Source: an alpha proteobacterium L41A | GTDB lineage: Bacteria > Pseudomonadota > Alphaproteobacteria > Caulobacterales > Caulobacteraceae | Length of the DNA: 64,000 nucleotides | Assembly: GCA_000335735.1 (NCBI GenBank) | Contig: AMYY01000004.1 | Span: forward strand, 1 to 64,000 | Direction: 5' to 3' | Shown: positions 1 through 64,000 of the stretch, piece by piece | How the letters are laid out: each line of letters opens with the position of its first letter | Numbering within the stretch: the first letter of the stretch is position 1 | Translations under genes and position numbers: made by a program | Notes under the pieces: model-generated | Seen by the model: the letters and a program-made list of their open reading frames with translations, nothing else | Told to the model about the DNA's origin: nothing | Databases searched by the model: none

Positions 1-1146
1 AGGACCGGAAGGCCGCACGAGCGGGTCACGGCTGGGCAACAGACCGCACCGAAGGACATCCCGGTTCGACATCATGAGGTTCATACCGAAGCCCGGAGCC
101 ACATCGAGGCAGTGCGCCAGACGACGGAACACCGCCCGGCTTTCGTCGTCTGTCGGGTGCCCAGCCAAGGCCTCACGTGCGTATCGCATGGCAAAACCGG
201 CGATCAGGTCGGCGGCCTGCACGCCCGTCGAAGCCGTTGATGGCGTAAAGGTCAGGTCGCCTGATTCAACGAACCGATAGTCCGCCCGAGCGAGTTTAAT
301 CACGTCGTCGGTGTCAGCCAGGCCCTCGGCGGCGTGTTTTGATGAGCGGAGGATTTCAGCGAAGTAGGGTTGGTCGTCGTGAACGATCTGGACCTCCGCC
401 ATACGCCCGCCCCTCAGTTTGTTGATGCGGGCATAGAGATTGGTGAAGGCCGACAGGTGCGGCAGAATCCAGACGTCCTTGCCAGTGTGGCCCGGGTCGG
501 GAAGCGGCAGGAAGCGGCGCTGGACCTCCGGCCGCCTCGCGCCCGCCTTCCGAAAGTCCTTCAGACTATCGAGTGCGAAGAAGCGAATGGCGCCGGCCGG
601 CGCGTCGCGCGGCACCCCCGGGGGGAACGCGTCCAACACCGCGCGGTAAGCTCGTTTCAGAGTCGTCTCCCCAGGCTCGCGACACGCCGCGATGAAGGCG
701 TCGAAGACGTCTGCCGGCGAGCTCTCGTGCAACTGCTCGGCCAGCTGAGCCCTGAACCATAGCGCCTTCGGTTCGTGATCAGCCGCTGACAAGGGGCGCA
801 GCAGGAGGGTGTTGATCATCGTCGCCGCCAGGGTGAAGCGCTTGTCCATCACCTCAAGAAGCACACCGCCGCCCAACGCATCTATCGAGTCCAACAGCTC
901 CGAAACGACAGCTGGCGTCGCATGGCCCTTGCTCGCTTTCAATTCCGAACTTTGAGGGAAGCGGCGTTCACGAATGGCGGCCAAACGCGCACCGAGCCCG
1001 TCCTCGTCATCGAGGCCCACGGCAGCGAGTACGAAGATGGGTTGGCGCTTGAAATCCAAGCCGGGCCCAGTCCTCGACAGGTCCCCGCTCGTACCGCTTT
1101 CATCGAAAAAGTAGCGCGAGGGGACGTCAGGGTCGGCTCGGGTCAT
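1..1146 (-). CDS. DUF3800 domain protein (C-terminus outside window)
   Basis: The reading frame is open from an ATG at 1146 to the window edge, 382 codons with no stop, so the gene is cut. The N-terminus (residues 11-17) reads YFFDESG, the acidic DESG signature of DUF3800. Near residue 310 there is GVQAADLIAGFAMRY, matching the family's C-terminal 'Q-x-ADL-x-A' motif. DUF3800 proteins are predicted RNase H-fold nucleases, common in mobile elements and defence loci; their substrate is unknown. It is the last visible gene of a minus-strand operon, 31 nt after a 26-codon membrane ORF. The family call is firm, the role is not. Confidence 0.85.
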   Translation of the reverse strand, partial: MTRADPDVPSRYFFDESGTSGDLSRTGPGLDFKRQPIFVLAAVGLDDEDGLGARLAAIRERRFPQSSELKASKGHATPAVVSELLDSIDALGGGVLLEVMDKRFTLAATMINTLLLRPLSAADHEPKALWFRAQLAEQLHESSPADVFDAFIAACREPGETTLKRAYRAVLDAFPPGVPRDAPAGAIRFFALDSLKDFRKAGARRPEVQRRFLPLPDPGHTGKDVWILPHLSAFTNLYARINKLRGGRMAEVQIVHDDQPYFAEILRSSKHAAEGLADTDDVIKLARADYRFVESGDLTFTPSTASTGVQAADLIAGFAMRYAREALAGHPTDDESRAVFRRLAHCLDVAPGFGMNLMMSNRDVLRCGLLPSRDPLVRPSGP

Positions 1147-1177
1147 CTCTGCGCCAGGCCTCGCGCGCGCGCACGGC

Positions 1178-1258
1178 TCACCTCTTGCGAACGGCGGTAA
1201 TGAAGGTCGCGACAGCCGCGACGAGGGCGGCGATCCCGGTCAGCCAGTTGGGGTCCAT
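1178..1258 (-). CDS. 26-residue single-span membrane microprotein
   Basis: This ORF is too short for usual gene finders. It has a strong ribosome binding site (AAGGAAG, seven bases before the ATG at 1258). The product starts MDPNWLTG, continues as a hydrophobic helix rich in Ala, Val and Ile, and ends in a basic tail (VRKR), as expected of a one-span inner-membrane peptide with the C-terminus inside. It lies in the 200-nt gap between a hypothetical gene and the DUF3800 gene, on the same strand. Similar size and hydrophobicity occur in type I toxin peptides and in regulatory microproteins, but nothing here identifies which. I infer translation from the SD and the context only. Confidence 0.5.
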   Translation of the reverse strand: MDPNWLTGIAALVAAVATFITAVRKR

Positions 1259-1348
1259 GGGCGTCTTCCTTGCTTGGAGCCCCGGTCATCGACCAATCCG
1301 CAGCCTGTGACAGGTGCGACCCACTGATCGTCCCCCCCTGATCTGAGA

Positions 1349-2362
1349 TCATCCCCCTCCCCCTTCGCCCGGATGGACCCATTCGGGCTTGGGCCGGTAC
1401 TCGACCCGACCCTCGACTTGGTAGAATAGCTCGCGGATATGGCCCTTGATCCATTCCGGCTCCCGACCGAACGGCCAGTCGTTTGGAAGCCTGTCTGAGA
1501 TCATCCGGGCGCAGCGGCCGAGGGACATCGCGGCATTGCCCTTGACGATAGCCTTCGCAAGATCGCGAAGTGGCTCTGTATCGCGAACGCTGGTCTCGTG
1601 GCGTGTCCGGCCTCCCCGGGCGCGATGGTCGGTCGCCTTCTGCTCGCGAAGCGCCAGGTCGAGCAGCTGCTGCTCGGCTTCCGCTCGGCCCATCAGGTAG
1701 CCGAAGGCGACGTAAGCCTTCTCGTCGTTCTCGTGAATGGCCTCATGCAGGGTGAGCACCGCCCGTCTGTAGGTCAGCGGCATCTCTGTGGCGGGACGGG
1801 GAAAGTCGGGCTCCAGCTTGTCCAGCCGATCTTCGAGATCCGTGCAGCCTAGCAACCGCTCGAGCCGCGCCACCAAGCCCTGGTAGGCGACGTCGAACTC
1901 TCCGAGATCGATCTGTGTGGCGGTGGCGGTGCGCGGGAAGAGGGCAAGCGGCGGTTCGACGGCTTTCACCTCGCCGTCTGGAGTGACGACAAACAGGTGC
2001 ATCAGCTGGCACTCGCGGTTCTCGTCGACCTCAAGCCCCTCGTAGGAGCCTTCAAGCGGATGGGGACGGACGAGCGCCCTCTTGATGATGCTGCCCGCCG
2101 GCGCTTCGACGTAACCCCCGTTCTCACTCCAGTGCTCAATCCACTCGGCCGGTGTCCAGGAGAAGACGATCCGTGGCCCGAACCGGTAGGCCTGCCGACT
2201 GTAGGTTCCGATGGCGACCACGGGACGCCAGTGGTCCGTGTCAAGGTCCGCCCGAAGGTCGAAGGTCACTCCGTCGATGACGACCGGCTCCTTGGCGCGG
2301 AAGGCCTGGACGAGTTCGAGCCGGCGCATGAAACCATCCATGTCCGGATCAGGCGCGCTCAT
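1349..2362 (-). CDS. hypothetical protein, 337 aa
   Basis: I do not recognise the family. The protein is soluble, with no signal peptide or membrane span. Its N-terminal 150 residues look globular and beta-rich with many Trp and Tyr. The middle is helical and charged (about 190-250), and residues 285-330 carry a conserved-looking block with WPFGREPEWIKGHIRELFY. It ends in a short Gly run. The gene starts 12 nt after the 74-codon gene and belongs to the same minus-strand operon as the MNT-HEPN and DUF3800 genes. Confidence 0.75.
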   Translation of the reverse strand: MSAPDPDMDGFMRRLELVQAFRAKEPVVIDGVTFDLRADLDTDHWRPVVAIGTYSRQAYRFGPRIVFSWTPAEWIEHWSENGGYVEAPAGSIIKRALVRPHPLEGSYEGLEVDENRECQLMHLFVVTPDGEVKAVEPPLALFPRTATATQIDLGEFDVAYQGLVARLERLLGCTDLEDRLDKLEPDFPRPATEMPLTYRRAVLTLHEAIHENDEKAYVAFGYLMGRAEAEQQLLDLALREQKATDHRARGGRTRHETSVRDTEPLRDLAKAIVKGNAAMSLGRCARMISDRLPNDWPFGREPEWIKGHIRELFYQVEGRVEYRPKPEWVHPGEGGGG

Positions 2363-2374
2363 CGCGACCGCTGC

Positions 2375-2599
2375 CTAGAAGCCGGTCACGAGCTTGATCG
2401 CGTCGGGGGTGACGCCGGGCTTGATGCTCAGCCCCTGGTAGATGACTTCCACATCGTCGCCGCCGGCCTCAGCCGGCTGCGGCGTCAGTCCGGTCTCCCG
2501 GCAGAAGTCGTCCCAGAGCTCGAAGCCCACCGTGACGCCGTGCAGATCGTCTCCGTGGTAGCCGAAGATGGCGCGATCCACCTCATCCTTGACGCTCAT
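2375..2599 (-). CDS. small hypothetical protein, 74 aa
   Basis: A short acidic soluble protein of unknown family, without membrane segments or Cys/His clusters. Its ATG overlaps the stop of the upstream 112-codon gene by four bases (ATGA arrangement), which points to translational coupling and supports it as a real gene. The codon third positions are strongly G/C like its neighbours. It could be an accessory or antitoxin-like subunit of the operon, but that rests on size and position alone. Confidence 0.7.
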   Translation of the reverse strand: MSVKDEVDRAIFGYHGDDLHGVTVGFELWDDFCRETGLTPQPAEAGGDDVEVIYQGLSIKPGVTPDAIKLVTGF

Positions 2600-2934
2600 G
2601 CCGCTCCCTTCCGAGTGAAATCCACAATCGCCGACGCGTCGCCCGCGAGGATCGGATCACCCCGGATCACGCCTCGGTTCGGCGTGCAGATCATGTAAAC
2701 CGGCCCGGGGTTGTAGGTCTCGAGGATGGCGATCACCGTCTCGCCATCGATGTCGCGTTCGCCGACGGTCGCGACATGGTCGCGTCCATTGTGTTGATAG
2801 GCGACGCGATAGATCCGACGGTCTGTGGGCTGGAAAGCTTCTTGCGCCATGGTCGCCCGGATCGTGGCGTAGACCTCTTCGCCCATCTCGGGCGTCTCCG
2901 CGAAGGGAATGAAGAAGCCGGGCGCCTCAGACAT
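2596..2934 (-). CDS. hypothetical protein, 112 aa
   Basis: An unrecognised soluble protein. The middle third looks like a small beta-sheet domain (GRDHVATVGERDIDGETV, then AILETYNPGPVYMICTPNRG) and the N-terminus carries a helix. It overlaps the end of the MNT-HEPN gene by 8 nt and the start of the next gene by 4 nt, so it is firmly inside the operon. No catalytic motif is evident. Confidence 0.75.
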   Translation of the reverse strand: MSEAPGFFIPFAETPEMGEEVYATIRATMAQEAFQPTDRRIYRVAYQHNGRDHVATVGERDIDGETVIAILETYNPGPVYMICTPNRGVIRGDPILAGDASAIVDFTRKGAA

Positions 2935-3922
2935 CGTCAGCGGCCTCCAACCGCAGCTGCGCCAAACGCTCTTGGCACACTGTCGTGGTCAGCCCGCGCA
3001 GGACTTCGACCCGCTCCGTCAGCCAGGCCAGCTCCTCGCCGCTGATCTTGTAGTGCTTGGAGTAGCGGGCCTTCACGTACGCTTCGCGGAGAAGCTCGAA
3101 GCAGCGGCGCTCGAACTTGGTCTCACGAGGCCAAGCGTCAGCGAGGCGCGCGTCGATCGCCTCCGCCTTCTTGCGGAGGAAAGCGATATTATGAGCCTTC
3201 CCGCTGTAGAGCGCCACCACGAGGAGGACGCAGTGGTAGAGGTGTTCAGTCGCTTGATGCAGGCTGAACGCCGCGAGTTTCGGGTCATCTCCCTCGCCCA
3301 TGTAGAACTTGGCACCCCGAGCGAAGCTCGCTGAGCTGGCCATCCATTCGGCGAAAAAGTCCCCCGCCTCTGCTAGCGCAGCCTTGGCCTTGATGGTCGC
3401 CGGCTTTTGCAGCTTCGCGCCGGGAGTGTCGTAGAGGATGACGCCGTCGCGCAGGATGTCGGCGAAGAAGTAGCGGCCGCGATCCAGCTGGTCGTTCACG
3501 TCGTCCAGACTGTGAACGATGATGCTGACGGGCGTGCGGATCTCGCCCTCGCCCGGCATGGTCCGGTTGTTGGCGTCGAACCAGAACTCGCCGTCGGTCA
3601 GATCCTCATGGTCGACGATGACTAACAAGTCGAAGTCCGAGAAGTAACGCCCGACAGGGTCGTGAACCCAATCGCCGCGCGCATATGACCCATACAGGAT
3701 GACCTTCAGTATCTTGCCGTTCTTCAGGCGCTCGGCGCGCCGCGTGGCGATCGCTTCCTCGAAGGAGGCGCGGATCACATCGACGACGTGACGCAGCTCG
3801 GACTGCTTGGTGAGCGGCAGATGATCGAGGGTTTTCTTCACGGCGGGAGTCTCCCCGATGACCTGCGTCCGGGCAAGGCATGATTGTATCTTCTGCACAG
3901 GTCGGCGGGGTCTGGTTGCCAA
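2927..3922 (-). CDS. MNT nucleotidyltransferase fused to HEPN domain
   Basis: The N-terminal half has the minimal nucleotidyltransferase signature: a GSYARG turn at residues 78-83 followed by the metal-binding D-F-D at 96-98. The C-terminal half (about 185-320) is helical and HEPN-like, with AAFSLHQATEHLYHCVLL and a late ARYSKHYKIS motif in which Arg and His could form the RNase site. In HEPN/MNT toxin-antitoxin pairs these domains are usually separate genes, the HEPN RNase being blocked by MNT-catalysed AMPylation. Here they are one 331-residue chain, an arrangement also known in stand-alone proteins. It is followed by overlapping small genes and preceded by an unknown gene nine bases upstream. 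A toxin or defence role is inferred. Confidence 0.85.
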   Translation of the reverse strand: MATRPRRPVQKIQSCLARTQVIGETPAVKKTLDHLPLTKQSELRHVVDVIRASFEEAIATRRAERLKNGKILKVILYGSYARGDWVHDPVGRYFSDFDLLVIVDHEDLTDGEFWFDANNRTMPGEGEIRTPVSIIVHSLDDVNDQLDRGRYFFADILRDGVILYDTPGAKLQKPATIKAKAALAEAGDFFAEWMASSASFARGAKFYMGEGDDPKLAAFSLHQATEHLYHCVLLVVALYSGKAHNIAFLRKKAEAIDARLADAWPRETKFERRCFELLREAYVKARYSKHYKISGEELAWLTERVEVLRGLTTTVCQERLAQLRLEAADDV

Positions 3923-3931
3923 CCCTCAGCC

Positions 3932-4501
3932 TTATTGGGCCGAGGTGGTCTTCAGGTCGTCGAGCCGGTTCTCGACAATGGCGACGGCCGCGCTCCGGAT
4001 GCCCTCCGCGCTCTCCGGTTCCTGATCGATGAGGTCGCACACCTGATCGAGCGCCATGCGGGCGAAGGACAGGCAGACGATAGCGCGCTTGTCCGCGACC
4101 GTGCGCGACCGAGTCGTGCCCATTAATCCGTCGATGAGCGCGGCCGTGCGCTTGTCGAGCTGATCGCGACCGTCGGACGTCCGGATGTCCGGCCGCCAAG
4201 CGTGGCGGGAGAGCATGTCGCCCTTGTAGCCCCATTCCAGACCGGCGAGTCCATCCCGCTCGACCTTGTCGGCAAGACCCCGCAGCAGCATCGCGGCGTC
4301 GGTGAGCGTAGCCTGGCTGCGCGTCTTGTAGGTGACGCCGCTGATAGCCGCCGCGATCATAGCCTCGGCAATATCCCAGCCAATATCAGCCTTCGGCGTT
4401 CCAAGGCTTTCAGCGTCGAAATCGCGGGTGCGGAAGAAGGCGTTCAAGGCCACGTCGTAGACTTGCGCCTTGTGCTTGGTGCGTTCCGATATCGCGCTCA
4501 C
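3932..4501 (-). CDS. hypothetical protein, about 189 aa
   Basis: Unknown family; largely alpha-helical, no signal peptide, with a central WGYKGDMLSRHAWRPDIRTSDGRDQ segment and an acidic C-terminus. An ATG at 4558 gives 208 residues. I prefer the GTG at 4501, because it has a GAGGG ribosome binding site just upstream and removes an odd Cys-rich 19-residue N-terminus. It is the promoter-proximal gene of the operon: the MNT-HEPN gene starts nine bases after its stop. Confidence 0.65.
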   Translation of the reverse strand: MSAISERTKHKAQVYDVALNAFFRTRDFDAESLGTPKADIGWDIAEAMIAAAISGVTYKTRSQATLTDAAMLLRGLADKVERDGLAGLEWGYKGDMLSRHAWRPDIRTSDGRDQLDKRTAALIDGLMGTTRSRTVADKRAIVCLSFARMALDQVCDLIDQEPESAEGIRSAAVAIVENRLDDLKTTSAQ

Positions 4502-4817
4502 GAATCCCTCTTTGCATGACCGATCCTCTGGGAATAGGCAGTCGCTCGCGTCATGCAACTCGCGCGGTAGAAGCGCGTTTCGATATCAACGCTCTCACCT
4601 TGAAATCATCTGGTGACGCCGCACAAGAACGTCTGAGCGTGACTACCGCGGCAGGTAATGGAACCCTCTCCAGTAACGGGTTCCGCGAGATATCCGTTCG
4701 TCCCCGGCGCAGATCGGTTGGAACGGCAGAGACCCCAACCGGTCTCGGATCTCTGCCTGCTGCTGCACCTGCAACACGCGACAGAGCCGAGGCCTTTTTA
4801 GAAAGGCTAGAGTTCGA
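4502..4817. other. intergenic region with three inverted repeats
   Basis: This 316-bp gap between divergently oriented genes has lower GC and no convincing coding frame. It holds three hairpins in a row: GGAACCC/GGGTTCC at 4660-4684, GGCAGAGA/TCTCTGCC at 4725-4757, and GCCTTT/AAAGGC around a TTAG tetraloop at 4792-4807. The last one buries the only SD-like AAAGG in front of the small membrane ORF at 4818. The region could hold the promoters for both flanking transcripts or a small structured RNA. Confidence 0.5.
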
Positions 4818-4955
4818 ATGACGACCAACGATCCTGAAAAGCACCGCTTCGACTTCGAAGCCCCTGGTTGGCGACTTTCCGCCAGCGGCCTCGGACTCGC
4901 CGTGGTGGTGGTGCTCGCCCTCGTGGCCACCATCTACTTCACTTTCGCCGGCTAG
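4818..4955 (+). CDS. 45-residue single-span membrane protein
   Basis: A short ORF from ATG 4818 to TAG 4953-4955. The product has a charged hydrophilic N-terminus (MTTNDPEKHRFDFEAPGW) and one C-terminal hydrophobic helix of about 22 residues rich in Val, Leu and Ala, ending FTFAG. Codon third positions are strongly G/C, as in the real genes here. The SD (AAAGG, 11 nt before the ATG) is weak and lies in a hairpin. The gene converges on the parB-like gene and shares the terminator hairpin at 4976-5002. Function unknown. Confidence 0.6.
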   Translation: MTTNDPEKHRFDFEAPGWRLSASGLGLAVVVVLALVATIYFTFAG

Positions 4956-4969
4956 CCGGCGCTCACAAC

Positions 4970-5002
4970 AAAAAAGCCGCGCGCCCCCAAAGGGCGCGCG
5001 GC
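4970..5002 (-). terminator. intrinsic terminator of the parB-like gene
   Basis: A perfect 11-bp GC stem (4976-4986 with 4992-5002, loop CCAAA) is followed on the minus strand by six T residues. It lies 22 nt past the stop of the ParB-like gene. For the convergent small membrane ORF on the plus strand it could act as a weak second terminator. Confidence 0.9.
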
Positions 5003-5024
5003 GAGTTTTCACACCTGACGCCGT

Positions 5025-7079
5025 CTATTCGGCGGCGAACCGGTAGGCGTCGTCATCGGACGGCGGCGGCTCCGTCGCCTCGCCTTCCGGCTCCGGAGCG
5101 CCCGGATCGACCGCCGGGGCCGTGCGCAGCACCACCGGCAACCAGCCCTTGCCCTCGACCAGCCGTTCGGCGGCCTCGGCCATGTCGCCCTTCTTGAACC
5201 CGGCGATCCGCCCGGCTTCCTCGGAGGTGGTCGCCTCGGTCACGGCCTCCAGAACCCGCACCTTGGACACCCGCGAGAAATACGACGACGCGGTCGCGGA
5301 CCACGTCCCGGTCATGTCCAGACCGGTCGCCGTCGCCAGCGTCTCGGCATGCGCCAGCGCATCGGGCTTCCGGTCGTGCGGATCGCGCACGGCATAGAGG
5401 CCGACGCCCGCGCAACAGGCCATCAGGTCCAGCAGGTCGGACGGCGGCATGACCGCCAGCGCGGCCCACAGGTCGCGGGCTTCCTCCGGAAGCCGCGCGC
5501 CCCACGCCTCCAGCCGGTCGGCCACCCGCCGCCCCGCCGGGCCGTCGCTGACGCCGGGGGCCAGACGCTCCAGCCCGGTCACGCTCAGCCGCAGTTGCAG
5601 CGGCGTCCATGTCCCCCACGCCGGGTAGAAGACCTGCAAGGCCAGCGCATGGACCACGACGGTCAGGGCGATGGTCTCGTCGGCCTGAACCGCGTCGCGG
5701 AGGCCCATGGTCCGGTGGGCCGTGAGGTCGATCACCAACCGCTCGGACAGAGGCGCCAGCCCTTCGTCCGCCTCGGCGTCCTGTACGGGGGGCGTCTCGT
5801 CTTCCCGCTCGGACTCCGTCCAGCTTTCCGGCGCCTCGGGATCGGGGCGACGGTCTTCCACCGCATCCTCGGCCCGAACCAGTCCGCGCTCGAACCGGGC
5901 CAGACCGTCGTGGCCCAGAAGGACCATGACCCCTGCCCGCGCCTTGACCGCGGCTGTGTAGTCGAAGTCCGGCCCGAAGGCTTGGAGGGCCTTGTCGATC
6001 TCCTCCAGCCGGGCGTCCACCTCGGGCGGCAGGGTGTCCGCCGCGTCCGTTTCTGAAACGAGGCGGTCGTATTCGTCGGACAGCGCCGCGATCTGGGCGG
6101 CGTCGGCCTCGGAGCGGACCACCTCGACCGGATAGACCCGGCCCAGGGCGGCGGCGTCCTGATAGTCCGACCCGGCCTCGGCCCATTTCCAGCCCTCGCG
6201 CTGGCGCGCATCTTCGGCCAGCCCCGCCAGCTTCTCGCTGACCAGACGATCCAGCAGCGCCGGATCGTCCAGCCAGCCGCCGCCGTCCTCGGTGAACAGG
6301 TCGCACAGCACCGTCCCGCCCTCGGCCTCATAGACCTCGACGCCGACGAAGCGGACCCGCTTGTCACCAGCGGCGACCTTGGATTCGGTCATGGCGCGCC
6401 GGATCGCATAGACCGGCATGTGCTGGCCCATCTGCTCGAACACCTGACGCTGGCGGTCCTGATCGTCGCTGACGCAGAAGGCCATCAGCTGGTCCAGCGC
6501 CAACGCCCCCTCCCGATAGGCGGACATCAACTCCGGCGCCGCCGCGCCGAGCCGAAGCCGCTGGCGCACAGTCTGGGCCGAAACCCCGAATCGGGCGCCG
6601 ATCTCCTCGGGGCCGTAGCCACGCTCGTCCGCGAGCCGCTTGAACGCCTCGAACTGGTCGGCGGGGTGCATGGCTTCACGGGTGATGTTCTCGTCCAGAC
6701 TGATCTCGTGCGCGTCGTTCTCGGTATCGACCGTCACCTTGACCGGATGGTTCCGCTTGATGGCCTTGCGCTTGACCAGCATCCGAAGGGCCAGCCGCCG
6801 CCCCTCCCCGATGGTTACGAGATAGGCGCCGGTGGGGGCGCCGTCCTCGCCGCGCTCGATCTCGACGACGGGCGGCTGCAACACCCCCTTCGCCTTTATC
6901 GACGCCGCCAGCCCCTCAAGGGTGGCCTCGGAATGCTTCACCTTCCGCGCGTTCTTCGGGGACGGCTTCAACAGATTGAGCGGCACGAAGATTTCCGCGC
7001 CGTGTTTCGGCTCCGCCGCTCCGGTCGCGGCGGCGTCAGCCGCCGCCGGGATACGGGCTTGGGTGGATTGAGCAGTCAT
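5025..7079 (-). CDS. large ParB/Srx-domain protein, 684 aa
   Basis: I chose the ATG at 7079 because AAGGAGG lies seven bases upstream; the frame is open 42 codons further but without support. Residues about 30-135 form a ParB N-terminal nuclease/CTPase-like domain (LLKPSPKNARK, then the GEGRR box). A helix-turn-helix follows (EEIGARFGVSAQTVRQRLRL). The remaining 450 residues are helical and acidic and unlike chromosomal ParB, which is about 300 residues. Such long ParB-like proteins are typical of plasmids and integrative elements in alphaproteobacteria. No parA is in the window, so classical partition is doubtful; it may act as a transcription factor of the element. Confidence 0.88.
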   Translation of the reverse strand: MTAQSTQARIPAAADAAATGAAEPKHGAEIFVPLNLLKPSPKNARKVKHSEATLEGLAASIKAKGVLQPPVVEIERGEDGAPTGAYLVTIGEGRRLALRMLVKRKAIKRNHPVKVTVDTENDAHEISLDENITREAMHPADQFEAFKRLADERGYGPEEIGARFGVSAQTVRQRLRLGAAAPELMSAYREGALALDQLMAFCVSDDQDRQRQVFEQMGQHMPVYAIRRAMTESKVAAGDKRVRFVGVEVYEAEGGTVLCDLFTEDGGGWLDDPALLDRLVSEKLAGLAEDARQREGWKWAEAGSDYQDAAALGRVYPVEVVRSEADAAQIAALSDEYDRLVSETDAADTLPPEVDARLEEIDKALQAFGPDFDYTAAVKARAGVMVLLGHDGLARFERGLVRAEDAVEDRRPDPEAPESWTESEREDETPPVQDAEADEGLAPLSERLVIDLTAHRTMGLRDAVQADETIALTVVVHALALQVFYPAWGTWTPLQLRLSVTGLERLAPGVSDGPAGRRVADRLEAWGARLPEEARDLWAALAVMPPSDLLDLMACCAGVGLYAVRDPHDRKPDALAHAETLATATGLDMTGTWSATASSYFSRVSKVRVLEAVTEATTSEEAGRIAGFKKGDMAEAAERLVEGKGWLPVVLRTAPAVDPGAPEPEGEATEPPPSDDDAYRFAAE

Positions 7080-7160
7080 GTCTGCCTCCTTTGGGCAAGG
7101 GTTGCAGGCACGCGGAAGGCGCGCCTGAAAGCCTGCCCGTCGGCGAGACCGGGGTAGCAA

Positions 7161-7297
7161 GGGCCAGGGCGGATCGGCCGGAGGGGGATCGCCCGGCCTG
7201 CACAAGCCTCAAGGTCATCAGTGACGGTCGCCAGTCGCCGGCGCGGAAGGCCGGGGAGACCGGCCGATCCGGCGGCGAAGCCGCTTTACCCTGGCCC
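7161..7297. repeat. bipartite inverted repeat with nested hairpin
   Basis: The left arm (7161-7181) is matched by a right arm split in two: a 12-bp block CCGGCCGATCCG at 7260-7271 and an 8-bp block CCTGGCCC at 7290-7297. The 18 bases between the two right blocks form their own small hairpin (GCGGC gaa GCCGC). The element lies between the stop of the TrlF-like gene and the start of the ParB-like gene, in a 270-bp non-coding gap. It could be a structured leader, a protein-binding centromere-like site or a transfer origin. Confidence 0.6.
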
Positions 7298-7349
7298 GCG
7301 CGAGGGCGGAGCCCTTAGCGGCTGGACTGTCGTGACTTGAGCGGCTGCC

Positions 7350-10331
7350 CTATCGCCGGAGCCTCACGCGGAGGCGACGGGCGCGCTCCTTGAAAGCGAA
7401 CTCGCCGCCTTCGAGGATGTCACAGACCGTCTTGCGGATTGTCTGGTTCTCGAGGCCGCCGCTCATGTAGGTGATCGGGGGAAGGCTCCCGGCCGGATGA
7501 GGTCCCGACTCCGCGACGATGATCTGATCCGCATCGGTGTTGATCACCAGGTTCGCGTTGTGCGTGACCATGATGACCTGCCGTTTCCGTTTGGCGGAAA
7601 TGAAGAGTCCGACGAGCTCCTCGAACACCGACTTGGGATCCAGGTTTTCCTCGGGCTGATCGATGATCAAGGGACGATCATCCCCTTCGTCGAGCGCCAG
7701 ATAGAGCAGCAGAAGGACGATACCGCGCGTTCCCGGAGACAGTTTCCGGATGTCGATTCCGTCGTAGGCGATGCCGTAGCGGATCTCGAGGTGGTCGGTG
7801 CTGAAGAGCCAGAGGGCGAACCGCTTCAACCACGCACGCATCTCGACGGGATCGTTGGTCGGCACCGGCGAATGCTGGAGCAAATCCTTCTGGTAGGCGT
7901 CGCGGAACGTGATCATCGCCGCCGCCACGTCCTCGGCGCTTCCACTCTCCCAGGCAGGCCCCAGCTGAGCCTTGGCGGCGTCGATCAGGGCGCCGCGGCC
8001 GCGGAACGGCCCCTGTTTGCGGAGGTCGAGAAGCCCCTCTTCGGCGGCACTGGCCCAACGCTCGACGTCGGCGACCCGCGAGACGGAGAAGGTGAGCTTC
8101 TTCAGGGTGCCGGGCGAGCTCGCCAGACGCTCCATCAGCGGGCGATAGAGGTCTTCGAGCACCGTCTGTTCGGCGACGAGCGCGGCAAAAGCGCGTTGGT
8201 AGGCGGCGTCCCGTTCAAGGTCGAGGGCCTTGATCCGGTCGGCTGCGCCTTGCGCTTCCTTGAGCCGTTCTTTCGCCGCCTCGAGCGCTGCGGTCTCGAT
8301 CGTGATCTTCTGCGTGAGCTCGCTATAGCGCCGCTGGATGTCGCGGTCTGCGCTGATCAGGCCCTCGAGCCGGGTCATCTCGGCCTCGAGCAGAAGCAGC
8401 GGCAAGGCAGAGAGGTCTGCATCCGCCGCGATCAAGGGGGTCCCCGGATCCTGTTGAGGGGGCGGCGGGGCGCCACGCAGCCGGGCGATCTCGGCATCGG
8501 CCCACTTCACATAGCCGACCAGATTGTCATCGACCTTGCCCTTGTAGTCGAGCAGGAAGGCGGCCCATTGGTCGGGGGTCATGAAGCCTTCGCGGTGGCG
8601 CGCCATCATCGCCCTCAGCGCTTCCGGCGCGCCCGTCGCCCGCATTGCGCCCACCTCGGACTGCACCGCCAGGAAGGCCTGGCGCTGGGCGACCAGGGTC
8701 CGGTTCTTCGTCCGCAGCGCCTCAGCCGCGCCGAACAGTGCGGTGTGCCGCGCGACGTTGGTCTCACTGTCCTTGGCGACCAGCTTGGCGCGATCGGTCG
8801 TGTAGGCGTTAATGAGGTTGGTCTTCTGGAGGATATGGGCTTCATACGCGCCCCGGAGCTTGTCCTTCTCATGCTCGAGGCCGATGCGCTCGGACATGGC
8901 GGCGATGGCCTCCACCTCTCTCGCTCTTGCGAGGCTGTGGAGCCTGGTCCGCCCCTCCCGCAGCTCAGCGAAATCGACCGCGCCTTCGCGTGTTGAATAC
9001 GGGTGCGCCTCGAAGATAACCCGTTCGATCTCTCGCAGGAGGGCGTCCGTCATCCCGCTCGACGAGCAGAGCTCCTCGACGAACTGCTGCGACAGGTAGC
9101 GTGCGCGCGGATAGTTCAGGGGATCGTTCGCGTCTCGCCCGTCGAGGAAACGGTTTGCGCTGTCGCCGCCCGCCCATTCAACGGTGATCGTCTCCTCGCC
9201 GATCAGCGGCCGTGCTCGGGCAAGGAAGGAGGCACTCACGCCTTTCTGGTCCTGCCAGACGACTGGGGAGACCGCGTCGCATCCTGCAGCGATCATGTCC
9301 GCCAAGGCCGTCTTGCCGGAGCCTCGCGCACCGATGATGGCGACCAATCCGGGGTTCAACTGGATCTCGGGGGTGACAATCCAGTCCGCACCCGCCGTTC
9401 GCACCGACGAGATGACCTGTGACGGCGTCGCGGCGGCTGGTGGTTCGGCGCCGACATGGGCGCGACCACCTGGGTCGATGCACGCCTGGCGAAGCGCGTC
9501 GAATTCAAGGCCGCCCTTGATCCAGGAGAAGCGATCTCCGAAGGGGGCTCCCACGTCATCGGCCTTGTGCGCGTCACTGCCGTGGAGACAGGGTTTGAGG
9601 CCATTGTAGCGAGATCGGAGCGCCGCTTCGTCCAACGCCTTTCGTCCCAGCCAGAAGTCGCGCTGAGCGTCACTGCTGGCGAAGATCACATGGGCGAAGC
9701 GTTCGATCTCCTGGCGGGTGACCTGATCGGCCGCTTCCCGAACGCCCGCAGTGCCGTCCCCGGAGCCGCCGGCGACGGCGATGAGAACATTGGCCCGAGC
9801 CCAGGCGTCCTCGTCCCAGACCGTGCGAAGCTGGTCGAAACTGACCTTGAACTGTGTCGCTCCATGCTCGAGAGCTGCGCGCTCCTCCAACTGCGGGCCC
9901 TTGTCCCGACGCCCCAGTCGAATGAGCTCTGACCGGGTGCAGTCGAAGCGGTCATCGAACGCTCTGAACTCCAGCCGGGCCAGGAAGCGCTGGATACGCT
10001 CTACGTGATCGTCGTCCTCGGGACTGACGAGCAGATGCATGTTGACGAAGCCGGTCTTCGCCGCGACGTGCAGACGCAACTCGACGTTCGGAAAAACAAG
10101 CTGGACGTTTGGCAGACGCCCCTCGTCCCGACGCCTGCGAAGCACTTCCTCATACGTGTCCGTGACGTAGTAGTCCGTAACGGCCACAGCTTCGATGAGA
10201 GGCGTGGCCGCTTCCAGCGCCGTGAGATAGTCCTCCCAAGCGGTTGGCCCACTGAACTGATTGTTGAGCACCGTCCCCGGCGCGTGGATATGCGGCTCCC
10301 ATCGCCGCCATTCCGAACCCCGACCCAGCAT
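7350..10331 (-). CDS. PHP-domain/SMC-type ATPase (TrlF-like), 993 aa
   Basis: The N-terminal 300 residues form a PHP phosphoesterase domain: HIH at 14-16, VTDYY, FPNVELRL, and LHGSDAHK near 252. An SMC/ABC ATPase follows, with Walker A GARGSGKTAL near residue 335, a long coiled-coil middle (about 440-800), the signature LSPGTRG near 865, Walker B LIIDQPEENLD near 888, and an H-loop VTHNANL. This layout is that of TrlF-family proteins, which are often found in defence islands; the substrate is unknown. The SD is GGAGGGG just before ATG 10331. It stands alone on the minus strand, downstream of no obvious partner. A nucleic-acid-processing defence role is inferred. Confidence 0.88.
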   Translation of the reverse strand: MLGRGSEWRRWEPHIHAPGTVLNNQFSGPTAWEDYLTALEAATPLIEAVAVTDYYVTDTYEEVLRRRRDEGRLPNVQLVFPNVELRLHVAAKTGFVNMHLLVSPEDDDHVERIQRFLARLEFRAFDDRFDCTRSELIRLGRRDKGPQLEERAALEHGATQFKVSFDQLRTVWDEDAWARANVLIAVAGGSGDGTAGVREAADQVTRQEIERFAHVIFASSDAQRDFWLGRKALDEAALRSRYNGLKPCLHGSDAHKADDVGAPFGDRFSWIKGGLEFDALRQACIDPGGRAHVGAEPPAAATPSQVISSVRTAGADWIVTPEIQLNPGLVAIIGARGSGKTALADMIAAGCDAVSPVVWQDQKGVSASFLARARPLIGEETITVEWAGGDSANRFLDGRDANDPLNYPRARYLSQQFVEELCSSSGMTDALLREIERVIFEAHPYSTREGAVDFAELREGRTRLHSLARAREVEAIAAMSERIGLEHEKDKLRGAYEAHILQKTNLINAYTTDRAKLVAKDSETNVARHTALFGAAEALRTKNRTLVAQRQAFLAVQSEVGAMRATGAPEALRAMMARHREGFMTPDQWAAFLLDYKGKVDDNLVGYVKWADAEIARLRGAPPPPQQDPGTPLIAADADLSALPLLLLEAEMTRLEGLISADRDIQRRYSELTQKITIETAALEAAKERLKEAQGAADRIKALDLERDAAYQRAFAALVAEQTVLEDLYRPLMERLASSPGTLKKLTFSVSRVADVERWASAAEEGLLDLRKQGPFRGRGALIDAAKAQLGPAWESGSAEDVAAAMITFRDAYQKDLLQHSPVPTNDPVEMRAWLKRFALWLFSTDHLEIRYGIAYDGIDIRKLSPGTRGIVLLLLYLALDEGDDRPLIIDQPEENLDPKSVFEELVGLFISAKRKRQVIMVTHNANLVINTDADQIIVAESGPHPAGSLPPITYMSGGLENQTIRKTVCDILEGGEFAFKERARRLRVRLRR

Positions 10332-10450
10332 TGCCCCTCCAGCTGTGTTTTCCTCAATCTAATGCGTTTCTACGGGACAGGCGCAAGTTGAGAAGCCGCC
10401 GATGGCCACAACCACCACCAGGAAAACTGACGCGCGGCTCTCGGTCGTGA

Positions 10451-11350
10451 TTACCCGGCGATCAGCACCGAGATCGGACAGTGATCCGACGGGTGTTCGT
10501 CTTCTGGCAGGCCGCCGTACCGGTACTCATGAAACGATCCCGGCGCGACCCGCGCGGACGCGCGAACGCCGGTAGCGATGAAGTCGATATACTCGCGATA
10601 GCGCACCTTGCAGCCCGCCGGTCGATTTCCGGATGTCAGCGTCAACATCGAGCCCGCAGGCTCGCCGTCGTTCAGGTCCGCGAGGAAAGCGTCTCCGGCT
10701 CCGGCCAGACGGCGGTTCCAGTCGCCGAGGACGACGAAGGCCGCGCCTTCGCGAGCCCGCGCCTCGGTCCAGCCTTCCAGGATAGGGAGTTGGTCGAAGA
10801 GCACCGGGCAGTCCGGGTCGGCGGGATCGCGACCGGCGTTGCATCCTGATTTCAGATGCACGGCCAAGAGGCGGACCGGCCGTCCCCTCGAGACGGTGAT
10901 GTCCACGCCCCACCGCAAGTCCGGATTGCCCAGCGCCAGGGCGCTAAGGTCCGGGTTGCGTGTCCAGGGGATGCCCTTGCGGATGGCGAAGCCCACGGCC
11001 TGGTTCTGGATGAAGAGACCGGGCCGTCCCCGGCATTCGCCGCTGCGCGTACTCGGTGACCGACCAGACATCACCACGTCGTAGAGCGCGGGATCGAAGA
11101 CCCGCTCGGCTGCGGCGCGGTTCTGGACCTCCTGGAAGGCGACGACATCGGCGCCCAGCGCGATCGCGTGCTCACGAAGACGGGCGTAATCAGCCTCAGT
11201 GCGCGGTGCGCACCCTTCCCCATCCCGTTCGGCCAGATGCTCCAGGTTCCAGCTCGCGACCTTCAGCGCGTCGCTCCCGCGCGACGGCGTCCAACCAGCG
11301 CAGCCCGCCAGTAGGGCGGCTGAAAGAGAGAGCGCGATCAAGGATTTCAT
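10451..11350 (-). CDS. endonuclease/exonuclease/phosphatase lipoprotein
   Basis: The start at ATG 11350 gives a lipoprotein signal (LIALSLSAALLAGC), whereas the frame extends further upstream without a signal. The mature 280 residues have the EEP fold motifs: VASWNLEHL, VVAFQEVQ, AVHLKSGC, VVLGDWNR and the final HPSDHCP. Such secreted proteins hydrolyse phosphodiesters (DNase I-like) or phospholipids. Substrate unknown. The SD AAAGGA is 13 nt upstream. It sits between the TrlF-like gene and small hypothetical genes, on its own. Confidence 0.87.
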   Translation of the reverse strand: MKSLIALSLSAALLAGCAGWTPSRGSDALKVASWNLEHLAERDGEGCAPRTEADYARLREHAIALGADVVAFQEVQNRAAAERVFDPALYDVVMSGRSPSTRSGECRGRPGLFIQNQAVGFAIRKGIPWTRNPDLSALALGNPDLRWGVDITVSRGRPVRLLAVHLKSGCNAGRDPADPDCPVLFDQLPILEGWTEARAREGAAFVVLGDWNRRLAGAGDAFLADLNDGEPAGSMLTLTSGNRPAGCKVRYREYIDFIATGVRASARVAPGSFHEYRYGGLPEDEHPSDHCPISVLIAG

Positions 11351-11671
11351 CGCCGGGATCCTTTCTGGAAAGGGTGCGGCCCGGCCGACGGCGGGTCGGC
11401 GCAGGGCCGCAGCCGGCGGCGAGGTCGGTCGCCAACCGGCGATCCCGCGTAGAGCATCAGACCGATTCTCGCGATCTCGCAGGCCCATCCGCGTCGTCAC
11501 ATTGCGCCCGGTCGGCGAGACTGTAGGCTAGGGGGCGACGGGTTCCGGGATGATAGGAGCCGATCTGGAGCCGGGGGACGTCCAGACGTCGGCGGCGGCC
11601 GGTTCCGAAACACCGGGCTTCTTCACAGAAGTTCCAGGCCCGTCCCCCATTCATCCTGCACGAGGATTGTT
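11351..11671. other. gap without a recognised gene
   Basis: These 321 bases separate the EEP lipoprotein gene (minus) from a small plus-strand gene. The sequence is GC-rich. The only regularities I see are a GACGTC pair two bases apart near 11577-11590 and several GGTTCC/CCGGTTCC words. Both flanking promoters must lie here, but I cannot point to a box. Confidence 0.4.
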
Positions 11672-11950
11672 GTGGCCGAAGAGTTCTCCAGCGAGGAAGC
11701 GGAGGTCTATGCCGACCTAGCCGAACGGGCCGGCGTCGTGGCCCGCCGCATCCTCGCGGAACGCGGCCTCGTCTATCTCGACGATCTCGATCCTGAAGCG
11801 GCTCGTGAGGTTCTGAGGACGGCCTGGCGCTGCGCCGCCGAAGACCGCTTACCCGGTCAGGACATCGCCGAGCTGCACGAGGAGATCGACGCCATGGTCG
11901 AGAGCCTGATCATGACCCCGGCCAAGCCCGAGGGCGTGGCGCTGCACTGA
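11672..11950 (+). CDS. small acidic hypothetical protein, 92 aa
   Basis: Starts at GTG 11672 with GAGGA spaced seven bases upstream. The product is helical and strongly acidic (EEFSSEEAEVYADLAERAG at the N-terminus, then repeated Asp/Glu), with no catalytic motif. I do not recognise it. Codon third positions are as G/C-rich as in neighbouring genes, which supports coding. It converges on the 103-codon gene. Confidence 0.65.
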   Translation: MAEEFSSEEAEVYADLAERAGVVARRILAERGLVYLDDLDPEAAREVLRTAWRCAAEDRLPGQDIAELHEEIDAMVESLIMTPAKPEGVALH

Positions 11951-11963
11951 ACATCGTCGTTCG

Positions 11964-12275
11964 TCAGGCGTCCGTCGATTTCGACAGCAGCTCGCGATAG
12001 GGTTCGCCGCGTCCGCCGGCCTCCGCCCGTGACAGCACCCGGGTCTCGAACTGCGAAGAGACCTGAACCTGGACCTCCCGGTAGCGCATCCCGTCCTGAA
12101 GGGAGGCGCATTTCACCTTTACCCCCGACAGGCTGCCGAGCCAGTCGTCCGTCTGGACCGTGACGAGGCCAGGCTGCAACTCTGGCGCCGTGGCTTCGGC
12201 GGCCATCCGGTCGAGCGTCTGATCGAGATCGTCACGGGTCATGCGACGGCCATAAGCGGAGTCGGTCACGGTCAT
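11964..12275 (-). CDS. hypothetical protein, 103 aa
   Basis: Unknown soluble protein. ATG 12275 is preceded by GAGG; an internal ATG at codon 12 (MTRDDLDQ) is an alternative. It has a mixed alpha/beta pattern with a central TVQTDDWLGSLSGVKVKCASL stretch. It is divergent from the CoiA-like gene, with about 95 bp between them. No function can be assigned. Confidence 0.6.
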   Translation of the reverse strand: MTVTDSAYGRRMTRDDLDQTLDRMAAEATAPELQPGLVTVQTDDWLGSLSGVKVKCASLQDGMRYREVQVQVSSQFETRVLSRAEAGGRGEPYRELLSKSTDA

Positions 12276-12371
12276 CCACCTCGAGCCCGGCCGCGAGATA
12301 CGTCAGTTTTGGTCGCACCCCGTCCAGGCCCACCTTGTCGCCGGAGGCGAAGCGGCGTCAGGTTCGGCGTG

Positions 12372-14264
12372 ATGTCGCGGCGAAAGGATCACAGCGAGTT
12401 TCTGGGGTTCCGCAAGGAGCTGGCCTATGGCCTGCGCGATGGCGTCCAGGTGTCCATCCGCGATGTCGAGCGCGGCGCGGCTTGCCGTTGTATCTGCCCG
12501 GCCTGTGGCGGCGAACTCGTAGCGCACAAGGGGGACATCCTCGTCCACCACTTCGCTCACGCCGGCTCCGGCGAAAGCTGCGGAACCGGTCTGGAGACCA
12601 ACGCGCACCTCTGGGCCAAACAGGCCCTGGGCGCCCATCTCTGGATACGGCTGCCGCCGTTGGTGGCCCAGGGCGGCGGCCTCGCCAGACAGGTCCACAG
12701 AGGTCAGGACTTCACCTTCCTCAAGGCCGAGCTGGAGAAGCGTGCCGGCGAGATCGTCCCCGACGTCGAGCTTACGGCGCGGGATGGAAGGCGTCTGATC
12801 GTCGAGGTGTTGGTGACCCACGCCTGCGGACCGGAGAAGATCGCACGGATCCGCGCCGGAGGCGTTTCCGCGATCGAGGTGGACCTGTCGGCCTGGAAGG
12901 ATTGCGACGACGCCGAAGAGGTCGCCCAGGCCTTGCTGACCAAGGCGCCGCGAGTCTGGCTCTTCAATCCCAAGCTCGACGAGGTCGGGGCCCTGCTCGC
13001 CAGCGAAGCCGAAGCGCGGGTGCGAGCGGAGGCGGCACGGCAAAAGGAGGCCGGCCGACGGCTGGTCGCCCGCATCCGCAAAGCCCCCGTCCGCCGGCCG
13101 CGTGAGCTGGAGCCGATGCGCGCCGAGCTGGTCCGTCTGGGCTATGGGCGGCTGGTCGGCGGCGCCAGGCCCGGCGACGGCTTCGTCGTGCCGGCGCATC
13201 TGTGGAAGGCCGCCGCCCTGTCCCGGCTCGTCGCGCGCGCGCTCGATGGCCGGCCGGTCGATCAGGTGACCCCGGAAATGCTTCTGGGTCTGATCCGGGA
13301 CTGCCTCTGGAGCGATGATCGTCCGCCCCGGCAAAGAGCGAGCCTGGACGCGCTGAGGTCAGCTGTGCCCGGCTTCCGACCGCCCAGCGAAGCGATGCAG
13401 GCCTTTATGGACGACCTGCAGAGCGAAGGGCTCCTGTTGTATCGCAAGGGCGATCATCGCCTGTCGCCCGCGCTCATCGAACGGGTTCGATCCGACCGGG
13501 AAGCTCGCCGCGCCGCCGCAGCGGCCGAGGCGGCGCGGCTGCGGCGGGAGATGGATGTCCAGGCCGGATTGGAACGCCTGTTCGCTCTGGCTGAGCGGCC
13601 GACGGAGGACGACGCCTTCTCCCTGGCGGCGTGGACTCGCAATTCGCCGGTCGCCCCCGGACGGAGTCTGGCCGATCTTGTGATGGCCGGCGACGCCGAC
13701 TGGCGGGCGCTTCTCTCCGGCCTCTCGGCCATCGAGCGGATGCTGGAGGGGGGGGCGCTGACGGATGAGCTCCTCGGCCTGCCGTTCGAGGAGCGGCTCG
13801 AGGAGGCCCGGCGGCAGGCAGCGTGGATCGTGGCCCAGGAACGGGCGGCCCAGGAAGAGGCCGAACGTCGCGCCAGAGCTGGGCGGATGGTCGCTATTCG
13901 AGAGGCGGCCTGGGCCGCCCTGAACGGCGAGGCCGAATACTGGCTCTCATCCCCTTTGGCGCCGGGTGCCGCCTGCGCGATCAGGACGTCCGAGCAATCC
14001 GACGAGGGCCTGGGCGCCGCGCTGGGCGCCCTCAGGCGCCATGTCGCGGAACTGGAGGAGGCCGCCCGCAAGGCCGTGGTCATCGAGGGCTTTCAGGCTC
14101 GGCTTCGGCAGGCCGCCGGGGCAAGCTTCGAGCCCGCCCGCGCCGAGTTCTTCCTCAACAACCGCCGCCCCGAACTCGGCATGGCGACCCCGCTGGCGTA
14201 CTGTGTCGATGAGCGCAGCCTGCGGGAGGCGATGAGCCTTCTCGGAAGTCGGTCCAAACGATAG
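12372..14264 (+). CDS. CoiA-like nuclease with DUF2384-like C-terminus
   Basis: Residues 38-62 carry C-x-x-C and the HHFAH motif of CoiA-family proteins. Residues about 128-157 give a restriction-endonuclease-like core (PDVELTARDG, then IVEVLVTHACG), so Mg-dependent DNA cleavage is likely. The middle is helical and Arg/Glu-rich. The last 45 residues (AEFFLNNRRPELGMATPLAY) resemble the toxin-binding end of Xre/MbcA/ParS (DUF2384) antitoxins. I start at ATG 12372; an upstream ATG at 12309 adds 21 unlikely basic residues. It is the first gene of a plus-strand set with hipB, hipA and a RES toxin gene. CoiA in Gram-positive bacteria acts in competence; here a mobile-element or defence role is more likely. 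Confidence 0.78.
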   Translation: MSRRKDHSEFLGFRKELAYGLRDGVQVSIRDVERGAACRCICPACGGELVAHKGDILVHHFAHAGSGESCGTGLETNAHLWAKQALGAHLWIRLPPLVAQGGGLARQVHRGQDFTFLKAELEKRAGEIVPDVELTARDGRRLIVEVLVTHACGPEKIARIRAGGVSAIEVDLSAWKDCDDAEEVAQALLTKAPRVWLFNPKLDEVGALLASEAEARVRAEAARQKEAGRRLVARIRKAPVRRPRELEPMRAELVRLGYGRLVGGARPGDGFVVPAHLWKAAALSRLVARALDGRPVDQVTPEMLLGLIRDCLWSDDRPPRQRASLDALRSAVPGFRPPSEAMQAFMDDLQSEGLLLYRKGDHRLSPALIERVRSDREARRAAAAAEAARLRREMDVQAGLERLFALAERPTEDDAFSLAAWTRNSPVAPGRSLADLVMAGDADWRALLSGLSAIERMLEGGALTDELLGLPFEERLEEARRQAAWIVAQERAAQEEAERRARAGRMVAIREAAWAALNGEAEYWLSSPLAPGAACAIRTSEQSDEGLGAALGALRRHVAELEEAARKAVVIEGFQARLRQAAGASFEPARAEFFLNNRRPELGMATPLAYCVDERSLREAMSLLGSRSKR

Positions 14265-14279
14265 GAAGCCGCACCCCCA

Positions 14280-14303
14280 TAAGTCGTCAAAGTTGACGAC
14301 TTA
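14280..14303. promoter_or_regulatory. HipB-type operator O1
   Basis: A 24-bp dyad with perfect 10-bp arms TAAGTCGTCA and TGACGACTTA around AAGT. It is the most upstream of four similar sites in front of hipB, 40 bp from O2. Its position just after the CoiA-like stop codon could also let HipB act on upstream read-through. Confidence 0.8.
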
Positions 14304-14319
14304 GTCGAGAAATTCGCGA

Positions 14320-14343
14320 TAACTCGTCACCTATGACGAATTA
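14320..14343. promoter_or_regulatory. HipB-type operator O2
   Basis: A 24-bp dyad, arms TAACTCGTCA and TGACGAATTA around CCTA, with one mismatch between the arms. It is 46 bp from O3. Confidence 0.8.
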
Positions 14344-14365
14344 TCACGCTAAACCTACCCGCTCA

Positions 14366-14389
14366 TAATTCGTCATTGTTGACGAATTA
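14366..14389. promoter_or_regulatory. HipB-type operator O3
   Basis: A 24-bp dyad with perfect arms TAATTCGTCA and TGACGAATTA around TTGT. Its right arm contains the likely -35 hexamer TTGACG, so bound repressor would block RNA polymerase. It is 41 bp from O4. Confidence 0.85.
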
Positions 14390-14408
14390 ACCCTCAGAGT
14401 GGTAGATA
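14379..14408 (+). promoter_or_regulatory. predicted hipBA promoter
   Basis: TTGACG (14379-14384) and TAGATA (14403-14408) are spaced by 18 bp. Transcription would start near 14415, giving a leader of only about 15 nt, which fits the lack of a Shine-Dalgarno before the hipB ATG at 14430. O3 covers the -35 and O4 begins at the end of the -10. Confidence 0.6.
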
Positions 14409-14430
14409 ACTCGTCGAAAGTGACGAATTA
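14407..14430. promoter_or_regulatory. HipB-type operator O4
   Basis: A 24-bp dyad, arms TAACTCGTCG and TGACGAATTA around AAAG. It runs from the -10 region up to the A of the hipB start codon, so it covers the expected transcription start. Confidence 0.82.
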
Positions 14431-14783
14431 TGAAGATCACCAATCTCACCACGGATCAGACGGTTCTGGCCGAACTCGGCCGAAGAACGGCCGACTATCG
14501 ACTGCAACGTCATATGACCCAATCGCAGTTCGCCGAAGCCGCGGGCGTTTCCAAGAGCACCGTTGAGCGTCTCGAAGCGGGCGAGTCCGTCCAGCTCATC
14601 AATCTCATCCGGGCCCTGCGCGTCCTCGACAAGCTTGAGGCCTTCGATCGCTTCCTGCCGGAGGCTCCGGCCAATCCCGTCGATCTTCTGGAGCGCCACG
14701 GCAAGACCCGACAGCGCGCCCGGCCGGACGCCCGACCGGACGAAGACGTCGGTCAGCCCTGGCGTTGGGGAGACGACGCATGA
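14430..14783 (+). CDS. hipB: HipB-like antitoxin, Xre-family repressor
   Basis: A 117-residue protein with a helix-turn-helix at about 29-52 (MTQSQFAEAAGVSKSTVERLEAG). The C-terminal 40 residues are rich in Arg, Pro and Asp and probably flexible. Its stop overlaps the hipA ATG (ATGA), the usual hipBA coupling. HipB neutralises the HipA kinase and represses its own operon; the four dyads in front of the gene, the last touching the ATG, are the likely binding sites. There is no Shine-Dalgarno, so the mRNA may be nearly leaderless. Longer than E. coli HipB (88 residues). Confidence 0.88.
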   Translation: MKITNLTTDQTVLAELGRRTADYRLQRHMTQSQFAEAAGVSKSTVERLEAGESVQLINLIRALRVLDKLEAFDRFLPEAPANPVDLLERHGKTRQRARPDARPDEDVGQPWRWGDDA

Positions 14784-16078
14784 CCCTCGCCGCCGTCAAT
14801 CTGTGGGGGCGCCGCATCGGCGCCGTCTCGCTGGCCGAGGGCGCCGACGTCGCGACCTTCGCCTATGAACCGGCTTTCGTGCGCTCCCAGATCGAGGTGG
14901 CGCCGCTGTTCATGCCGCTCGGCGACCGCATCTACAGCTTTCCGGGCCTGAACCCCGAGAGCTTCTACGGCCTGCCGGGCCTGCTCGCCGACGCCCTGCC
15001 CGACCGCTACGGCCACACCCTGATCGACGCCTGGCTGGCGACCCAGGGCCGGACGCCAGACAGCTTCGATGCCGTGGAGCGGCTCTGCTACATGGGCGCG
15101 CGCGGCATGGGCGCACTGGAGTTCACACCGGCGGCGGGGCCGCGGACCCGCAAGTCGGAACGGATCCATATCGAGAGCCTTGTTCAGTTGGCCTCGGAAG
15201 TGCTCAGCAATCGCAACACCCTGCAGGTGTCCTTCGCCGACCCAGACAAGGCCGCCGCCCTGCATGAAATCCTGCAGGTCGGCACCTCGGCCGGCGGCGC
15301 CCGCGCCAAGGCGGTGATCGCCTGGAACCCGGAGACGAACGAGGTCCGCTCCGGCCAGGTCGAGGCCGGAGATGGTTTCGGCTACTGGCTCCTCAAGTTC
15401 GACGGGGTCAGCAACAACAAGGACCGGGGATTGGCCGACCCCCAGGGCTACGGCGCCGTGGAGTTCGCCTATTCCGAGATGGCCAAGGCGGCCGGGATCT
15501 CGATGACGGACTGCCGGCTCCTTCCCGAGGGCGGACGCCGTCACTTCATGACCCGACGGTTCGACCGCACGGAGGCCGGCGGCAAGCTGCACATGCAATC
15601 GCTCGCGGCCCTTGCCCACTACGACTACTGCAGCCCCGACAGCTACACCTATGAGCAGGCCTTCCAGGTCATGCGGCGGCTGGGTCTGCCGATGGACCAG
15701 ATGGAGGAGCTGTTCCGACGCATGACGTTCAACGTCGTAGCCCGGAACCAGGACGACCATGTCAAGAACATCGCCTTCCTGATGGATCGCGAAGGCGTCT
15801 GGTCGCTCGCCCCCGCCTATGACGTGACCTGGGCGATGGATCCGACGAACAAGTGGCTCCGGCAGCACCAGATGTCGGTCAATGGCCGCCGCGACGACTT
15901 CACCCGCGCCGACCTCGAGGCCTGCGCGGCCACGGCGTCGATCAACGCGGCCCGCGCCCGCGCCATCATCGACGAGGTGGTGGCGACCGTGACCGACTGG
16001 CCGGGCTTCGCGGAGGCCGCCGAGGTCGATGAGGCCATGCGCGCCTCGATCGACCCCAGCTTGCGCGTCAACCTCTGA
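14780..16078 (+). CDS. hipA: HipA-like serine/threonine kinase toxin
   Basis: The 432-residue product has the HipA layout: an N-terminal beta-barrel region, a glycine-rich phosphate loop VGTSAGGARAKA near 170, the catalytic segment VARNQDDHVKN near 318-328, and the Mg-binding PAYDVT near 348. E. coli HipA phosphorylates glutamyl-tRNA synthetase and causes growth arrest; other HipA-like kinases choose other tRNA synthetases, so the target here is open. I start at ATG 14780, which has GGGGAGA upstream and overlaps hipB; a start five codons earlier is unlikely. The RES gene begins 40 nt after its stop. Confidence 0.92.
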   Translation: MTLAAVNLWGRRIGAVSLAEGADVATFAYEPAFVRSQIEVAPLFMPLGDRIYSFPGLNPESFYGLPGLLADALPDRYGHTLIDAWLATQGRTPDSFDAVERLCYMGARGMGALEFTPAAGPRTRKSERIHIESLVQLASEVLSNRNTLQVSFADPDKAAALHEILQVGTSAGGARAKAVIAWNPETNEVRSGQVEAGDGFGYWLLKFDGVSNNKDRGLADPQGYGAVEFAYSEMAKAAGISMTDCRLLPEGGRRHFMTRRFDRTEAGGKLHMQSLAALAHYDYCSPDSYTYEQAFQVMRRLGLPMDQMEELFRRMTFNVVARNQDDHVKNIAFLMDREGVWSLAPAYDVTWAMDPTNKWLRQHQMSVNGRRDDFTRADLEACAATASINAARARAIIDEVVATVTDWPGFAEAAEVDEAMRASIDPSLRVNL

Positions 16079-16118
16079 CACCCTCGCGAACCCGCGTTAC
16101 AGCGCCTATGTCCGGATC

Positions 16119-17528
16119 ATGACCGACGCGGACGACCCCGAGGATACGGACGACAAGCGCCTGTGCGTCCAGTGCATCGGCGACGAATTTCTAACCGCCG
16201 AGATCCTGAAAACCGGGCAGACCGCCGTCTGCGGCTATTGCGGCAAGACCGACAAGACCGAGACCATCAGCGAGCTGGCAGATCGGTTCCACGACGTCTT
16301 CGAAGAGCACTACGAGCGCGCCGGCGAAGTGGGCTGGGAAAACGAGCGGGGCGACCCTGTCGACTATCTGGTCGCGGACATCGGACGTCTGCCGGAGACC
16401 GCCGCCAGCGATATCCAGGAGGTCATGGCCGATCGGCACGAAGACCGGGAACTCTCGGAGATGGGCGACAAGAGCCCCTACGACGCCGAGCTGACCTATG
16501 TGGAGAGCAACGTCGACATCCGGGAATTCGAGGAGGCCTGGGAACACCTGGAAGCCGATCTGCGGACCCGCCATCGCTTCTTCAGTCGAGAGGCCGAGGA
16601 AGTGTTCTCCCGGGTGTTCGCGGACCTGCGCACCCAGAAGACCTGGGAAGGACGCCCGGTCATCAGAACGATTGGACCGGGGACCGACATCACGGCCCTG
16701 TACCGTGCGCGGGCGTTCCAGTCCGAAGCCCGGTTCGACGAGGCCATGATTGATCCGGAGCAGTACGTCGGCACGCCGGCGACCATCTATGCCCAGGGCG
16801 GCCGAATGAATCCCAAGGGCGTGCCGTTCTTCTACGGCGCGACGAAGGAGAAGTTGGCGCTCACGGAAGTTCGCCCACCGGTCGCCAGCAAGGTACTGGT
16901 GGGACGGTTCGATCTGCAGCACGAACTCCGTGTGCTGGACGTCGAGGCGCTGGAGAATGTCCTGGAGCGCGGCAGTCTGTTCGATCCCGGGTTCAGCCAG
17001 CGCCTCGCACGGGCAAAATTCCTCGGCCGTCTGGCGCGTCGGATTCGGATGCCCGTCCTGCCCGACGACGAGGCGACCGACTACCTGATCACCCAGGTGA
17101 TGGCGGACTTCCTCGCGATGCGGCTGGCCCCCGAGATTCACGGAGTGATCTACGGCTCGGCGCAGGGCACGGCGGACGCGTTCAACGTCGCCCTGTTCAA
17201 CGCGTCCTCACGGGTGCGTGCAGCCGAGGTGGTGAAGAACGCGTCCTACGAGGTGCGGTTCTCCGGGAACGATGAAGAGATCGACGCCTGCGTGGTCACG
17301 ACCACAATCACCCCATCGCCGCCGGAACCGCCGAAGACCACAAAGCGGGGCATAATCTTCGAGTACGTTCCCCCGGACCCGGCGACGTCCGACCTGCGCC
17401 CGGAGACGCTGGTGCTGGATCGCGACAGCCTGCGCCTTCACCTCGTGAAAGAGATCTGCGTCGATACGGATACGCTCTCGATCCATCGCTTCACGCACGA
17501 CGACAGCGACTCGGACACGCCCTTCTGA
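16119..17528 (+). CDS. RES-domain toxin with N-terminal zinc ribbon/HEPN-like domain
   Basis: Residues 16-41 have two C-x-x-C pairs (a zinc ribbon). Residues about 45-185 are helical and match the N-terminal domain seen in 'HEPN/RES' proteins (ELADRFHDVFEEHYERAGE). The RES domain starts near 190 with YRARAF and has GRMNPKGVPFFYGA and LALTEVRPP. RES toxins are ADP-ribosyltransferase-fold enzymes that break down NAD+. They are normally paired with an Xre-DUF2384 antitoxin, and no such gene is adjacent. It follows hipA by 40 nt and probably shares its promoter; 15 nt after its stop comes the 3' end of the convergent tRNA-Leu. Confidence 0.85.
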   Translation: MTDADDPEDTDDKRLCVQCIGDEFLTAEILKTGQTAVCGYCGKTDKTETISELADRFHDVFEEHYERAGEVGWENERGDPVDYLVADIGRLPETAASDIQEVMADRHEDRELSEMGDKSPYDAELTYVESNVDIREFEEAWEHLEADLRTRHRFFSREAEEVFSRVFADLRTQKTWEGRPVIRTIGPGTDITALYRARAFQSEARFDEAMIDPEQYVGTPATIYAQGGRMNPKGVPFFYGATKEKLALTEVRPPVASKVLVGRFDLQHELRVLDVEALENVLERGSLFDPGFSQRLARAKFLGRLARRIRMPVLPDDEATDYLITQVMADFLAMRLAPEIHGVIYGSAQGTADAFNVALFNASSRVRAAEVVKNASYEVRFSGNDEEIDACVVTTTITPSPPEPPKTTKRGIIFEYVPPDPATSDLRPETLVLDRDSLRLHLVKEICVDTDTLSIHRFTHDDSDSDTPF

Positions 17529-17543
17529 GTGAGGCGGCTGGAT

Positions 17544-17853
17544 TGGTGCGGGCGGCCGGGGTCGAACCGGCATGGGCAATGCCCGACGGATTTTCATACC
17601 ACTTCGACTTTCGCCGCCGCCCCGCTCCGGAGAGCGAGGACGTTCGTGGTCTGGACTATCCCTTCGTCATAGCCCGAAGGCCTTAGACGCCGCCCGTCTA
17701 GTCTCTACACCTTCCCGTCCGGAGACGGGCTTGGCTCGGGATCGCCATCTGACAGGGTTCCCCGACTTTGAGCGGTTCTACGTCCGGGATTTCCCCCAGC
17801 GCACTCAATCCTCAGCTTAAGTCCGTTGCGTCTACCAGTTTCGCCACGCCCGC
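17544..17853 (-). tRNA. tRNA-Leu(UAA) with intron
   Basis: Exon 1 is 17819-17853 and exon 2 is 17544-17594, 86 nt when joined. The acceptor stem GCGGGCG pairs with CGCCCGC, followed by A73 and an encoded CCA. The anticodon stem ACGGA/TCCGT closes a CTTAAAA loop, anticodon UAA. A long variable arm (GGGC att GCCC) and a GCCGG/CCGGC T-stem complete a type II Leu tRNA. The intron breaks the gene between U34 and A35. A sigma-70-like promoter lies 13 nt upstream of the 5' end. Confidence 0.93.
17595..17818 (-). ncRNA. group I intron in tRNA-Leu(UAA)
   Basis: The intron is 224 nt, inserted after U34 of the anticodon, and ends in G, as group I introns do. Exon ACUU can pair with a GAGU guide about 12 nt into the intron with a U-G wobble at the 5' splice site (P1). 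The core words CGATCCCGAGCCAAG, AAGGTGTAGAGACTA and GGATAGTCC match the conserved regions around P4-P6 and P7, and GACTA/TAGTC gives P7. There is no room for a homing endonuclease. The insertion site is the one used by cyanobacterial and plastid tRNA-Leu introns. Confidence 0.9.
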
Positions 17854-17866
17854 GAGCCGAGCCAGC

Positions 17867-17896
17867 TCTATAGCCGTGTTCGTGCCATAGAGCCAA
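17867..17896 (-). promoter_or_regulatory. predicted promoter of intact tRNA-Leu
   Basis: On the minus strand TTGGCT and TATAGA are spaced by 18 bp and end 13 nt before the tRNA 5' end. The sequence also forms a dyad (GCTCTAT/ATAGAGC at 17865-17893). It begins directly after the integrase stop codon, so it lies on the integrase side of the junction. Confidence 0.6.
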
Positions 17897-17902
17897 GCAG
17901 GC

Positions 17903-19207
17903 TCACGCGACGTCCGTCGCCTCCGCCTTCTTCGCCCGCCGTTTCGCGGGCTTTGGCTTGCGGACGTTGATCGCCGAGGCGTCCAGCACATTCTTGATGT
18001 GTGAGGCGTAGTATTTCTCGATCATCTCCACGCTGGTCCGACAGTTCTTGGCGACCTGATAGATGTCGGCCCCTTCCATCAAACGCATCGAGATGTAGGT
18101 GTGGCGCAGGCTGTAGGCGGTCCTCGGTCGACCATCTCGATCCTTCTTGAGTCCCAGTTCGTCGAGAACGGCATTCAACAGCTCGCGCTGCACGAGCCCG
18201 AAGACCAGATCGGTGGGCTGACCATTCTTCCGCTTGAGCACCCGTTCGAACGGCCGCACCGCGCCGGGCATGCTCTTGCAGTAGCCGACCCCGCGTTTGC
18301 CGCGCACCTCGATCTCCAGGATGCGTTCCCCGGTCGCGTCGTCCTCGACGATCGATACGTCCCGGAACTCCAGGCGCTGAGCCTCGTCGGGGCGTAGACC
18401 CGTGTTGACCATGAACAGCACGAAGTCGTGGAACTGCTCGCACTCCTCCCGCCAGCGCTCCTTCTTCGGGTTTTTCGCACGCTCGCGCGTCGCCTCGTAA
18501 AGGCACTTGTACTCCTCCGGCGAAAACCACGCGCGGTGGCTCACCTTCCCCGACGCACGATAGGGATTGCTCATATCCGGGAGCGCCGAAATCCAGCCCT
18601 TCCGGTTCGCCGCCTTCAGGATTTGGCGCAGGCAGACCATCTCGTTGTGCAGGGTTTGGCGGCTGGGCCGTTTCCACGCTTTGGCCTTGCCTATGCGTTC
18701 CCGCCCGTCAGCAACGTAGCGCACCCGCTCCGGCTCGTCGGGCGGAGTGACCCGGTGAAGGCGATAGTCCTGGATGCGCCCGGCCGTGACCTCGGAAACC
18801 GGCAGGTCGCCGAAAAAGGGGTCGAGGTAGAGACGGATCACCCTCCCCTTGCCGGCGACGTAGTGGGCGTTCCGCTCTCCGAGCGTCATCGCCTCGAACT
18901 CTTTCACGAACGCGGCGGCGGCTTCGCGGAAGGTCTTCTCTCCCGGCTTCTTCGGCTTGGTTCGCTCGGGGATGACAACCGGCGCATCGGGCGCCGATGG
19001 CAGCGCGCCCCGCCGCCTCAACCGGTCCTCTGCGACGCGGTCCAGATACCAATCCTGCGCGAACTCGCGTGCGTAGGCGACGTTGGTTTCCTTGGTCGAC
19101 TGACGATGATTGCGACCGCTCAGATAGGTCGCGCACTGCCAGTACCGGCTGTTCTCCCGTCGATAGACGTGGAGCCGGCCGTCCATGAGCGTGTGAGACT
19201 CCGCCAC
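17903..19207 (-). CDS. tyrosine-type site-specific integrase
   Basis: A 434-residue phage/island integrase. The catalytic Arg is in NTGLRPDEAQ (R272), the HxxR-type box is SLRHTYISMR near 366-375, and the nucleophilic Tyr is in EMIEKYYAS near 399. The N-terminal half contains the arm-binding and core-binding (SAM-like) domains; the Lys/Arg-rich tail is disordered. It starts at GTG 19207 with AAGGAGG four bases upstream. The gene runs in the same direction as the two tRNA-Leu sequences that flank it, 49 nt after its stop and about 100 nt before its start. It probably inserted this element at tRNA-Leu(UAA). Confidence 0.93.
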   Translation of the reverse strand: MAESHTLMDGRLHVYRRENSRYWQCATYLSGRNHRQSTKETNVAYAREFAQDWYLDRVAEDRLRRRGALPSAPDAPVVIPERTKPKKPGEKTFREAAAAFVKEFEAMTLGERNAHYVAGKGRVIRLYLDPFFGDLPVSEVTAGRIQDYRLHRVTPPDEPERVRYVADGRERIGKAKAWKRPSRQTLHNEMVCLRQILKAANRKGWISALPDMSNPYRASGKVSHRAWFSPEEYKCLYEATRERAKNPKKERWREECEQFHDFVLFMVNTGLRPDEAQRLEFRDVSIVEDDATGERILEIEVRGKRGVGYCKSMPGAVRPFERVLKRKNGQPTDLVFGLVQRELLNAVLDELGLKKDRDGRPRTAYSLRHTYISMRLMEGADIYQVAKNCRTSVEMIEKYYASHIKNVLDASAINVRKPKPAKRRAKKAEATDVA

Positions 19208-19233
19208 ATGACCTCCTTGCCGCGAACGGCAAC

Positions 19234-19252
19234 TGTGTAAGGCATGTGTAAG
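19234..19252. repeat. direct repeats, possible integrase arm sites
   Basis: TGTGTAAG occurs twice at an 11-bp period (19234-19241 and 19245-19252), followed by a weaker TCTGTAAC. The sites lie just upstream of the integrase start and within 100 bp of the tRNA-Leu fragment, as expected of arm-type binding sites in attP or of an autoregulatory operator. Confidence 0.45.
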
Positions 19253-19274
19253 TCTGTAACTCCGCTAATTCGTT

Positions 19275-19292
19275 GATTTATATACGTAAATC
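19275..19292. repeat. AT-rich dyad beside the junction
   Basis: GATTTA and TAAATC flank TATACG, a perfect 6-bp inverted repeat inside the most AT-rich stretch of the region (19257-19310). It lies 12 bp from the end of the truncated tRNA and could be a bending-protein or recombinase core site. Confidence 0.4.
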
Positions 19293-19304
19293 TACGGTAG
19301 TGGG

Positions 19305-19343
19305 TTTTAAGTCTGCTGCGTCTACCAGTTTCGCCACGCCCGC
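19305..19343 (-). pseudogene. truncated tRNA-Leu(UAA), 5' half only
   Basis: The minus strand reads a full tRNA-Leu 5' acceptor strand, D-arm and anticodon 5' stem and stops right after the seven-base loop CTTAAAA (anticodon UAA). The first 27 nt are identical to the intact intron-containing gene; the anticodon stem differs (GCAGA instead of ACGGA). No matching 3' half follows: the next bases, CCCACTACC, cannot pair. The break at the loop is where tRNA-targeting tyrosine recombinases often cross over, so this is probably one attachment-site half. Confidence 0.85.
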
Positions 19344-19353
19344 AGCCCGGTCT

Positions 19354-19388
19354 GGCCCGGTTCGGCTCCCTATAGACGGAACCGGGCC
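19354..19388 (-). other. 10-bp stem hairpin after the M28 gene
   Basis: GGCCCGGTTC and GAACCGGGCC form a perfect stem with a 15-base loop. It lies 15 bp past the M28 peptidase stop and could end that transcript, but no T-run follows. It overlaps the promoter-like sequence of the truncated tRNA. Confidence 0.45.
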
Positions 19389-19398
19389 GGGTCTCCAA
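19369..19398 (-). promoter_or_regulatory. promoter-like sequence upstream of truncated tRNA-Leu
   Basis: TTGGAG and TATAGG are spaced by 18 bp on the minus strand, 25 nt before the 5' end of the tRNA half. If active, it would now transcribe the tRNA stub and run on into the integrase gene. Confidence 0.5.
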
Positions 19399-19402
19399 GT
19401 CG

Positions 19403-20836
19403 TCAGCGTGTCGGGGTCGCCGGCTTCATCGCCCGGAAGTCCACGTCGGAATCGGCGATCAGCCACAGCAGGCCGGCCCAGGCGGCGACGTTCTGGCTCA
19501 GTTGCGCCGGATCGATCTTGTCGAGCGTGTCGTTGGCGGTGTGGTGCAGGTCGAAATAGCGGGTTCCATCCTGAGCCAGGCCGAAGAAGGGCACGCCCAG
19601 CGGGCCCATCGGCCCGACATCGACGCCGCCTTCGGTCTCGACGCGATCGGAGGCCAGAACGCCGATCGGATAGAGGACGCGGGTCGCGGCCTTCTGGAAG
19701 TCGGACCCTTGCGCGCCGGCGGGCAGGCGCAGGCCATAGACGCGGTCGGCGCCGAAATCGCTCTCGCCGGCGATGATGTGCTTGTCCAGCGCTGCGCCCT
19801 GGCCGCGGGCGTAGACGCCGCCGCCGTTGCCGGTCTGGGCGGTCGGCTGGGCCACTTCTTCCGAACCGTAGAAGATGACGCGCAGGGTTCGGGCCGGGCG
19901 GCGGCCGCTGTCGGCGATGGCCTTGGCGGCGGCGATGGTGATGGCGCCCCCTGCCCCGTCGTCGATGGCGCCGGTGCCCAGGTCCCAGCTGTCCATATGC
20001 GACCCCAGGACGATGATCTCGTCGGGGCGCGTGGCGCCCGGCAGATCGCCGATCACATTCTGGCTGGTGGTGCGATAGGTGCGGGCGGTCGAGGTCAGAC
20101 GCATGCGCACCGGCTGGCCCAGGGCGACCAGGCGGCTGACCTGATCGGCGTCGGGCGCGGCCAATGCGAAGGCGGGGATGGTCGGCTTGCCGTCGACATA
20201 ACGTGTGGTGCCGGTGTGCGGCATCCGGTCTTCGTCAGAGCCCACCGAACGCATGACGAAGGCCGCAGCGCCCTTGGCCGCCGCCACACCGGGGCCGGTG
20301 CCGCGCACGCGGGTCTGAGGGCCATAGCCGGAGCCGTCCTGCATGGGGTGCATCTGGCCCAGATCGACATAGACGATCTTGCCGCGCACGGCGGCGTCGG
20401 GCGCGGCTTGCAGGTCTTCGAAGGTGGAGAAGCGAACGATCTCCGCCTCGACGCCGCCCCTCGGCGTGGCCGGCGAGTGGCCCAGGGCGGCGGCGACCAG
20501 GGCCTGGGCGTTGTCGCCGACGATGGCGGCCGAGCTTTCGCCCCGCTCCCAGCCGACCAGCGGGAACTCTTCGATGCGGACGTTCTGGAAGCCGTTGGCG
20601 CGCAGATAGTCGGCGGCCCAGGCGGCGGCCTGTTGTTCGGAACGCGAACCCGCCGGGCGCGCGCCGAACCGCGTCGTCAACTGGGTGACATAGTCCATGG
20701 CGATGTTCGACCGCATCGCGGCGTCGCGCACGACGATCGCCTGCTGCACCGTCGCCGCATCCTGCGCATGAGCCGCCGGGGTCAAGGCGACAAGACCCAG
20801 GGCGACGGCGCTGGCGGTCAGCGAACGGATGGACAT
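19403..20836 (-). CDS. M28 family metallopeptidase
   Basis: A secreted 477-residue aminopeptidase/carboxypeptidase-like zinc enzyme. Residues 1-24 are a Sec signal peptide ending AHA. A PA (protease-associated) domain insert lies about 140-260. The co-catalytic zinc motifs follow: GSHMDSWDLGTGAIDDGAG near 290, YGSEE near 340, and DLHHTANDT near 440. It is expected to act in the periplasm on peptides. It is monocistronic and marks the first ordinary chromosomal gene next to the tRNA/integrase junction. Confidence 0.92.
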   Translation of the reverse strand: MSIRSLTASAVALGLVALTPAAHAQDAATVQQAIVVRDAAMRSNIAMDYVTQLTTRFGARPAGSRSEQQAAAWAADYLRANGFQNVRIEEFPLVGWERGESSAAIVGDNAQALVAAALGHSPATPRGGVEAEIVRFSTFEDLQAAPDAAVRGKIVYVDLGQMHPMQDGSGYGPQTRVRGTGPGVAAAKGAAAFVMRSVGSDEDRMPHTGTTRYVDGKPTIPAFALAAPDADQVSRLVALGQPVRMRLTSTARTYRTTSQNVIGDLPGATRPDEIIVLGSHMDSWDLGTGAIDDGAGGAITIAAAKAIADSGRRPARTLRVIFYGSEEVAQPTAQTGNGGGVYARGQGAALDKHIIAGESDFGADRVYGLRLPAGAQGSDFQKAATRVLYPIGVLASDRVETEGGVDVGPMGPLGVPFFGLAQDGTRYFDLHHTANDTLDKIDPAQLSQNVAAWAGLLWLIADSDVDFRAMKPATPTR

Positions 20837-20879
20837 AGGCAGGCTCCGGACTCAGATGGGAGCCGGACCCTAGGTAGGT

Positions 20880-21119
20880 TCAGCCGTTCTGGAAATAGGG
20901 TTCGACCGGACCCTGCAGTTTCACGGTCAGGGCCTTGCCCTTGCGATCCACGCGGTTGCCGAGCGCCAGGCGCACCCAGCCTTCCGACACGCAATATTCC
21001 TCGACATTGGTCTTCTCTTCGCCCTTGAAGCGAACGCCGACGCCGCGTTGCAGGACCTCGGCGTCGTGGTGCGGGCTGGACGGGTCGACCGAAAGGCGAT
21101 CGGGGGGCGTGTCGGACAT
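20880..21119 (-). CDS. DUF3297 family protein
   Basis: I start at ATG 21119 (MSDTPPDRLSVDPSSPHHD), giving 79 residues, the typical family length; the frame is open further upstream but not conserved in appearance. The sequence has the DUF3297 pattern with GVRFKGEEKTNVEEYCVSEGW and GRNVDRKGK-like block near the end. Function unknown. It stands alone upstream of the M28 gene. Confidence 0.85.
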   Translation of the reverse strand: MSDTPPDRLSVDPSSPHHDAEVLQRGVGVRFKGEEKTNVEEYCVSEGWVRLALGNRVDRKGKALTVKLQGPVEPYFQNG

Positions 21120-21215
21120 GGCGTTGGTCGGGCTCAGATCTCGGGAAGGCGCGGTGATAGACGCGCTGGCGCGCCCTGCCAATCCGAAACCGGCCGGAAA
21201 CCGGGTTCGAAGACC

Positions 21216-21335
21216 CTAGGGCAGCAGGTGATAGTGCTGGGCGACGGCGGCCATCATCACAGTTCCGACCGCCGGAACGGCGAGTATGATGGCCCGGCGC
21301 ATGCGGTGCGCGACGTAAAGCAGTTCGCCGATCAT
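21216..21335 (-). CDS. small one-span membrane protein, about 39 aa
   Basis: From ATG 21335, with GAGG ten bases upstream, the product is MIGELLYVAHRMRRA followed by a hydrophobic helix (about 16-32) and the tail QHYHLLP. The frame is open to 21434, but the upstream part has no SD and poor composition. The basic cluster before the helix fits an inner-membrane anchor. Unknown function; it may be chance. Confidence 0.4.
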   Translation of the reverse strand: MIGELLYVAHRMRRAIILAVPAVGTVMMAAVAQHYHLLP

Positions 21336-21442
21336 GGCGCGGATCCTCGATGTCATCGCTCTCTGACGGAGCGTTCGAAGATCATTGGTCGAACAGTGCG
21401 CGCTGTCGAGATGAAACGTCAGCGTCGAGATCACACTTAAGG

Positions 21443-22363
21443 TTACTGCACGGTTTGACGGGGCTGGGCGTTGGGGGCGGCTGACGGCTGATAAGCCTGC
21501 GGGCCGGTCGCAGCGGGAGCCGCCGCAGGCGTAGCGGCGGGACGACGCGCCGGGGTCGCGGCCGGGCGAGCCGCCGGTCGCGCAGCGGGACGGTTGGCGG
21601 CCGGGCGCGGCGTCGGACGGGTCGTCGGGGCGGCGGCGGGCTGAGCCGTCGGGGTCGCAGGCGGGGTCGTGGCGGCGGGCGCAGCCGCGGCGGGCGTCGC
21701 GGCCGGAGGCGTCGCAGCCTCGGCGGCGGCGGCGCGGGCGGCCATCTGCTGGGCCTGGAAGCGGGCGGCCAGCTTTTCGGTCAGCTCCTTGGCCTGCGGC
21801 GCGCTCATCTGGGCCATGATGGCGGCCAGGGTGCGCGGTCGCATGGCGGCGGCGACCGGCAGGCGCACCCGGTCCTCCAGCGCGGCCATGACCGGGGCGG
21901 CTTCCTTGGGACGCATGGCGGAATAAACCTGGACCAGACGGTCGATCTCGGCCTTCTCGCGCTCATCCACCTGACCGAGCATCTGCTTCATCTCGGCCTT
22001 CAGGGCTTCCAGCGCCTTGACCTTGGCGTCCAGCTTCTGCTCGGCTGCGACCATCAGCGGCAGGGTGGTGGCGAAGTCCTGATCCCGTGCATCCAGCGCT
22101 GCGCGGCGCTGCGACAACGACTGAATGATCTTCAGCTCGGCCGGCGAAATCCCGGCCTGCTGGGCCAGCTGTTCGGGAGACAGGGCGGAACAGGTGCCGG
22201 GCAGAGCCGGCTTGGGCGGCGCGCCGGCCGCAGCGGGAACCGCCTCCTCGGCCCAGGCCTTGGCCCCGTCGAACAGGCCAGGCGCGACACCGACGGCGCG
22301 CACGGCGACGACCCCGCCGATGGCGATGGCGATCAGGGGCAGGATGCGGGGAAGGCGGGCCAT
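21443..22363 (-). CDS. motE: MotE-like flagellar motility protein
   Basis: Residues 5-30 form a membrane anchor. The periplasmic part has coiled coil at about 75-135 and an MgtE-N-like segment at about 140-200 (MRPKEAAPVMAALEDRV, MSAPQAKELTEKL), the layout of MotE, which stabilises MotC and the motor in rhizobia. The last 90 residues are an extreme Pro/Ala/Thr/Arg low-complexity tail with repeated RPAA and TPA units. It is the last gene of the fliL-fliM-DUF6468-motE operon, 17 nt after DUF6468. Confidence 0.78.
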   Translation of the reverse strand: MARLPRILPLIAIAIGGVVAVRAVGVAPGLFDGAKAWAEEAVPAAAGAPPKPALPGTCSALSPEQLAQQAGISPAELKIIQSLSQRRAALDARDQDFATTLPLMVAAEQKLDAKVKALEALKAEMKQMLGQVDEREKAEIDRLVQVYSAMRPKEAAPVMAALEDRVRLPVAAAMRPRTLAAIMAQMSAPQAKELTEKLAARFQAQQMAARAAAAEAATPPAATPAAAAPAATTPPATPTAQPAAAPTTRPTPRPAANRPAARPAARPAATPARRPAATPAAAPAATGPQAYQPSAAPNAQPRQTVQ

Positions 22364-22380
22364 GAAATGGGGTTCCGAAC

Positions 22381-22962
22381 TCAGGCGGCGAACAGGTCGT
22401 CGTCGAGATTACGACGCGCGGCGTTGAGGCTTTGTTTGGCGGAATGGTTAGCGGAGCGTCCGGCCGTCAGGGCCTGAACGATGGCGGCGACATTGTCGCG
22501 CCCGGCGGGGGCGACGGCTTCGTTGCGACGGCTCGAAGCGGGACTGGCCAGTCCCTGGATTCGTTGAGCAAGGGCCGCCATACGCTCGGCCCGCGCCTCG
22601 TCTTCGGTCGCGGCCGGCGCCGGAGCCAGGGCGGCCGGCGTCGCGCGATGAACGGGCTCGTCCTCGACGATCCGCGCCGGCGCCATGGCCGGCGCGCGGG
22701 CGATCAGGGTTTCCAGCTGGGCCTTGACCTCCCGCGCCTTGATGATGCGGTCGTGAAGCAGGTCCGTTTCCTGACCCGAGGCGCGAAGGGTGGCGAGCGC
22801 ATTTTCGGCGCGGCCGGCGGCGGCGTTCAGTTCGGTGACGGCCTGGGCGAAGGCCAGCTGTCCGGCGCGCAGGGCGGCCAGCTTGCGTTCCAGCTTGATG
22901 CCGTAACCGACCGCCGCGATCAGCAGCACCATCAGCACACCGTCCATGATCATTCCGGCCAT
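22381..22962 (-). CDS. DUF6468 flagellar-cluster protein
   Basis: An N-terminal membrane helix (about 5-20) is followed by coiled coil (25-90) and an Ala/Pro-rich linker. DUF6468 proteins occur in alphaproteobacterial flagellar clusters next to fliM, and that context holds here: the ATG overlaps the fliM stop by one base (TGATG). The role is not established; the topology resembles a membrane-anchored scaffold. Confidence 0.75.
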   Translation of the reverse strand: MAGMIMDGVLMVLLIAAVGYGIKLERKLAALRAGQLAFAQAVTELNAAAGRAENALATLRASGQETDLLHDRIIKAREVKAQLETLIARAPAMAPARIVEDEPVHRATPAALAPAPAATEDEARAERMAALAQRIQGLASPASSRRNEAVAPAGRDNVAAIVQALTAGRSANHSAKQSLNAARRNLDDDLFAA

Positions 22963-24005
22963 CAGACGTTCACTCCCAGGCGGGCGGCGACTTCCGGATT
23001 GACCGGTCCCTCGACGCGTATGGCGATGTGCTGGCCCTTGCGACCCATGCGGCCGGTGGTCAGCGGTATGGAGCCGGCGCGAATCGAAACCTCGGAATCC
23101 GGCGTGGCGTTCAGCATCATCGTGTCGCCGACCTTGAGGTTCAGCACGCTGGACAGGGGCATCTGCTGTTCGTCCAGGACCGCGCGGACTTCGGTTTCGG
23201 TCGTCCAGATCTCGGTGGCCAGGTGGCCTTCCCAGATGTTGTCGCGGCCGAACTTCTCGCCCATGAACTGCTGCAGCAGCATCTTGCGGATCGGCTCCAG
23301 CGTCGCATAGGGCAGCAGCAGCTCGATGCGGCCGCCGCGATCCTCCATGTCGATCCGCAGCTTGATCAGGATAGCCGCGTTGGCGGGACGCGCGATGGCG
23401 GCGAAGCGCGGGTTGGTCTCCAACCGATCCAGGTTGAAGTGGACCGGAGTCAGGGGCTCGAACGCCTGGCGCGCGTCGTTCAGCACGACCTCGACCATCC
23501 GTTGCACCAGCACCCGCTCGATAGTGGTGTAGGGCCGGCCTTCGATGCGCAGCGCCGCCGTGCCGCGACGACCGCCCAGCAGCACGTCGACGATCGAATA
23601 GATCAGGTTCGAATCGACCGTCAGCAGGCCGTAGTTATCCAGCTCTTCGGCGCGAAACACCGCCAGGATGGCCGGCAGCGGGATCGAGTTCAGATAGTCG
23701 CCAAACCGGATCGACGAAATATTGTCTAGGCTGACCTCGACGTTGTCGGAGGTGAAGTTGCGCAAGGATGTCGTCATCAACCGCACCAGGCGGTCGAACA
23801 CGATCTCCAGCATCGGCAGACGCTCGTAGCTGACGAGCGCGGAGTTGATGATGGCCCGGATGCCCGAGCGTTCGGAACCGTCGTCGTCGCCCAGATCGAA
23901 GCCTAGCAGGCTGTCGATCTCATCCTGATTCAGGACGCGCTCGGACAGGGCGTCGCCGGGATCGCCCAGACCGCCGAACGGATCGAGTTGCGCCGCGTCC
24001 GTCAT
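22962..24005 (-). CDS. fliM: flagellar motor switch protein FliM
   Basis: A 347-residue C-ring protein. The N-terminal VLNQDEIDSLLGF (about 24-36) is the CheY-P binding peptide. The CheC-like middle domain and a C-terminal SpoA domain (about 265-340) follow. FliM binds FliG and FliN and sets rotation direction. The gene is two bases after fliL and starts the tightly coupled fliL-fliM-DUF6468-motE unit. Confidence 0.97.
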   Translation of the reverse strand: MTDAAQLDPFGGLGDPGDALSERVLNQDEIDSLLGFDLGDDDGSERSGIRAIINSALVSYERLPMLEIVFDRLVRLMTTSLRNFTSDNVEVSLDNISSIRFGDYLNSIPLPAILAVFRAEELDNYGLLTVDSNLIYSIVDVLLGGRRGTAALRIEGRPYTTIERVLVQRMVEVVLNDARQAFEPLTPVHFNLDRLETNPRFAAIARPANAAILIKLRIDMEDRGGRIELLLPYATLEPIRKMLLQQFMGEKFGRDNIWEGHLATEIWTTETEVRAVLDEQQMPLSSVLNLKVGDTMMLNATPDSEVSIRAGSIPLTTGRMGRKGQHIAIRVEGPVNPEVAARLGVNV

Positions 24006-24007
24006 GC

Positions 24008-24676
24008 CTATTGAACCAGCATTTCTTCGATCAGCACGGCGTCGACCTTGCCCGGGGCGGCGATCAGGTTGACGCGGCGCAGAATCTCGGCGCGCAGCTG
24101 ATAGGTGCCGGCCGAGCCGCTGAGGTCCTCGGGACGAAGTTCGCGCACGAAGCCGGTGAACATGTCCTGCAGACGCGGCATCTCTTCCTGCAGATGGGTC
24201 GCGACCTCGGCGTCCTGCATCTCCAGCGTCAGCTTCAGTTTCAGGAAGGTCGGACGGCCATCGGGCGACTGAATGTTCATGACCATGTCGGGCAGGGTGT
24301 AGAAGGTGACGCCATCCGGCCCTTCAGAAATGACGCCCAGCGCAGGATCGGCCTCGCCTTCCTTGCCGCCGCCGTGACCGCCGCCTTCCTTCTTCTCTTC
24401 CTTTTTTTCGGCCTTATCAGCCTTCTCTTCTCCGTGGCCGGCTTCGGCCTCGGCGCCGTGCGCTTCGGCGGGCTTGGGCTTCAGCATGAAGAAGGCGGCC
24501 GCCCCCCCGCCGCCCAGCACCAACAGGGCGACCGGCGCGATGATGAACAGCAGCGGGATTTTCTTTTTCTTGGGCGCGGCGGCGTCGCCCTCGGCGACCT
24601 CGCCTTCGGTCACTGCCGGCAGATTGGCGTCGGCGTCGGCCGCAGGCGCACCCTTCTTCTTGCCGAACTTGAACAT
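24008..24676 (-). CDS. fliL: flagellar basal body protein FliL
   Basis: A 222-residue single-pass protein: Lys-rich cytoplasmic start, membrane helix about 41-66, a charged Glu/Lys/Gly/His-rich periplasmic linker (about 75-110), and the conserved FliL domain with FYTLPDMVMNIQ and FLKLKLTLEM. It ends in LIEEMLVQ, the usual FliL tail. FliL surrounds the stator and raises torque. It leads the operon; a CtrA-like box lies 46 bp before the start. Confidence 0.95.
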   Translation of the reverse strand: MFKFGKKKGAPAADADANLPAVTEGEVAEGDAAAPKKKKIPLLFIIAPVALLVLGGGGAAAFFMLKPKPAEAHGAEAEAGHGEEKADKAEKKEEKKEGGGHGGGKEGEADPALGVISEGPDGVTFYTLPDMVMNIQSPDGRPTFLKLKLTLEMQDAEVATHLQEEMPRLQDMFTGFVRELRPEDLSGSAGTYQLRAEILRRVNLIAAPGKVDAVLIEEMLVQ

Positions 24677-24721
24677 GCGCGCGCCCCGGAGACTCTCTCA
24701 CGACGAGGATCGTCCGGTTTG

Positions 24722-24738
24722 GTTAACGCGACGTTTAC
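24722..24738 (-). promoter_or_regulatory. CtrA-like box upstream of fliL
   Basis: On the minus strand TAAA-N7-TTAAC, one base off the CtrA consensus TTAA-N7-TTAAC. The 16-bp word TTAACGCGACGTTTAC (plus strand) also occurs unchanged in the fliF promoter. It is 46 bp before the fliL start. CtrA control of fliL is established in C. crescentus. Confidence 0.6.
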
Positions 24739-24746
24739 AATGGGCA

Positions 24747-24758
24747 GGATTTGCCGGG
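24747..24758 (-). promoter_or_regulatory. possible FlbD (ftr-like) site
   Basis: The minus strand reads CCCGGCAAATCC, close to the CCCGGCA-rich ftr element bound by FlbD in C. crescentus as I remember it. It lies about 55-65 bp upstream of the flgF sigma-54 promoter, a suitable enhancer position. Confidence 0.4.
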
Positions 24759-24810
24759 TCGAAAGCGGCCCGATCCTGTTCAAACCCGCATTCCGCCTGA
24801 ATTAACCCTG

Positions 24811-24826
24811 TTGGCACGGCCGTTGC
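24811..24826 (+). promoter_or_regulatory. sigma-54 promoter of flgFGAH
   Basis: TTGGCAC-N5-TTGC with GG and GC separated by exactly 10 bp, a full match to the -24/-12 consensus. It ends 30 bp before the flgF GTG. Class III flagellar genes of Caulobacter use sigma-54 with FlbD, and flbD is in this window. Confidence 0.9.
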
Positions 24827-24856
24827 GAGAGGCTGAGGCGAAGGAGCACGCCTCTC

Positions 24857-25597
24857 GTGGAAAACGCCGCCTATATCGGACTGTCACGCCAGATGACGCT
24901 GCGTCGCGAACTGGACATCGTGGCCAACAACGTCGCCAACGCCAACACCACCGGCTTCAAGGTCGAGCAGTTGATGCTTGGAACCGAAATCGGCCAGCGG
25001 GCGCGCAACGATTCGATCCGCCCGTCTGCCAGCTTCGTGCTGGACAATGGCGTCGGTCGCGACTTCGGCCAGGGTTCGATGCAGCAGACGGGCCGCGCGC
25101 TGGACTTCGCCATTTCCGGCGAGGGCGCCTTCTTCACCGTACGTGATGGGGCCAACGGCGAGGCCTACACCCGCGACGGCGCCTTCACCCTCGATCCAGA
25201 AGGGCGTCTGACCACCAAACAGGGTCAGGCCGTCCTTGGCGGCGGCGCGGAGATCGTGCTGGACCCGGCGCTCGGCGCGCCCAGCGTCGGCGCCGACGGC
25301 ACAATCACCCAGAACGGACAGGCCACCGGCCGGCTGTCGGTCGTACGTTTCGATACGCTGGGCGTGCTCGAAAAGGGCGGCGACAGCCTCTACCGCAACA
25401 CGTCCAACGCCCAGCCGATCGAGGCCGCCGACGCCCAGGTTCATCAGGGCTCGCTGGAATCTTCCAACGTCAATCCGTTGATCGAAATCACCAATCTCGT
25501 CGAGATCAGCCGCGCCTACGAGAGCATTTCTAAGTTGATCGAAAACACCACAGACCTGAGCCGTCGCGCCGTCGAGCGCCTCGGCAAGGCCGCTTAA
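24857..25597 (+). CDS. flgF: flagellar basal-body rod protein FlgF
   Basis: A 246-residue proximal rod protein. The N-terminus carries the rod/hook signature IVANNVANANTTGFK, and the C-terminus has the helix LVEISRAYESISKLI typical of axial proteins. It starts at GTG 24857 with AAGGAG upstream. It is the first gene of flgF-flgG-flgA-flgH and has a sigma-54 promoter. FlgF connects the proximal rod and FlgG. Confidence 0.95.
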   Translation: MENAAYIGLSRQMTLRRELDIVANNVANANTTGFKVEQLMLGTEIGQRARNDSIRPSASFVLDNGVGRDFGQGSMQQTGRALDFAISGEGAFFTVRDGANGEAYTRDGAFTLDPEGRLTTKQGQAVLGGGAEIVLDPALGAPSVGADGTITQNGQATGRLSVVRFDTLGVLEKGGDSLYRNTSNAQPIEAADAQVHQGSLESSNVNPLIEITNLVEISRAYESISKLIENTTDLSRRAVERLGKAA

Positions 25598-25611
25598 GGG
25601 AGAGCCGGAAC

Positions 25612-26400
25612 GTGCGCGCTCTGAGAACCGCAGCTTCGGGCATGGCCGCCCAGCAGCTGAACGTGGAGGTCATCTCCAACAACATCGCCAACATGAACAC
25701 GGTGGGCTTCAAGAAGCAGCGCGCCGAGTTTCAGGACCTGCTGTACCAGAACGTCGAACGCATGGGGGCCCAGTCCTCGGCCTCCGGCACCGTGGTTCCG
25801 ACCGGCATCCAGATCGGCGCGGGCGTCAAGGCGGGGGCCGTCTATCGCGTCACCGAACAGGGCACGCCGCAGATGACCGGCAACCCGTACGACATGGCCA
25901 TCGACGGCAAGGGCTATTTCCAGATCAGCCTGCCCTCAGGCGAAAAGGCCTACACCCGCGCCGGCAATCTGCAGGTCAATCCGGAAGGCCAGATGGTGAC
26001 CGACGACGGCTATCTGCTGGAGCCGGCGATCACCATCCCGCAGGACGCGACCAAGGTGTCGATCTCCAAGACGGGTCTGGTTCAGGTGACCCAGGCGGGG
26101 CAGCCCGCGCCAACCACCGTTGGTCAGATCGAACTGGCCAGCTTCTTCAACGAAGCCGGTCTGGAAGCCATTGGCGACAACCTGCTGCTGGAAACCGCCG
26201 CGTCCGGGCCGGCGATCGTCGGGACGCCCGGCGATGCAGGTTACGGCCAGATCATGCAGGCCTACACCGAGGCGTCGAACGTGGACGCGGTGGCTGAAAT
26301 CAGCGCCCTGATCGTCGCGCAACGCGCCTATGAGATGAACTCCAAGGTCATCAGCACCGCCGACCAGATGCTGTCGGTCGCGTCGCAAGTGAAGGGCTAG
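25612..26400 (+). CDS. flgG: flagellar distal rod protein FlgG
   Basis: A 262-residue axial protein with the N-terminal VISNNIANMNTVGFKKQRAEF and C-terminal AEISALIVAQRAYEMNSKV signatures. It starts at GTG 25612 with GGGAGA upstream, 14 nt after flgF. FlgG builds the distal rod across the periplasm. Confidence 0.96.
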   Translation: MRALRTAASGMAAQQLNVEVISNNIANMNTVGFKKQRAEFQDLLYQNVERMGAQSSASGTVVPTGIQIGAGVKAGAVYRVTEQGTPQMTGNPYDMAIDGKGYFQISLPSGEKAYTRAGNLQVNPEGQMVTDDGYLLEPAITIPQDATKVSISKTGLVQVTQAGQPAPTTVGQIELASFFNEAGLEAIGDNLLLETAASGPAIVGTPGDAGYGQIMQAYTEASNVDAVAEISALIVAQRAYEMNSKVISTADQMLSVASQVKG

Positions 26401-26404
26401 GGCC

Positions 26405-27019
26405 ATGACCATGATCCGTACCCTGATGCTCGCCGGCGCCGTCAGCGCGATCGCCGGCGCCGCCCTCGCCAACCCTGTCGTGCTGCGCGCCAACCCCGTG
26501 GACGACGACGGCCGCGTTACTCTGGGCGACATCTTCGAGGGCGCGGGCGCCGCGGCCAATGTCGCCGTCGCCGAACGCGTCGGTCCCTCGGTCGTGTTGG
26601 ACGCCGGTCAACTTCAGGCCCAGGCGCGCCAGGCGGGCCTGGACTGGAGCAATCCCAACGGCCTGCGCCGCGTCGCCGTGCGGCGTTCGGCTGGAGCTGT
26701 TCAGACCGTGGCCGAGGCCGCGCCGACGGATGCCGTCCAGGCCGTCCAGCCCATCGCCCGCGCCGCCTATCGCCCCGGCGCCGCGCCACAGGTCATCGCC
26801 CGCAACGACATGGTGCGCGTCACCTATCAGGTCGGCGGCGTGAACCTGGCTGTCATGGGCAAGGCCATGCGCAGCGCCGGTCTGGGCGAGCCGGTCGCCG
26901 TCATGAACACCACTTCCAACCGCGTCATCGATGCGGTCGCTTCTGGCCCCGGCCAGGCCATCGCCGGCCCCGGCGCCGACATGGCCCGCGCCAATCCCCA
27001 ACAGTTCGCCGCCCGCTAG
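26405..27019 (+). CDS. flgA: flagellar P-ring assembly protein FlgA
   Basis: A 204-residue periplasmic protein with a Sec signal peptide (about 1-22). The C-terminal SAF-type region includes ARNDMVRVTYQVGGVNLAVMGKAM and VMNTTSNRVI, the FlgA hallmark. FlgA chaperones FlgI into the P ring. The gene begins four bases after flgG. The middle (about 85-125) is Ala/Val-rich and poorly conserved. Confidence 0.88.
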   Translation: MTMIRTLMLAGAVSAIAGAALANPVVLRANPVDDDGRVTLGDIFEGAGAAANVAVAERVGPSVVLDAGQLQAQARQAGLDWSNPNGLRRVAVRRSAGAVQTVAEAAPTDAVQAVQPIARAAYRPGAAPQVIARNDMVRVTYQVGGVNLAVMGKAMRSAGLGEPVAVMNTTSNRVIDAVASGPGQAIAGPGADMARANPQQFAAR

Positions 27020-27031
27020 GGAATCCCAGTC

Positions 27032-27754
27032 ATGCGTAAAGCCGTCCTGATCCTCGCCGCCCTCGCTCCGCTCGCCGCCTGCTCGACCGTCGCCGAGACG
27101 GTGCGCGGTCCGGAACTGGCCCCCATCGGCTATCCCGCCGCTTTGATCCCGGCGCAGCAGGCCTATCTGCCCGCGCGCGAGACCGCGCCGGCCAGCGCCA
27201 ACAGCCTGTGGCGCACGGGCGCCCGCACCTTCTTCGGCGACCAGCGCGCGCGCCATATCGGCGACATCCTGACGGTCAAGATCGACATCGACGATCGCGT
27301 TCAGACCCAGAACTCGACCCAGCGCTCGCGCTCCAACGAGATCAACGCCGGCGTCAGCAACCTATTCGGGCTGGAAAGCAGCCTGGGCCGCGCCTTCCCC
27401 GGCGGCTTCGATCCGTCGAAGATGGTCGGCATGGAAGGCGATCTGAAGTCGTCAGGCAATGGTTCGGTCACCCGCGCCGAGAAGGTGTCGCTGACCATCG
27501 CCGCCGTCGTTACCGACGTCCTGGCCAACGGCAACCTGGTGATCCAGGGTCGGCAGGAAGTGCGCACCAACCGCGAGGTCCGCGAACTGACCGTCGCCGG
27601 CATCGTCCGCCCCGAAGACATCTCATCGGCCAACGCCATCAATCACACCCAGATCGCCGAGGCGCGCATCTCCTACGGCGGTCGTGGCGACGTCAGCCGC
27701 GTCCAGGCCCCGCCTGTCGGTCAGGCGCTGGCGGAACGCTTCAGCCCGTTCTGA
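27032..27754 (+). CDS. flgH: flagellar L-ring protein FlgH
   Basis: A 240-residue outer-membrane lipoprotein: signal with lipobox PLAAC (Cys17), then LWRTGARTFFGDQRARHIGDILTV and the C-terminal GIVRPEDISSANAINHTQIAEARISYGGRG block diagnostic of FlgH. It forms the L ring in the outer membrane. It is 12 nt after flgA and ends the operon. Confidence 0.97.
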   Translation: MRKAVLILAALAPLAACSTVAETVRGPELAPIGYPAALIPAQQAYLPARETAPASANSLWRTGARTFFGDQRARHIGDILTVKIDIDDRVQTQNSTQRSRSNEINAGVSNLFGLESSLGRAFPGGFDPSKMVGMEGDLKSSGNGSVTRAEKVSLTIAAVVTDVLANGNLVIQGRQEVRTNREVRELTVAGIVRPEDISSANAINHTQIAEARISYGGRGDVSRVQAPPVGQALAERFSPF

Positions 27755-27864
27755 CGCGCGCCGACCCTGCGGGTTGAACTGCGGACGGATAACCGCGTTC
27801 AAGGGAAATGCGGTCGTCCGATCTCTTGCGGTCACAGCCGCGTCTGACGACATTGAGGGCGACG

Positions 27865-27882
27865 CGACGACGCGCGTCGTCG
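27865..27882. repeat. 18-bp perfect palindrome
   Basis: The 18 bases 27865-27882 (arms CGACGACGC and GCGTCGTCG) equal their own reverse complement. They lie 15 bp before the start of the next gene and 111 bp after flgH. It could be a repressor site or form a cruciform/hairpin that affects the following start. Confidence 0.5.
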
Positions 27883-27896
27883 GCGGGGGCTGACAC

Positions 27897-28325
27897 ATGA
27901 TGCTGATACTCTCCGCCCTGATGGCGGCCGCGATACAGACTGCGCCCGCCGCAGGCTGGACCTGGAGCCTGTACGAGGGCGAGGGACCGATGGTGCTGGC
28001 CAACGACATCCCCGACACCGCCAGCCTGCGCGCCACGCTGCAATGCCTGCCGGGTTCGGGCGCGGTCTCGGTCGCGGTCTATGGCGGGGATGCATCCGCC
28101 GGCTTTGCTCGCATCACCTCGGGCGGGTCGACAGCCACCAGCGAGGCCCGCGTCGGGCGTGGCGGCAAGCTGGAGACGGCCATCCCCGTCGATCACCCCG
28201 CCTTTTCCGCCTTCGTCGCGAACGGCCGGATGACGATCGCCGTCGGCGACGACGCCAGCACGATCACCGTCGAACGTCCGCACATGGCCAAGCTGCGGCG
28301 CTTCGCCGATCGCTGCGCCGGCTGA
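27897..28325 (+). CDS. secreted hypothetical protein, paralogue A
   Basis: A 142-residue protein with a short signal peptide (about 1-19). It contains a Trp pair near the mature start, ATLQCLPGSGAVSVAVYG, and a final KLRRFADRCAG, so it probably has one disulfide between Cys near 53 and the C-terminal Cys. The next gene has the same pattern, and I read them as tandem paralogues. Function unknown. Confidence 0.75.
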   Translation: MMLILSALMAAAIQTAPAAGWTWSLYEGEGPMVLANDIPDTASLRATLQCLPGSGAVSVAVYGGDASAGFARITSGGSTATSEARVGRGGKLETAIPVDHPAFSAFVANGRMTIAVGDDASTITVERPHMAKLRRFADRCAG

Positions 28326-28336
28326 GGGACTTACGT

Positions 28337-28837
28337 ATGCGTCTTCGATTGATATCAGCCTTGATCGCCGTGTCGGCTCTCGCGGCTTGCGCGACCCAGG
28401 CCCCGATGCCCGCAGCCGGCCCTGTGGCGACCGCATCGGCGCCCACGCCCATGCCCGGTTACGACTGGTTCCTGAACACCGATGGGCAGGAGGCCATGCT
28501 GGCCTACGGCGTCGCCAACAGCGACGAGGTCAAGCTGAAGCTGGCCTGTCAGGCCGGGTCCAGCGCTCTTGAACTGACGGCCGCCAGCGACAAGCCGGGC
28601 CGCGAAATCTATCTGGAATCCGGCGGCGACACCGAGCGCTATCGCGCCGCATCCGAGCCGGCCGTCGTGCATGACGGCGAACTGCTGACGGCTCAGGCCA
28701 AGACCAAGGATCCGGTCTTCCAGCGCTTCCGCCGTTTGGGCTGGATCGCCGCCTGGGCTGACGACGAACGTCACGTCTACGCCGCCCATCCCGCCGCAAA
28801 GGTGCAAATCGAGCGGTTCTTCACCGTCTGCGGTTGA
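28337..28837 (+). CDS. lipoprotein of unknown function, paralogue B
   Basis: ATG 28337 gives 166 residues with a lipoprotein signal (SALAAC). The mature part, YDWFLNTDGQEAMLAYG, then KLKLACQAGSSALELT, a hydrophilic centre and the end IERFFTVCG, follows the same plan as paralogue A: W, a LxC motif, and a C-terminal F-x-x-x-C. It starts 11 nt after gene A. The frame is open upstream but lacks a signal, so I reject the longer form. Confidence 0.75.
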   Translation: MRLRLISALIAVSALAACATQAPMPAAGPVATASAPTPMPGYDWFLNTDGQEAMLAYGVANSDEVKLKLACQAGSSALELTAASDKPGREIYLESGGDTERYRAASEPAVVHDGELLTAQAKTKDPVFQRFRRLGWIAAWADDERHVYAAHPAAKVQIERFFTVCG

Positions 28838-28863
28838 CGCATCGGCTCTGCTCGGCTTGCGTG

Positions 28864-28882
28864 CCCCTCCTGACAGGAGGGG
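28864..28882 (+). promoter_or_regulatory. hairpin covering the Shine-Dalgarno of the DUF885 gene
   Basis: CCCCTCCT (28864-28871) and AGGAGGGG (28875-28882) form a perfect 8-bp stem with a GAC triloop. The right arm is the whole ribosome binding site of the gene starting at 28887. No T-run follows, so it is not a terminator; it could tune translation. Confidence 0.65.
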
Positions 28883-28886
28883 CGTC

Positions 28887-30674
28887 ATGAAGATTTCTTA
28901 TCTGGCTGTTGCAGCCATGCTTGCGGCCGGGTCGCCGATCGCGGCTGTGGCGCAGACGCCGCCCGCCGCCGTCGCAGCTGCGCCGGAAGACGCCGCGCTG
29001 AACGCCGTCATCGCCGACTACGAGACCTATCTGAAGTCCGTCGATCCCATCTCGGCCGGCGGTGAGGGCGATGTCGAGGCGATGGGCCGCGTGCCCGACC
29101 TGTCGCGCGAATTCGAACTGGCCCAGCGCGCGCCGCTGGAAGGGTTCGTGCGGCGATTGACGGCCATCGACCCGGCAAGTCTTTCCCACGCCGGCGGCAT
29201 CAACCACGCCTTCCTGCTCTATACGCTCAACCGCAGCCTGGAAGGGTTGGACTACGACACCAGCCGCCTGGCGTTCGACTCCGAAGGCGGCCCCGGAACC
29301 TGGGCGCTCTACGTCGGCGGCAGCACGCGCCTGAACTCGGTCGCGGAGGCAGAGGCCTATATCAAGCGTACCCGGGGCTTCGGCCAAATCTACGCCCAGA
29401 CGACCGCCAACGCCCGGCGCGGCCTGGACACCGGCCTGGTCCAGGCCCGATCCGTGACAGAAAGCGCCCTGACGCTGGCGCGAAACGATGTAGCGATCAA
29501 GTCGGACGCCGAGCCGCTGCTGAAGCCCCTGTTGACCCTGCCCTCGACCGTGTCTCAAGCGGACAAGGATCGACTGAGCGCAGAGGCGACGGCGGCAGTT
29601 TCGGAAACGATCCTTCCTGCGCGCCGGGCATGGCTGACCTTCCTAGAAACCGAATACCTGCCCAAGGCGCCGGTCCAGCCGGGCATCGGCAATCGGCCCG
29701 GCGGCAAGGCACTGTACGCCTATCTGGTGCGCGGCCACACGACGACCGGCCTGACGCCGGACCAGATCCACCAGATCGGCTTGGACGAGGTCGCGCGCAT
29801 CCGCGCCCGTATGGATGTGGAGATGAAGGCGTCGGGCTGGACCGGCGACTTCGCCGGCTTTCTGAACTTCCTGCGCACGGATCCTCAGTTCTATGCGACC
29901 AGCCGCGAGGCCTTGTTGCAGCAGGCGTCGGAGATGGCCAAGCGCGCGGACGGCGGCCTGCCGCCCCTGTTCGCCACCCTGCCCCGCCTGACCTACGACG
30001 TGCAGCCCGTGCCGCCGCAGATCGAGGAAAACTACACCACCGGCCGCTACAACGGCGGTTCGATGCAAAACGGCGTTTCGGCCCATTACATCGTCAACAC
30101 GTCCAAGCTGGATCAGCGTCCGCTTTACGAGTTGCCCGCCCTGACCCTGCATGAGGCCGTTCCGGGCCATCACCTCCAGATCGCCTTGCAGCAGGAAGCG
30201 CCCGGCCAACCCTATTTCCGCCGTCAGGCCAATGTGAGCGCCTATACCGAGGGCTGGGGCCTGTATGCCGAATATCTGGGCGAGGAGATGGGCTTCTATC
30301 GCACGCCTTACGAACGGTTCGGCCGCCTGTCGTACGAGATGTGGCGCGCGTGCCGACTGGTCGCGGACACTGGCCTGCACTGGATGGGCTGGACCGAAGA
30401 ACAGGCCCGCGCCTGTTTCCGCGATAACTCGGCGCTCGCGCCCCACAACATCGAAACCGAACTTCAGCGCTATATCGGCTGGCCCGGCCAGGCCACGGCC
30501 TACAAGATCGGCGAAATCCGCCTGCGCGAGATTCGCGCGCGGGCCGAGCGAGAACTGGGGCCGAAATTCAACGTCCGCACCTTCCACGACGCCCTGCTGG
30601 TCGAGGGACCGCTGCCGCTGGCGCTGCTGGACCAGCGGATGGACGCCTGGATCGCGGAGCAGAAGGCGAAATAG
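28887..30674 (+). CDS. DUF885 family zinc peptidase-like protein
   Basis: A 595-residue secreted protein: signal peptide to about residue 23 (VAQ), then an all-helical metalloprotease fold with HEAVPGHH at 422-429 and YTEGWGLYAEYLGEE near 455, the zinc-binding and Glu motifs of DUF885/gluzincin-like enzymes. These are assumed peptidases of the periplasm, with substrates mostly unknown. ATG 28887 has a near-perfect SD, locked in a hairpin. Confidence 0.9.
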   Translation: MKISYLAVAAMLAAGSPIAAVAQTPPAAVAAAPEDAALNAVIADYETYLKSVDPISAGGEGDVEAMGRVPDLSREFELAQRAPLEGFVRRLTAIDPASLSHAGGINHAFLLYTLNRSLEGLDYDTSRLAFDSEGGPGTWALYVGGSTRLNSVAEAEAYIKRTRGFGQIYAQTTANARRGLDTGLVQARSVTESALTLARNDVAIKSDAEPLLKPLLTLPSTVSQADKDRLSAEATAAVSETILPARRAWLTFLETEYLPKAPVQPGIGNRPGGKALYAYLVRGHTTTGLTPDQIHQIGLDEVARIRARMDVEMKASGWTGDFAGFLNFLRTDPQFYATSREALLQQASEMAKRADGGLPPLFATLPRLTYDVQPVPPQIEENYTTGRYNGGSMQNGVSAHYIVNTSKLDQRPLYELPALTLHEAVPGHHLQIALQQEAPGQPYFRRQANVSAYTEGWGLYAEYLGEEMGFYRTPYERFGRLSYEMWRACRLVADTGLHWMGWTEEQARACFRDNSALAPHNIETELQRYIGWPGQATAYKIGEIRLREIRARAERELGPKFNVRTFHDALLVEGPLPLALLDQRMDAWIAEQKAK

Positions 30675-30683
30675 CAGAAGCGT

Positions 30684-30828
30684 CGTCTCCTCCCCGCTTC
30701 GTGGGGAAGTGGCTCGGAGCGAAGCGGAGACACGGAGGGGTTCTTAACCGCATCACAGGCCGCTTGTGGGACTTCAAGAGCCCCTCCACCGCTTCGCGGT
30801 CCCCCTCCCCACAAGTGGGGAGGAGACG
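30684..30828. repeat. intergenic inverted repeat element
   Basis: CGTCTCCTCCCC at 30684-30695 is repeated in inverse at 30817-30828, with inner blocks CCTCC..GCTTCGC and GCGAAGC..GGAGG also facing each other. This fills the gap between the convergent DUF885 and cysK genes. Alphaproteobacterial genomes carry many such palindromic intergenic units; it may act as a two-way transcription stop. Confidence 0.65.
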
Positions 30829-30834
30829 ATGGGC

Positions 30835-31833
30835 TTAAGCCCAGTCCGGTTCCGGCAACCCCTTCGACTTCAGGAATTCCGGATTGAACAGCTTGGAAGC
30901 ATAGCGCGAGCCGGGATCGCACAGGCAGGTCACGATGGTCTTGCCGGGGCCAAGCTCGCGCGCCAGCCGTACAGCGCCGGCGATGTTCACCCCCGCCGAT
31001 CCGCCCAGCGATAAGCCTTCGTGCTTCACGAGGTCGAACAGGATCGGCAGGAACTCCGCGTCCTCGATCCGATAGGCGTAGTCGGGCTTGAAGCCTTCCA
31101 GATTGCCGGTGATGCGGGCCACGCCGATCCCCTCGGTAATCGACGACCCCTCGCCGGTCATCTCGCCCTTGGTGAACCAGTTGAACATGGCCGCGCCTGC
31201 GGGATCCGCCAGGGCGATGGTCACATCCGGCTTCTGTTCGCGCAGATAGGCGCCGACGCCGGCGATGGTCCCGCCCGAGCCGACGGCCGAGACGAAGGCG
31301 TCGACCTGACCGTCTGTCTGCGTCCAGATTTCGGGGCCGGTCGTGTTGTAGTGGGCCTCGCGGTTGGCGGTATTGTCGAACTGATTGGCCCAGATGGCGC
31401 CGGCCTCTTCGCTGTCGTTCAGCTCGGCGGCCAGACGCCCGGAATAGTGGACGAAGTGGTTCGGACTGGAAAAGGGCGCGGCGTCCACCTCGACCAGGCG
31501 CGCACCCAGCGAACGGATGGCGGACTTCTTCTCTTCCGACTGAGTGCGCGGAATGACGATGACGACCGGATGCCCCAAGGCGGCCCCGACCAAGGCCAGG
31601 CCGATACCGGTGTTGCCGGCCGTGCCCTCGACGATCGTCCCGCCGGGTTTCAGCGCGCCCGACGCCCGGGCCCCCTGAACGATCGACAGGGCCGCGCGAT
31701 CCTTGATCGAGCCGCCGGGATTCAGAAACTCGGCCTTGCCCAGGATTTCGCAGCCCGTCGCGTCGGACAGGCGGTTCAGGCGCACCAGCGGCGTATTGCC
31801 GATCAGGTCGATGACGGATGACGTAGCGGACAA
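30835..31833 (-). CDS. cysK: cysteine synthase
   Basis: A 332-residue PLP enzyme that makes cysteine from O-acetylserine and sulfide. The PLP Lys is K44 in GGSIKDRA; EGTAGNTGIGLA is the substrate loop and AVGSGGTIAGVG the phosphate-binding loop. A C-terminal CDPGSRYASKLFN matches the CysK/CBS-like group. It lies 36 nt after cysH and ends the sulfate assimilation operon. Confidence 0.93.
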   Translation of the reverse strand: MSATSSVIDLIGNTPLVRLNRLSDATGCEILGKAEFLNPGGSIKDRAALSIVQGARASGALKPGGTIVEGTAGNTGIGLALVGAALGHPVVIVIPRTQSEEKKSAIRSLGARLVEVDAAPFSSPNHFVHYSGRLAAELNDSEEAGAIWANQFDNTANREAHYNTTGPEIWTQTDGQVDAFVSAVGSGGTIAGVGAYLREQKPDVTIALADPAGAAMFNWFTKGEMTGEGSSITEGIGVARITGNLEGFKPDYAYRIEDAEFLPILFDLVKHEGLSLGGSAGVNIAGAVRLARELGPGKTIVTCLCDPGSRYASKLFNPEFLKSKGLPEPDWA

Positions 31834-31869
31834 GGTTGGGCTTTCAGGCGAAGGTCGAAACAGGTCGGA

Positions 31870-32946
31870 TCAGGCGGCGGCCTGACGTTGTCCTAAGTGG
31901 ATGCCGCACTCGACCTTGTCCATGCCCGACCAACGTCCGGCGCGGGCGTCTTCGCCGTCCTGAACCGCGCGGGTGCAGGGCCAGCAGCCGATGGAGGCAT
32001 AGCCCTGCTCGACCAGAGGATGGCGCGGCAGATCGTTCTCCTCCAGCCAGGCCTCCACGTCGTCGGCATCCCAGTTCGCCAGGGGGTTGATCCGCAGCAC
32101 GCCGTCCAGCACCTCGAACGGCTTCAGCTTTGCTCGCGTCGCGGCCTGATAGCGTTTGCGCCCGGTGATGAGCGCATTGAACCCGGCGGTCGCCCGCGCC
32201 AGCGGCCGCACTTTTCGCAGGTCGCAGCAGGCGTCGGCGTCGGTCTTCCACAGGTCGTCGCGCGCATCCAACGTCGCCTTCTCGCCCGCATCCGGCGTGA
32301 CCAGCCGCACGTCGGTCAGGCCCAGCGCCTTGGTCAGCTGGGTGCGATAGGACAGGGTCTGGAGGAAATGCTGCCCCGTCTCCAGAAAAACCACCGGCAC
32401 GGTCTTGTCCTCGCCGGCGATGATGTCCAGCAAGGCGGCGGACTCGGCCCCGAACGATGAGATGGCGCCGACCCGCAGGCCCAGCGACGGGTCCAACGCC
32501 GCCTTCAGGATTTCGGACGCGTCCTTGCCCTCGGTCTCGCGGTTCAGCCGATCGGCCAGGGCGTCCAGGTCGCGGTCGTTCGACGCCTCGCGTCGCCGCT
32601 GCCAGATCGTCGGCGCCGGATCGACGGCGGGCTGGTAGGCGCCGCTGAACGCCCGGTCCATGCGGTCCCAGGCGGCCGGATCCGCACCCTCGGCCAGTTC
32701 CACCGCATCGAAGCCCGAACGCCGCAGGTGTCGCGCCTGATCCGGCAGCACCTTGCCCGCCGCGATCAGACGCCCGGCGTAACCCCGCTCTCGCAGCACC
32801 GCCGCCAGCGAGAAGCCGCGTCCGTCGCGAAACGCGTCGAACTCCAGCACCAGCGTGTCTTCGCTTGCGGCGGCCGCCTCGACGTCCTCCAGCGGGGTCG
32901 TCACCGACAGGCGCAGCCCGTTCTGTATGCCCTCAAGCCGTTGCAT
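31870..32946 (-). CDS. cysH: DUF934-CysH fusion, APS/PAPS reductase
   Basis: From ATG 32946 (358 residues, overlapping the end of cysI by 14 nt) the N-terminal 105 residues match DUF934 (LVLEFDAFRDGRGFSLAAVLRERGY). The C-terminal 240 residues are a PAPS/APS reductase with CCDLRKVRPL, LITGRKRYQ, GCWPCTRAV and the final ECGIHL. The four Cys (CC and C-x-x-C) are those of [4Fe-4S] APS reductases, so adenylylsulfate may be the substrate. In many proteobacteria DUF934 is a separate gene between cysI and cysH. Confidence 0.9.
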   Translation of the reverse strand: MQRLEGIQNGLRLSVTTPLEDVEAAAASEDTLVLEFDAFRDGRGFSLAAVLRERGYAGRLIAAGKVLPDQARHLRRSGFDAVELAEGADPAAWDRMDRAFSGAYQPAVDPAPTIWQRRREASNDRDLDALADRLNRETEGKDASEILKAALDPSLGLRVGAISSFGAESAALLDIIAGEDKTVPVVFLETGQHFLQTLSYRTQLTKALGLTDVRLVTPDAGEKATLDARDDLWKTDADACCDLRKVRPLARATAGFNALITGRKRYQAATRAKLKPFEVLDGVLRINPLANWDADDVEAWLEENDLPRHPLVEQGYASIGCWPCTRAVQDGEDARAGRWSGMDKVECGIHLGQRQAAA

Positions 32947-34603
32947 CGAGCGTCTCATAGATGGCGTCTCGGAAGGGATCGGGACCGACGCGGCGCACCG
33001 TGTCGATAAACCGCTCGCCGTCCGTGCGGATTTGCAGATAACGGTCAAGGGTCCGCTGGATGGCGGGCGCGACCTCGTCTGCCGGCAGGCTCTTGCCGAC
33101 GATGTCGCCCAGCGCCGCCTGTTCGTCGGGCGAACCGCCGACGGTGATCTGATAGTATTCCTCGCCCTTTCGATCGACGCCCAGCACGCCGATGTGGCCG
33201 ACATGGTGGTGACCGCAGGCGTTGATGCACCCGCTCATATTGATGCGAACCGGCCCCAGTTTCTCCTGATAGTCGAGATCGGCCAGACGCTTGGACAGCG
33301 CTTGGGCCACCGGGATCGATCGGGCGTTGGCCAGGCTGCAATAGTCCAGGCCAGGGCAGGCGATCACGTCCGTCGCCAGATCGGCGTTGGCGGTGGCCAG
33401 CCCTGCCTCCCGCAACGCCCGCCAGATTGTCGGCACGTCGTCCAGCTTCACGTGCGGGAGGATCAGGTTCTGCTCATAGGCGGCGCGCAGTTCGTCGAAC
33501 GAATACCGCTCGGCCAGGTCCGCCACAGCCTCCATCTGGTCCGCCGTGATGTCGCCGGGCACCCCGCCGACCGGCTTCAGCGACACCACCACCGAGGCGT
33601 AACCCGGCTGGCGGTGACGACGGACATTGTTGCGAGCGAACCGGGCGAAGTCCGGGTCCGCCAATAGGGCGCGGTCGAACGGCGCGCTGGTCTTGGGCAG
33701 ATCCTGGAACGGCGGCGGGGCGAAATAGGCCTTGATCCGTGCGGCCTCGTCCTCGGGGATGCGCAGATCCTCGTGGCGCAGGGTGGCGTAGTGTTTGTCC
33801 ACCTCCTCGCGGAAGGCCTCGATCCCTAGCGAGGCGACCAGGATCTTGATCCGCGCCTTGTGGATGTTGTCGCGCCGACCCAGAAGGTTCCAGGCCCGCA
33901 GGATGGCGGTCAGATAGGCCAGAAGGTCCGCCGCCGGGACCGCCGCCGCGATCTCCTGACCGATATGGGGCAAACGTCCCTGTCCGCCGCCGACGAAGAC
34001 GCGGAAGGCCGTTCCACCATCCTCGCCCTTTACGATCTGCAAGCCGACATCGTGCGTGCGGATCGCCGCCCGGTCCTTCTCCACGCCGATCACCGCGATC
34101 TTGAACTTGCGCGGCAGGAAGGAGAACTCCGGGTGGATGGTCGACCACTGGCGGATGATCTCGCACCAGGGACGCGGATCCTCGATCTCGTCGTCGGCGG
34201 CGCCGGCGAAGACGTCGGTGGTGGTGTTGCGGATGCAGTTGCCCGAGGTCTGGATGGCGTGCATCTCGACCTCGGCCAGATCGCTGAGGATCGCAGGCAG
34301 GTCGGTCAGGGCCGGCCAATTGTACTGGATGTTGCAGCGGGTGGTGAAGTGACCGTAGCCCTTGTCATAGGTCCGCGCGATATGGCCCAGCCGACGCATC
34401 TGACGACTGCTCATCACGCCATAGGGAATGGCGACGCGCAGCATATAGGCGTGAAGCTGCAGATAGACCCCGTTCATCAGCCGCAGCGGCTTGAACTCGT
34501 CCTCAGTCAGGGCGCCGGATACGCGGCGCGCTACCTGGTCTGAGAATTCCTCAACCCGTTCACGCACCAGGGCGTGGTCGAACTCGTCATAGCGATACAT
34601 CAA
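32933..34603 (-). CDS. cysI: sulfite/nitrite reductase haemoprotein subunit
   Basis: A 556-residue siroheme/[4Fe-4S] protein with the two-repeat architecture of CysI/NirA. The cluster Cys ligands are in CPGLDYCSLANARS near 418 and INMSGCINACGHHHVGHIG near 456. It reduces sulfite to sulfide. It overlaps the DUF2849 gene by four bases and cysH by 14, so the operon is translationally coupled. No cysJ is present; ferredoxin is a likely electron donor. Confidence 0.93.
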   Translation of the reverse strand: MMYRYDEFDHALVRERVEEFSDQVARRVSGALTEDEFKPLRLMNGVYLQLHAYMLRVAIPYGVMSSRQMRRLGHIARTYDKGYGHFTTRCNIQYNWPALTDLPAILSDLAEVEMHAIQTSGNCIRNTTTDVFAGAADDEIEDPRPWCEIIRQWSTIHPEFSFLPRKFKIAVIGVEKDRAAIRTHDVGLQIVKGEDGGTAFRVFVGGGQGRLPHIGQEIAAAVPAADLLAYLTAILRAWNLLGRRDNIHKARIKILVASLGIEAFREEVDKHYATLRHEDLRIPEDEAARIKAYFAPPPFQDLPKTSAPFDRALLADPDFARFARNNVRRHRQPGYASVVVSLKPVGGVPGDITADQMEAVADLAERYSFDELRAAYEQNLILPHVKLDDVPTIWRALREAGLATANADLATDVIACPGLDYCSLANARSIPVAQALSKRLADLDYQEKLGPVRINMSGCINACGHHHVGHIGVLGVDRKGEEYYQITVGGSPDEQAALGDIVGKSLPADEVAPAIQRTLDRYLQIRTDGERFIDTVRRVGPDPFRDAIYETLDATA

Positions 34604-34875
34604 CCCACGCCTCCGACGACGCTGTGACCGACGGTCGGCCCGGCCGAGCGGATGCCTTCCTTCAGCCGGTCGCGACCCGAAGGCGTGCGGTCCTGAACCT
34701 CGAACAGATAGGGATTTACGAAGACGTCCGGCCGCCCAGCGACATCAGCCAGCACGACCTCGGCCGCCGTATCGTCAAGCACCAAAGCCTGATCAATGTG
34801 CTCGACCGGCTGGTTGTCCACGCCCGCATAGATGACGCGGCCGTCCGACAGGCGGTTTGCGGTGACGATCTTCAC
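34600..34875 (-). CDS. DUF2849 protein
   Basis: A 91-residue protein, KIVTANRLSDGRVIYAG at the start and DVFVNPYLFEV in the middle, the pattern of DUF2849, which is regularly found between cysG and cysI in alphaproteobacteria. It overlaps both neighbours by four bases. A role in sulfite reduction is likely from context; the biochemistry is unknown. Confidence 0.85.
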   Translation of the reverse strand: MKIVTANRLSDGRVIYAGVDNQPVEHIDQALVLDDTAAEVVLADVAGRPDVFVNPYLFEVQDRTPSGRDRLKEGIRSAGPTVGHSVVGGVG

Positions 34876-36257
34876 GCCGCGACCTCCGCTCGAACATCCA
34901 GTTGAGCCGCCGAGAAGGCCGCCGTCTGGCCGACGAACAGCAGGGCCGGACCGGTCAGGTCGGCGCCGCGCACCAGGGCGCCCAGCCCGTCCAGTCGCCC
35001 GGTCAGAACCCGCTCATCCGGGCGGCTGCCGTTCTCGACAATGGCGACGGGGGTCGAGGGTGAGCGACCCGCCGCAATCAGCCGCGCAGCCGTCTCCTCG
35101 GCTCGGTCTGACCCCATGTAGATGGCCAAGGTGTGGTTGGGGCCAGCCAGCTTTGTCCAGTCCGCCTCGACGCCGCCCGGCTTGGCCTGGGCGGTCACGA
35201 AGGTCACCGCCTGGGCGTGATCGCGATGTGTCAGGGGGATGCCCGCCGAGGCCGCGCAGGCCAAGGCCGCCGTCACGCCCGGCACCACGAAGACCGGAAC
35301 CCCTGCCGCCCGCATGGCGTCCAGTTCCTCGCCGCCGCGCCCGAAGACGAAGGGATCGCCGCCCTTCAGCCGCACCACCCGATGACCGGCGCGCGCCTCC
35401 GCGATCATCAGGGCCTCGATATGATCCTGCGGCACCGAGTGCTCGCCGCGCGCCTTGCCCACATACAGCCGTTTGGCGTCACGCCGCGCCCGCTCCAGCA
35501 CCGCCTCGGGCACCAGTCGGTCGTGGATGATGACGTCGGCGTCCTGCAATACCCGCAGCGCCTTCAGGGTCAGCAGTTCGGGATCGCCCGGTCCGGCGCC
35601 GACGATATGGACCACGCCCTGTTCGAGTGCGGCCGAGTTCAACAGGCGCAGCATCTCGCGCCGCGCCTCGGCCGTCCGACCTTCCGACGCCAGTGTCGCG
35701 GCCGGACCCCGGAAGGCCTTCTCCCAGAACCGCCGCCGGGCCATGAAGTCCGGCACGCTGGCCTTGACCGTATCGCGCAACTCGCGCGCCATCCGCGCCA
35801 CATTGGACAGGCCGGCCGGCAGCACGCCCTCGACGGCGGTGCGGATGTCTCGCGCCAGGATCGGCGCAGAACCGCCCGTCGCCACGCCGATCACCACCTC
35901 GTCGCGGTCGATCAGGGCCGGGGTCTGGAAGTCGCTCAGATGCGGCTTGTCCACCACATTGACCTGGGCGCCCGCTGCGTGCGCCAGAGCGCCCAGCCTC
36001 ACGAGTTCATCCGCGTCGTCCAGCGCCATGAACACCAGGCGCGCGCCCGCCAGATCTTCAGCACCTGGCGAACGCAGTACCGGCTCCGGCGCCGTCAACG
36101 GCGTCTCGATCTTGGGGGGCGCGCCGTCGGGCGCGAACCATGCCACCTCGGCCGGCGTGTTCAGGAACAGTCGCAGCTTGGCCAGCGCCGGCTCGCCGCC
36201 GCCGATGATCACGATCTTTGCGGCCTCCAGCGGAATGGAGGCGAGGAATACACGCAT
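34872..36257 (-). CDS. cysG: siroheme synthase CysG
   Basis: A 461-residue trifunctional enzyme. The N-terminal NAD-binding part (IVIIGGGEPALAK) is the precorrin-2 dehydrogenase/ferrochelatase. From about 215 on comes the uroporphyrinogen III methyltransferase with HIVGAGPGDPELLTLKALR, VRLKGGDPFVFGRGGEE and VVPGVTAALA. It supplies siroheme to CysI. First gene of the operon; its promoter must be in the 123 bp shared with the divergent LysR gene. Confidence 0.95.
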   Translation of the reverse strand: MRVFLASIPLEAAKIVIIGGGEPALAKLRLFLNTPAEVAWFAPDGAPPKIETPLTAPEPVLRSPGAEDLAGARLVFMALDDADELVRLGALAHAAGAQVNVVDKPHLSDFQTPALIDRDEVVIGVATGGSAPILARDIRTAVEGVLPAGLSNVARMARELRDTVKASVPDFMARRRFWEKAFRGPAATLASEGRTAEARREMLRLLNSAALEQGVVHIVGAGPGDPELLTLKALRVLQDADVIIHDRLVPEAVLERARRDAKRLYVGKARGEHSVPQDHIEALMIAEARAGHRVVRLKGGDPFVFGRGGEELDAMRAAGVPVFVVPGVTAALACAASAGIPLTHRDHAQAVTFVTAQAKPGGVEADWTKLAGPNHTLAIYMGSDRAEETAARLIAAGRSPSTPVAIVENGSRPDERVLTGRLDGLGALVRGADLTGPALLFVGQTAAFSAAQLDVRAEVAA

Positions 36258-36361
36258 CGTCTTGCTTTCAGGGCCGTCGGGAGAGGAAAAAGGAACGACG
36301 GCAGGCGCGAACCTTCGTCTTCCCCGTCCAGAGCCGCAAACCAGATTGCCTTTGTCTCGCT

Positions 36362-36376
36362 GATAGGATTTCTATC
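36362..36376. promoter_or_regulatory. LysR-type dyad
   Basis: GATAG and CTATC flank GATTT, ending four bases before the lysR ATG, and contain a T-N11-A-like spacing. LysR regulators usually bind such dyads in the gap to the divergent target, here the cys operon, and repress themselves. Confidence 0.45.
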
Positions 36377-36380
36377 CGCG

Positions 36381-37310
36381 ATGGCCCGTCCTTTGCTCCC
36401 GCTCAACGCTCTGCGCGCCTTCGAGGCCGCCGCGCGGCATCTGAATTTCTCTCGCGCCGCCGACGAACTGTCGGTGACCCCCGGCGCGGTCAGCCAGCAG
36501 ATCCGCCTCCTGGAAGACATCGTCGGCGGGCCGCTGTTCGTGCGCGAGGCGCGGGGCCTGCAACTGACCGATCTGGGCCGCTCCTCCGTGCCGCTGCTGC
36601 GCGAGGGGTTCGAGCGACTGATGGACGCCTCGGCCCTGTTGCGCGAACCGCCGCGTCGCAAACAGGTGTCGATCAGCGTGGCGCCCGGCTTCGCCTCCAA
36701 ATGGCTGATGCCGCGCATGGACGACTTCCACACCGCCCATCCCGAGATCGAACTGTGGATCTCGGCCGACATGGAGCCGGCGGACCTGAGCGAGGGCAAG
36801 GTCGATCTGGCGGTGCGCTACGGTCCCGGCGACTATCCCGGCCTGACGGTCGATCGGCTGATGACCGAGACGGTTCTGCCGGTCTGCGCCCCATCGCTGA
36901 TGGACGGCGACAAGCCGATCCGCAAACCCGCCGACCTGATCGGACACACCCTGCTGCACGACATGTCCAACGACGGCGACCCCAGCCGACCGGACTGGGC
37001 GATGTGGCTGAAGGCGCGCGGCATTCGGCATCCCGACCCGCGACGCGGCTCGCGCTTTAACCAGTCGGGGCTGCTGATCGAGGCCGCCATATCGGGGCGT
37101 GGCGTGGCCTTGGCCAAACGCACCCTGGCCCAGGCCGATCTGGCCTCAGGCCGTCTGGTCGCGCCCTTCCCTGACGGGTCGGAGGCGGTCGGCTTCGCCT
37201 ATTACGTCGTCCAGCCCCGCGACCGTCCGCCCTCACCCAGCGCGACCGCCTTCGTCGGCTGGCTGAAGAAACAGGCCGTCGATCACGACAATACGATGGG
37301 CCAACTCTAG
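36381..37310 (+). CDS. LysR-family regulator, GcvA-like
   Basis: ATG 36381 gives 309 residues: a winged HTH at 8-65 (LNALRAFEAAARHLNFSRAA, VTPGAVSQQIRLLE) and a PBP-like ligand domain from about 93. Sequence style is GcvA rather than CysB. The divergent position next to cysG makes it a candidate regulator of sulfate assimilation, but this is inferred. The frame is open far upstream as a shadow of cysG. Confidence 0.9.
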   Translation: MARPLLPLNALRAFEAAARHLNFSRAADELSVTPGAVSQQIRLLEDIVGGPLFVREARGLQLTDLGRSSVPLLREGFERLMDASALLREPPRRKQVSISVAPGFASKWLMPRMDDFHTAHPEIELWISADMEPADLSEGKVDLAVRYGPGDYPGLTVDRLMTETVLPVCAPSLMDGDKPIRKPADLIGHTLLHDMSNDGDPSRPDWAMWLKARGIRHPDPRRGSRFNQSGLLIEAAISGRGVALAKRTLAQADLASGRLVAPFPDGSEAVGFAYYVVQPRDRPPSPSATAFVGWLKKQAVDHDNTMGQL

Positions 37311-37319
37311 GCCCGGAAT

Positions 37320-39230
37320 TTAGGCCCTGGCGGCCTGATTGGCGGACACGCCCAGGGCCTGAAGCGCGGCGGCGCTGATGTGTTCGGCGTTCAGGCCGGC
37401 CTGGGCGTACATGGCCATCGGCGCATCCTGGTCCTGGAAGACGTCGGGCAGGTTCAGGGTGCGGATCTTCAGCCCGCCGTCCAATGCGCCCTTCTCGGCC
37501 AGCAGTTGCAGCACGAAGGCGCCGAAGCCGCCCATGGCGCCCTCTTCAACCGTGATCAGAGCCTCATGCTCGCGCGCCAGACGCAGGATCAGATCGGCGT
37601 CCAACGGCTTGGCGAAGCGGGCGTCTGCGACGGTGGCCGACACGCCCTTTGCGGCCAGCATATCCGCCGCCTTCAGCGATTCCTGCAGACGCGTGCCCAG
37701 GCTGAGGATGGCGACCGAAGTCCCCTCGCGCACGATCCGGCCCTTGCCGATCTCAAGCGGCGCGGCCAGTTCCGGGATCTCCACGCCCACGCCGTCGCCG
37801 CGCGGATAGCGGAAGGCGCTGGGCCGATCGTCGATGGCCAAGCTGGTCGAGATCATCGCCGCCAGTTCGGCCTCGTCGGCGGCGGCCATCAGCACCATGC
37901 CGGGCAGCGCGCCCATGAAGCCGATGTCGAACGATCCCGCGTGCGTCGCGCCGTCCGATCCGACAAGACCCGCCCGGTCCATGGCGAAGCGCACCGGCAG
38001 CGACTGGATCGCCACGTCGTGGACCACCTGGTCGTAACCGCGCTGAAGGAAGGTCGAATAGATGGCGCAGACTGGCTTCATGCCGTCCGCCGCCAGACCG
38101 GCCGCGAAGGTCACCGCGTGCTGCTCGGCGATGCCCACGTCATAGGTCCGCTCAGGGAAGGCCTGACCGAACAGGTCCAGCCCCGTGCCCGACGGCATGG
38201 CCGCCGTGATCGCCACGATCGACGGATCGACCTTGGCGTGTTTGATCAGCTCGGTGCCGAACACCTTGGTGTAGCTGGGGGCGTTGGAGATGGCCTTGGC
38301 CTGCTTGCCCGAAACCACGTCGAACTTGACGACCGCATGCAGTTTGTCGGCACTGCTTTCGGCGGGGGCGTAGCCCTTGCCCTTCTGCGTCACGACGTGA
38401 ACCAACACCGGACGGTCCTCGATGGCGGCCGCCTTCTTCAGGATCGGCACCAGATTGTCCATGTCGTGGCCGTCGATCGGACCGACGTAATAGAAGCCCA
38501 ACTCTTCGAAGAAGGTGCCGCCGGTGACCATGCCGCGAGCGTATTCCTCGGCCTTCTTGGCCGCCTTGCGGAACGGGCGCGGCAGGTGCTGAGCCACAGT
38601 CTTGCCCAGGCGGCGGACGTTCTGATAGGCGCCGCCCGACACCAGGCCGGCCAGATAGGCACTCATCCCGCCGACCGGCGGCGCGATCGACATGTCGTTG
38701 TCGTTCAGGATGACCATCAGTTGGCCGCTGGTCGCCTCGGCGGCGTTGTTCATCGCCTCATAGGCCATGCCCGCAGACATGGAGCCGTCGCCGATGACGG
38801 CCACCACGCGGTTCTTCTCGCCCTTCTGATCGCGGGCGGCGGCGAAGCCCAAGGCGGCGCTGATGGAGGTCGAGGCGTGGGCGGCGCCGAACGGATCGTA
38901 TTCGCTCTCGCTGCGCTTGGTGAAGCCCGACAGGCCGCCGCCCTGGCGCAGGGTGCGGATGCGGTCGCGCCGCCCGGTCAGGATCTTGTGCGGATAACAC
39001 TGATGCCCGACGTCCCAGATCAGGATGTCCTTGGGCGTCTCGAACACATGGTGCAGCGCCGTGGTCAGCTCGACCACACCCAGACCCGCGCCAAGGTGGC
39101 CGCCGGTGACGGACACGGCGTCGATCGTTTCGGCCCGCACCTCCTGCGCCAGCTGTTTCAACTGGGCGATGTCGAAGTCCCGCGTGTCGGCGGGCGTCTT
39201 GACGGTGTCGAGTAGCGGGGTGTCGGGCAT
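37320..39230 (-). CDS. dxs: 1-deoxy-D-xylulose-5-phosphate synthase
   Basis: A 636-residue transketolase-like enzyme that joins pyruvate and glyceraldehyde-3-phosphate in the MEP pathway. TPP motif [16 protein letters not shown] near 150-165, catalytic His in [11 protein letters not shown], and the pyrimidine-binding domain from about 320 ([13 protein letters not shown]). It is downstream of ispA and xseB, the common order. Convergent with the LysR gene with only nine bases between. Confidence 0.97.
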
Positions 39231-39290
39231 CAGCCGTAAAACCTTGGAAAGTCTGGTCGATCAACCCGCAGGTCGGTTCAACGTTTCGTA

Positions 39291-40205
39291 TCAGGACCGG
39301 CGCTTTAGCACAAAGTCCACGCTGGCCCTGAGGATTTCGGCCTCGTCGCCGAACGGCTCCAGATGCGACCGGGCCTGATTTGCGAGATGCGCGACCCTTT
39401 GCCGCGCCGCCTCCAGACCCAGCAGGGTGACGAAGTTGGTCTTGCCCAACGCTGCGTCCTTGCCCCCGGCCGCCTTGCCCATTTCCTCAGCCGAGCCTTC
39501 GGCATCCAGCAGGTCGTCGACGATCTGATAGGCCAGGCCGACGTCGTGGGCGAAGCTGATCAGAGCATGGCGGTGTTGGGCAGAGGCGTCGGCGATGATC
39601 AGCGGGATTTCGAAGGCGTAGGCGAACAGGGCGCCGGTCTTCAGGCGCTGCATCCGCGCCACCCCGCCCAGGTCGTCGCGCACGCCCAGCAGATCGATCA
39701 TCTGACCGCCCGCCATGCCCCGCGCGCCGGACGCCAGCGACAGCCGCGCCGCCAGTTCGCAGCGCACGGCCGCATCCTCATGGGTGTCTTCGTGCAGGAT
39801 GATGTCGAAGGCGGCCGTCTGCAGCGCATCGCCGGCCAGCACCGCCGTCGCCTCATCATAGGCCCGGTGAACGGTCGGCCGGCCCCGGCGCACGTCGTCG
39901 TCGTCCATGCAGGGCAGGTCGTCGTGCACCAGGCTGTAGGCGTGCACGCATTCCAGCGCGCAGGCGGCGCGGAGCACCGACCGCTCATCGATGTCGAACA
40001 GACGGGCGGCCTCCAGCGCGAAGAACGGCCGCAAGCGTTTGCCCGGGCCCAGCGCCGCATAGCGCATGGCCTCGGTCAGGCGGGATTCCGGGCCTTCGGC
40101 GCGCGGCAGCAACTCATCCAGCGCGACCGTGACCAGATCGGCAACCTCGGCCACGCGATCGATCACCGCCTGTTCGGGCGAGTTCGCGGCGATGACGCGG
40201 TTCAC
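39291..40205 (-). CDS. ispA: farnesyl diphosphate synthase-type polyprenyl synthetase
   Basis: I use GTG 40205 (GGAG nine bases upstream; 304 residues, the family length); the longer frame to 40313 would run into xseB and is basic and unlikely. The first Asp-rich motif is [15 protein letters not shown] and the second YQIVDDLLD. It condenses IPP with allylic diphosphates to FPP. It follows xseB by 40 nt and precedes dxs. Confidence 0.95.
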
Positions 40206-40245
40206 GAGAACCGGCTCCAGACCAGGCTCGAAGACGATGCAAGGA

Positions 40246-40497
40246 TCATTCGAACGACGCCGCCTCGACGCCCTTGGCCTGGCCGTCGGGGCCGACCACG
40301 ATCTTTTCCACACGCAGTTGAGCCGCCTTCAGCCGCGCCTCGCAATGCGCCTTCAGCTTGGCGCCCTCTTCATAGAGGGCGATCGATTCTTCCAGCGGCG
40401 CCTGGCCGGATTCCAGACGAGAAACGATGGTCTCCAGGCGCTTCAGGGCGTCTTCGAAGCTGAGATCGGCGGGGATGGCGGCGGCGGTGTCGGTCAT
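40246..40497 (-). CDS. xseB: exodeoxyribonuclease VII small subunit
   Basis: ATG 40497 gives 83 residues with the XseB helical core [20 protein letters not shown] and [22 protein letters not shown]. It binds XseA to form the single-strand exonuclease. The frame is open to 40533 but those residues are basic and not conserved. First gene of xseB-ispA-dxs. Confidence 0.95.
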
Positions 40498-40545
40498 GGC
40501 GCGGACCCTAGAGGCGCGCGCGTGGCGCATCAACGTCAGAAGCGG

Positions 40546-41208
40546 CTATCGCTTCTCGTAACGACGCTGCGACCAGTATTTGAAGCCCTGGTTTTGGACC
40601 AGTTTCCAGCCGTCGGCCTTCAGCGCGCGGCCGACCATGTGGTTGAAATAGCCGTGGGCGAAGACCAGCACGTCCTGCCCGCCTTCGGCGCGCGCAATCA
40701 GCTTCTGAGCCGCCTGATCGGCGCGCGCCTCGGCCTGGGCGCGGGTTTCCTGGCCGCCGTGATGATCGAAAGCGTGCCACCAGAAGCGCGACACCACGCC
40801 CCACCATTTGGGCGACAGCTTGATCCATTCGGGAATCGGCGGCGGCGGCAGAGGCGCCTCGATGAACATGACGTCGGCCATGACCTCGCGCCCCGCCGCG
40901 ACCGCGGCGGCGGTTTCCTGGGCGCGCTGACGGGTCGAGGCGTAGATGGCCCCAGCGCCCTGCGCCGCCGCAACCAGTTCGGGCGGCGGGGTCTGACCGG
41001 CCAGCAGGCCGCCGATCTCATACTTCGCCCACCAGTCGCCGTACTGGCGCGCAGAGATCAGGCATTTGCGCGACAGGGCCGGCTCGCCGTGACGCGTCAG
41101 AATGATGGCGCCGGGACGGACAGCGACAAGCGCGCCGACGGATGGTGCAGCGTCAGGCGGGGACACGGACGGTTCGGTCGAATCGAGGGACAGGGCGGGG
41201 GCTGACAT
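40546..41208 (-). CDS. histidine phosphatase family protein
   Basis: ATG 41208 gives 220 residues. The active-site LTRHGEPALSR near 37-47 and the second His in VFAHGYFNHMVG near 186 mark the phosphoglycerate-mutase-like fold. A Pro/Trp-rich stretch in the middle is unusual. The substrate is unknown. It lies just upstream of xseB on the same strand. Confidence 0.88.
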   Translation of the reverse strand: MSAPALSLDSTEPSVSPPDAAPSVGALVAVRPGAIILTRHGEPALSRKCLISARQYGDWWAKYEIGGLLAGQTPPPELVAAAQGAGAIYASTRQRAQETAAAVAAGREVMADVMFIEAPLPPPPIPEWIKLSPKWWGVVSRFWWHAFDHHGGQETRAQAEARADQAAQKLIARAEGGQDVLVFAHGYFNHMVGRALKADGWKLVQNQGFKYWSQRRYEKR

Positions 41209-41249
41209 GACAAACGGACGGGCCTTTGGTTTCAAGGCGTTAAGCGTCC

Positions 41250-42170
41250 TCAGTCCTCCCCGAGCGCAGCGACGTGGGCGACCGCAGAGCGGCCTAGTCC
41301 TTCAAGGTCGTAACCGCCCTCAAGCGCCGACACAACCTTGCCCGAACAGGTCCGACGCGCGACCTCCAGAATCGCACGCGTCGCCCAGGCGAAATCCTCG
41401 GCCTCCAGCGACTGATGCGCCAGCGGATCGCGTCTGTGGGCGTCGAACCCGGCCGAGATCAGGATCAGGTCCGGCCGGAACGATTCCAGCGCCGGCATCA
41501 ACCCGCCGGCGAAGGTCGCGCGCCAGTTCTCACGCGCCGCATGGGGCGCGACGGGCGCGTTGACGATATTGCCGACGCCCGTCTCTGACGCCGCGCCCGT
41601 GCCGGGGTAGAGCGGCATCTGGTGGATGGAGGCCAGGAACAGGCTGTCGTCGTCTTCGAACGCCGCCTGGGTGCCATTGCCGTGGTGAACGTCGAAATCG
41701 ACTACCGCCACCCGCGCCATCCCTTCGGCCTGAGCCACGCGCGCGGCGACGGCGACGGAGGAGAACAGGCAGAATCCCATCGCGCGGTTCGGCTCGGCGT
41801 GGTGGCCCGGCGGCCGCACGGCGGCGAAGGCGCGGTTCATCTCACCCCGCGCAACGGCCCGCACCGCATCGATCGCCGCCCCCGCCGCCAGCCGCGCGGC
41901 CGGCACGCTGCCGGGCGAAAGGACGGTGTCGGCATCCAGCTGGACCATGCCTGCAACCGGCGAGGCGTCCAGCAGGCGTGCGACATAGGCGGCGGGATGC
42001 ACCCGCTCGAGATCCACAACCTCGGCCTGGGTCGCGGCGCGTCGGTCGCGGGCCAGGCCTGCATCCTCCAGAGCATGCAGCACCGCCTTGAGCCGCTCGG
42101 GGCTTTCCGGATGGCCCGCGCCCGGTGCGTGGGACAGCATGGACGGATGGGTGACAATCGGCAGGGACAT
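41250..42170 (-). CDS. histone deacetylase-family amidohydrolase
   Basis: A 306-residue zinc deacetylase with [18 protein letters not shown] near 115-132, [13 protein letters not shown] near 152-164, and [11 protein letters not shown] near 244. These are the charge-relay and zinc ligands of class II HDAC/acetoin-utilisation proteins. In bacteria they remove acetyl groups from polyamines or proteins. Single gene, divergent from the GNAT gene. Confidence 0.93.
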
Positions 42171-42243
42171 TGGAACGACGATACGCCGGGCTTTCGGACT
42201 TGTCGCCCGTGACGCGCATCAAGGCGCGCGCTAGAGCCGAGGC

Positions 42244-42771
42244 ATGACCGAGATCGTGATCCGCCCTGCCCGCCCCGAAGACGCCGCCGCCCTGGGCGCC
42301 CTGGGCCGCCAGACCTTTATCGACACCTTCGTCGAGGGATTCGGCATCCCCTACCCGCAAGCCGACCTGAACGCGTTTCTGGACGCCAGTTTCGATCTGG
42401 AGCCGACGCTGAAGAAGCTGGCGGAGCCTGACTGCGCCTGGTGGGTGGCCGACCGCGACGGCGAACTGCTGGCCTTTGCTAACGCCGGCCCGAATGGCCT
42501 GCCCCACCCCGAGGCCAGACCGTCGCACATGGAACTGCGCCGGCTCTATGTGTCCAAGGCTGCGCAAGGTCTGGGCCTTGGAACCAGACTGCTGAAGCTG
42601 TCTCTGGACTGGATGGAAACCCACACGGACGGACCGCTGTGGATCGGCGTCTGGAGCGGCAACGACAAGGCCCAGCGCCTCTACGCCGCCTACGGCTTCG
42701 AAAAGGCAGGCGAATACGACTATCCCGTCGGCGCCTGGCGCGACCGCGAGTTCATCTTGCGGCGCGGATAA
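42244..42771 (+). CDS. GNAT family N-acetyltransferase
   Basis: A 175-residue acetyl-CoA transferase: ELRRLYVSKAAQGLGLGTRLL (about 99-119) is motif A with the Q/GxGxG pyrophosphate loop, and WSGNDKAQRLYAAYGFEKAG is motif B. Acceptor unknown. The neighbouring HDAC-type gene acts in the reverse direction chemically, but divergence alone does not prove a link. Confidence 0.92.
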   Translation: MTEIVIRPARPEDAAALGALGRQTFIDTFVEGFGIPYPQADLNAFLDASFDLEPTLKKLAEPDCAWWVADRDGELLAFANAGPNGLPHPEARPSHMELRRLYVSKAAQGLGLGTRLLKLSLDWMETHTDGPLWIGVWSGNDKAQRLYAAYGFEKAGEYDYPVGAWRDREFILRRG

Positions 42772-42834
42772 TTGGACGCAAAGGGCGGCAGAGGGCTATC
42801 TGAACCATCGCCTCAAGATCAGAAGTCACAAGAG

Positions 42835-43515
42835 ATGCAGACCACCGCCCCATCCTTGATAATGGCGCTCCAAGCAGCCACCCCCCAAGATGACGACGCT
42901 GCAAGAAATGCTGTAGTCGAAGGCAACCGCCTGCTTCAGATAGCAAATGCAGCCGATCTGTTCGTCAACGAAAGTGCAGGCGCCGGTGGAGCGATAATGC
43001 TGCGTCATAAAGCCAGCGGCTATCGGTGCGTTTTCAACCCCGGCAAGTCTGTGAACGCCGTGCTTATTTACCCCGGCCTTCCGCGCGGCGACGACGTAGG
43101 ATGTTCCACGCAGACCATCACTGACATTCGAACCATGTATCTGACCCGCAGTTCGGAAACGACCGCGCGGGAAGCGGAAAGCGCCGCCTTGGCGATCCAG
43201 GCGCGGTATCGCAACGCAGAACCTGCTGATTTGTCGGAAAACCGGAGCATGTTCGAACTACCCGGTAGAGACATCCCAGAATCCAAGACATACGGGTTCG
43301 AGACGTCCAGCAGCTACGAACAGGTGACCGTCGGCGTCGTCGATGGCTGGGCTGTCAAATATCGATTTTCTTCGCCGCCCGGAACATCCGGCCGGAGTGC
43401 AATCTTCGATAGTTTTTGGATCACCACCATCCTTGAGCCTCAGCTCGCCGCTCGACGGGCAGCTCAGGCAATGCCGGCCGCAGAAACTGGTTCGGATCAA
43501 CCGAGCGCTGACTGA
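42835..43515 (+). CDS. hypothetical protein, 226 aa
   Basis: Not recognised. It has a Gly/Ala loop FVNESAGAGGAIML near 44, two Cys (about 65 and 91), and no signal peptide. I take ATG 42835; a TTG 63 nt upstream would add residues unlike a real N-terminus. Its GC and third-position bias are lower than in the surrounding genes, suggesting recent arrival. The stop overlaps the ATG of the VWA gene by one base. Confidence 0.65.
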   Translation: MQTTAPSLIMALQAATPQDDDAARNAVVEGNRLLQIANAADLFVNESAGAGGAIMLRHKASGYRCVFNPGKSVNAVLIYPGLPRGDDVGCSTQTITDIRTMYLTRSSETTAREAESAALAIQARYRNAEPADLSENRSMFELPGRDIPESKTYGFETSSSYEQVTVGVVDGWAVKYRFSSPPGTSGRSAIFDSFWITTILEPQLAARRAAQAMPAAETGSDQPSAD

Positions 43516-44693
43516 TGCTCCTGCCCTTCTTCACCGCCCTGCGCGACGCCAAGGTTCCGGTGTCGATGAAGGAATGGCTCCATCTGATGGAGGCCATGGA
43601 TCGCGACGTGGCGGGGCGCGAGGTCGAGGCCTTTTATCATCTGTCGCGCGCGGTCCTGGTCAAGGACGAGAAACACTATGACCGGTTCGATCAGGTGTTC
43701 GGGACGGTGTTCAAGGGCGTCGATTCGGTCGGGTCGGGCGAGGACCTGACCACTGACATTCCCGAGGATTGGCTGAGGCTGCTGAACGAAAAATATCTGA
43801 CCGACGAGGAGAAGGCCCAGATCGAGGCGCTGGGCGGATTCGACAAGCTGATGGAGACGCTGAAGCAGCGTCTGGAAGAGCAGAAGGAGCGACACTCCGG
43901 CGGCTCGAAATGGATCGGCACGGGCGGGACCAGCCCCTTCGGACACGGCGGCTACAACCCCGAAGGCGTTCGCATCGGCGGTCCGGGCAAGCAGGGTCGG
44001 GCGGTCAAGGTCTGGGAAAAGCGCGAGTTCAAGAACCTGGACGACACGGTCGAACTGGGCACCCGAAACATCAAGGTGGCGCTGCGTCGTCTGCGCCGTT
44101 TCGCCCGACAGGGGGCGCCCGACGAACTGGATATCGACGGCACCATCGACGGCACCGCGCGTCAGGGCTGGCTGGACATCCAGATGCGGCCCGAGCGGCG
44201 CAATACGATCAAGGTGCTGCTGTTCCTCGACATCGGCGGGTCGATGGACGGTCACATCAAGCTGGTTGAGGAGCTGTTCTCGGCGGCCAAAACCGAGTTC
44301 AAGAACCTGGAGTTCTTCTACTTCCACAACTGCCTCTACGAAGGCGTCTGGAAGGACAATCGCCGGCGCCACACCGAGCGTATCCCGACGTGGGATCTGC
44401 TGCACAAATACCCCAGCGACTGGCGCGCCATCTTCGTCGGCGATGCGACGATGAGCCCCTATGAGATCACCATGCCCGGCGGCTCCGTCGAGCATTGGAA
44501 CGAGGAGGCCGGCGCCGTCTGGATGAAGCGGGCGCGCCAGCAGTGGGAGAAGTCGGTCTGGCTCAATCCCGTGCAGGAGCGATACTGGGATTATACGGCG
44601 TCGGTCGGCCTTCTGCGCGAGGTGATGGAACAGCGAATGTTCCCGCTGACTTTGGCAGGGCTCGACAAGGCGATGCGCGCCCTGACAAGGTAG
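43515..44693 (+). CDS. VWA-domain protein, CoxE-like (COG3825 type)
   Basis: A 392-residue soluble protein. The C-terminal half is a von Willebrand A domain with the MIDAS DIGGSMDGH near 239-247; Gly in the place of the usual Ser is normal for this group. The N-terminal part is helical (MKEWLHLMEAMDRDV). Such proteins usually work with a MoxR-type AAA+ chaperone; none is adjacent here. Starts inside the stop of the upstream gene. Confidence 0.88.
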   Translation: MLLPFFTALRDAKVPVSMKEWLHLMEAMDRDVAGREVEAFYHLSRAVLVKDEKHYDRFDQVFGTVFKGVDSVGSGEDLTTDIPEDWLRLLNEKYLTDEEKAQIEALGGFDKLMETLKQRLEEQKERHSGGSKWIGTGGTSPFGHGGYNPEGVRIGGPGKQGRAVKVWEKREFKNLDDTVELGTRNIKVALRRLRRFARQGAPDELDIDGTIDGTARQGWLDIQMRPERRNTIKVLLFLDIGGSMDGHIKLVEELFSAAKTEFKNLEFFYFHNCLYEGVWKDNRRRHTERIPTWDLLHKYPSDWRAIFVGDATMSPYEITMPGGSVEHWNEEAGAVWMKRARQQWEKSVWLNPVQERYWDYTASVGLLREVMEQRMFPLTLAGLDKAMRALTR

Positions 44694-44737
44694 AGACCGC
44701 CGGGCCATCCGCCTGAGCTTTCACGAAGGGCCTGACC

Positions 44738-45235
44738 ATGATCGCCGCCGCCTTCGCCTTGCTCCTGCTCCAACAAACCGCGCCGACGGTGGTGTGGGCG
44801 GCGCCCGCGCCCGAGCCGATCGTCGAGACTTCAGTCACACCCGTCGCGCACAACGTGCCGGCCTGGGGCCTGGCTGATCCGTTCGGCTTCGAGCGCGCAC
44901 GGTGCAGTCCGTTGGTGCGGGGCGACAAGTCGATGGCTGTCTGCCAGACCGAGGTGCGCGAACAACTGGCCATTGCCATGGGGTCTGATTTGCCCGAGGC
45001 CCTGCGGCCAGCCGGTATGGCCGGCGACTGCCAGATGATCCGGGCGAGCGCTGGCGGTTCGGACTATGCCGTCCAGTGTGGTCCCCAGCCGCGCGCAGCC
45101 GTCGCGTCTTCAGAGCTGCGGGAAATGGACTGCCGCCCACGCCCTGTCGAGGGTGGATTCAGCTCGGAATGCCGCCCTGTCGATGCGGCCGAAAAGGACG
45201 GTCTGTCGCTGACCCTTTGGGGTGATAAGGACTGA
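44738..45235 (+). CDS. secreted hypothetical protein, 165 aa
   Basis: A signal peptide (about 1-21, ending AAP) is followed by a Pro-rich stretch and a domain with six Cys (RCSPLV, AVCQTE, DCQMI, VQCGP, DCRP, ECRP), so three disulfides are likely. Periplasmic, family unknown. It is 44 nt after the VWA gene and shares the downstream terminator. Confidence 0.7.
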   Translation: MIAAAFALLLLQQTAPTVVWAAPAPEPIVETSVTPVAHNVPAWGLADPFGFERARCSPLVRGDKSMAVCQTEVREQLAIAMGSDLPEALRPAGMAGDCQMIRASAGGSDYAVQCGPQPRAAVASSELREMDCRPRPVEGGFSSECRPVDAAEKDGLSLTLWGDKD

Positions 45236-45238
45236 TCG

Positions 45239-45270
45239 AAAAAAAACGCCGCCCGCGTTTGCGGACGGCG
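45239..45270 (-). terminator. intrinsic terminator of csbD, bidirectional
   Basis: A 10-bp stem with one mismatch (45247-45256 with 45261-45270, loop GTTT) is followed on the minus strand by eight T. It lies 30 nt past the csbD stop. On the plus strand CTTCTT follows, so it may also end the convergent gene. Confidence 0.9.
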
Positions 45271-45299
45271 CTTCTTGTATTCGCGCATTCGAGGGAAGC

Positions 45300-45479
45300 T
45301 TAGGCCTTATCGCGGAGGCTGTCCTTGACGCCGCCGACAGTATTCTGGACCTTGCCTTCGACTTGATCGGCCTTGCCCTCGGCTTGCAGCTTGGTGTCGC
45401 CGGTCATCTTGCCGACGCCTTCCTTGACCTTGCCGCCCATGTTCTTGGCGGCGCCTTCGATACGGTCGTGATCAGCCAT
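45300..45479 (-). CDS. CsbD-family stress protein, 59 aa
   Basis: ATG 45479 with GGAG nine bases upstream. The product MADHDRIEGAAKNMGGKVKE continues with repeated Gly-Lys-Val/Ala blocks (GKADQVEGKVQNTVGGVKD), the CsbD pattern. These small, Lys/Gly-rich disordered proteins are induced by general stress. Short enough to be missed by length cut-offs. Confidence 0.9.
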   Translation of the reverse strand: MADHDRIEGAAKNMGGKVKEGVGKMTGDTKLQAEGKADQVEGKVQNTVGGVKDSLRDKA

Positions 45480-45562
45480 CGAAATCTCCTGTTTTCATCG
45501 CCGCGACATATGTTTGCGGTTCGAAATACAAACGACTTCACAGGAAGCCCGTTCCGTAAGGC

Positions 45563-46006
45563 TCAGCTTGGGCGACGCAGCCAGACGGCGACAGCCCAGG
45601 CGTGAGAGTCGTGACGCAGGCGTGAGATCGCGAAGGTCGGATCCAGCCACACCAGAGTGTGATCGTCCTCGCATTTCGCATCAGGATTTTCGGCCGCCAC
45701 GGTGGCGGTCCAGAAGCCGCCGACATTGTTCACGGGCTCGCGCGTCGAGCGCACGAAATACTGGCTAGCCTCTGCGATGCGGTTCAGCGGCGCGACCGTC
45801 AGGCCGGTTTCCTCGACGAACTCACGGACGAGGGCCTGAACCTCGGTTTCCTCGATGTCCAAGCCGCCGCCGGGGAGGTCGAAATAGGGACCGGTCTCAC
45901 GTTCGACGCGCACACAGGCGATCAGGCCGTCGCGCTCGACGATGCCGAACGCGGTGGCGCGGTGACGATAATCCGAAGCGGGTTTGCGAACGCCGAACTG
46001 CAACAT
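45563..46006 (-). CDS. NUDIX hydrolase
   Basis: A 147-residue protein whose Nudix box, GGGLDIEETEVQALVREFVEETGL in two pieces (GGGLDIEETE then ALVREFVEETGL, about 46-69), binds metal and cleaves nucleoside diphosphates linked to X. The substrate is unknown. It lies 14 nt downstream of the receiver-kinase gene and may be co-transcribed. Confidence 0.9.
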   Translation of the reverse strand: MLQFGVRKPASDYRHRATAFGIVERDGLIACVRVERETGPYFDLPGGGLDIEETEVQALVREFVEETGLTVAPLNRIAEASQYFVRSTREPVNNVGGFWTATVAAENPDAKCEDDHTLVWLDPTFAISRLRHDSHAWAVAVWLRRPS

Positions 46007-46020
46007 GATGACAACCGACC

Positions 46021-47064
46021 CTAGAGGTCGAACGACAGCCTGGCGCGCACGCCCTTGTGGGCGCCGTCGAACTCGACCGCCGACCGCAGACCTGACGCCA
46101 TGGCGGAAATGATCTTGCCGCCAAGACCCGTGCCCTTGGGCGTTCCGTCGCCCATGCCGGGACCGTCATCCTCGACTGTCAGCATCACGCGATTCTCATT
46201 CTCGCGGCGCATATGAATGCGAATCTCGCCCCCCTGCTCCGGCGCATAGGCGTATTTGACGGCGTTGGTGACCAGTTCGGTGACGATGACGCCAATCGAC
46301 ACGGCCTGGTCGGTCGTGACCGACAGCGGCTCGGCGTCCAGCGTCAGTTTGGGCGATCCGTCATCCGGCCCGATGGACTTGGACAGTTCGTCCATCAGCC
46401 CGACCAGATATTCGTCCATGGCCACGTGGCTCATGTCGCCGGAGGTATAGAGGCGGCGGTGAACATGGGCGACGGCCTCGATCCGCGCCTGCGATTCACG
46501 CAGCGCGTCCTTGGCGCCCTGATCGGTGACGTGGCGCATCTGCAAGGACATGAAGCTGGACACCAGCTGAAGCGAGTTGCCGACCCGATGATTGACTTCG
46601 CGCAGCATGGCCTCGGCCCGATCGCGCGCCCGGCGGATTTCTTCCTGCGCCAGTTCGTTCTCGCGCTCCAGCCGACGACGCGACAAGGCGTCCTCCAAGG
46701 CCGAGCGCAACAGGGAGGTGAAATCCTCCGAGACGTCCTTGATAACATAGTCCGCCGCGCCCGCGCGAAGGGCCGCGACGGCGATCCGACCATCCTGCGC
46801 GCCCGTCACATAGACGACGGGCGGCGGCGCCGTCAGGGCCAGAATGTCCGGCAGGACGTCCAGCCCGTCTCGCGTCGGCATATAGTGGTCGAGCGCGCAG
46901 ATGTCGTACTCACCCTGCTGCAACAGCTCCAGCCCCGCATCGCCATCCGGCGCGCAGGTGACGGCATAGCCGTGACGCCCCAGCTCCTTCTCGACCAGCC
47001 GGGACAGACCCCGGTCGTCGTCGATGTAGAGCAGGCGAATAGGCTTTGGCGCGTCGATCGTCAG
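46021..47064 (-). CDS. receiver-HisKA_2 histidine kinase, start codon unclear
   Basis: The protein has a receiver domain (LLYIDDDRG, the phospho-Asp in CALDHYMP, Lys in YVIKD) and a HisKA_2-type kinase (EVNHRVGNSLQLVSSF, ELVTNAVKYAY, EDDGPGM). The frame has no ATG, GTG or TTG upstream of the TTG at 46923, which would remove the acidic pocket of the receiver. I place the start at CTG 47064, which overlaps the stop of the preceding response regulator (CTGA), but ACG 47061 or ATC 47058 fit the SD GGAG better. Third gene of a sensor operon. Confidence 0.75.
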   Translation of the reverse strand: MTIDAPKPIRLLYIDDDRGLSRLVEKELGRHGYAVTCAPDGDAGLELLQQGEYDICALDHYMPTRDGLDVLPDILALTAPPPVVYVTGAQDGRIAVAALRAGAADYVIKDVSEDFTSLLRSALEDALSRRRLERENELAQEEIRRARDRAEAMLREVNHRVGNSLQLVSSFMSLQMRHVTDQGAKDALRESQARIEAVAHVHRRLYTSGDMSHVAMDEYLVGLMDELSKSIGPDDGSPKLTLDAEPLSVTTDQAVSIGVIVTELVTNAVKYAYAPEQGGEIRIHMRRENENRVMLTVEDDGPGMGDGTPKGTGLGGKIISAMASGLRSAVEFDGAHKGVRARLSFDL

Positions 47065-47483
47065 ATCTCCGGCGCCTGGATCACCGACAGGAACAGACCA
47101 AGTTGGCGGATCGCGCCGGCGAAGGATTCATAATCCACCGGCTTGGTGATGTAGACGTTGCAGCCCAGATCGTAGCAGCGCTGGATCTCGACCTTGTCGT
47201 CGGTCGTCGTCAGCACCACGACCGGCGCGCGGCGGAGGCGCTCGTTGGCCTTCACCTTTTCCAGAATGTCCGTGCCCGACATATCGGGCAGGTTGAGGTC
47301 GAGCAGGATCAGCAGCGGACCATTGGCGAGGATTTCGTCGCTGAACAGATAGTCGAGCGCCGCGCCGCCTTCGTCGAAATGCTTGATCTCGTTGTTGATG
47401 TTGGCCCGACGGATGTTCTTTTCGATCAGCTTGGCGTGGCCGTGGTCGTCTTCGACCATGATGATTTTGACGGGTTGCGTCAC
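47061..47483 (-). CDS. single-domain response regulator, Rcp1-like
   Basis: A 140-residue CheY-like receiver: VEDDHGHAKLIEKNI, phospho-Asp in LLDLNLPDMSG, Thr in VVLTTTDD and Lys in YITKPVDY. This style (Rcp1-like) partners with phytochrome-type and CHASE-type kinases. It overlaps the upstream kinase by four bases and the downstream kinase start. Confidence 0.93.
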   Translation of the reverse strand: MTQPVKIIMVEDDHGHAKLIEKNIRRANINNEIKHFDEGGAALDYLFSDEILANGPLLILLDLNLPDMSGTDILEKVKANERLRRAPVVVLTTTDDKVEIQRCYDLGCNVYITKPVDYESFAGAIRQLGLFLSVIQAPEI

Positions 47484-49006
47484 AGCGCGCCTCCGGGTTC
47501 AGACAGGATCAGTCGTTTGGGGAATTTCAGCAGGAAAGTCGAGCCCTTACCCAGCTCGGACTCAACGTCGATCGTGCCGCCCAGTCGACGCACGCTGTTG
47601 CGCACAAACGCCAGGCCCAACCCCTCGCCAGAACGATCCTGTCTTCCGGAGCGGCGGAAGAGTTCGAAGATTCGCTCATGGTCTCGCGGGGCGATGCCCC
47701 GGCCATTGTCGGCGACCCGGTAGACGACCCAGCCGCCGGGTACGTCTTCGCCTGACACGACGATTTCGCCCGGCCGGTCGTGATCCAGATATTTGACGGC
47801 GTTGTCGATCAGATTGCCGACAATCTGCTCCATGGAAATGCGGTCGCTTTCGATCCCGGGCAACGACTGCACCTCGATGCGTGCGCCCGAAGCTTCGGTC
47901 TGGTGGTGAACGCTGTTGGCGATGTTCTGCGCCATCGCCGTCATGTCCAGCGGCTCTGGAAGCAGGTTGCGACGACCTTCGCGCGACAGCTTCAGGATGG
48001 CGTTGATCAGCCGGTCCATCTTTTCGGTCGAGGCGCGAATGAAGCCGATGGCCTCGGGCATCTCCTCTCGCACGGCGGTGACGATCTCGGGATCGACCAC
48101 CCGCGTTTTTTCGGCCTCATGGATCGCCTTATCGACGACCTTGCCCGCCTGCTCCAGTTCGGAGGTGTAGCCCATCACGTTGACCAGCGGCGCGCGCAGG
48201 TCGTGGCTGACAATATAGGCGAAGCGCTGGATCTCCTCGTTTGCGCGCATCAGGTCGCCGGTGCGCTCGCGGACCTTTTCCTCCAGACTGGCGTTGGCGG
48301 CGTCGAGGGTCGCGCGGGCGGATTGGATTTCGGACACATAACGCCGCACCAGCCAGGCTGACAGCAGAGCCAAGACGATGACCAGCAGACCGGCTATGGC
48401 GTTCATCGTGACGGTCAGGAACCCAAACAACTCCGACGCCCGGCGTCGGCTATCGATCCGGTCGGACTTCAGCTTGTCGAACCTCTCGATGGCCCCCCTG
48501 AGCTCGTCCATATACTGCTTGCCCTCGCCCGACCGCACGGCCTGGATCGCTTGACCGATCCGCCCCTGGCGCGCCAAGCCGACGGTGTTTTCCATCTCGT
48601 CCCATTTCTTGTCGCCCAGACGGTGGATGGGTTCGACGGTGGCTTTCAGCGTCGGATCGAGGGCCGCGCCCTCATCCAGAAACGCCAACGCGGGCTCCAT
48701 GTCGGCCCTGGCGTCTCGGTAAGGCTGCAGAAAGTCGCTTCGTCCCGTCAGCAGAAAACCGCGTTGCGATGTTTCGGCGTCCAGGCTCGCAATCAGAACC
48801 GTGCGGGCGGCGCGCCGCATCTGCTGAGCGTGTTCGATGGTTTCGTTCAACGCGATGGTGCGCTGGATCATTACGAAGGTCGTCGCATTGACTACGATCA
48901 GCAGCCCGAACGCCAGGACCAGCATCGCCGACATGGACCGGGCCAACGACGGCGTACGCATGAAGTCGCGCAGGCGCGACCATTGGGAGCGGGGGTTCGG
49001 ACTCAT
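47480..49006 (-). CDS. CHASE3 sensor histidine kinase
   Basis: A 508-residue membrane kinase. Membrane helices are at about 26-47 and 200-222, with a CHASE3 helical sensor between (ASLDAETSQRGFLLTGR). A coiled coil leads to the HisKA box YIVSHDLRAPLVNVMGY near 270 and the ATPase motifs NLIDNAVKY, VADNGRGIAP and GLGLAFVRNSV. First gene of the three-gene phosphorelay operon; its likely partner is the Rcp1-like regulator. Signal unknown. Confidence 0.94.
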   Translation of the reverse strand: MSPNPRSQWSRLRDFMRTPSLARSMSAMLVLAFGLLIVVNATTFVMIQRTIALNETIEHAQQMRRAARTVLIASLDAETSQRGFLLTGRSDFLQPYRDARADMEPALAFLDEGAALDPTLKATVEPIHRLGDKKWDEMENTVGLARQGRIGQAIQAVRSGEGKQYMDELRGAIERFDKLKSDRIDSRRRASELFGFLTVTMNAIAGLLVIVLALLSAWLVRRYVSEIQSARATLDAANASLEEKVRERTGDLMRANEEIQRFAYIVSHDLRAPLVNVMGYTSELEQAGKVVDKAIHEAEKTRVVDPEIVTAVREEMPEAIGFIRASTEKMDRLINAILKLSREGRRNLLPEPLDMTAMAQNIANSVHHQTEASGARIEVQSLPGIESDRISMEQIVGNLIDNAVKYLDHDRPGEIVVSGEDVPGGWVVYRVADNGRGIAPRDHERIFELFRRSGRQDRSGEGLGLAFVRNSVRRLGGTIDVESELGKGSTFLLKFPKRLILSEPGGAL

Positions 49007-49068
49007 GACGGCGGAGCTTTAGCGGGGCGCGTCGCCGCGTCAAACGCCAAACTGCCAAGTCGGCGGGA

Positions 49069-51186
49069 TCAGACCTGGCCGAGGGTCCGCAGCCGGGCCT
49101 TGGGGTGGATCTCGTTCTGGCTCATCACGACGGTCTGACCGCGGAAGCGTTCGATGATCGACCGAACATAGGGCCGCGTCATGGGACCGGTCAGCAACAC
49201 CGGGTTCTCGCCCGTCATGGCGATCCGTTCGAAGGTGTCGCGAACGGCGCGGATGAAATCCTGAAGGCGCGACGGGGCCATGGCCAGCTGCTTGTCTTCG
49301 CCATTGCCGATCAGGCTCTCGGCGAAGGCGTTTTCCCATTCCGGCGACAGGGTTACGATGGGCAGGGCGCCCTCGCCGTCCTTGTTCTGCCAGCACAGTT
49401 GGCGGCCCAGACGCGCCCGGACGTGTTCGACCAGGGTCGTGACGCTGGAACTGTGCGGCGCGGCCTCGGCCAGGCCTTCCAGGATCGCCGGCAGGTCGCG
49501 GATCGACACCTTCTCGCGCAGCAGCGATTGCAGCACCCGCTGCAGCGTCGTGACGGTGACCACGCTGGGCACCAGTTCCTCGACCAGCTTCTTCTCCTCC
49601 GGGCCCAGTTCCTTCAGCAGCTTCTGCACCTCCGCGTAAGACAGAAGGTCGGCCATATTGTCTTTCAGGATCTCGGTCAGATGGGTCGTCAGGACCGTCG
49701 ACGGATCGACCAGGGTGTAGCCCCTGAACGTCGCTTCCTCGCGCAGACCTTCCTCGATCCAGGTCGCCGGCAGGCCGAAAGCCGGTTCGCGCATATGCTC
49801 GCCCGGAAGTTCGACCTGGCGCCCCGCCGGATCCATCGCCATCAGGTGGCCCAGCCGCACCTCGCCCGCGCCCGTCTCCATCTCCTTGATGCGGATGGCA
49901 TAGCCCTGGGTCGGCAGGCGCATATTGTCGAGGATGCGCACCTGGGGAATGACGAAACCGTATTCCTGGGCCAGCGACCGCCGCAACGCGCGGATTTGAT
50001 CGGTCAGCCGGCGCCCTTCAAGATCGTTGATCAGGCTGAGAAGCGAATAGCCGAGTTCGATCTTCACCTCATCGATGGTGAGGATGTTGGCGATCGGCTC
50101 TTCGACGTCTTCCTTGGGTTTTGCGGCCGCTGCCGCCGCGGCGATCTCCGCCTCTGTCGGCTGAGGCTTCAGGCGATTGCGACCCAGCCGCCAGGCCATG
50201 AAGCCCGAGCCGATGGCCAGGGCCGCGAACGGGATCAGCGGCATGCCGGGGATCAGGCCGATCAGACCGGCCGCGCCCGACACCACGCCCAGCGACACGG
50301 GATTGGTCGCCAGCTGGGTGACCATGGCCTTGTCCGCCGTGCCCTCGACGCCCGCCTTGGACACCAGGAAGCCGGCGGCGATGGAGATGATGATGGCCGG
50401 CACCTGCGTCACCAGACCATCGCCGATCGTCAGTTGGACATAGGTGTTGGCGGCCTCCATCGCCGGCATGCCGTGTTGCAGCGTGCCGATCAGTATGCCG
50501 CCGATGGCGTTGATGAAGGTGATGATCAGGCCCGCGACGGCGTCGCCGCGCACGAACTTGGAGGCGCCGTCCATGGCGCCGAAGAAGGTCGATTCCTGCT
50601 CCAGCTCCTTGCGGCGCAGCTTGGCCTGGTCCTCGGTGATCAGGCCCGAGGACAGATCGGCGTCGATGGCCATCTGCTTGCCCGGCATGGAGTCCAGGGT
50701 GAAGCGGGCGGACACTTCGGCGATCCGGGTCGAGCCCTTGGTGATGACGACGAAGTTCACCACCAGAATGATCGCAAAGATGATCACCCCGATGATGAAG
50801 TTGCCGCCCATCATCAGCTGACCGAAGGCGTTAATCACCTGCCCCGCGCTGTCATGCCCTTCCTGACCGTGGGTCAGGATCAGCCGTGTGGAGGCCAGGT
50901 TCAGGCCCAGCCGGAACAGGGTCGAGACCAGCAGCACCGTCGGGAAGATGGCGAAATCCAGCGGCCGCTTCATCATCACTGCGGTCATCAGGATCAGCAC
51001 GCTGGACACCAGCGAGAAGGCCAGCAGCAGATCCAGCAGGAACTTGGGCACCGGCAGGATCAGCAGCATGATCACGCCGATCACGCCCACCGCCATCAGG
51101 ACTTCGCCGCGGTTCAGCCAGCCGATCACGTCGCGTCCCGTCGGGCGCGCCATGCCGTCCTTCATCATAATCGGCGCGTCAGTCAC
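49069..51186 (-). CDS. flhA: flagellar export protein FlhA
   Basis: A 705-residue core of the flagellar type III export gate. About eight membrane spans lie in residues 25-330, including the conserved FHIPEP-type cytosolic loop (VITKGSTRIAEVSARFTLDSMPGKQMAIDAD read in two parts). The C-terminal 350 residues form the nonameric cytoplasmic ring. The GTG at 51186 overlaps the bla stop by eight bases. It is the last gene of the fliF operon. Confidence 0.96.
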   Translation of the reverse strand: MTDAPIMMKDGMARPTGRDVIGWLNRGEVLMAVGVIGVIMLLILPVPKFLLDLLLAFSLVSSVLILMTAVMMKRPLDFAIFPTVLLVSTLFRLGLNLASTRLILTHGQEGHDSAGQVINAFGQLMMGGNFIIGVIIFAIILVVNFVVITKGSTRIAEVSARFTLDSMPGKQMAIDADLSSGLITEDQAKLRRKELEQESTFFGAMDGASKFVRGDAVAGLIITFINAIGGILIGTLQHGMPAMEAANTYVQLTIGDGLVTQVPAIIISIAAGFLVSKAGVEGTADKAMVTQLATNPVSLGVVSGAAGLIGLIPGMPLIPFAALAIGSGFMAWRLGRNRLKPQPTEAEIAAAAAAAKPKEDVEEPIANILTIDEVKIELGYSLLSLINDLEGRRLTDQIRALRRSLAQEYGFVIPQVRILDNMRLPTQGYAIRIKEMETGAGEVRLGHLMAMDPAGRQVELPGEHMREPAFGLPATWIEEGLREEATFRGYTLVDPSTVLTTHLTEILKDNMADLLSYAEVQKLLKELGPEEKKLVEELVPSVVTVTTLQRVLQSLLREKVSIRDLPAILEGLAEAAPHSSSVTTLVEHVRARLGRQLCWQNKDGEGALPIVTLSPEWENAFAESLIGNGEDKQLAMAPSRLQDFIRAVRDTFERIAMTGENPVLLTGPMTRPYVRSIIERFRGQTVVMSQNEIHPKARLRTLGQV

Positions 51187-52084
51187 GGCCCAAGACCTTC
51201 AGCGCGCGACGCGTCGCCTCGGCGATCACGGCCGCATTGGCGTCGTCCGATGTCGCCCGTGTCGCATGGTAATAGGCGGCGACGATCACGGGTTGACCGC
51301 TCGGCGGATACAGCAGGCCAATGTCGTTGGTCGGCCCATAGCCCCCCGTCCCCGTCTTGTGCGCCACCCGCCAATCCGCAGGCGTCCCAGCCCTAAGACG
51401 ATTCTGACCCGTGGGCGTGTCGGTCATCCACTGCAGCAACAGGGCGCGTGACACTGTGGTCAGGGGCGAGGCCGGATCGAGGAACAGTCGTTGGAGATTG
51501 GCGACGGACTGGGACGGCAGGATCGTATCCTTGTCTCCGTCCAGACGATTCATCTCCGGTTCGAACCGGTCGGACCGGGTGCTGACGTCGCCGATGCCGC
51601 GATAGAAGGTCTGCATCGCCGACGGGCCGCCCATGGCCTTCAACAACAGATTGGCGGCGGGGTTGTCGCTGACCTCCACCGCGCCCTTCATCAACTGCTC
51701 GACAGTCAGGCTGTCGCCAACGGCGGGCTCGGTGACCGGAGCGTGGTCGATCATGTCCGCCGTCGTGATGGGGATGCGGCGATCCAGTCGCTCTTGCCCG
51801 GCCTGCACCCGCAACAGGGTCGCCGCGGCCAGATACATCTTGAAGGTCGAGCAATAGACGAAGCGTTCCTCGCCGCGCCAAACCAGCTTGCGCCCCGTCG
51901 CCGCGTCCTGAACAACGAAGCCGAGACGGCCGCCATTGCGCGCTTCAAGGTCCGACAGGTCAATGACCTCGTCCGCCCAGGCGACGGGCGCGGCAGGGCG
52001 TGATGCCGCGCGCGGCGAACAGCCGACCGCGCTCAAGGCGGCCAGCCCCGTCAGGACGCGTCTGCGCTCCACCGCTGCGCGCAT
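51179..52084 (-). CDS. bla: class A beta-lactamase (possible Tat lipoprotein)
   Basis: A 301-residue serine beta-lactamase with every class A catalytic motif: S79-T-F-K82, SDN in VSDNPAANLLL, ExxxN in RFEPEMNRLDG, and KTG in HKTGTGGYG. The N-terminus ERRRVLTGLAALSAVGC combines a twin-Arg-like run with a lipobox, so it may be an exported lipoprotein. It sits between flbD (four-base gap) and flhA (eight-base overlap) on the same strand, so it is part of the flagellar operon. A Cys precedes the active Ser (YCSTFK), seen in some class A carbapenemases and others; the spectrum cannot be told from sequence. Confidence 0.93.
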   Translation of the reverse strand: MRAAVERRRVLTGLAALSAVGCSPRAASRPAAPVAWADEVIDLSDLEARNGGRLGFVVQDAATGRKLVWRGEERFVYCSTFKMYLAAATLLRVQAGQERLDRRIPITTADMIDHAPVTEPAVGDSLTVEQLMKGAVEVSDNPAANLLLKAMGGPSAMQTFYRGIGDVSTRSDRFEPEMNRLDGDKDTILPSQSVANLQRLFLDPASPLTTVSRALLLQWMTDTPTGQNRLRAGTPADWRVAHKTGTGGYGPTNDIGLLYPPSGQPVIVAAYYHATRATSDDANAAVIAEATRRALKVLGRD

Positions 52085-52088
52085 GGGC

Positions 52089-53501
<1,413 letters not shown>

Positions 53502-53537
53502 CGTTCTTCTCCTCTAATCTCTAAAGCCGGTCGCCAA

Positions 53538-53870
53538 TCAGGCGCCCGAGTCCTCGGTCTTGATGATTTCCGTCATGGTCACGCCCAGCCGGTCGTCGAC
53601 GACGACGACCTCGCCGCGCGCGATCAGGCGGTTGTTGACGAAGATATCGATCGCCTCGCCCACCTTGCGATCCAGCTCCAGCACCGAGCCCTTGTTCAGT
53701 TTCAGCAGCTGGGCCACCGACATGTGCGACTTGCCCAGCACGGCCGAAATATTGACCGGCACGTCGAAGACGGTGGCCAGATCGGCGGCGCTCTTTTCGC
53801 CGCCGTCGTCGAGGGGCGGAAGGCCGGAGAAGTCTGAGAACTCCTCCAGCGCCAGGTCGTCGGACGCCAT
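53538..53870 (-). CDS. fliN: flagellar motor switch protein FliN
   Basis: A 110-residue SpoA-domain protein: VFDVPVNISAVLGKSHMSV and the core LLKLNKGSVLELDRKVGE, then NRLIARGEVVVVDDRLGV. It forms the lower C ring with FliM. The start overlaps the fliH stop by one base. Confidence 0.96.
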   Translation of the reverse strand: MASDDLALEEFSDFSGLPPLDDGGEKSAADLATVFDVPVNISAVLGKSHMSVAQLLKLNKGSVLELDRKVGEAIDIFVNNRLIARGEVVVVDDRLGVTMTEIIKTEDSGA

Positions 53871-54532
53871 CAGAACATGCTCCTGTCGACGGGAAGGGTT
53901 TCGGCGTGTCCGGCCTCGGCGGCCAGGGCGGCGGTCAGGGCTTCGGCGACGCGGTCGGCCGAACCTTTCGGATCGTGATCGGCGCGGCCGTCAGCCCATT
54001 CCAGTTGGAAGGCGGCCTGGGCCATGCCCGGTTCATCGCGGAAGGCGACCACGCCGGTAAAGCCGCTGTCGGCGCAGGCGCGCTCGATCATGCCGCGCGC
54101 CTCATCGTCCAGGCTCGAAGCCCGAACGACCAGACGCGGCGAGGCGTCGATTTCCTGCGCCAGCAGTTCCAGCGCGGCCTTCAGCGGCGCATGCGGAAAG
54201 CGATCCAGCGCCGCCCCGGCGATGGTGCGCCCCGCCGCCAGGGCCAGATCGGCGGCCTGTTCACGATGGGCCTGAGCCACCATCTTCAAGCTCGGCATGG
54301 CCGACGCCACGGCCTGGGCGATGTTGCTCAGGGCCATGGCGCGAATGTTCTCGACCTCGCTCAGAGCCTGTTCGCGCGCTTCCAGACGGCCCTGCGCCAC
54401 CAGGGCTTCGACCTCGGCTGGCAGATAGGAGCGTTTCGCCGGCTTCCACGCGCTCGCGCGCACCACAGAGCCGTCGGCGTCGAACTCGGTGTCGAAGGCG
54501 AAGAGACGCCGGATTTCGGGGGACTGGGTCAT
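53870..54532 (-). CDS. fliH: FliH/FlbE-like flagellar assembly protein
   Basis: A 220-residue protein in the place of C. crescentus flbE. A helical N-terminal half (VEALVAQGRLEAREQALSEVENIR) is followed by an Ala-rich region and a compact C-terminal domain, as in FliH, which regulates the FliI ATPase. Weakly conserved, so the call leans on operon position between fliG and fliN. Confidence 0.85.
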   Translation of the reverse strand: MTQSPEIRRLFAFDTEFDADGSVVRASAWKPAKRSYLPAEVEALVAQGRLEAREQALSEVENIRAMALSNIAQAVASAMPSLKMVAQAHREQAADLALAAGRTIAGAALDRFPHAPLKAALELLAQEIDASPRLVVRASSLDDEARGMIERACADSGFTGVVAFRDEPGMAQAAFQLEWADGRADHDPKGSADRVAEALTAALAAEAGHAETLPVDRSMF

Positions 54533-54533
54533 G

Positions 54534-55568
54534 TCAGTAGATCAACTCGTCGTCGGAGCCCTGACCGGCCAGCATGATGTCGCCCTTGGCGGCCAGATCC
54601 TTGGCGACCTGGACCATCGCCATCTGGGCGCCGTCGACGTCTTTCAGACGCACCGGTCCCATCGACTCCATGTCCTCGCGCATGATCTTGGAGGCGCGCT
54701 CGGACATGTTGGAGAAGAACATCTCCCGCAGCCCTTCGGACGCCCCCTTCAAGGCCAGGCCCAGCGAATCCTTGTCCACGGCGCGAAGCAGCGTCTGCAC
54801 CCCGCCCGGATCCAGCTTAGACAGATCCTCGAACACGAACATCAGGGCGCGGATGCGTTCGGCCGATTCACGATTGCGCTCTTCCAGGGCGCCGATGAAG
54901 CGGGCCTCGGTTTGGCGATCGAAGCTGTTGAAGATGTCGGCCATCATTTCGTGGCTGTCGCGTTTCGAGGTTCGCGCCAGGTTCGACATGAACTCGGTGC
55001 GCAGCGTCGCCTCGATCTTGTCCAGGATCTCGCGCTGCACAGGTTCCATGCGCAGCATCCGTTGCACGCACTCCAGGGCGAAGTCTTCCGGCAGGCTGGT
55101 CAGGACGCGGGCGGCGTGGTCCGAGCGCACCTTGGACAGGATGACGGCGACGGTCTGAGGGTATTCGTTCTTCAGATAGTTCGCGAGAACTGCCTCGTTC
55201 ACATTGCCCAGCTTGTCCCACATGGTGCGACCGGCCGGACCCCGGATCTCCTCCATCAGGCCGTCGACGCGATCCTTGGGCAGGAAGGCGGCCAGCAGCT
55301 TCTGCGTCTGCTCATAGCTGCCGATCACGGCGCCGGAGCCGGATAGGCCCGAGACGAACTCGATCATCAGGGCCTCGACCGCCTCGGCGCTGACATTGCC
55401 CAGTGTCGCCATCGCCTGGGAGATTTCCTTGACCTCGTCGTCGTCCAGCCGCTCCCACAGGGCGGTGTGCTCCTCGCCCAGCGCCAGCAGGATGACGGCG
55501 GCCTTCTCCGGTCCCGACAGCTTGTTGGGATCGTCGATCGCAGCCTTCTTGTTGACCAGCTTCGCCAT
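54534..55568 (-). CDS. fliG: flagellar motor switch protein FliG
   Basis: A 344-residue torque-generating C-ring protein made of armadillo-like repeats, with [15 protein letters not shown] at the N-terminus, the EHPQ-like block [16 protein letters not shown] in the middle domain, and a C-terminal charged helix ([20 protein letters not shown]). Overlaps the fliF stop by one base. Confidence 0.97.
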
Positions 55569-57238
55569 CAGCCTTCCGCCACCCAGGTTCTCAGGATGCC
55601 GGCCGCATCATCGGGATGCGCCTGAACGAAATCGGCGACCTTCTTGACCGAGGACGCCTTCACCTGGCCCTCGATGCGGGCGATGTCGATTTTCTGATCC
55701 ATCTCGCTGGGCGCCGGCAGTTGGACCAGTTGCGGCTGACCGTCGGCCCCGATGACCGTCGTCGCCACCGTGGTGACGGGTACGCCGTTCGCGCCCGCAA
55801 GCGCTGGCAGATTGCCTCCGCCGCCCGCCGCCGTCTTCAGCAACGGACGCAGCACGAAGAAGATCAGCAGCAGGGCGACGACCGTCAGAATGCCCAGCTC
55901 GACGAAGCGCATGATGTCGTTCTTGGAGAAATCGAACAGCGACGACTTGCCGTCCAGACCGCCCTCAATCCCGGTGTCGTGGTTGAAGCGGACGTTGATG
56001 ACCTCGATCTTGTCGCCGCGTGTCTCGTCGATGCCGGCGGCGGCGGCGACCAGCGACTTGATCTGGGCGATCTCCTCGGCGGTGCGCGGCGCATAGGTCG
56101 GCTCGCCCTTGCCGTCCTTGGCCGGCGTCCACTTGCCGTCCACCGCGACGGCGACGGCCAGCTTCTTGACCTCGCCCGGCTCCTTGGTCGTGGTCGTGGT
56201 GGTCTTGGAGATTTCGTAGTTGGTCGTCTCGGCGTTTTCCGAGTTGGTCGAACCGACCGGCGTCGCGCCGGGCGCAGCGCCGCCAGGGATGTTGTTGGTC
56301 GCGGTCACGCCGCCGTCGGTCTGTCCGCTGTTGTCAGCGGATTGCGAGCCGTTGGTGGTGGTCGAGCGGACGACCTGACCGTCCGGGTCGAACTTCTCTT
56401 CCTGGGTGGTGGCGCGGCTCTGGTCGATGTCGGCCGTCACCTGAACGCGAGCGGCCCCGGCGCCGACGACGCCTTCGACGATGTCCTTGATGCGCGCTTG
56501 AAGCTGGCTCTCGGTATTGCCCTTGGCCTCGGCGGCGGAGGCCGAGGTGAAGGTTCCGTCGTCGCTGCCGGCCGCCAGGGTGCGGTTGGTCTGGTCCGCC
56601 ACGGTGACGCGGTCGGGCTTCAGGTTTGGCACGGACGAGGCCACCAGGTTGCGGATCGCCCGCACCTGATCGCTCGTCAGGTCACGCCCGCCCAGGCCCA
56701 CCAGAACGGCGGCGGTCGGTTCGCCGGCGGCCGAGGTGAACATCTCGCGGCGCGGCATGGTGATGTGGACGCGGGCGGCCGTGATGCCGCGCATGGACAT
56801 GATGGTGCGCGACAGCTCGCCCTGCAGCGCGCGCTGTTCGTTCAACTGCTGCTGAAACTCGGTCTGGCCCAGCACCGACTGACTGTCGAACAGCTCGTAA
56901 CCGACCGATCCGGACGTGACCAAGCCCTTGCCCGCGACCAGCATCCGGGCCGTGCCGACCTCGTCGCGGTTGACCATGATGGTCGAGCCATCGCCCTTGG
57001 AGGAATATTTGATGCCGGCCTGATCCAGGGCGGCGGTGATCTCGCTGGCTTCGCGCAGATCCAGGTTGGAATAGAGCAGCGCGTCGGGCGCCTGGCCCAT
57101 GCGCAGCATGACGGCGACTAGCACGGCGGCCACGCCTGCGGCGACGCCGAGAACCGCAGCCAGACGGCCGATCCCGAACTTCTGCAACGCCGCTGTGAAG
57201 CCGCCCACGCGTCCCCGCCCCCTGCTCGCGGGAGACAC
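55568..57238 (-). CDS. fliF: flagellar MS-ring protein FliF
   Basis: A 556-residue membrane ring protein with spans near 25-45 and 445-468. The periplasmic ring-building region includes [19 protein letters not shown] and [14 protein letters not shown]-type blocks; a low-complexity Thr/Asn-rich loop covers about 290-350. The cytoplasmic tail (about 480-556) binds FliG. First gene of the class II operon; CtrA and FlbD-type sites lie within 65 bp upstream. Confidence 0.97.
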
Positions 57239-57251
57239 GAACGCCCCGCTA

Positions 57252-57264
57252 GGCAGAAAATGCC
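57252..57264. promoter_or_regulatory. possible FlbD (ftr4-like) site at fliF
   Basis: GGCA and TGCC flank GAAAA, a perfect short dyad between the CtrA box and the fliF start. In C. crescentus FlbD binds ftr4 over the fliF start site and shuts it off; the position fits, the motif match is by eye. Confidence 0.5.
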
Positions 57265-57284
57265 GCCTGGATGGTAAACGTCGC

Positions 57285-57300
57285 GTTAAGACCCGCTTAA
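57285..57300 (-). promoter_or_regulatory. CtrA box of the fliF operon
   Basis: On the minus strand TTAA-GCGGGTC-TTAAC, a full match to the CtrA consensus. It overlaps the stop codon of the upstream hydrolase gene and lies about 50 bp before the fliF start. A second, overlapping TAAA-N7-TTAA in the other orientation shares its right half. Confidence 0.88.
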
Positions 57301-58331
57301 GGGCGCGCCCCGCCCGCCTGAAGCTGCGGCAAGACGGACGGCGCGCCGGACGGCAGCGGGGCTTTGGGATCTCGCAACCACGAGACGACGTCGCGATAGA
57401 CGATCTCGGCGTCCAGATCGCGGTTCAGCAGATGCCAGCCGTTCGGATACCAGGCGGTCCGCAGCGCCCCGCCCTCCCGCTCGGCCCGCTCAAGAGCCAG
57501 CTTCATCGGCCCCTTCTTCACCACCTCGTCGTGGGCGCCGTACATCAGGATGGCGTCGCCCCGAATGCGGCCCAGGCTGCGCGACGAGATCTCCATCAGA
57601 TCGACCAGCCCATAGACCGTGTCGAACCGGGTCGCGAGGATGCTCATCGGATCGCGCCCGTTGCGGATCAGCTCCAGTGTGTTGGATGAAGCGTGGATAT
57701 CGCGCGTGATAAACTCAGGCGGTTCAAGCGCCACGTCACCCAGCGCCCGCGCCGCAATGTTCAGCGCGGTGCTGTTCAACGGTCCTTGCGTCGACCAGCC
57801 CCATACGCCGGGCGCCAGCAGCACGATCCGGTCCGCATCCGGCGGATTGTCCGAGCCGAACGCCGCCGCCGTCACCGACCCGCCCATGCTCTCGCCCACC
57901 ACGGCGATGACGGCATGGGGATAGCGGGCGCGCGCCATCGCGGTGATCTCGCGCAGATCATCGGTCATCCGCTGCTGCCCTGCCCATTCGCCCCGCCCCG
58001 GCGCCCCGCCGAAGCCGCGCTGATCGTAAGACCAGGTCTCTATCCCCTGCTCGGCCCACCAGGGGCCGGCCAGACGGAAGCTGGCGTCGTGATCGTTCAT
58101 CCCATGCAGGGCTACGATCACCGCCCAAGGGGCCCGATCCTTTGGCCCCCAATGCAGATACGGCAGGCGCGCGCCGTCCGACATGACCAGGGCGCGATCC
58201 TCGACATGGGCGCCGACAAAGCCCGACGGGGGCGTCAAAGGCGGCTGGATATGAGGTGCGGCGCAGGCCGACAGAATGAGCGCGGCGGTCAGCGGCAGTA
58301 GTCTGGAGGCGATCAAGGCCATGTGTCCCAA
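57297..58331 (-). CDS. alpha/beta hydrolase lipoprotein
   Basis: A 344-residue protein with a lipoprotein signal (ALILSAC) and an alpha/beta hydrolase fold of the monoacylglycerol-lipase/lysophospholipase type: VALHGMNDHD (oxyanion), nucleophile GESMGG, Asp in GAHDEVV and His in NGWHLLNRD. It probably acts on lipids at the outer membrane. Its stop codon lies inside the CtrA box of fliF. Confidence 0.88.
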   Translation of the reverse strand: MGHMALIASRLLPLTAALILSACAAPHIQPPLTPPSGFVGAHVEDRALVMSDGARLPYLHWGPKDRAPWAVIVALHGMNDHDASFRLAGPWWAEQGIETWSYDQRGFGGAPGRGEWAGQQRMTDDLREITAMARARYPHAVIAVVGESMGGSVTAAAFGSDNPPDADRIVLLAPGVWGWSTQGPLNSTALNIAARALGDVALEPPEFITRDIHASSNTLELIRNGRDPMSILATRFDTVYGLVDLMEISSRSLGRIRGDAILMYGAHDEVVKKGPMKLALERAEREGGALRTAWYPNGWHLLNRDLDAEIVYRDVVSWLRDPKAPLPSGAPSVLPQLQAGGARP

Positions 58332-58338
58332 GCAGCGC

Positions 58339-58980
58339 TCACGATACCACCGACAAGTCCTTCTCGCTGGAGCGAACGGCCGCCGGATTTGCAGAAGTCA
58401 GAATGCGCCGAACCCGTTCCCGCAGATAGGGAAGCACCTCCGCCTCAAACCACGGATTCTTCTTAAGCCAAGCCGTATTGCGCCACGACGGATGCGGCAA
58501 CACCAGCAGATCCGGCGCATACTCACGCCACCCTCGGACCGTTTCGGTCATGGTCCGCTCGACCTTATCGCCCAGCGCCCACGCCTGGGCATAGCCGCCG
58601 ACCAGCAGGGTCAGTTCCATCTGCGGCAGGGCGTCCAGCAACTGCGGTCGCCACAGTTCCGCACAGCGTGTCGGCGGCGGATAGTCGCCGCCTTTCGGCG
58701 CGGTTCCCGGATAGCAGAAGGCCTGGGCCGCCACCCCGATGCGCGGGTCGGCGTAGAAGGTCTCGTAGTCCACGCCCATCCAATCACGAAGACGATCGCC
58801 CGAGGGATCCGTGAACGGCAGGCCGCTCTCATGGACGCGTCGTCCCGGCGCCTGGCCGCAGATCAGCAGCCGCGTTTCGGGAAAGACCCGCACCACCGGG
58901 CGCGGCGTGTGCGGCAGGACGCCCGCGCAGGCGCGACAGGCGCGGATGTCGTTCAGGATATCCTGGAGATCAGTCGTCAT
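58339..58980 (-). CDS. uracil-DNA glycosylase family protein
   Basis: A 213-residue protein. ICGQAPGRRVHESGLPFTDPSG (near 40-61, in two parts) has the UDG-superfamily Gly-Gln-Ala-Pro-Gly loop and LPHPSWRN the C-terminal His motif. The N-terminal CRAC pair recalls family 4, but I do not see all four cluster Cys, so it is probably a family-5-like or undefined branch. Overlaps the DUF3253 gene by 11 nt. Confidence 0.85.
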   Translation of the reverse strand: MTTDLQDILNDIRACRACAGVLPHTPRPVVRVFPETRLLICGQAPGRRVHESGLPFTDPSGDRLRDWMGVDYETFYADPRIGVAAQAFCYPGTAPKGGDYPPPTRCAELWRPQLLDALPQMELTLLVGGYAQAWALGDKVERTMTETVRGWREYAPDLLVLPHPSWRNTAWLKKNPWFEAEVLPYLRERVRRILTSANPAAVRSSEKDLSVVS

Positions 58981-59272
58981 CGCCCTCGACGACCGGCGGA
59001 CGGCGGCTCAGCGCCAGGGCCGTTTCTTCCTCGGTCGCCTGGCGCAGGCGCGTGACGCCGCGGAAATTGTCCGGATCGACCGCCTTGCCCTTCTTGGTGA
59101 TGGTCAGCTTGCCCTGGCGCATCAGGCCCAAAGCGGTCGCGCGGACCTTGGGCAGCATGCGCTGCCACTGCTCGGGCTGTAGCTCTTTGGCCACTTCCGC
59201 CGGCTCAATGCTCTTGCCGGGCTCAAGCGCGGCGATTTTGTTCAGGATTGCGGTTTCGATCGGGTCGCTCAT
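58970..59272 (-). CDS. DUF3253 protein
   Basis: ATG 59272 gives 100 residues with a winged-helix-like core (AILNKIAALEPGKSIEPAEVA, WQRMLPKVRATALGLMRQG, TKKGKAVDP), as in DUF3253. Function unknown; possibly DNA-binding and linked with the overlapping glycosylase gene. Confidence 0.85.
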   Translation of the reverse strand: MSDPIETAILNKIAALEPGKSIEPAEVAKELQPEQWQRMLPKVRATALGLMRQGKLTITKKGKAVDPDNFRGVTRLRQATEEETALALSRRPPVVEGDDD

Positions 59273-59319
59273 TGCGCCTATATGCTGCAACGCACGCCCA
59301 TAAGTAAGGCCGAGTCTGC

Positions 59320-59754
59320 ATGCCCAAGAAAATCACCATCACCGAGGGCGAGTTCGCCGGCTGGCAGACCTACGATCTGCACGACACCTTCGACACGGTG
59401 GTCGGCCCCTTCTACGGCAAGCCGGATCCCGATGGGCACATGCGCTGCGCCTTCCGCGCCGAGCAGAAGCATATGAACGCAGGCGGGCGGATGCACGGCG
59501 GGTGCCTGATGACCTTCGCCGACATCGCCATGTTCCAGATCGCCTATCAGGAGATGGAGGGCGCCTCGGGCGTCACGGTTCAGCTGGACTCCACCTTCAT
59601 CGACGGGGGGTATGTCGGCGAACTGATCGAGGCCACCGGCCAGGTCACCAAGGCGGGCAAGAGCCTGATCTTCGTGCGAGGTCAGATCAATACCGGCGAG
59701 CGCCTGCTGATGACCTTCTCCGGCGTCATCCGCAAATTCACGCCGCGCGGCTGA
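59320..59754 (+). CDS. PaaI-family thioesterase
   Basis: A 144-residue hotdog-fold protein. NAGGRMHGGCLMTFADIAMF (about 51-70) is the PaaI active-site strand-helix with the HGG turn. It hydrolyses acyl-CoAs, substrate unknown. It is divergent from DUF3253 and overlaps the end of the convergent DUF1275 gene by 17 nt. Confidence 0.92.
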   Translation: MPKKITITEGEFAGWQTYDLHDTFDTVVGPFYGKPDPDGHMRCAFRAEQKHMNAGGRMHGGCLMTFADIAMFQIAYQEMEGASGVTVQLDSTFIDGGYVGELIEATGQVTKAGKSLIFVRGQINTGERLLMTFSGVIRKFTPRG

Positions 59755-60376
59755 AGCGCGCGATCACCGAGAGGGTCACGGCCAATCCCGCAGCCGGCCA
59801 TAACGCCGCCAACCCCAGCCATTGATAGGTCAGAGCGCCCAGGACCGCCCCTACTGTCAATCCGGCCCACAGGGCGAGATAGGGACGATAGGCGGTCCGG
59901 TCGCGCCCGGTGGCAGCGGCGGCCAAGGCTTGCCCGAGCTTGACCAGAGTGCCGGTCATATAGGTCAAGCTGACGCCGACCTCTCCATTTCTTAGGAAGA
60001 CCGAGTTCTCCGCCCCCATGGCGGAGACCATCAACAGGACGGCCAGCGGCGTCAGACCGAACGCCGCGGCCAAGGCCGCACAGGCCAGCAACAGCCCTTC
60101 GAACAACAAAACGCGGCTGCGTGACCGCGCGCCCTCACCCCCGGCGATCAGCGCTCCGAGGAACGCCCCAAGCACGAAGACCGCGAGAATGGCGGCCAGA
60201 TGCCCGACAGCCACCCAGTGTCCCGAGGCCAGGCTGGCGGCCAGCCGCGTGGAGTTGCCGCTCATGAACGAGACGAAGACACCACCAAGCTGTAGGAAGC
60301 CCAGACTGTCCACATAGCCCGCAAGGCCCGCCAGCAGCAGCGCCAGTCCACGGTCCAGCGGGGCAAGCGCGCGCAT
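59738..60376 (-). CDS. DUF1275 (YoaK) family membrane protein
   Basis: A 212-residue protein with about six membrane helices. The conserved GYVDSLGFLQLGGVFVSFMSGNSTRL at the start (read in two parts) and a later VSLTYMTGTLVKLG are the twin DUF1275 signatures. Its transport substrate is unknown. Confidence 0.93.
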   Translation of the reverse strand: MRALAPLDRGLALLLAGLAGYVDSLGFLQLGGVFVSFMSGNSTRLAASLASGHWVAVGHLAAILAVFVLGAFLGALIAGGEGARSRSRVLLFEGLLLACAALAAAFGLTPLAVLLMVSAMGAENSVFLRNGEVGVSLTYMTGTLVKLGQALAAAATGRDRTAYRPYLALWAGLTVGAVLGALTYQWLGLAALWPAAGLAVTLSVIARFSRAA

Positions 60377-60392
60377 CGGATTCAGGCCCGCC

Positions 60393-61667
60393 TCAGAGCC
60401 CGAATACCGCCGCCGGCATCGCGCCGACGATGGCCGCGGTCATCAGGGTGGCCAGAAAGCCGGCGAACAGGCCCTTCCAGACCATGCCCAGCACCTCTTC
60501 GCGGCGTTCGGGCATCAGTACGGACAAGCCGGTCACGGTGATGCCGACCGAGCCGATATTGGCGAAGCCGCACAGGGCGTAGGTCATCAGCATCCGCGTG
60601 CGCTCGGTCATGTCTGCGGCCGGCACCTTGCCCAGATCGATGAAGGCCACGAACTCGGTCAGGGTCAGTTTGACGCCCAGCAGCCAGCCGGCGACATCGG
60701 CGTCCTTCCACTCCACCCCGATCAGCCAGGCGACCGGCGCGAAGATCCAGCCCAGCATCCGCTCGACCGTCAGGGGCGCATCGAACACCACGAACCCGCC
60801 CAGCATGACATTGACCAGGGCGACCAAGGCCACGAACACGATCAGCACGGCCGAGATGTTCAGCACGACCATCAGGCCGTCGGACGTGCCCTTGACGATG
60901 GCGTCGATGGCGCTGTCGTATTTCAGGGCCGAGTCATAGTCGGCGACCGCGCCGCCCATCCCTTCTTTCTCGGGGATGATGATCCGCGCCAGCAACACGC
61001 CGGCTGGCGCCGAAACGATCGAGGCCACCAGCACGTGGCCCGCCGCATTGGGCAGCACCGGCGACAGGATGGTCGCATAGGCCACCATGGTCGAACCGGC
61101 GACCGTCGCCAGGCCCACCACCATCATCAGGAAGATCTCGGACCGCGTCAGCTTGTCCAGATAGGCGCGGATCACGATCGGACTTTCGATCATGCCCAGG
61201 AAGATGTTGGCCGCCACCGCCAGGGCCGACGCGCCGCCCAGACCCATCGTCTTCTGGAACAGAAAGCCGAAGCCCAGGGTGATCCACTTCAGGATCTTCC
61301 AGTGCCAAAGCAGGGCCGACAGGGCGGAAATCACCAGGATCAGCGGCAGAACCTGAAAGGCGAAGGTGAAGAGCGCGCTTTGGTTGGAGACCGTATAGGG
61401 CTGATCCCCGCCGGCCAGATAGCCGAAGACGAACTTGGTCCCTTCGGTCGTGGCGACCGCCAGACCATCCACTGCGCCCGTCACCGCCGCCAGCACCGCC
61501 TGCGAGCCCGGAATGGCGAACAGGGCCAACACCAGCCCCGCCTGCACCAGGATCGCGCCGATCGTCAGCCGCCAGGGGAAGGCCTTGCGGTTTTCCGAGA
61601 TCGCCCAGCAGACCGCGACGATGGCGACCAGACCCAGAAGGCTCTGGAGGTTCAGGAGGCTGAACAT
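60393..61667 (-). CDS. concentrative nucleoside transporter, CNT family
   Basis: ATG 61667 gives 424 residues with about ten membrane helices. Conserved CNT elements are FAFQVLPLILVISALSALLWH, GGASALAVAANIFLGMIESP and YALCGFANIGSVGI. It brings in nucleosides with Na+ or H+. A GTG six codons upstream is less likely. It is 16 nt before the DUF1275 gene on the same strand. Confidence 0.95.
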   Translation of the reverse strand: MFSLLNLQSLLGLVAIVAVCWAISENRKAFPWRLTIGAILVQAGLVLALFAIPGSQAVLAAVTGAVDGLAVATTEGTKFVFGYLAGGDQPYTVSNQSALFTFAFQVLPLILVISALSALLWHWKILKWITLGFGFLFQKTMGLGGASALAVAANIFLGMIESPIVIRAYLDKLTRSEIFLMMVVGLATVAGSTMVAYATILSPVLPNAAGHVLVASIVSAPAGVLLARIIIPEKEGMGGAVADYDSALKYDSAIDAIVKGTSDGLMVVLNISAVLIVFVALVALVNVMLGGFVVFDAPLTVERMLGWIFAPVAWLIGVEWKDADVAGWLLGVKLTLTEFVAFIDLGKVPAADMTERTRMLMTYALCGFANIGSVGITVTGLSVLMPERREEVLGMVWKGLFAGFLATLMTAAIVGAMPAAVFGL

Positions 61668-61748
61668 GAAAAACGATCCCCGCACCCGGCGCGCCTGCCG
61701 GTCTTTATTCGCTTCAAGGACAAAGTGACGCGGCTGGCAAGCGAAACG

Positions 61749-61777
61749 AAAAAGGGCGGCCCCTTAAGGGACCGCCC
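61749..61777 (-). terminator. intrinsic terminator of ilvE
   Basis: A stem of GGGCGG-CCC with GGG-CCGCCC around TTAA (61754-61777), then five T on the minus strand. It lies 24 nt past the ilvE stop. Confidence 0.9.
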
Positions 61778-61800
61778 TCATCCTGTCGTCGCGCCCCGGC

Positions 61801-62679
61801 TTACAGCAGGCCGCGCACCAGCTTGCCGTAGTGATCCATCAGATCCAGCGACAGGGCGCCGGGGGTGAATCGATATTCGCCCACCTCGGCGACCGGGGTC
61901 ACCTCGACGGCCGTGCCGGTCAGGAAGCATTCGGTGAAGTCCGAAAGTTCTTCCGGCTTGATCTCGCGCACCACGACCTCGATGCCCTTTTCGCGAGCGA
62001 TCTCGATCACCGTCTGACGGGTGATGCCGTCCAGGATGTGCTCGACGTTCGGCGTGTGGATGACGCCGTCCTTGACGAAGAAGACGTTGGCGCCGGTCGC
62101 CTCGGCGACATAGCCGCGCCAGTCCAGCATCAGGGCGTCGGCGAAACCGCGACGCTCGGCGGCGTTCTTGGACATGGTGCAGATCATGTACAGACCCGCC
62201 GCCTTGGCCGTCGTCGGGGCCGTCGCCGGATCGGGACGACGCCACTTGGACCACTCCAGACGCAGGCCGCGCGCCTTGACCTCGGGGTCGAAATAGCTGG
62301 GCCAGTCCCACACGGCGATCGCCAGGTGGACCTTGTTGTTCAGGGCCGAGACGCTGGTCTGTTCCGGGCCGAGGTAGGCGACGGGACGCACGTAGCAGTC
62401 CGTCAGACCATTCTTGGCGCAGGTTTCCTTACAGAAGGCGTCGATTTCAGCGACGCTGTAGGGTATCTCGAAATCGAGCAGGTTGGCGGACCGCTTCAGG
62501 CGCTCGGAATGTTGCGTCAGCTTGAAGATTTCGCCGCCGTACATACGCTCACCCTCAAAGACCGACGAGCCATAGTGAAGGGCATGGGTCAGAACGTGCG
62601 TTTTCGCTTCCCTCCAGGGGACGAAATCGCCATTCACCCAGATGAAGCCGTCACGATCGTCGAAAGGAACGAAGGCCAT
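61801..62679 (-). CDS. ilvE: branched-chain amino acid aminotransferase
   Basis: A 292-residue class IV PLP aminotransferase. VFEGERMYGGEIFKLTQHSERL, and EATGANVFFVKDGVIHTP with ILDGITRQTVIEIA are its conserved blocks. It transfers the amino group between glutamate and Leu, Ile or Val. Monocistronic with its own terminator. Confidence 0.94.
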   Translation of the reverse strand: MAFVPFDDRDGFIWVNGDFVPWREAKTHVLTHALHYGSSVFEGERMYGGEIFKLTQHSERLKRSANLLDFEIPYSVAEIDAFCKETCAKNGLTDCYVRPVAYLGPEQTSVSALNNKVHLAIAVWDWPSYFDPEVKARGLRLEWSKWRRPDPATAPTTAKAAGLYMICTMSKNAAERRGFADALMLDWRGYVAEATGANVFFVKDGVIHTPNVEHILDGITRQTVIEIAREKGIEVVVREIKPEELSDFTECFLTGTAVEVTPVAEVGEYRFTPGALSLDLMDHYGKLVRGLL

Positions 62680-62761
62680 TGAAATACGTCTCCCGCGAAA
62701 CTGACGGTCTTAGAGCCGCACGAATCGCTCAGGTCAACGCCGCAAGCGGGGGAAACGTCGC

Positions 62762-63499
62762 ATGAGCATGACGGAATCGCGTTCGCATGGCCGCTCGGGC
62801 CCCATCGCCGGCCCTGGCGTCGGCCGCCATCTGCTGATTGTCGACGACGACGATCGCATCCGCGAACTGCTGAAGGAATTCCTGGCGCGCGAAGGCTATC
62901 GCGTGACGGGCGCCGCGCACGCGGCCGCCGCCAAGCGAATGATGGAGCTGATCGAGTTCGATCTGGTCGTGCTGGACGTCATGATGCCAGGCGAAAGCGG
63001 CCTGGACCTGACCAGCTGGGTCCGCAACAAGGCCGAACTGTCCAAGACGCCGGTCCTGCTGCTGACCGCGCGCGGCGATGCCGAGGACCGGATCGAGGGT
63101 CTGTCGCGCGGCGCCGACGACTATATGTCCAAACCCTTCGAGCCGCGCGAACTGGTGCTGCGGATCGACGCCATCCTGCGTCGCACCGGCGGCAAGCCGA
63201 TCGGTCCCAAGGAGATCAAGCTGGGCACGGCCGTCTTCGACATGGAGCGGCTGGAGTTGAGCCGTGACGGCGCGCCCCAGCGTCTGACCGAGGCCGAAGC
63301 TCAGTTGCTCAAGACCCTGGCGCTCCACGCCCATGCCCCGGTCGAGCGGATGAGCCTGTCGCCCGACACCGCCGACATCACAGGCCGCGCTGTGGACGTG
63401 CAGGTCACCCGCCTGCGCCGCAAGCTGGAGGTCGACCCCAAGAACCCGCGCTATCTCCAGACGGTGCGCGGCGTCGGCTATATGCTGGCTCCCGACTGA
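62762..63499 (+). CDS. OmpR-family response regulator
   Basis: A 245-residue regulator: receiver (LIVDDDDRIRELL, Asp in VVLDVMMPGESG, Lys in YMSKPFEPREL) and a winged helix (VDVQVTRLRRKLEVDPKNPRYL, VRGVGYML). The 22-residue Gly/Ser N-terminal extension is unusual. It is followed four bases later by its kinase. Confidence 0.94.
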   Translation: MSMTESRSHGRSGPIAGPGVGRHLLIVDDDDRIRELLKEFLAREGYRVTGAAHAAAAKRMMELIEFDLVVLDVMMPGESGLDLTSWVRNKAELSKTPVLLLTARGDAEDRIEGLSRGADDYMSKPFEPRELVLRIDAILRRTGGKPIGPKEIKLGTAVFDMERLELSRDGAPQRLTEAEAQLLKTLALHAHAPVERMSLSPDTADITGRAVDVQVTRLRRKLEVDPKNPRYLQTVRGVGYMLAPD

Positions 63500-63503
63500 G
63501 CCG

Positions 63504-64000
63504 ATGCGGCTTCTGCCCGCATATCTGTGGCCGCGATTCGTGAAGCGGCGCCTGCCGACCTCGCTGTGGGGCCGGTCGCTGCTGATCATCGTCCTGCCGG
63601 TGCTGGTGATGCAGATGGCGGTGACCTGGGTCTTCTTCGACGCCCACTGGCAGACGGTGACCGCGCGTCTGTCCGAAGGCCTGGCCGGCGACATCGCCTG
63701 GGCCGTCGAAAGCTATGAGGACGAACCCAGCCCGGCGAACCTGGACAAGCTGGCCAATCGCGCCGAGCGGTCCATGTCCCTGTCCATCGTGCTTCAGGAC
63801 GGGCGAACCCTTCCAACAGAAGAACGCCGCGGCGCCATCGGCGTGGTGGACCGGGTGCTGGACAAGGCCTTGGATGCGCGTCTGGACCGCCCCTACTGGT
63901 TCGACACCACCCGCTACCCCGCCTACGTCGACATCCAGGTGCAGGAGCCGCAAGGGGTGCTGCGCATCATCGCCCCACGCGAGCGTGCGGTGGCGACCCA
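63504..64000 (+). CDS. EnvZ-like sensor histidine kinase (3' end outside window)
   Basis: The frame from ATG 63504 stays open to the window edge (165 codons). Visible are a basic start, a membrane helix at about 26-46 (LIIVLPVLVMQMAVTWVFF) and a periplasmic sensor region with VTARLSEGLAGDIAWAVESYE, the EnvZ-like style. The kinase core is not in the window. It pairs with the OmpR-type regulator just upstream. Confidence 0.85.
   Translation, partial: MRLLPAYLWPRFVKRRLPTSLWGRSLLIIVLPVLVMQMAVTWVFFDAHWQTVTARLSEGLAGDIAWAVESYEDEPSPANLDKLANRAERSMSLSIVLQDGRTLPTEERRGAIGVVDRVLDKALDARLDRPYWFDTTRYPAYVDIQVQEPQGVLRIIAPRERAVAT

Follow-up and report, generated by a model that had tools for sequence, protein, structure and literature searches.

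A group I intron in the spare tRNA-Leu(UAA) gene of an integrative island as a possible shield against the island's integrase

What does a group I intron do in the anticodon loop of a tRNA gene from an alphaproteobacterium? Such an intron of tRNA-Leu(UAA) is present in cyanobacteria and plastids, according to the available text of PMC4476775. In the window, by which we mean the whole 64,000-nt stretch of L41A contig AMYY01000004.1 that was analysed, a tRNA-Leu(UAA) gene interrupted in its anticodon loop had been predicted from sequence. Its coordinates and anatomy proved correct, and the gene lies on the minus strand (Table 1). The sequence bears out an insert of 224 nt separating U34 from A35, two exons (35 and 51 nt) and an encoded CCA, and ARAGORN identified the joined exons as tRNA-Leu(taa). 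The same program reported no tRNA at this gene in the window or in the unspliced gene. Among Brevundimonas genomes, it likewise detected 0 of 22 unspliced intron genes, while all 22 pairs of joined exons were read as complete tRNA-Leu(taa). The Rfam model RF00028 matched the insert at 39.4 bits (E 1.4e-8, model positions 1-253) and nothing else in the 3.11-Mb genome, which makes the insert its sole group I match. Because this score is lower than the curated gathering score of 50, a default Rfam scan remains silent, and the scan at the gathering threshold indeed reported nothing for the insert. We regarded the lower-threshold Rfam matches to mir-935, CRISPR-DR28, icd-II and Transposase-2 as fortuitous. 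Words similar to the promoter-like CTTGGC and GCTATAGAG were also read 5' of other intron tRNAs.

To obtain a consensus structure with RNAalifold, we aligned 26 homologues chosen out of 35. P1 with a U-G pair at the 5' splice site, originally proposed as a possibility, was present in all 26, and all 26 kept the terminal G of the intron. The group I core words behind the first assignment were conserved across the alignment, as were the exons. Other RNAalifold helices could be read as P2-P6, P8 and P9. Twenty-seven of the 82 pairs, with the tRNA arms counted in, were altered on both sides yet still paired, including pairs in P2, P3, P6 and P8. Both sides of the proposed P7 (GACTA/TAGTC) were found in every homologue, and because they are invariant (26/26), this helix stands as conserved but contributes no covariation evidence. 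The assignment of the insert as a group I intron of the tRNA-Leu(UAA) anticodon loop is thus well supported, and homology together with covariation suggests that it should self-splice, yielding a normal tRNA.

Table 1. Features of the island and its host flank, in window coordinates.
Feature	Start	End	Strand	Basis
Island part beyond the spare tRNA, extending past the contig start	1	17543	.	Pfam, PADLOC; extent inferred from the far end on C2
3' exon of spare tRNA-Leu(UAA), 51 nt, CCA encoded	17544	17594	-	Sequence; ARAGORN on spliced gene
Group I intron, 224 nt, between U34 and A35, 3' terminal G	17595	17818	-	RF00028; covariation in 26 homologues
5' exon of spare tRNA-Leu(UAA), 35 nt, last base U34	17819	17853	-	Sequence; ARAGORN on spliced gene
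Promoter-like CTTGGC - 17 nt - GCTATAGAG, 5' of spare tRNA	17866	17897	-	Sequence reading
Tyrosine integrase gene of the island, 434 aa	17903	19207	-	PF00589 weak match; relatives
Two CTTACACA-type repeats between tRNA half and integrase gene	19234	19253	-	Sequence
5' half of displaced resident tRNA-Leu(UAA) through core GACTTAAAA (19313-19305); one island end	19305	19343	-	Sequence; matching 3' half on C2
M28 peptidase gene, host flank at native tRNA-Leu(UAA) site	19403	20836	-	PF04389

For this genome, the ordinary reading, in which the intron belongs to a host gene inherited vertically, was abandoned once a second 5' half of tRNA-Leu(UAA) appeared. An island has integrated here, and the intron gene is its spare tRNA, standing beside an integrase gene and the displaced resident 5' half, a context that the original prediction had missed. 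The resident tRNA-Leu(UAA) is intronless and divided in its anticodon loop, with the halves on two contigs. Its 5' half equals the 5' exon of the spare except for two anticodon-stem bases, and unrelated DNA follows GACTTAAAA. Its 3' half, at C2:124404-124437 outside the window, is preceded by TGTGTGAC and completes the complementary stem GCAGA/TCTGC. The sequence common to both island ends is GACTTAAAA. As shown by genome comparison, the island sits inside GACTTAAAA, the anticodon loop of the host tRNA-Leu(UAA), and separates the two native halves: the 5' half lies next to the integrase gene, the 3' half at the opposite end of the island. The M28 peptidase gene adjoins tRNA-Leu(UAA) in genomes with the island, in empty ones and in those with a resident intron. 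The CTTACACA-type repeats, to which similar words occur at the far island end, are possible integrase arm sites.

The integrase matched PF00589 with an E-value of 4.6e-4 and 20.4 bits (Pfam cut-off 27.1). Its C-terminal region was strongly conserved in eight integrase relatives, including an RHTY motif and a tyrosine, which we take to be the catalytic residues of a tyrosine integrase. A phage origin of the island was rejected, as none of 50,697 phage records contained an integrase relative. Four of 72,556 plasmid records had one, at 44-52% identity, and IMG/VR yielded three loci with a relative, the stretches covered holding a full intron tRNA in no case. Two other islands (G074 and G083; L151, L163) may be immobile, since the matched part of each integrase frame contains one stop codon.

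The window cargo, assigned with Pfam and PADLOC, includes RES, HipA/HipB-like, CoiA-like, PHP/AAA, ParB-like and nucleotidyltransferase/HEPN genes, and looks like defence genes. The PHP label of the AAA protein comes from sequence reading and a PADLOC match to Ppl (E 2.6e-31); this 993-aa AAA ATPase (window 7350-10331) is a candidate defence protein. Directly before the HipB-like gene, four copies of a 27-nt repeat surround TCGTCA/TGACGA palindromes at 40-46 nt spacing (14278-14431) and possibly form an operator array. The 12-kb island of G074 (L133 7937-9599) encodes SMODS nucleotidyltransferase-domain and AbiEii-like proteins near its spare tRNA.

We surveyed Brevundimonas for the same arrangement. 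Named records with these islands belong to this genus, and an island of this kind is present in Brevundimonas aurantiaca DSM 4731 and B. variabilis DSM 4737 (L177, L190). A pattern match was found in 56 of 61 relatives, the gene being intronless in most sequences read, and in several genomes the M28 peptidase gene lay beside the intronless gene. RF00028 matched 22 of 131 Brevundimonas genomes, once each and every time in tRNA-Leu(UAA). An integrase of at least 70% identity occurred in 15 of the 131, and the intron tRNA was found in all 15 of these vs 7 of the 116 others (Fisher p 9e-15, uncorrected for relatedness). Fourteen of the 15 island genomes showed the order native 5' half, integrase, intron tRNA on a single contig; in G124, the native 5' half and most of the integrase were on another contig than the intron tRNA. 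The native 3' half was located in 14 of the 15, the exception being G069. Ten islands had both ends on a single contig, and these were 12 to 90 kb long. When rejoined, the native halves gave a complete tRNA-Leu(taa) with 5/5 stem pairs in all 13 genomes tested. The native halves vary among genomes and the spare is nearly identical, which indicates that the spare arrived with the island and that the native gene was previously whole. The split target tRNA with its halves at the two ends and an integrase beside one of them, both halves being found in 14 of 15 genomes, is the arrangement of a genomic island. No tRNA fragment in attP restores the target gene; the native gene remains in two halves, and the island brings a separate intron tRNA.

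The remaining seven genomes with an intron tRNA lacked an integrase of the family (E 1e-30). Their intron tRNA is at or near the native locus, with the M28 gene adjoining in five of the seven, and the gene order downstream is mixed. We considered whether these resident intron tRNAs form one clade, but the tree gives no such grouping. They fall outside as well as among the island copies on a weakly resolved tree with long branches. A transfer of the intron tRNA between island and native locus, in one direction or the other, is therefore probable.

The original prediction held that growth should depend on splicing if the genome had no other UAA tRNA. We found no other intact UAA tRNA in the L41A genome, so the decoding of UUA should depend on splicing. 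Growth itself may or may not depend on it: UUA accounted for 0 of 537 leucine codons in 13 window genes. Allowing up to two mismatches, a pattern search likewise found no intact intronless UAA gene in the 22 intron-tRNA genomes; its UAA matches were split halves, and the remainder were CAA genes or chance.

To look beyond the genus, we scanned 84,980 species genomes; of the 373 integrase relatives obtained, the best 80 were analysed. The intron tRNA was found behind the integrase in 23 of these 80 loci. Their hosts were Brevundimonas, Phenylobacterium, Hyphomonas and Glycocaulis, together with bins labelled Sphingomonadales, Micavibrio, Gammaproteobacteria, Proteobacteria, Alphaproteobacteria and Terriglobia. 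The targets of the 80 loci were tRNA-Leu(UAA) in 25, tRNA-Leu(CAA) in 48, tRNA-Leu(UAG) in two and tRNA-Ser(UGA) in two, with three lacking a visible target; a few CAA loci (e.g. L204, L208) were labelled from only the core or the spare, and the native halves of L212, L214, L216, L221 and L226 were assigned by individual reading instead of the automatic table. A spare was visible in 24 of the 25 UAA islands (L179 stops at the integrase). Twenty-three of the 24 had the intron, one had C32->T (L186), and none contained an uninterrupted CTTAAAA. The CAA spares, visible in 39 of 48 islands, were intronless. C32->T was present in 31 of these 39, a change at position 30 in four, a change at position 31 in three and no change in one; for L184, L185, L187, L198 and L244, the rows take in tRNAs as far as 7 to 11 kb from the integrase. 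Hence the 7-nt loop is kept in eight of the 39 CAA spares, namely L228, L229, L232 and L235 (position 30), L248, L250 and L251 (position 31) and L198, whose tRNA with unchanged loop is 7.5 kb away. Among the CAA genes listed for the class, T32 was found in 20 of 94, a background drawn from 150 rows of a longer list with a pattern that fixes neighbouring bases, is blind to intron genes and may include spares. Against this background, the frequency of C32->T in CAA spares (31/39 vs 20/94 listed) gave p 5e-10, uncorrected for relatedness. The corresponding figure for UAA genes, 0/56, was set aside with its p-value owing to the limits of the pattern and the listing. Both tRNA-Ser(UGA) islands (L246, L252) split their target and carry a complete tRNA-Ser(UGA) with an unchanged loop. 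On the integrase tree, which has long branches, well supported branches force at least seven changes of the UAA label, implying that the pairing of a UAA target with an intron spare recurs.

Some relatives depart from the UAA arrangement. In Brevundimonas, a sister integrase of about 57-63% identity splits tRNA-Leu(CAA) (L165, L166, L167, L170, L243-L247), and G140 has one UAA-type plus one CAA-type island. The tRNA-like spare behind the integrase of G131 (L167) has a 6-nt anticodon loop and looks degenerate. In L168, L238 and L242, integrase relatives lie beside tRNA-Leu(UAG) with the island oriented opposite to the tRNA, and a complete tRNA-Leu(UAG) is found behind the integrase.

How might the intron serve such an island? 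For a tyrosine integrase, the overlap sequence of attP must match that of attB, as learned from lambda. The island splits the host tRNA-Leu(UAA) in the anticodon loop, does not rebuild it from an attP fragment, and carries behind the integrase gene a complete tRNA-Leu(UAA), which would replace the split host gene. Either an intron between CTT and AAAA or C32->T leaves GACTTAAAA broken in the DNA. With about 220 bp of intron lying between the halves of the crossover core, the DNA of the spare would no longer be a target of its own and sister integrases. The spare would then be neither split nor drawn into wrong recombination, while splicing would heal the RNA. The sister islands that split tRNA-Leu(CAA) mostly show a point change, C32->T, in the same loop. 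We give a probability of roughly 0.6 to this reading, in which the intron gene is the spare tRNA-Leu(UAA) of an integrative island, the intron would shield it from the island integrase and splicing would restore the tRNA. Whether the explanation extends to a widespread island family, with a self-splicing ribozyme acting as recombination camouflage and the core broken in DNA by the intron (UAA, healed in RNA) or by C32->T (most CAA), seems to us an even bet. The eight CAA spares and both tRNA-Ser(UGA) islands that retain the loop count against such camouflage and imply that breakage of the loop is no strict need. The seven genomes with an intron tRNA and no integrase also speak against it. In addition, all introns are homologous, and the intron cases are therefore not independent.

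The genus association (15/15 vs 7/116) and the excess of C32->T in CAA spares over the listed genes favour a shielding role, and leave as its main rival a simple capture. An ancestral island could have picked up a tRNA-Leu(UAA) already bearing the U34/A35 intron; the spare would still replace the split gene, the intron would be useless to the island, and it would overlap the crossover core only since both lie in the anticodon loop. The homology of all introns agrees with capture, and so do the spares with an intact loop and the seven island-free genomes in which the intron tRNA lies at the native locus or close to it, some of which branch outside the island copies. The intron site is moreover one known from cyanobacteria and plastids (PMC4476775, in its available part, for the intron). 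Capture alone, however, accounts poorly for the sole visible intronless UAA spare (L186), which has C32->T as do 31 of 39 CAA spares vs 20 of 94 listed class genes, or for the recurrence of the intron spare after at least seven forced target changes on the integrase tree. We regard it as a real but minority chance. It appears improbable that the intron entered a resident tRNA gene as protection from islands, which acquired it later. For archaea, such a role has been suggested in print (PMC4090602 and PMC3293823, as far as their available text goes), and none of the seven resident-intron genomes has a family integrase at E 1e-30; however, only about 0.8 islands would be expected there by chance, so that the zero is no evidence, and 15 of the 22 intron tRNAs are on islands. 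A nonfunctional relic in cells living without a UAA tRNA, to which the RF00028 score under the curated cut-off and the absence of UUA from 13 window genes might point, is very hard to reconcile with exons, P1, core words and terminal G conserved in 26 homologues, a complete spliced tRNA in 22 of 22 genes and no other UAA tRNA found in those 22 genomes.

If the shielding explanation is true, a bacterial intron would have a clear job, namely hiding a gene from a DNA integrase while its RNA is left intact, and the old proposal of tRNA introns as guards could be tested using a single integrase, a single attP and several variants of one tRNA gene. The findings also show how an island can occupy a tRNA gene with no patch in attP, and they reveal tRNA genes of a kind that a standard finder overlooks (ARAGORN, 0/22 unspliced). 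Among the open-licence PMC papers covered, mainly through titles and abstract openings, we recognised no report of a bacterial link between intron, tRNA and island, nor, within the same scope, of such introns in Alphaproteobacteria, Brevundimonas or bacterial tRNA-Leu.

The U34/A35 insertion site is that of the cyanobacterial and plastid tRNA-Leu(UAA) intron, which has similar core words. Both introns are group I and lie in tRNA-Leu(UAA). The likeness is one of site and core words, whereas the intron described here occurs in the spare of a mobile island beside an integrase, in Alphaproteobacteria and a few other groups. For tmRNA, group I introns are reported in the T-loop, and islands use the tmRNA gene as a target (PMC11915505, available part); there too, a group I intron occupies a tRNA-like gene often targeted by islands, but unlike here, that part of the source draws no link between intron and island. 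Archaeal tRNA introns were proposed to protect against integration (Randau and Soell 2008, cited by PMC4090602 in its accessible text), and for Caldiarchaeum, the part available of PMC3293823 describes one inferred case in which the intron came with a mobile element and may serve it. As in these archaeal cases, the intron interrupts a tRNA attachment site; the archaeal introns are, however, removed by proteins, and the Caldiarchaeum case is one inferred event, whereas we find a group I intron in the spare at 23 of 80 integrase loci. In Islander, as far as presented in the available text of PMC4383910, islands target tRNA genes and a fragment in attP restores the target gene. The islands described here resemble them in the tyrosine integrase, the crossover in the anticodon loop and the split tRNA gene at the ends, and differ in that the split target is left unrepaired, its place being taken by a separate and complete tRNA gene.

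Follow-up and report, generated by a model that had tools for sequence, protein, structure and literature searches.

At the left end of the window (the whole stretch of 64,000 nucleotides analysed here), a large integrative conjugative element of a Brevundimonas-like genome very likely has one of its ends, with its excision and transfer being inferred. Its tyrosine integrase very likely crossed over within the anticodon loop of the single tRNA-Leu(UAA) gene of the host, as inferred from sequence alone. The element probably carries its own shielded replacement tRNA-Leu(UAA), whose integrase core is interrupted by an intron; blocked recombination, splicing, and mobility are inferred. The sequences establish the two ends with their core, the exact empty site, the replacement gene with its intron, and the pattern across the family; that the element is still mobile is an inference.

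On the minus strand, the window presents the M28 peptidase gene, a tRNA-Leu 5' half, the integrase gene, and a complete interrupted tRNA-Leu(UAA), in this order (Table 1). The M28 gene adjoins tRNA-Leu(UAA) in relatives, as seen by synteny. The orphan 5' half has the terminal letters ...GCAGACTTAAAA and has exactly its first 27 nt, GCGGGCGTGGCGAAACTGGTAGACGCA, in common with the complete gene; the window contains this string at two places, 17827 and 19317. The anticodon stems of the two copies differ (ACGGA/TCCGT in the complete gene vs. GCAGA in the orphan half). The initial annotation had claimed a second tRNA-Leu 5' half with 27 of 27 nt identical at its start, ending after the anticodon loop CTTAAAA at 19305, a tyrosine integrase between both copies and in the same direction, and differing anticodon stems. 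These claims held, with all the features on the minus strand. ARAGORN without intron mode detected no tRNA anywhere in the window, and with an intron allowed it reported tRNA-Leu (taa) plus an intron at homologous loci. We excluded a chance repeat because the empty site matches exactly and relatives show the arrangement again. An RF03944 (mir-935) match at 17536-17626 was sub-threshold and on the opposite strand, and was dismissed as chance.

Table 1. Features of the tRNA-Leu(UAA) locus and the element end in the window.
Feature	Positions	Strand	Basis or remark
M28 peptidase gene, chromosomal flank	19403..20836	-	Pfam PF04389; synteny
Orphaned 5' half of resident tRNA-Leu(UAA)	19305..19343	-	Stem GCAGA; joins G000:C2:124381-124437
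attL core GACTTAAAA	19305..19313	-	Anticodon stem positions 30-31 and loop
Two direct repeats CTTACACA, 11-bp period	19234..19252	-	Probable arm-type integrase sites
Tyrosine integrase, 434 aa	17903..19207	-	Pfam/PHROG matches, family alignment
Probable promoter of replacement tRNA, TTGGCT - 17 nt - CTATAG	17868..17896	-	Sequence pattern
5' exon of replacement tRNA-Leu(UAA), anticodon stem ACGGA	17819..17853	-	Sequence
Group I intron (very likely), 224 nt, after U34 of anticodon	17595..17818	-	RF00028 match; alignment of homologues
3' exon (AAAA and 3' half, CCA encoded) of replacement tRNA-Leu(UAA)	17544..17594	-	Sequence
Integrase-proximal end of integrative conjugative element (very likely)	1..19304	.	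Pfam; collinearity with G008 and G015 elements

The genome of the window (G000; window base 1 is the start of its contig C4) also contains the other end. The only genomic occurrence of TTAAAATCTGC is at 124427-124437 of contig C2, where it starts a tRNA 3' half with its CCA end at 124381; GTGTGTGACTTAAAA precedes this half. Joined at the shared GACTTAAAA, the orphan 5' half and the C2 3' half give, letter for letter, the 87-nt intact tRNA-Leu(UAA) of G028. G028 and G019 are the closest relatives, and in them the intact gene stands beside the same M28 gene. The core GACTTAAAA is common to both ends in G000 (C4/C2), G008, and G455, and a slightly shorter core, ACTTAAAA, is present at both ends in G015. 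Both ends were retrieved on one contig in G008 (about 90 kb apart) and G015 (about 84 kb apart), and in G455 the ends are about 12 kb apart with the same geometry. The repeats CTTACACA lie on the element side of both ends, one copy being degenerate on the attR side of G000, and this placement is the one expected for arm-type sites of an attP, which these repeats probably are.

The initial annotation had further proposed that the element broke a resident tRNA-Leu(UAA) and carries an intron-containing replacement, and the empty site and the displaced half support it. That no 3' half restores the gene in the usual way was supported too: both end copies are halves and the intact gene is separate. 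The missing 3' half, predicted to have the stem TCTGC, was found on another contig (G000:C2:124381-124437), and in the empty-site comparison the joined halves matched the intact gene of G028 and G019 over 87 of 87 nt. Close integrase-less relatives mostly lack the two tRNA copies and mostly have one uninterrupted gene beside M28, and the genome-wide count gave no second tRNA-Leu(UAA) gene, as predicted. Two points were refined. A mismatched stem had been expected from excision between the window copies; excision would instead join the orphan 5' half to the distant 3' half, and thus the stem would be restored without mismatch. The intron, in turn, seems not incidental: it occupies the integrase core, and intronless relatives have a base change there. 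Excision between the two window copies was ruled out because the 3' half of the resident gene is on contig C2. The tRNA-Leu(CAA) at G000:C26:27266-27347 was ruled out as the missing half since it is an intact gene.

A conventional reading would be an ordinary tRNA-targeting island, with the intact tRNA as its restored attachment site and no relation of the second 5' half, a mere duplicate, to the insertion. An integrase adjoining an intact tRNA with a fragment nearby is indeed the usual signature of such islands. However, here the fragment is a 5' half, and the matching 3' half is at the other end of the element, both together being the empty site of relatives. The exact empty-site match in G000, together with matching ends in three other genomes, refutes this reading. 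Moreover, the anticodon stem of the intact gene is a different one, and this gene hardly varies among hosts with differing orphan halves. The criterion for a conventional island (one intact hybrid tRNA gene at one end) was not met, as both end copies are halves. We consider this alternative all but excluded.

On C2 (about 105900-124381), about 18 kb of non-conserved DNA separates the displaced 3' half from the chromosomal flank that G019 also has. Thus, the tRNA site seems to have taken more than one insertion, with a probable second insertion.

At the gene level, the integrase matched PHROG integrases (E 1.6e-28) and, below the cut-off, PF00589 (E 4.6e-4). In the family alignment, R272, R368-H369, and Y399/Y400 are invariant, and the criteria for a tyrosine recombinase (a catalytic-domain match plus the active-site residues) were met. 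Its reading frame is open in G000. The NCBIfam profile search provided no name for it, the phage records searched held no relative at E 1e-20, and plasmid records held only four, with 44-52% identity. The predicted attP was not found in the viral contigs where we looked for it.

The element of G008 codes for VirB4, VirB5, VirB6, VirB9, VirB10, and a MobP1-like relaxase, as well as a CusA/CzcA-type metal efflux pump. Homologues of the G008 genes are in the same order on G000 contig C2, 77-91% identical, and the element part of the window on C4 continues a block collinear with the G008 and G015 elements. This part includes ORFs with Pfam matches to ParB-like, HEPN/nucleotidyltransferase, DUF3800, exo/endo phosphatase, CoiA-like, HipB/HipA-like, and RES-domain proteins. 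The criteria for an integrative conjugative element were met: attL and attR with a common core that rejoin to the empty site, and type IV secretion system (T4SS) genes plus a relaxase. If contigs C2 and C4 adjoin, the element could reach about 110 kb in all. Within the window, a HipB-like HTH (14430-14783), a HipA-like kinase (14765-16078), and a RES-domain ORF (16029-17528) form an overlapping row (14430-17528), a single module of the element with two toxin-like genes.

Among the 44 tRNA genes found in G000 (67 contigs, estimated 100% complete), none is a further tRNA-Leu(UAA); the leucine anticodons found are UAG, CAG, GAG, and CAA. Thus, the element-borne, intron-bearing gene is the sole source of this tRNA. 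By the established decoding rules, tRNA-Leu(UAA) is the only reader of UUA. This codon appeared once in 4818 codons of fourteen window ORFs, both chromosomal and element-borne, and so the tRNA is rarely used. The replacement tRNA likely has its own promoter, inferred from the sequence pattern: a -35/-10-like pattern resembling TTGGCT-17-CTATAG precedes most replacement tRNAs of the family.

It could also be argued that the intron-bearing gene was already resident, the orphan half being debris of an older insertion and the element immobile. In favor of it, the M28 locus of G009 and several other genomes has an intron-bearing gene but neither an integrase nor an orphan half. Against it, the G000 halves rebuild the resident gene perfectly, arm repeats are present at both ends, and the integrase frame is open. 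Across the family genomes, the intron-bearing gene is on the element side of the orphan half. Loci like that of G009 may be remnants: loss of the integrase through recombination between the identical 5' halves could possibly leave an intron-bearing resident gene, although this is inferred. This alternative is very unlikely, and an element that brought its own replacement gene remains our preferred reading.

We scanned 131 genomes of the genus, which is Brevundimonas by inference, defining a close integrase as at least 70% identical. Fifteen of the 131 had one. An orphan half ending in CTTAAAA was upstream of the integrase in 15/15, and an intron-bearing tRNA-Leu(UAA) was present in 15/15, usually 0.05 to 5 kb downstream of the integrase (in G505, on a different contig). 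Brevundimonas aurantiaca DSM 4731 and B. variabilis DSM 4737 are among the strains with this arrangement. The intron-bearing gene was also seen in 8 of the 116 genomes without a close integrase; thus, the intron alone is no proof of the element. The association between the intron-bearing gene and the close integrase in the genus gave a Fisher value of 2.6e-14, uncorrected for relatedness.

A wider scan with one genome per species retrieved 80 integrase loci, several of them from the same strains as the genus scan. The hosts were mainly Alphaproteobacteria, with some Gammaproteobacteria, Acidobacteria, Planctomycetes, and Verrucomicrobia. In most of the approximately 80 loci, an orphan tRNA-Leu 5' half (UAA or CAA) preceded the integrase by about 120-180 bp. 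Downstream of the integrase, mostly at 40-180 bp, these loci had a complete tRNA-Leu of the isoacceptor to which the orphan half belongs. Loci with this full layout were mainly alphaproteobacterial, with others from Acidobacteria and Gammaproteobacteria. Two loci were of UAG type. For the CAA types, the displaced 3' half was found in 9/9 genomes searched, once each, beside the same arm repeats. The orphan stems differ by host (GCAGA, AGGGA, CCGGA, and others).

Some loci departed from this layout. L203 has the orphan half, and we looked for its replacement tRNA and found none. Upstream of the integrase, L204, L228, L232, and L244 lack a tRNA half, and their core is enclosed by arm repeats; they resemble an uninterrupted attP and might be free elements or elements in another location. 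The core of L228 and L232 is that of tRNA-Leu(UAG), in the opposite direction. At L247, an integrase relative adjoins an initiator tRNA-Met; arm repeats and a 5' fragment of tRNA-Met lie upstream. This layout is unlike that of the tRNA-Leu loci, and the loop seems to be retained in the complete copy. L149 (G452:C1:1681884-1682093) contains a truncated integrase and an attL-like junction, GGCGGACTTAAAACCC, adjoining non-tRNA sequence, a possible off-target integration. Finally, paired tRNA-Leu(CAA) 5' halves or genes stand about 190 bp apart at G010:C22:38143-38349, G030:C147:438-647, and G031:C6:50234-50451. With no room for an integrase between them, these pairs could be scars of lost elements.

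Support for shielding comes from the core. We compared 84 integrase loci, 70 of them with both copies readable, taking the 9-bp core as positions 30-38. None of the 70 replacements kept the core of the orphan intact. An intron lies inside the core in 33/70 (32 UAA and 1 CAA), and a base change was found in the other 37, C32T in 29 of them. By isoacceptor, 32 of 33 UAA replacements have the intron and the one intronless UAA replacement has C32T; among intronless CAA replacements, 28 of 36 have C32T. Three further UAA loci, cut by contig ends, show the start of the same intron. In the near-minimal pairs L186, L192, and L234, the 5' anticodon stem plus loop differ from the orphan only by C32T. 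Among the resident genes compared within the genus, those for UAA nearly always keep GACTTAAAA, and those for CAA are mostly GACTCAAAA with a minority of GATTCAAAA. C32T was found as well in the resident tRNA-Leu(CAA) of some genus genomes. We infer that the intron, or else the base change, likely makes the replacement tRNA immune to the integrase of the very element that carries it.

These locus counts are uncorrected for relatedness beyond a paired test, and independent cases are perhaps 6 to 12. The integrase tree requires at least 11 target changes (UAA/CAA switches) and presents 10 changes of intron state. In independent pairs on this tree the intron follows UAA (5.3 same and 0 opposite of 6; p about 0.06). 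In the CAA replacements of L221, L222, L223, and L226, the sole difference from the orphan core is at position 30, and their protection is doubtful because this position varies among the targets of other family integrases. At L201 (about 3650-5400), an integrase cassette lies at a non-tRNA site, and its right end is a replacement 5' half broken in the loop (ATTCAAAAT). It may be a mini-element from recombination at the replacement tRNA or an assembly artefact, on a single fragmentary contig. Since the insert ends inside the loop of the replacement, C32T protection may leak.

Alternatively, the intron could be a passenger: the replacement gene would have been picked up from intron-bearing bacteria, with no role of the intron in blocking the integrase. 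Intron-bearing tRNA-Leu(UAA) without integrase was found in the eight genus genomes and in roughly 11 of 385 sampled Alphaproteobacteria at least (a lower bound), and the intron tree does not separate element-borne introns from the others. However, 32/33 element-borne UAA replacements have the intron and most resident genus genes do not. The passenger reading is also at odds with C32T in the same core of the intronless UAA replacement and the 28/36 intronless CAA ones, and with no replacement of the 70 keeping the core. We regard it as unlikely and favor a shielding role.

In the mechanism we propose, the integrase appears to need GACTYAAAA plus arms, and not the remainder of the tRNA. Integration would split the sole tRNA-Leu(UAA), leaving the 5' half beside the integrase gene and moving the 3' half to the far end. 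Just downstream of the integrase, the element would supply a complete tRNA-Leu of the same isoacceptor, likely with its own promoter, and therefore host and element halves would need no match. Since hosts differ outside the core, an element with only a 3' half would often give a mismatched tRNA. The complete replacement gene would itself be a target for the integrase; a self-splicing intron or a base change in the core would remove this target and keep the tRNA. Splicing would give a normal tRNA, and at the DNA level the gene would stay out of reach of the integrase. Excision, by joining the orphan half to the distant one, would recreate the original host gene.

Elements that target tRNA genes and cross over in the anticodon loop are already known (PMC8371274). 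As in these Campbell-type elements, we found a tyrosine integrase, an anticodon-loop crossover flanked by stem symmetry, arm-type repeats, and a direct core repeat at both ends; the element of the window has T4SS and relaxase genes as well. The usual element restores its target with its own gene portion, whereas here the target remains split, and the element adds a second, complete gene with its core interrupted or changed. For archaea, Randau and Soll 2008 (in PMC4090602, PMC4033280) proposed that introns and split tRNAs shield tRNA genes from integration. Our reading is alike in that an anticodon-loop intron would hide the attB core from the integrase. However, the archaeal hypothesis is one of host defence with enzymatically spliced introns, and here the case is bacterial, the intron is of group I, and the mobile element carries the protected gene. 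An insertion in the archaeal Caldiarchaeum (Sugahara 2012, described in PMC4033280) has the order tRNA fragment, recombinase gene, tRNA gene, and our locus shares this order; that description mentions neither a group I intron nor a replacement gene with a changed core.

The intervening sequence is very likely a group I intron of tRNA type, and its self-splicing is inferred. It matched RF00028 over the full model (1-253) with 39.4 bits (E=5e-8), below the Rfam gathering score of 50, which some introns in the tRNA-Leu(UAA) of other Alphaproteobacteria exceed. All 21 aligned homologues present a U.G pair at the 5' splice site and a G immediately before the 3' exon AAAA, and 32 of 79 predicted pairs have double-sided changes in this alignment. 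The intron splits the integrase core exactly, between GACTT and AAAA. On the intron tree, which has few well-supported branches, integrase-linked and integrase-free tRNA-Leu(UAA) introns are intermixed (15 changes vs. a shuffled mean of 16.5). We did not adopt the view that all resident intron genes derive from elements because of this poor branch support. Four tRNA-Leu(UAA) intron loci that an RNA search alone had retrieved from the sampled Alphaproteobacteria proved to adjoin a family integrase. Elements may thus possibly carry introns between species.

ORF-less group I introns in tRNA-Leu(UAA) and tRNA-Arg(CCU) have been described in cyanobacteria and Alphaproteobacteria (Paquin 1997/1999 in PMC4033280, PMC7717549). 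The intron of the window is likewise small, ORF-less, and in the anticodon loop, and we take its site after U34 to be that of the cyanobacterial tRNA-Leu(UAA) intron. Unlike the known bacterial tRNA introns, it sits in a gene that belongs to a mobile element and lies beside the integrase of that element; neither integrases nor islands come up in a review on bacterial group I introns (PMC3984707). In the literature searched, we did not find a mobile element with its own shielded, intron-bearing replacement tRNA, with many subscription papers outside the scope. Thus, the parts are known and, within this incomplete search, their combination is likely new.

If true, these findings would suggest a possible function for a bacterial group I intron, namely to shield DNA from an integrase with the RNA kept normal. 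Intron spread would be possible without a homing endonuclease, and there would be a reason for the position of group I introns in anticodon loops. The strategy would also open a route into an essential single-copy gene without a matching gene half, and the host range would widen. In a bolder reading, a widespread family targets tRNA-Leu loops and always brings a protected complete tRNA, with intron or core change; such elements would spread the ORF-less tRNA-Leu group I introns, which would be kept for immunity to integration. We see this bolder reading as evenly poised between acceptance and rejection. For annotation, ARAGORN without intron mode misses an essential tRNA carried by a mobile element.

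Other intron arrangements were observed along the way. A group I intron in a tRNA-Leu(CAA) (L251:7463-7783) lies between positions 33 and 34 and not after 34, and the intron at L114 has a 3' exon also resembling tRNA-Leu(CAA). L113, L115, and L125 hold group I introns in apparent tRNA-Lys(UUU) of other Alphaproteobacteria. Lastly, L095 (G052:C28, from another family) has at about 9385-9910 of the locus a broken tRNA-Leu(UAA) and, about 156 bp beyond it, a divergent intron-bearing tRNA-Leu(UAA), with no integrase between them.
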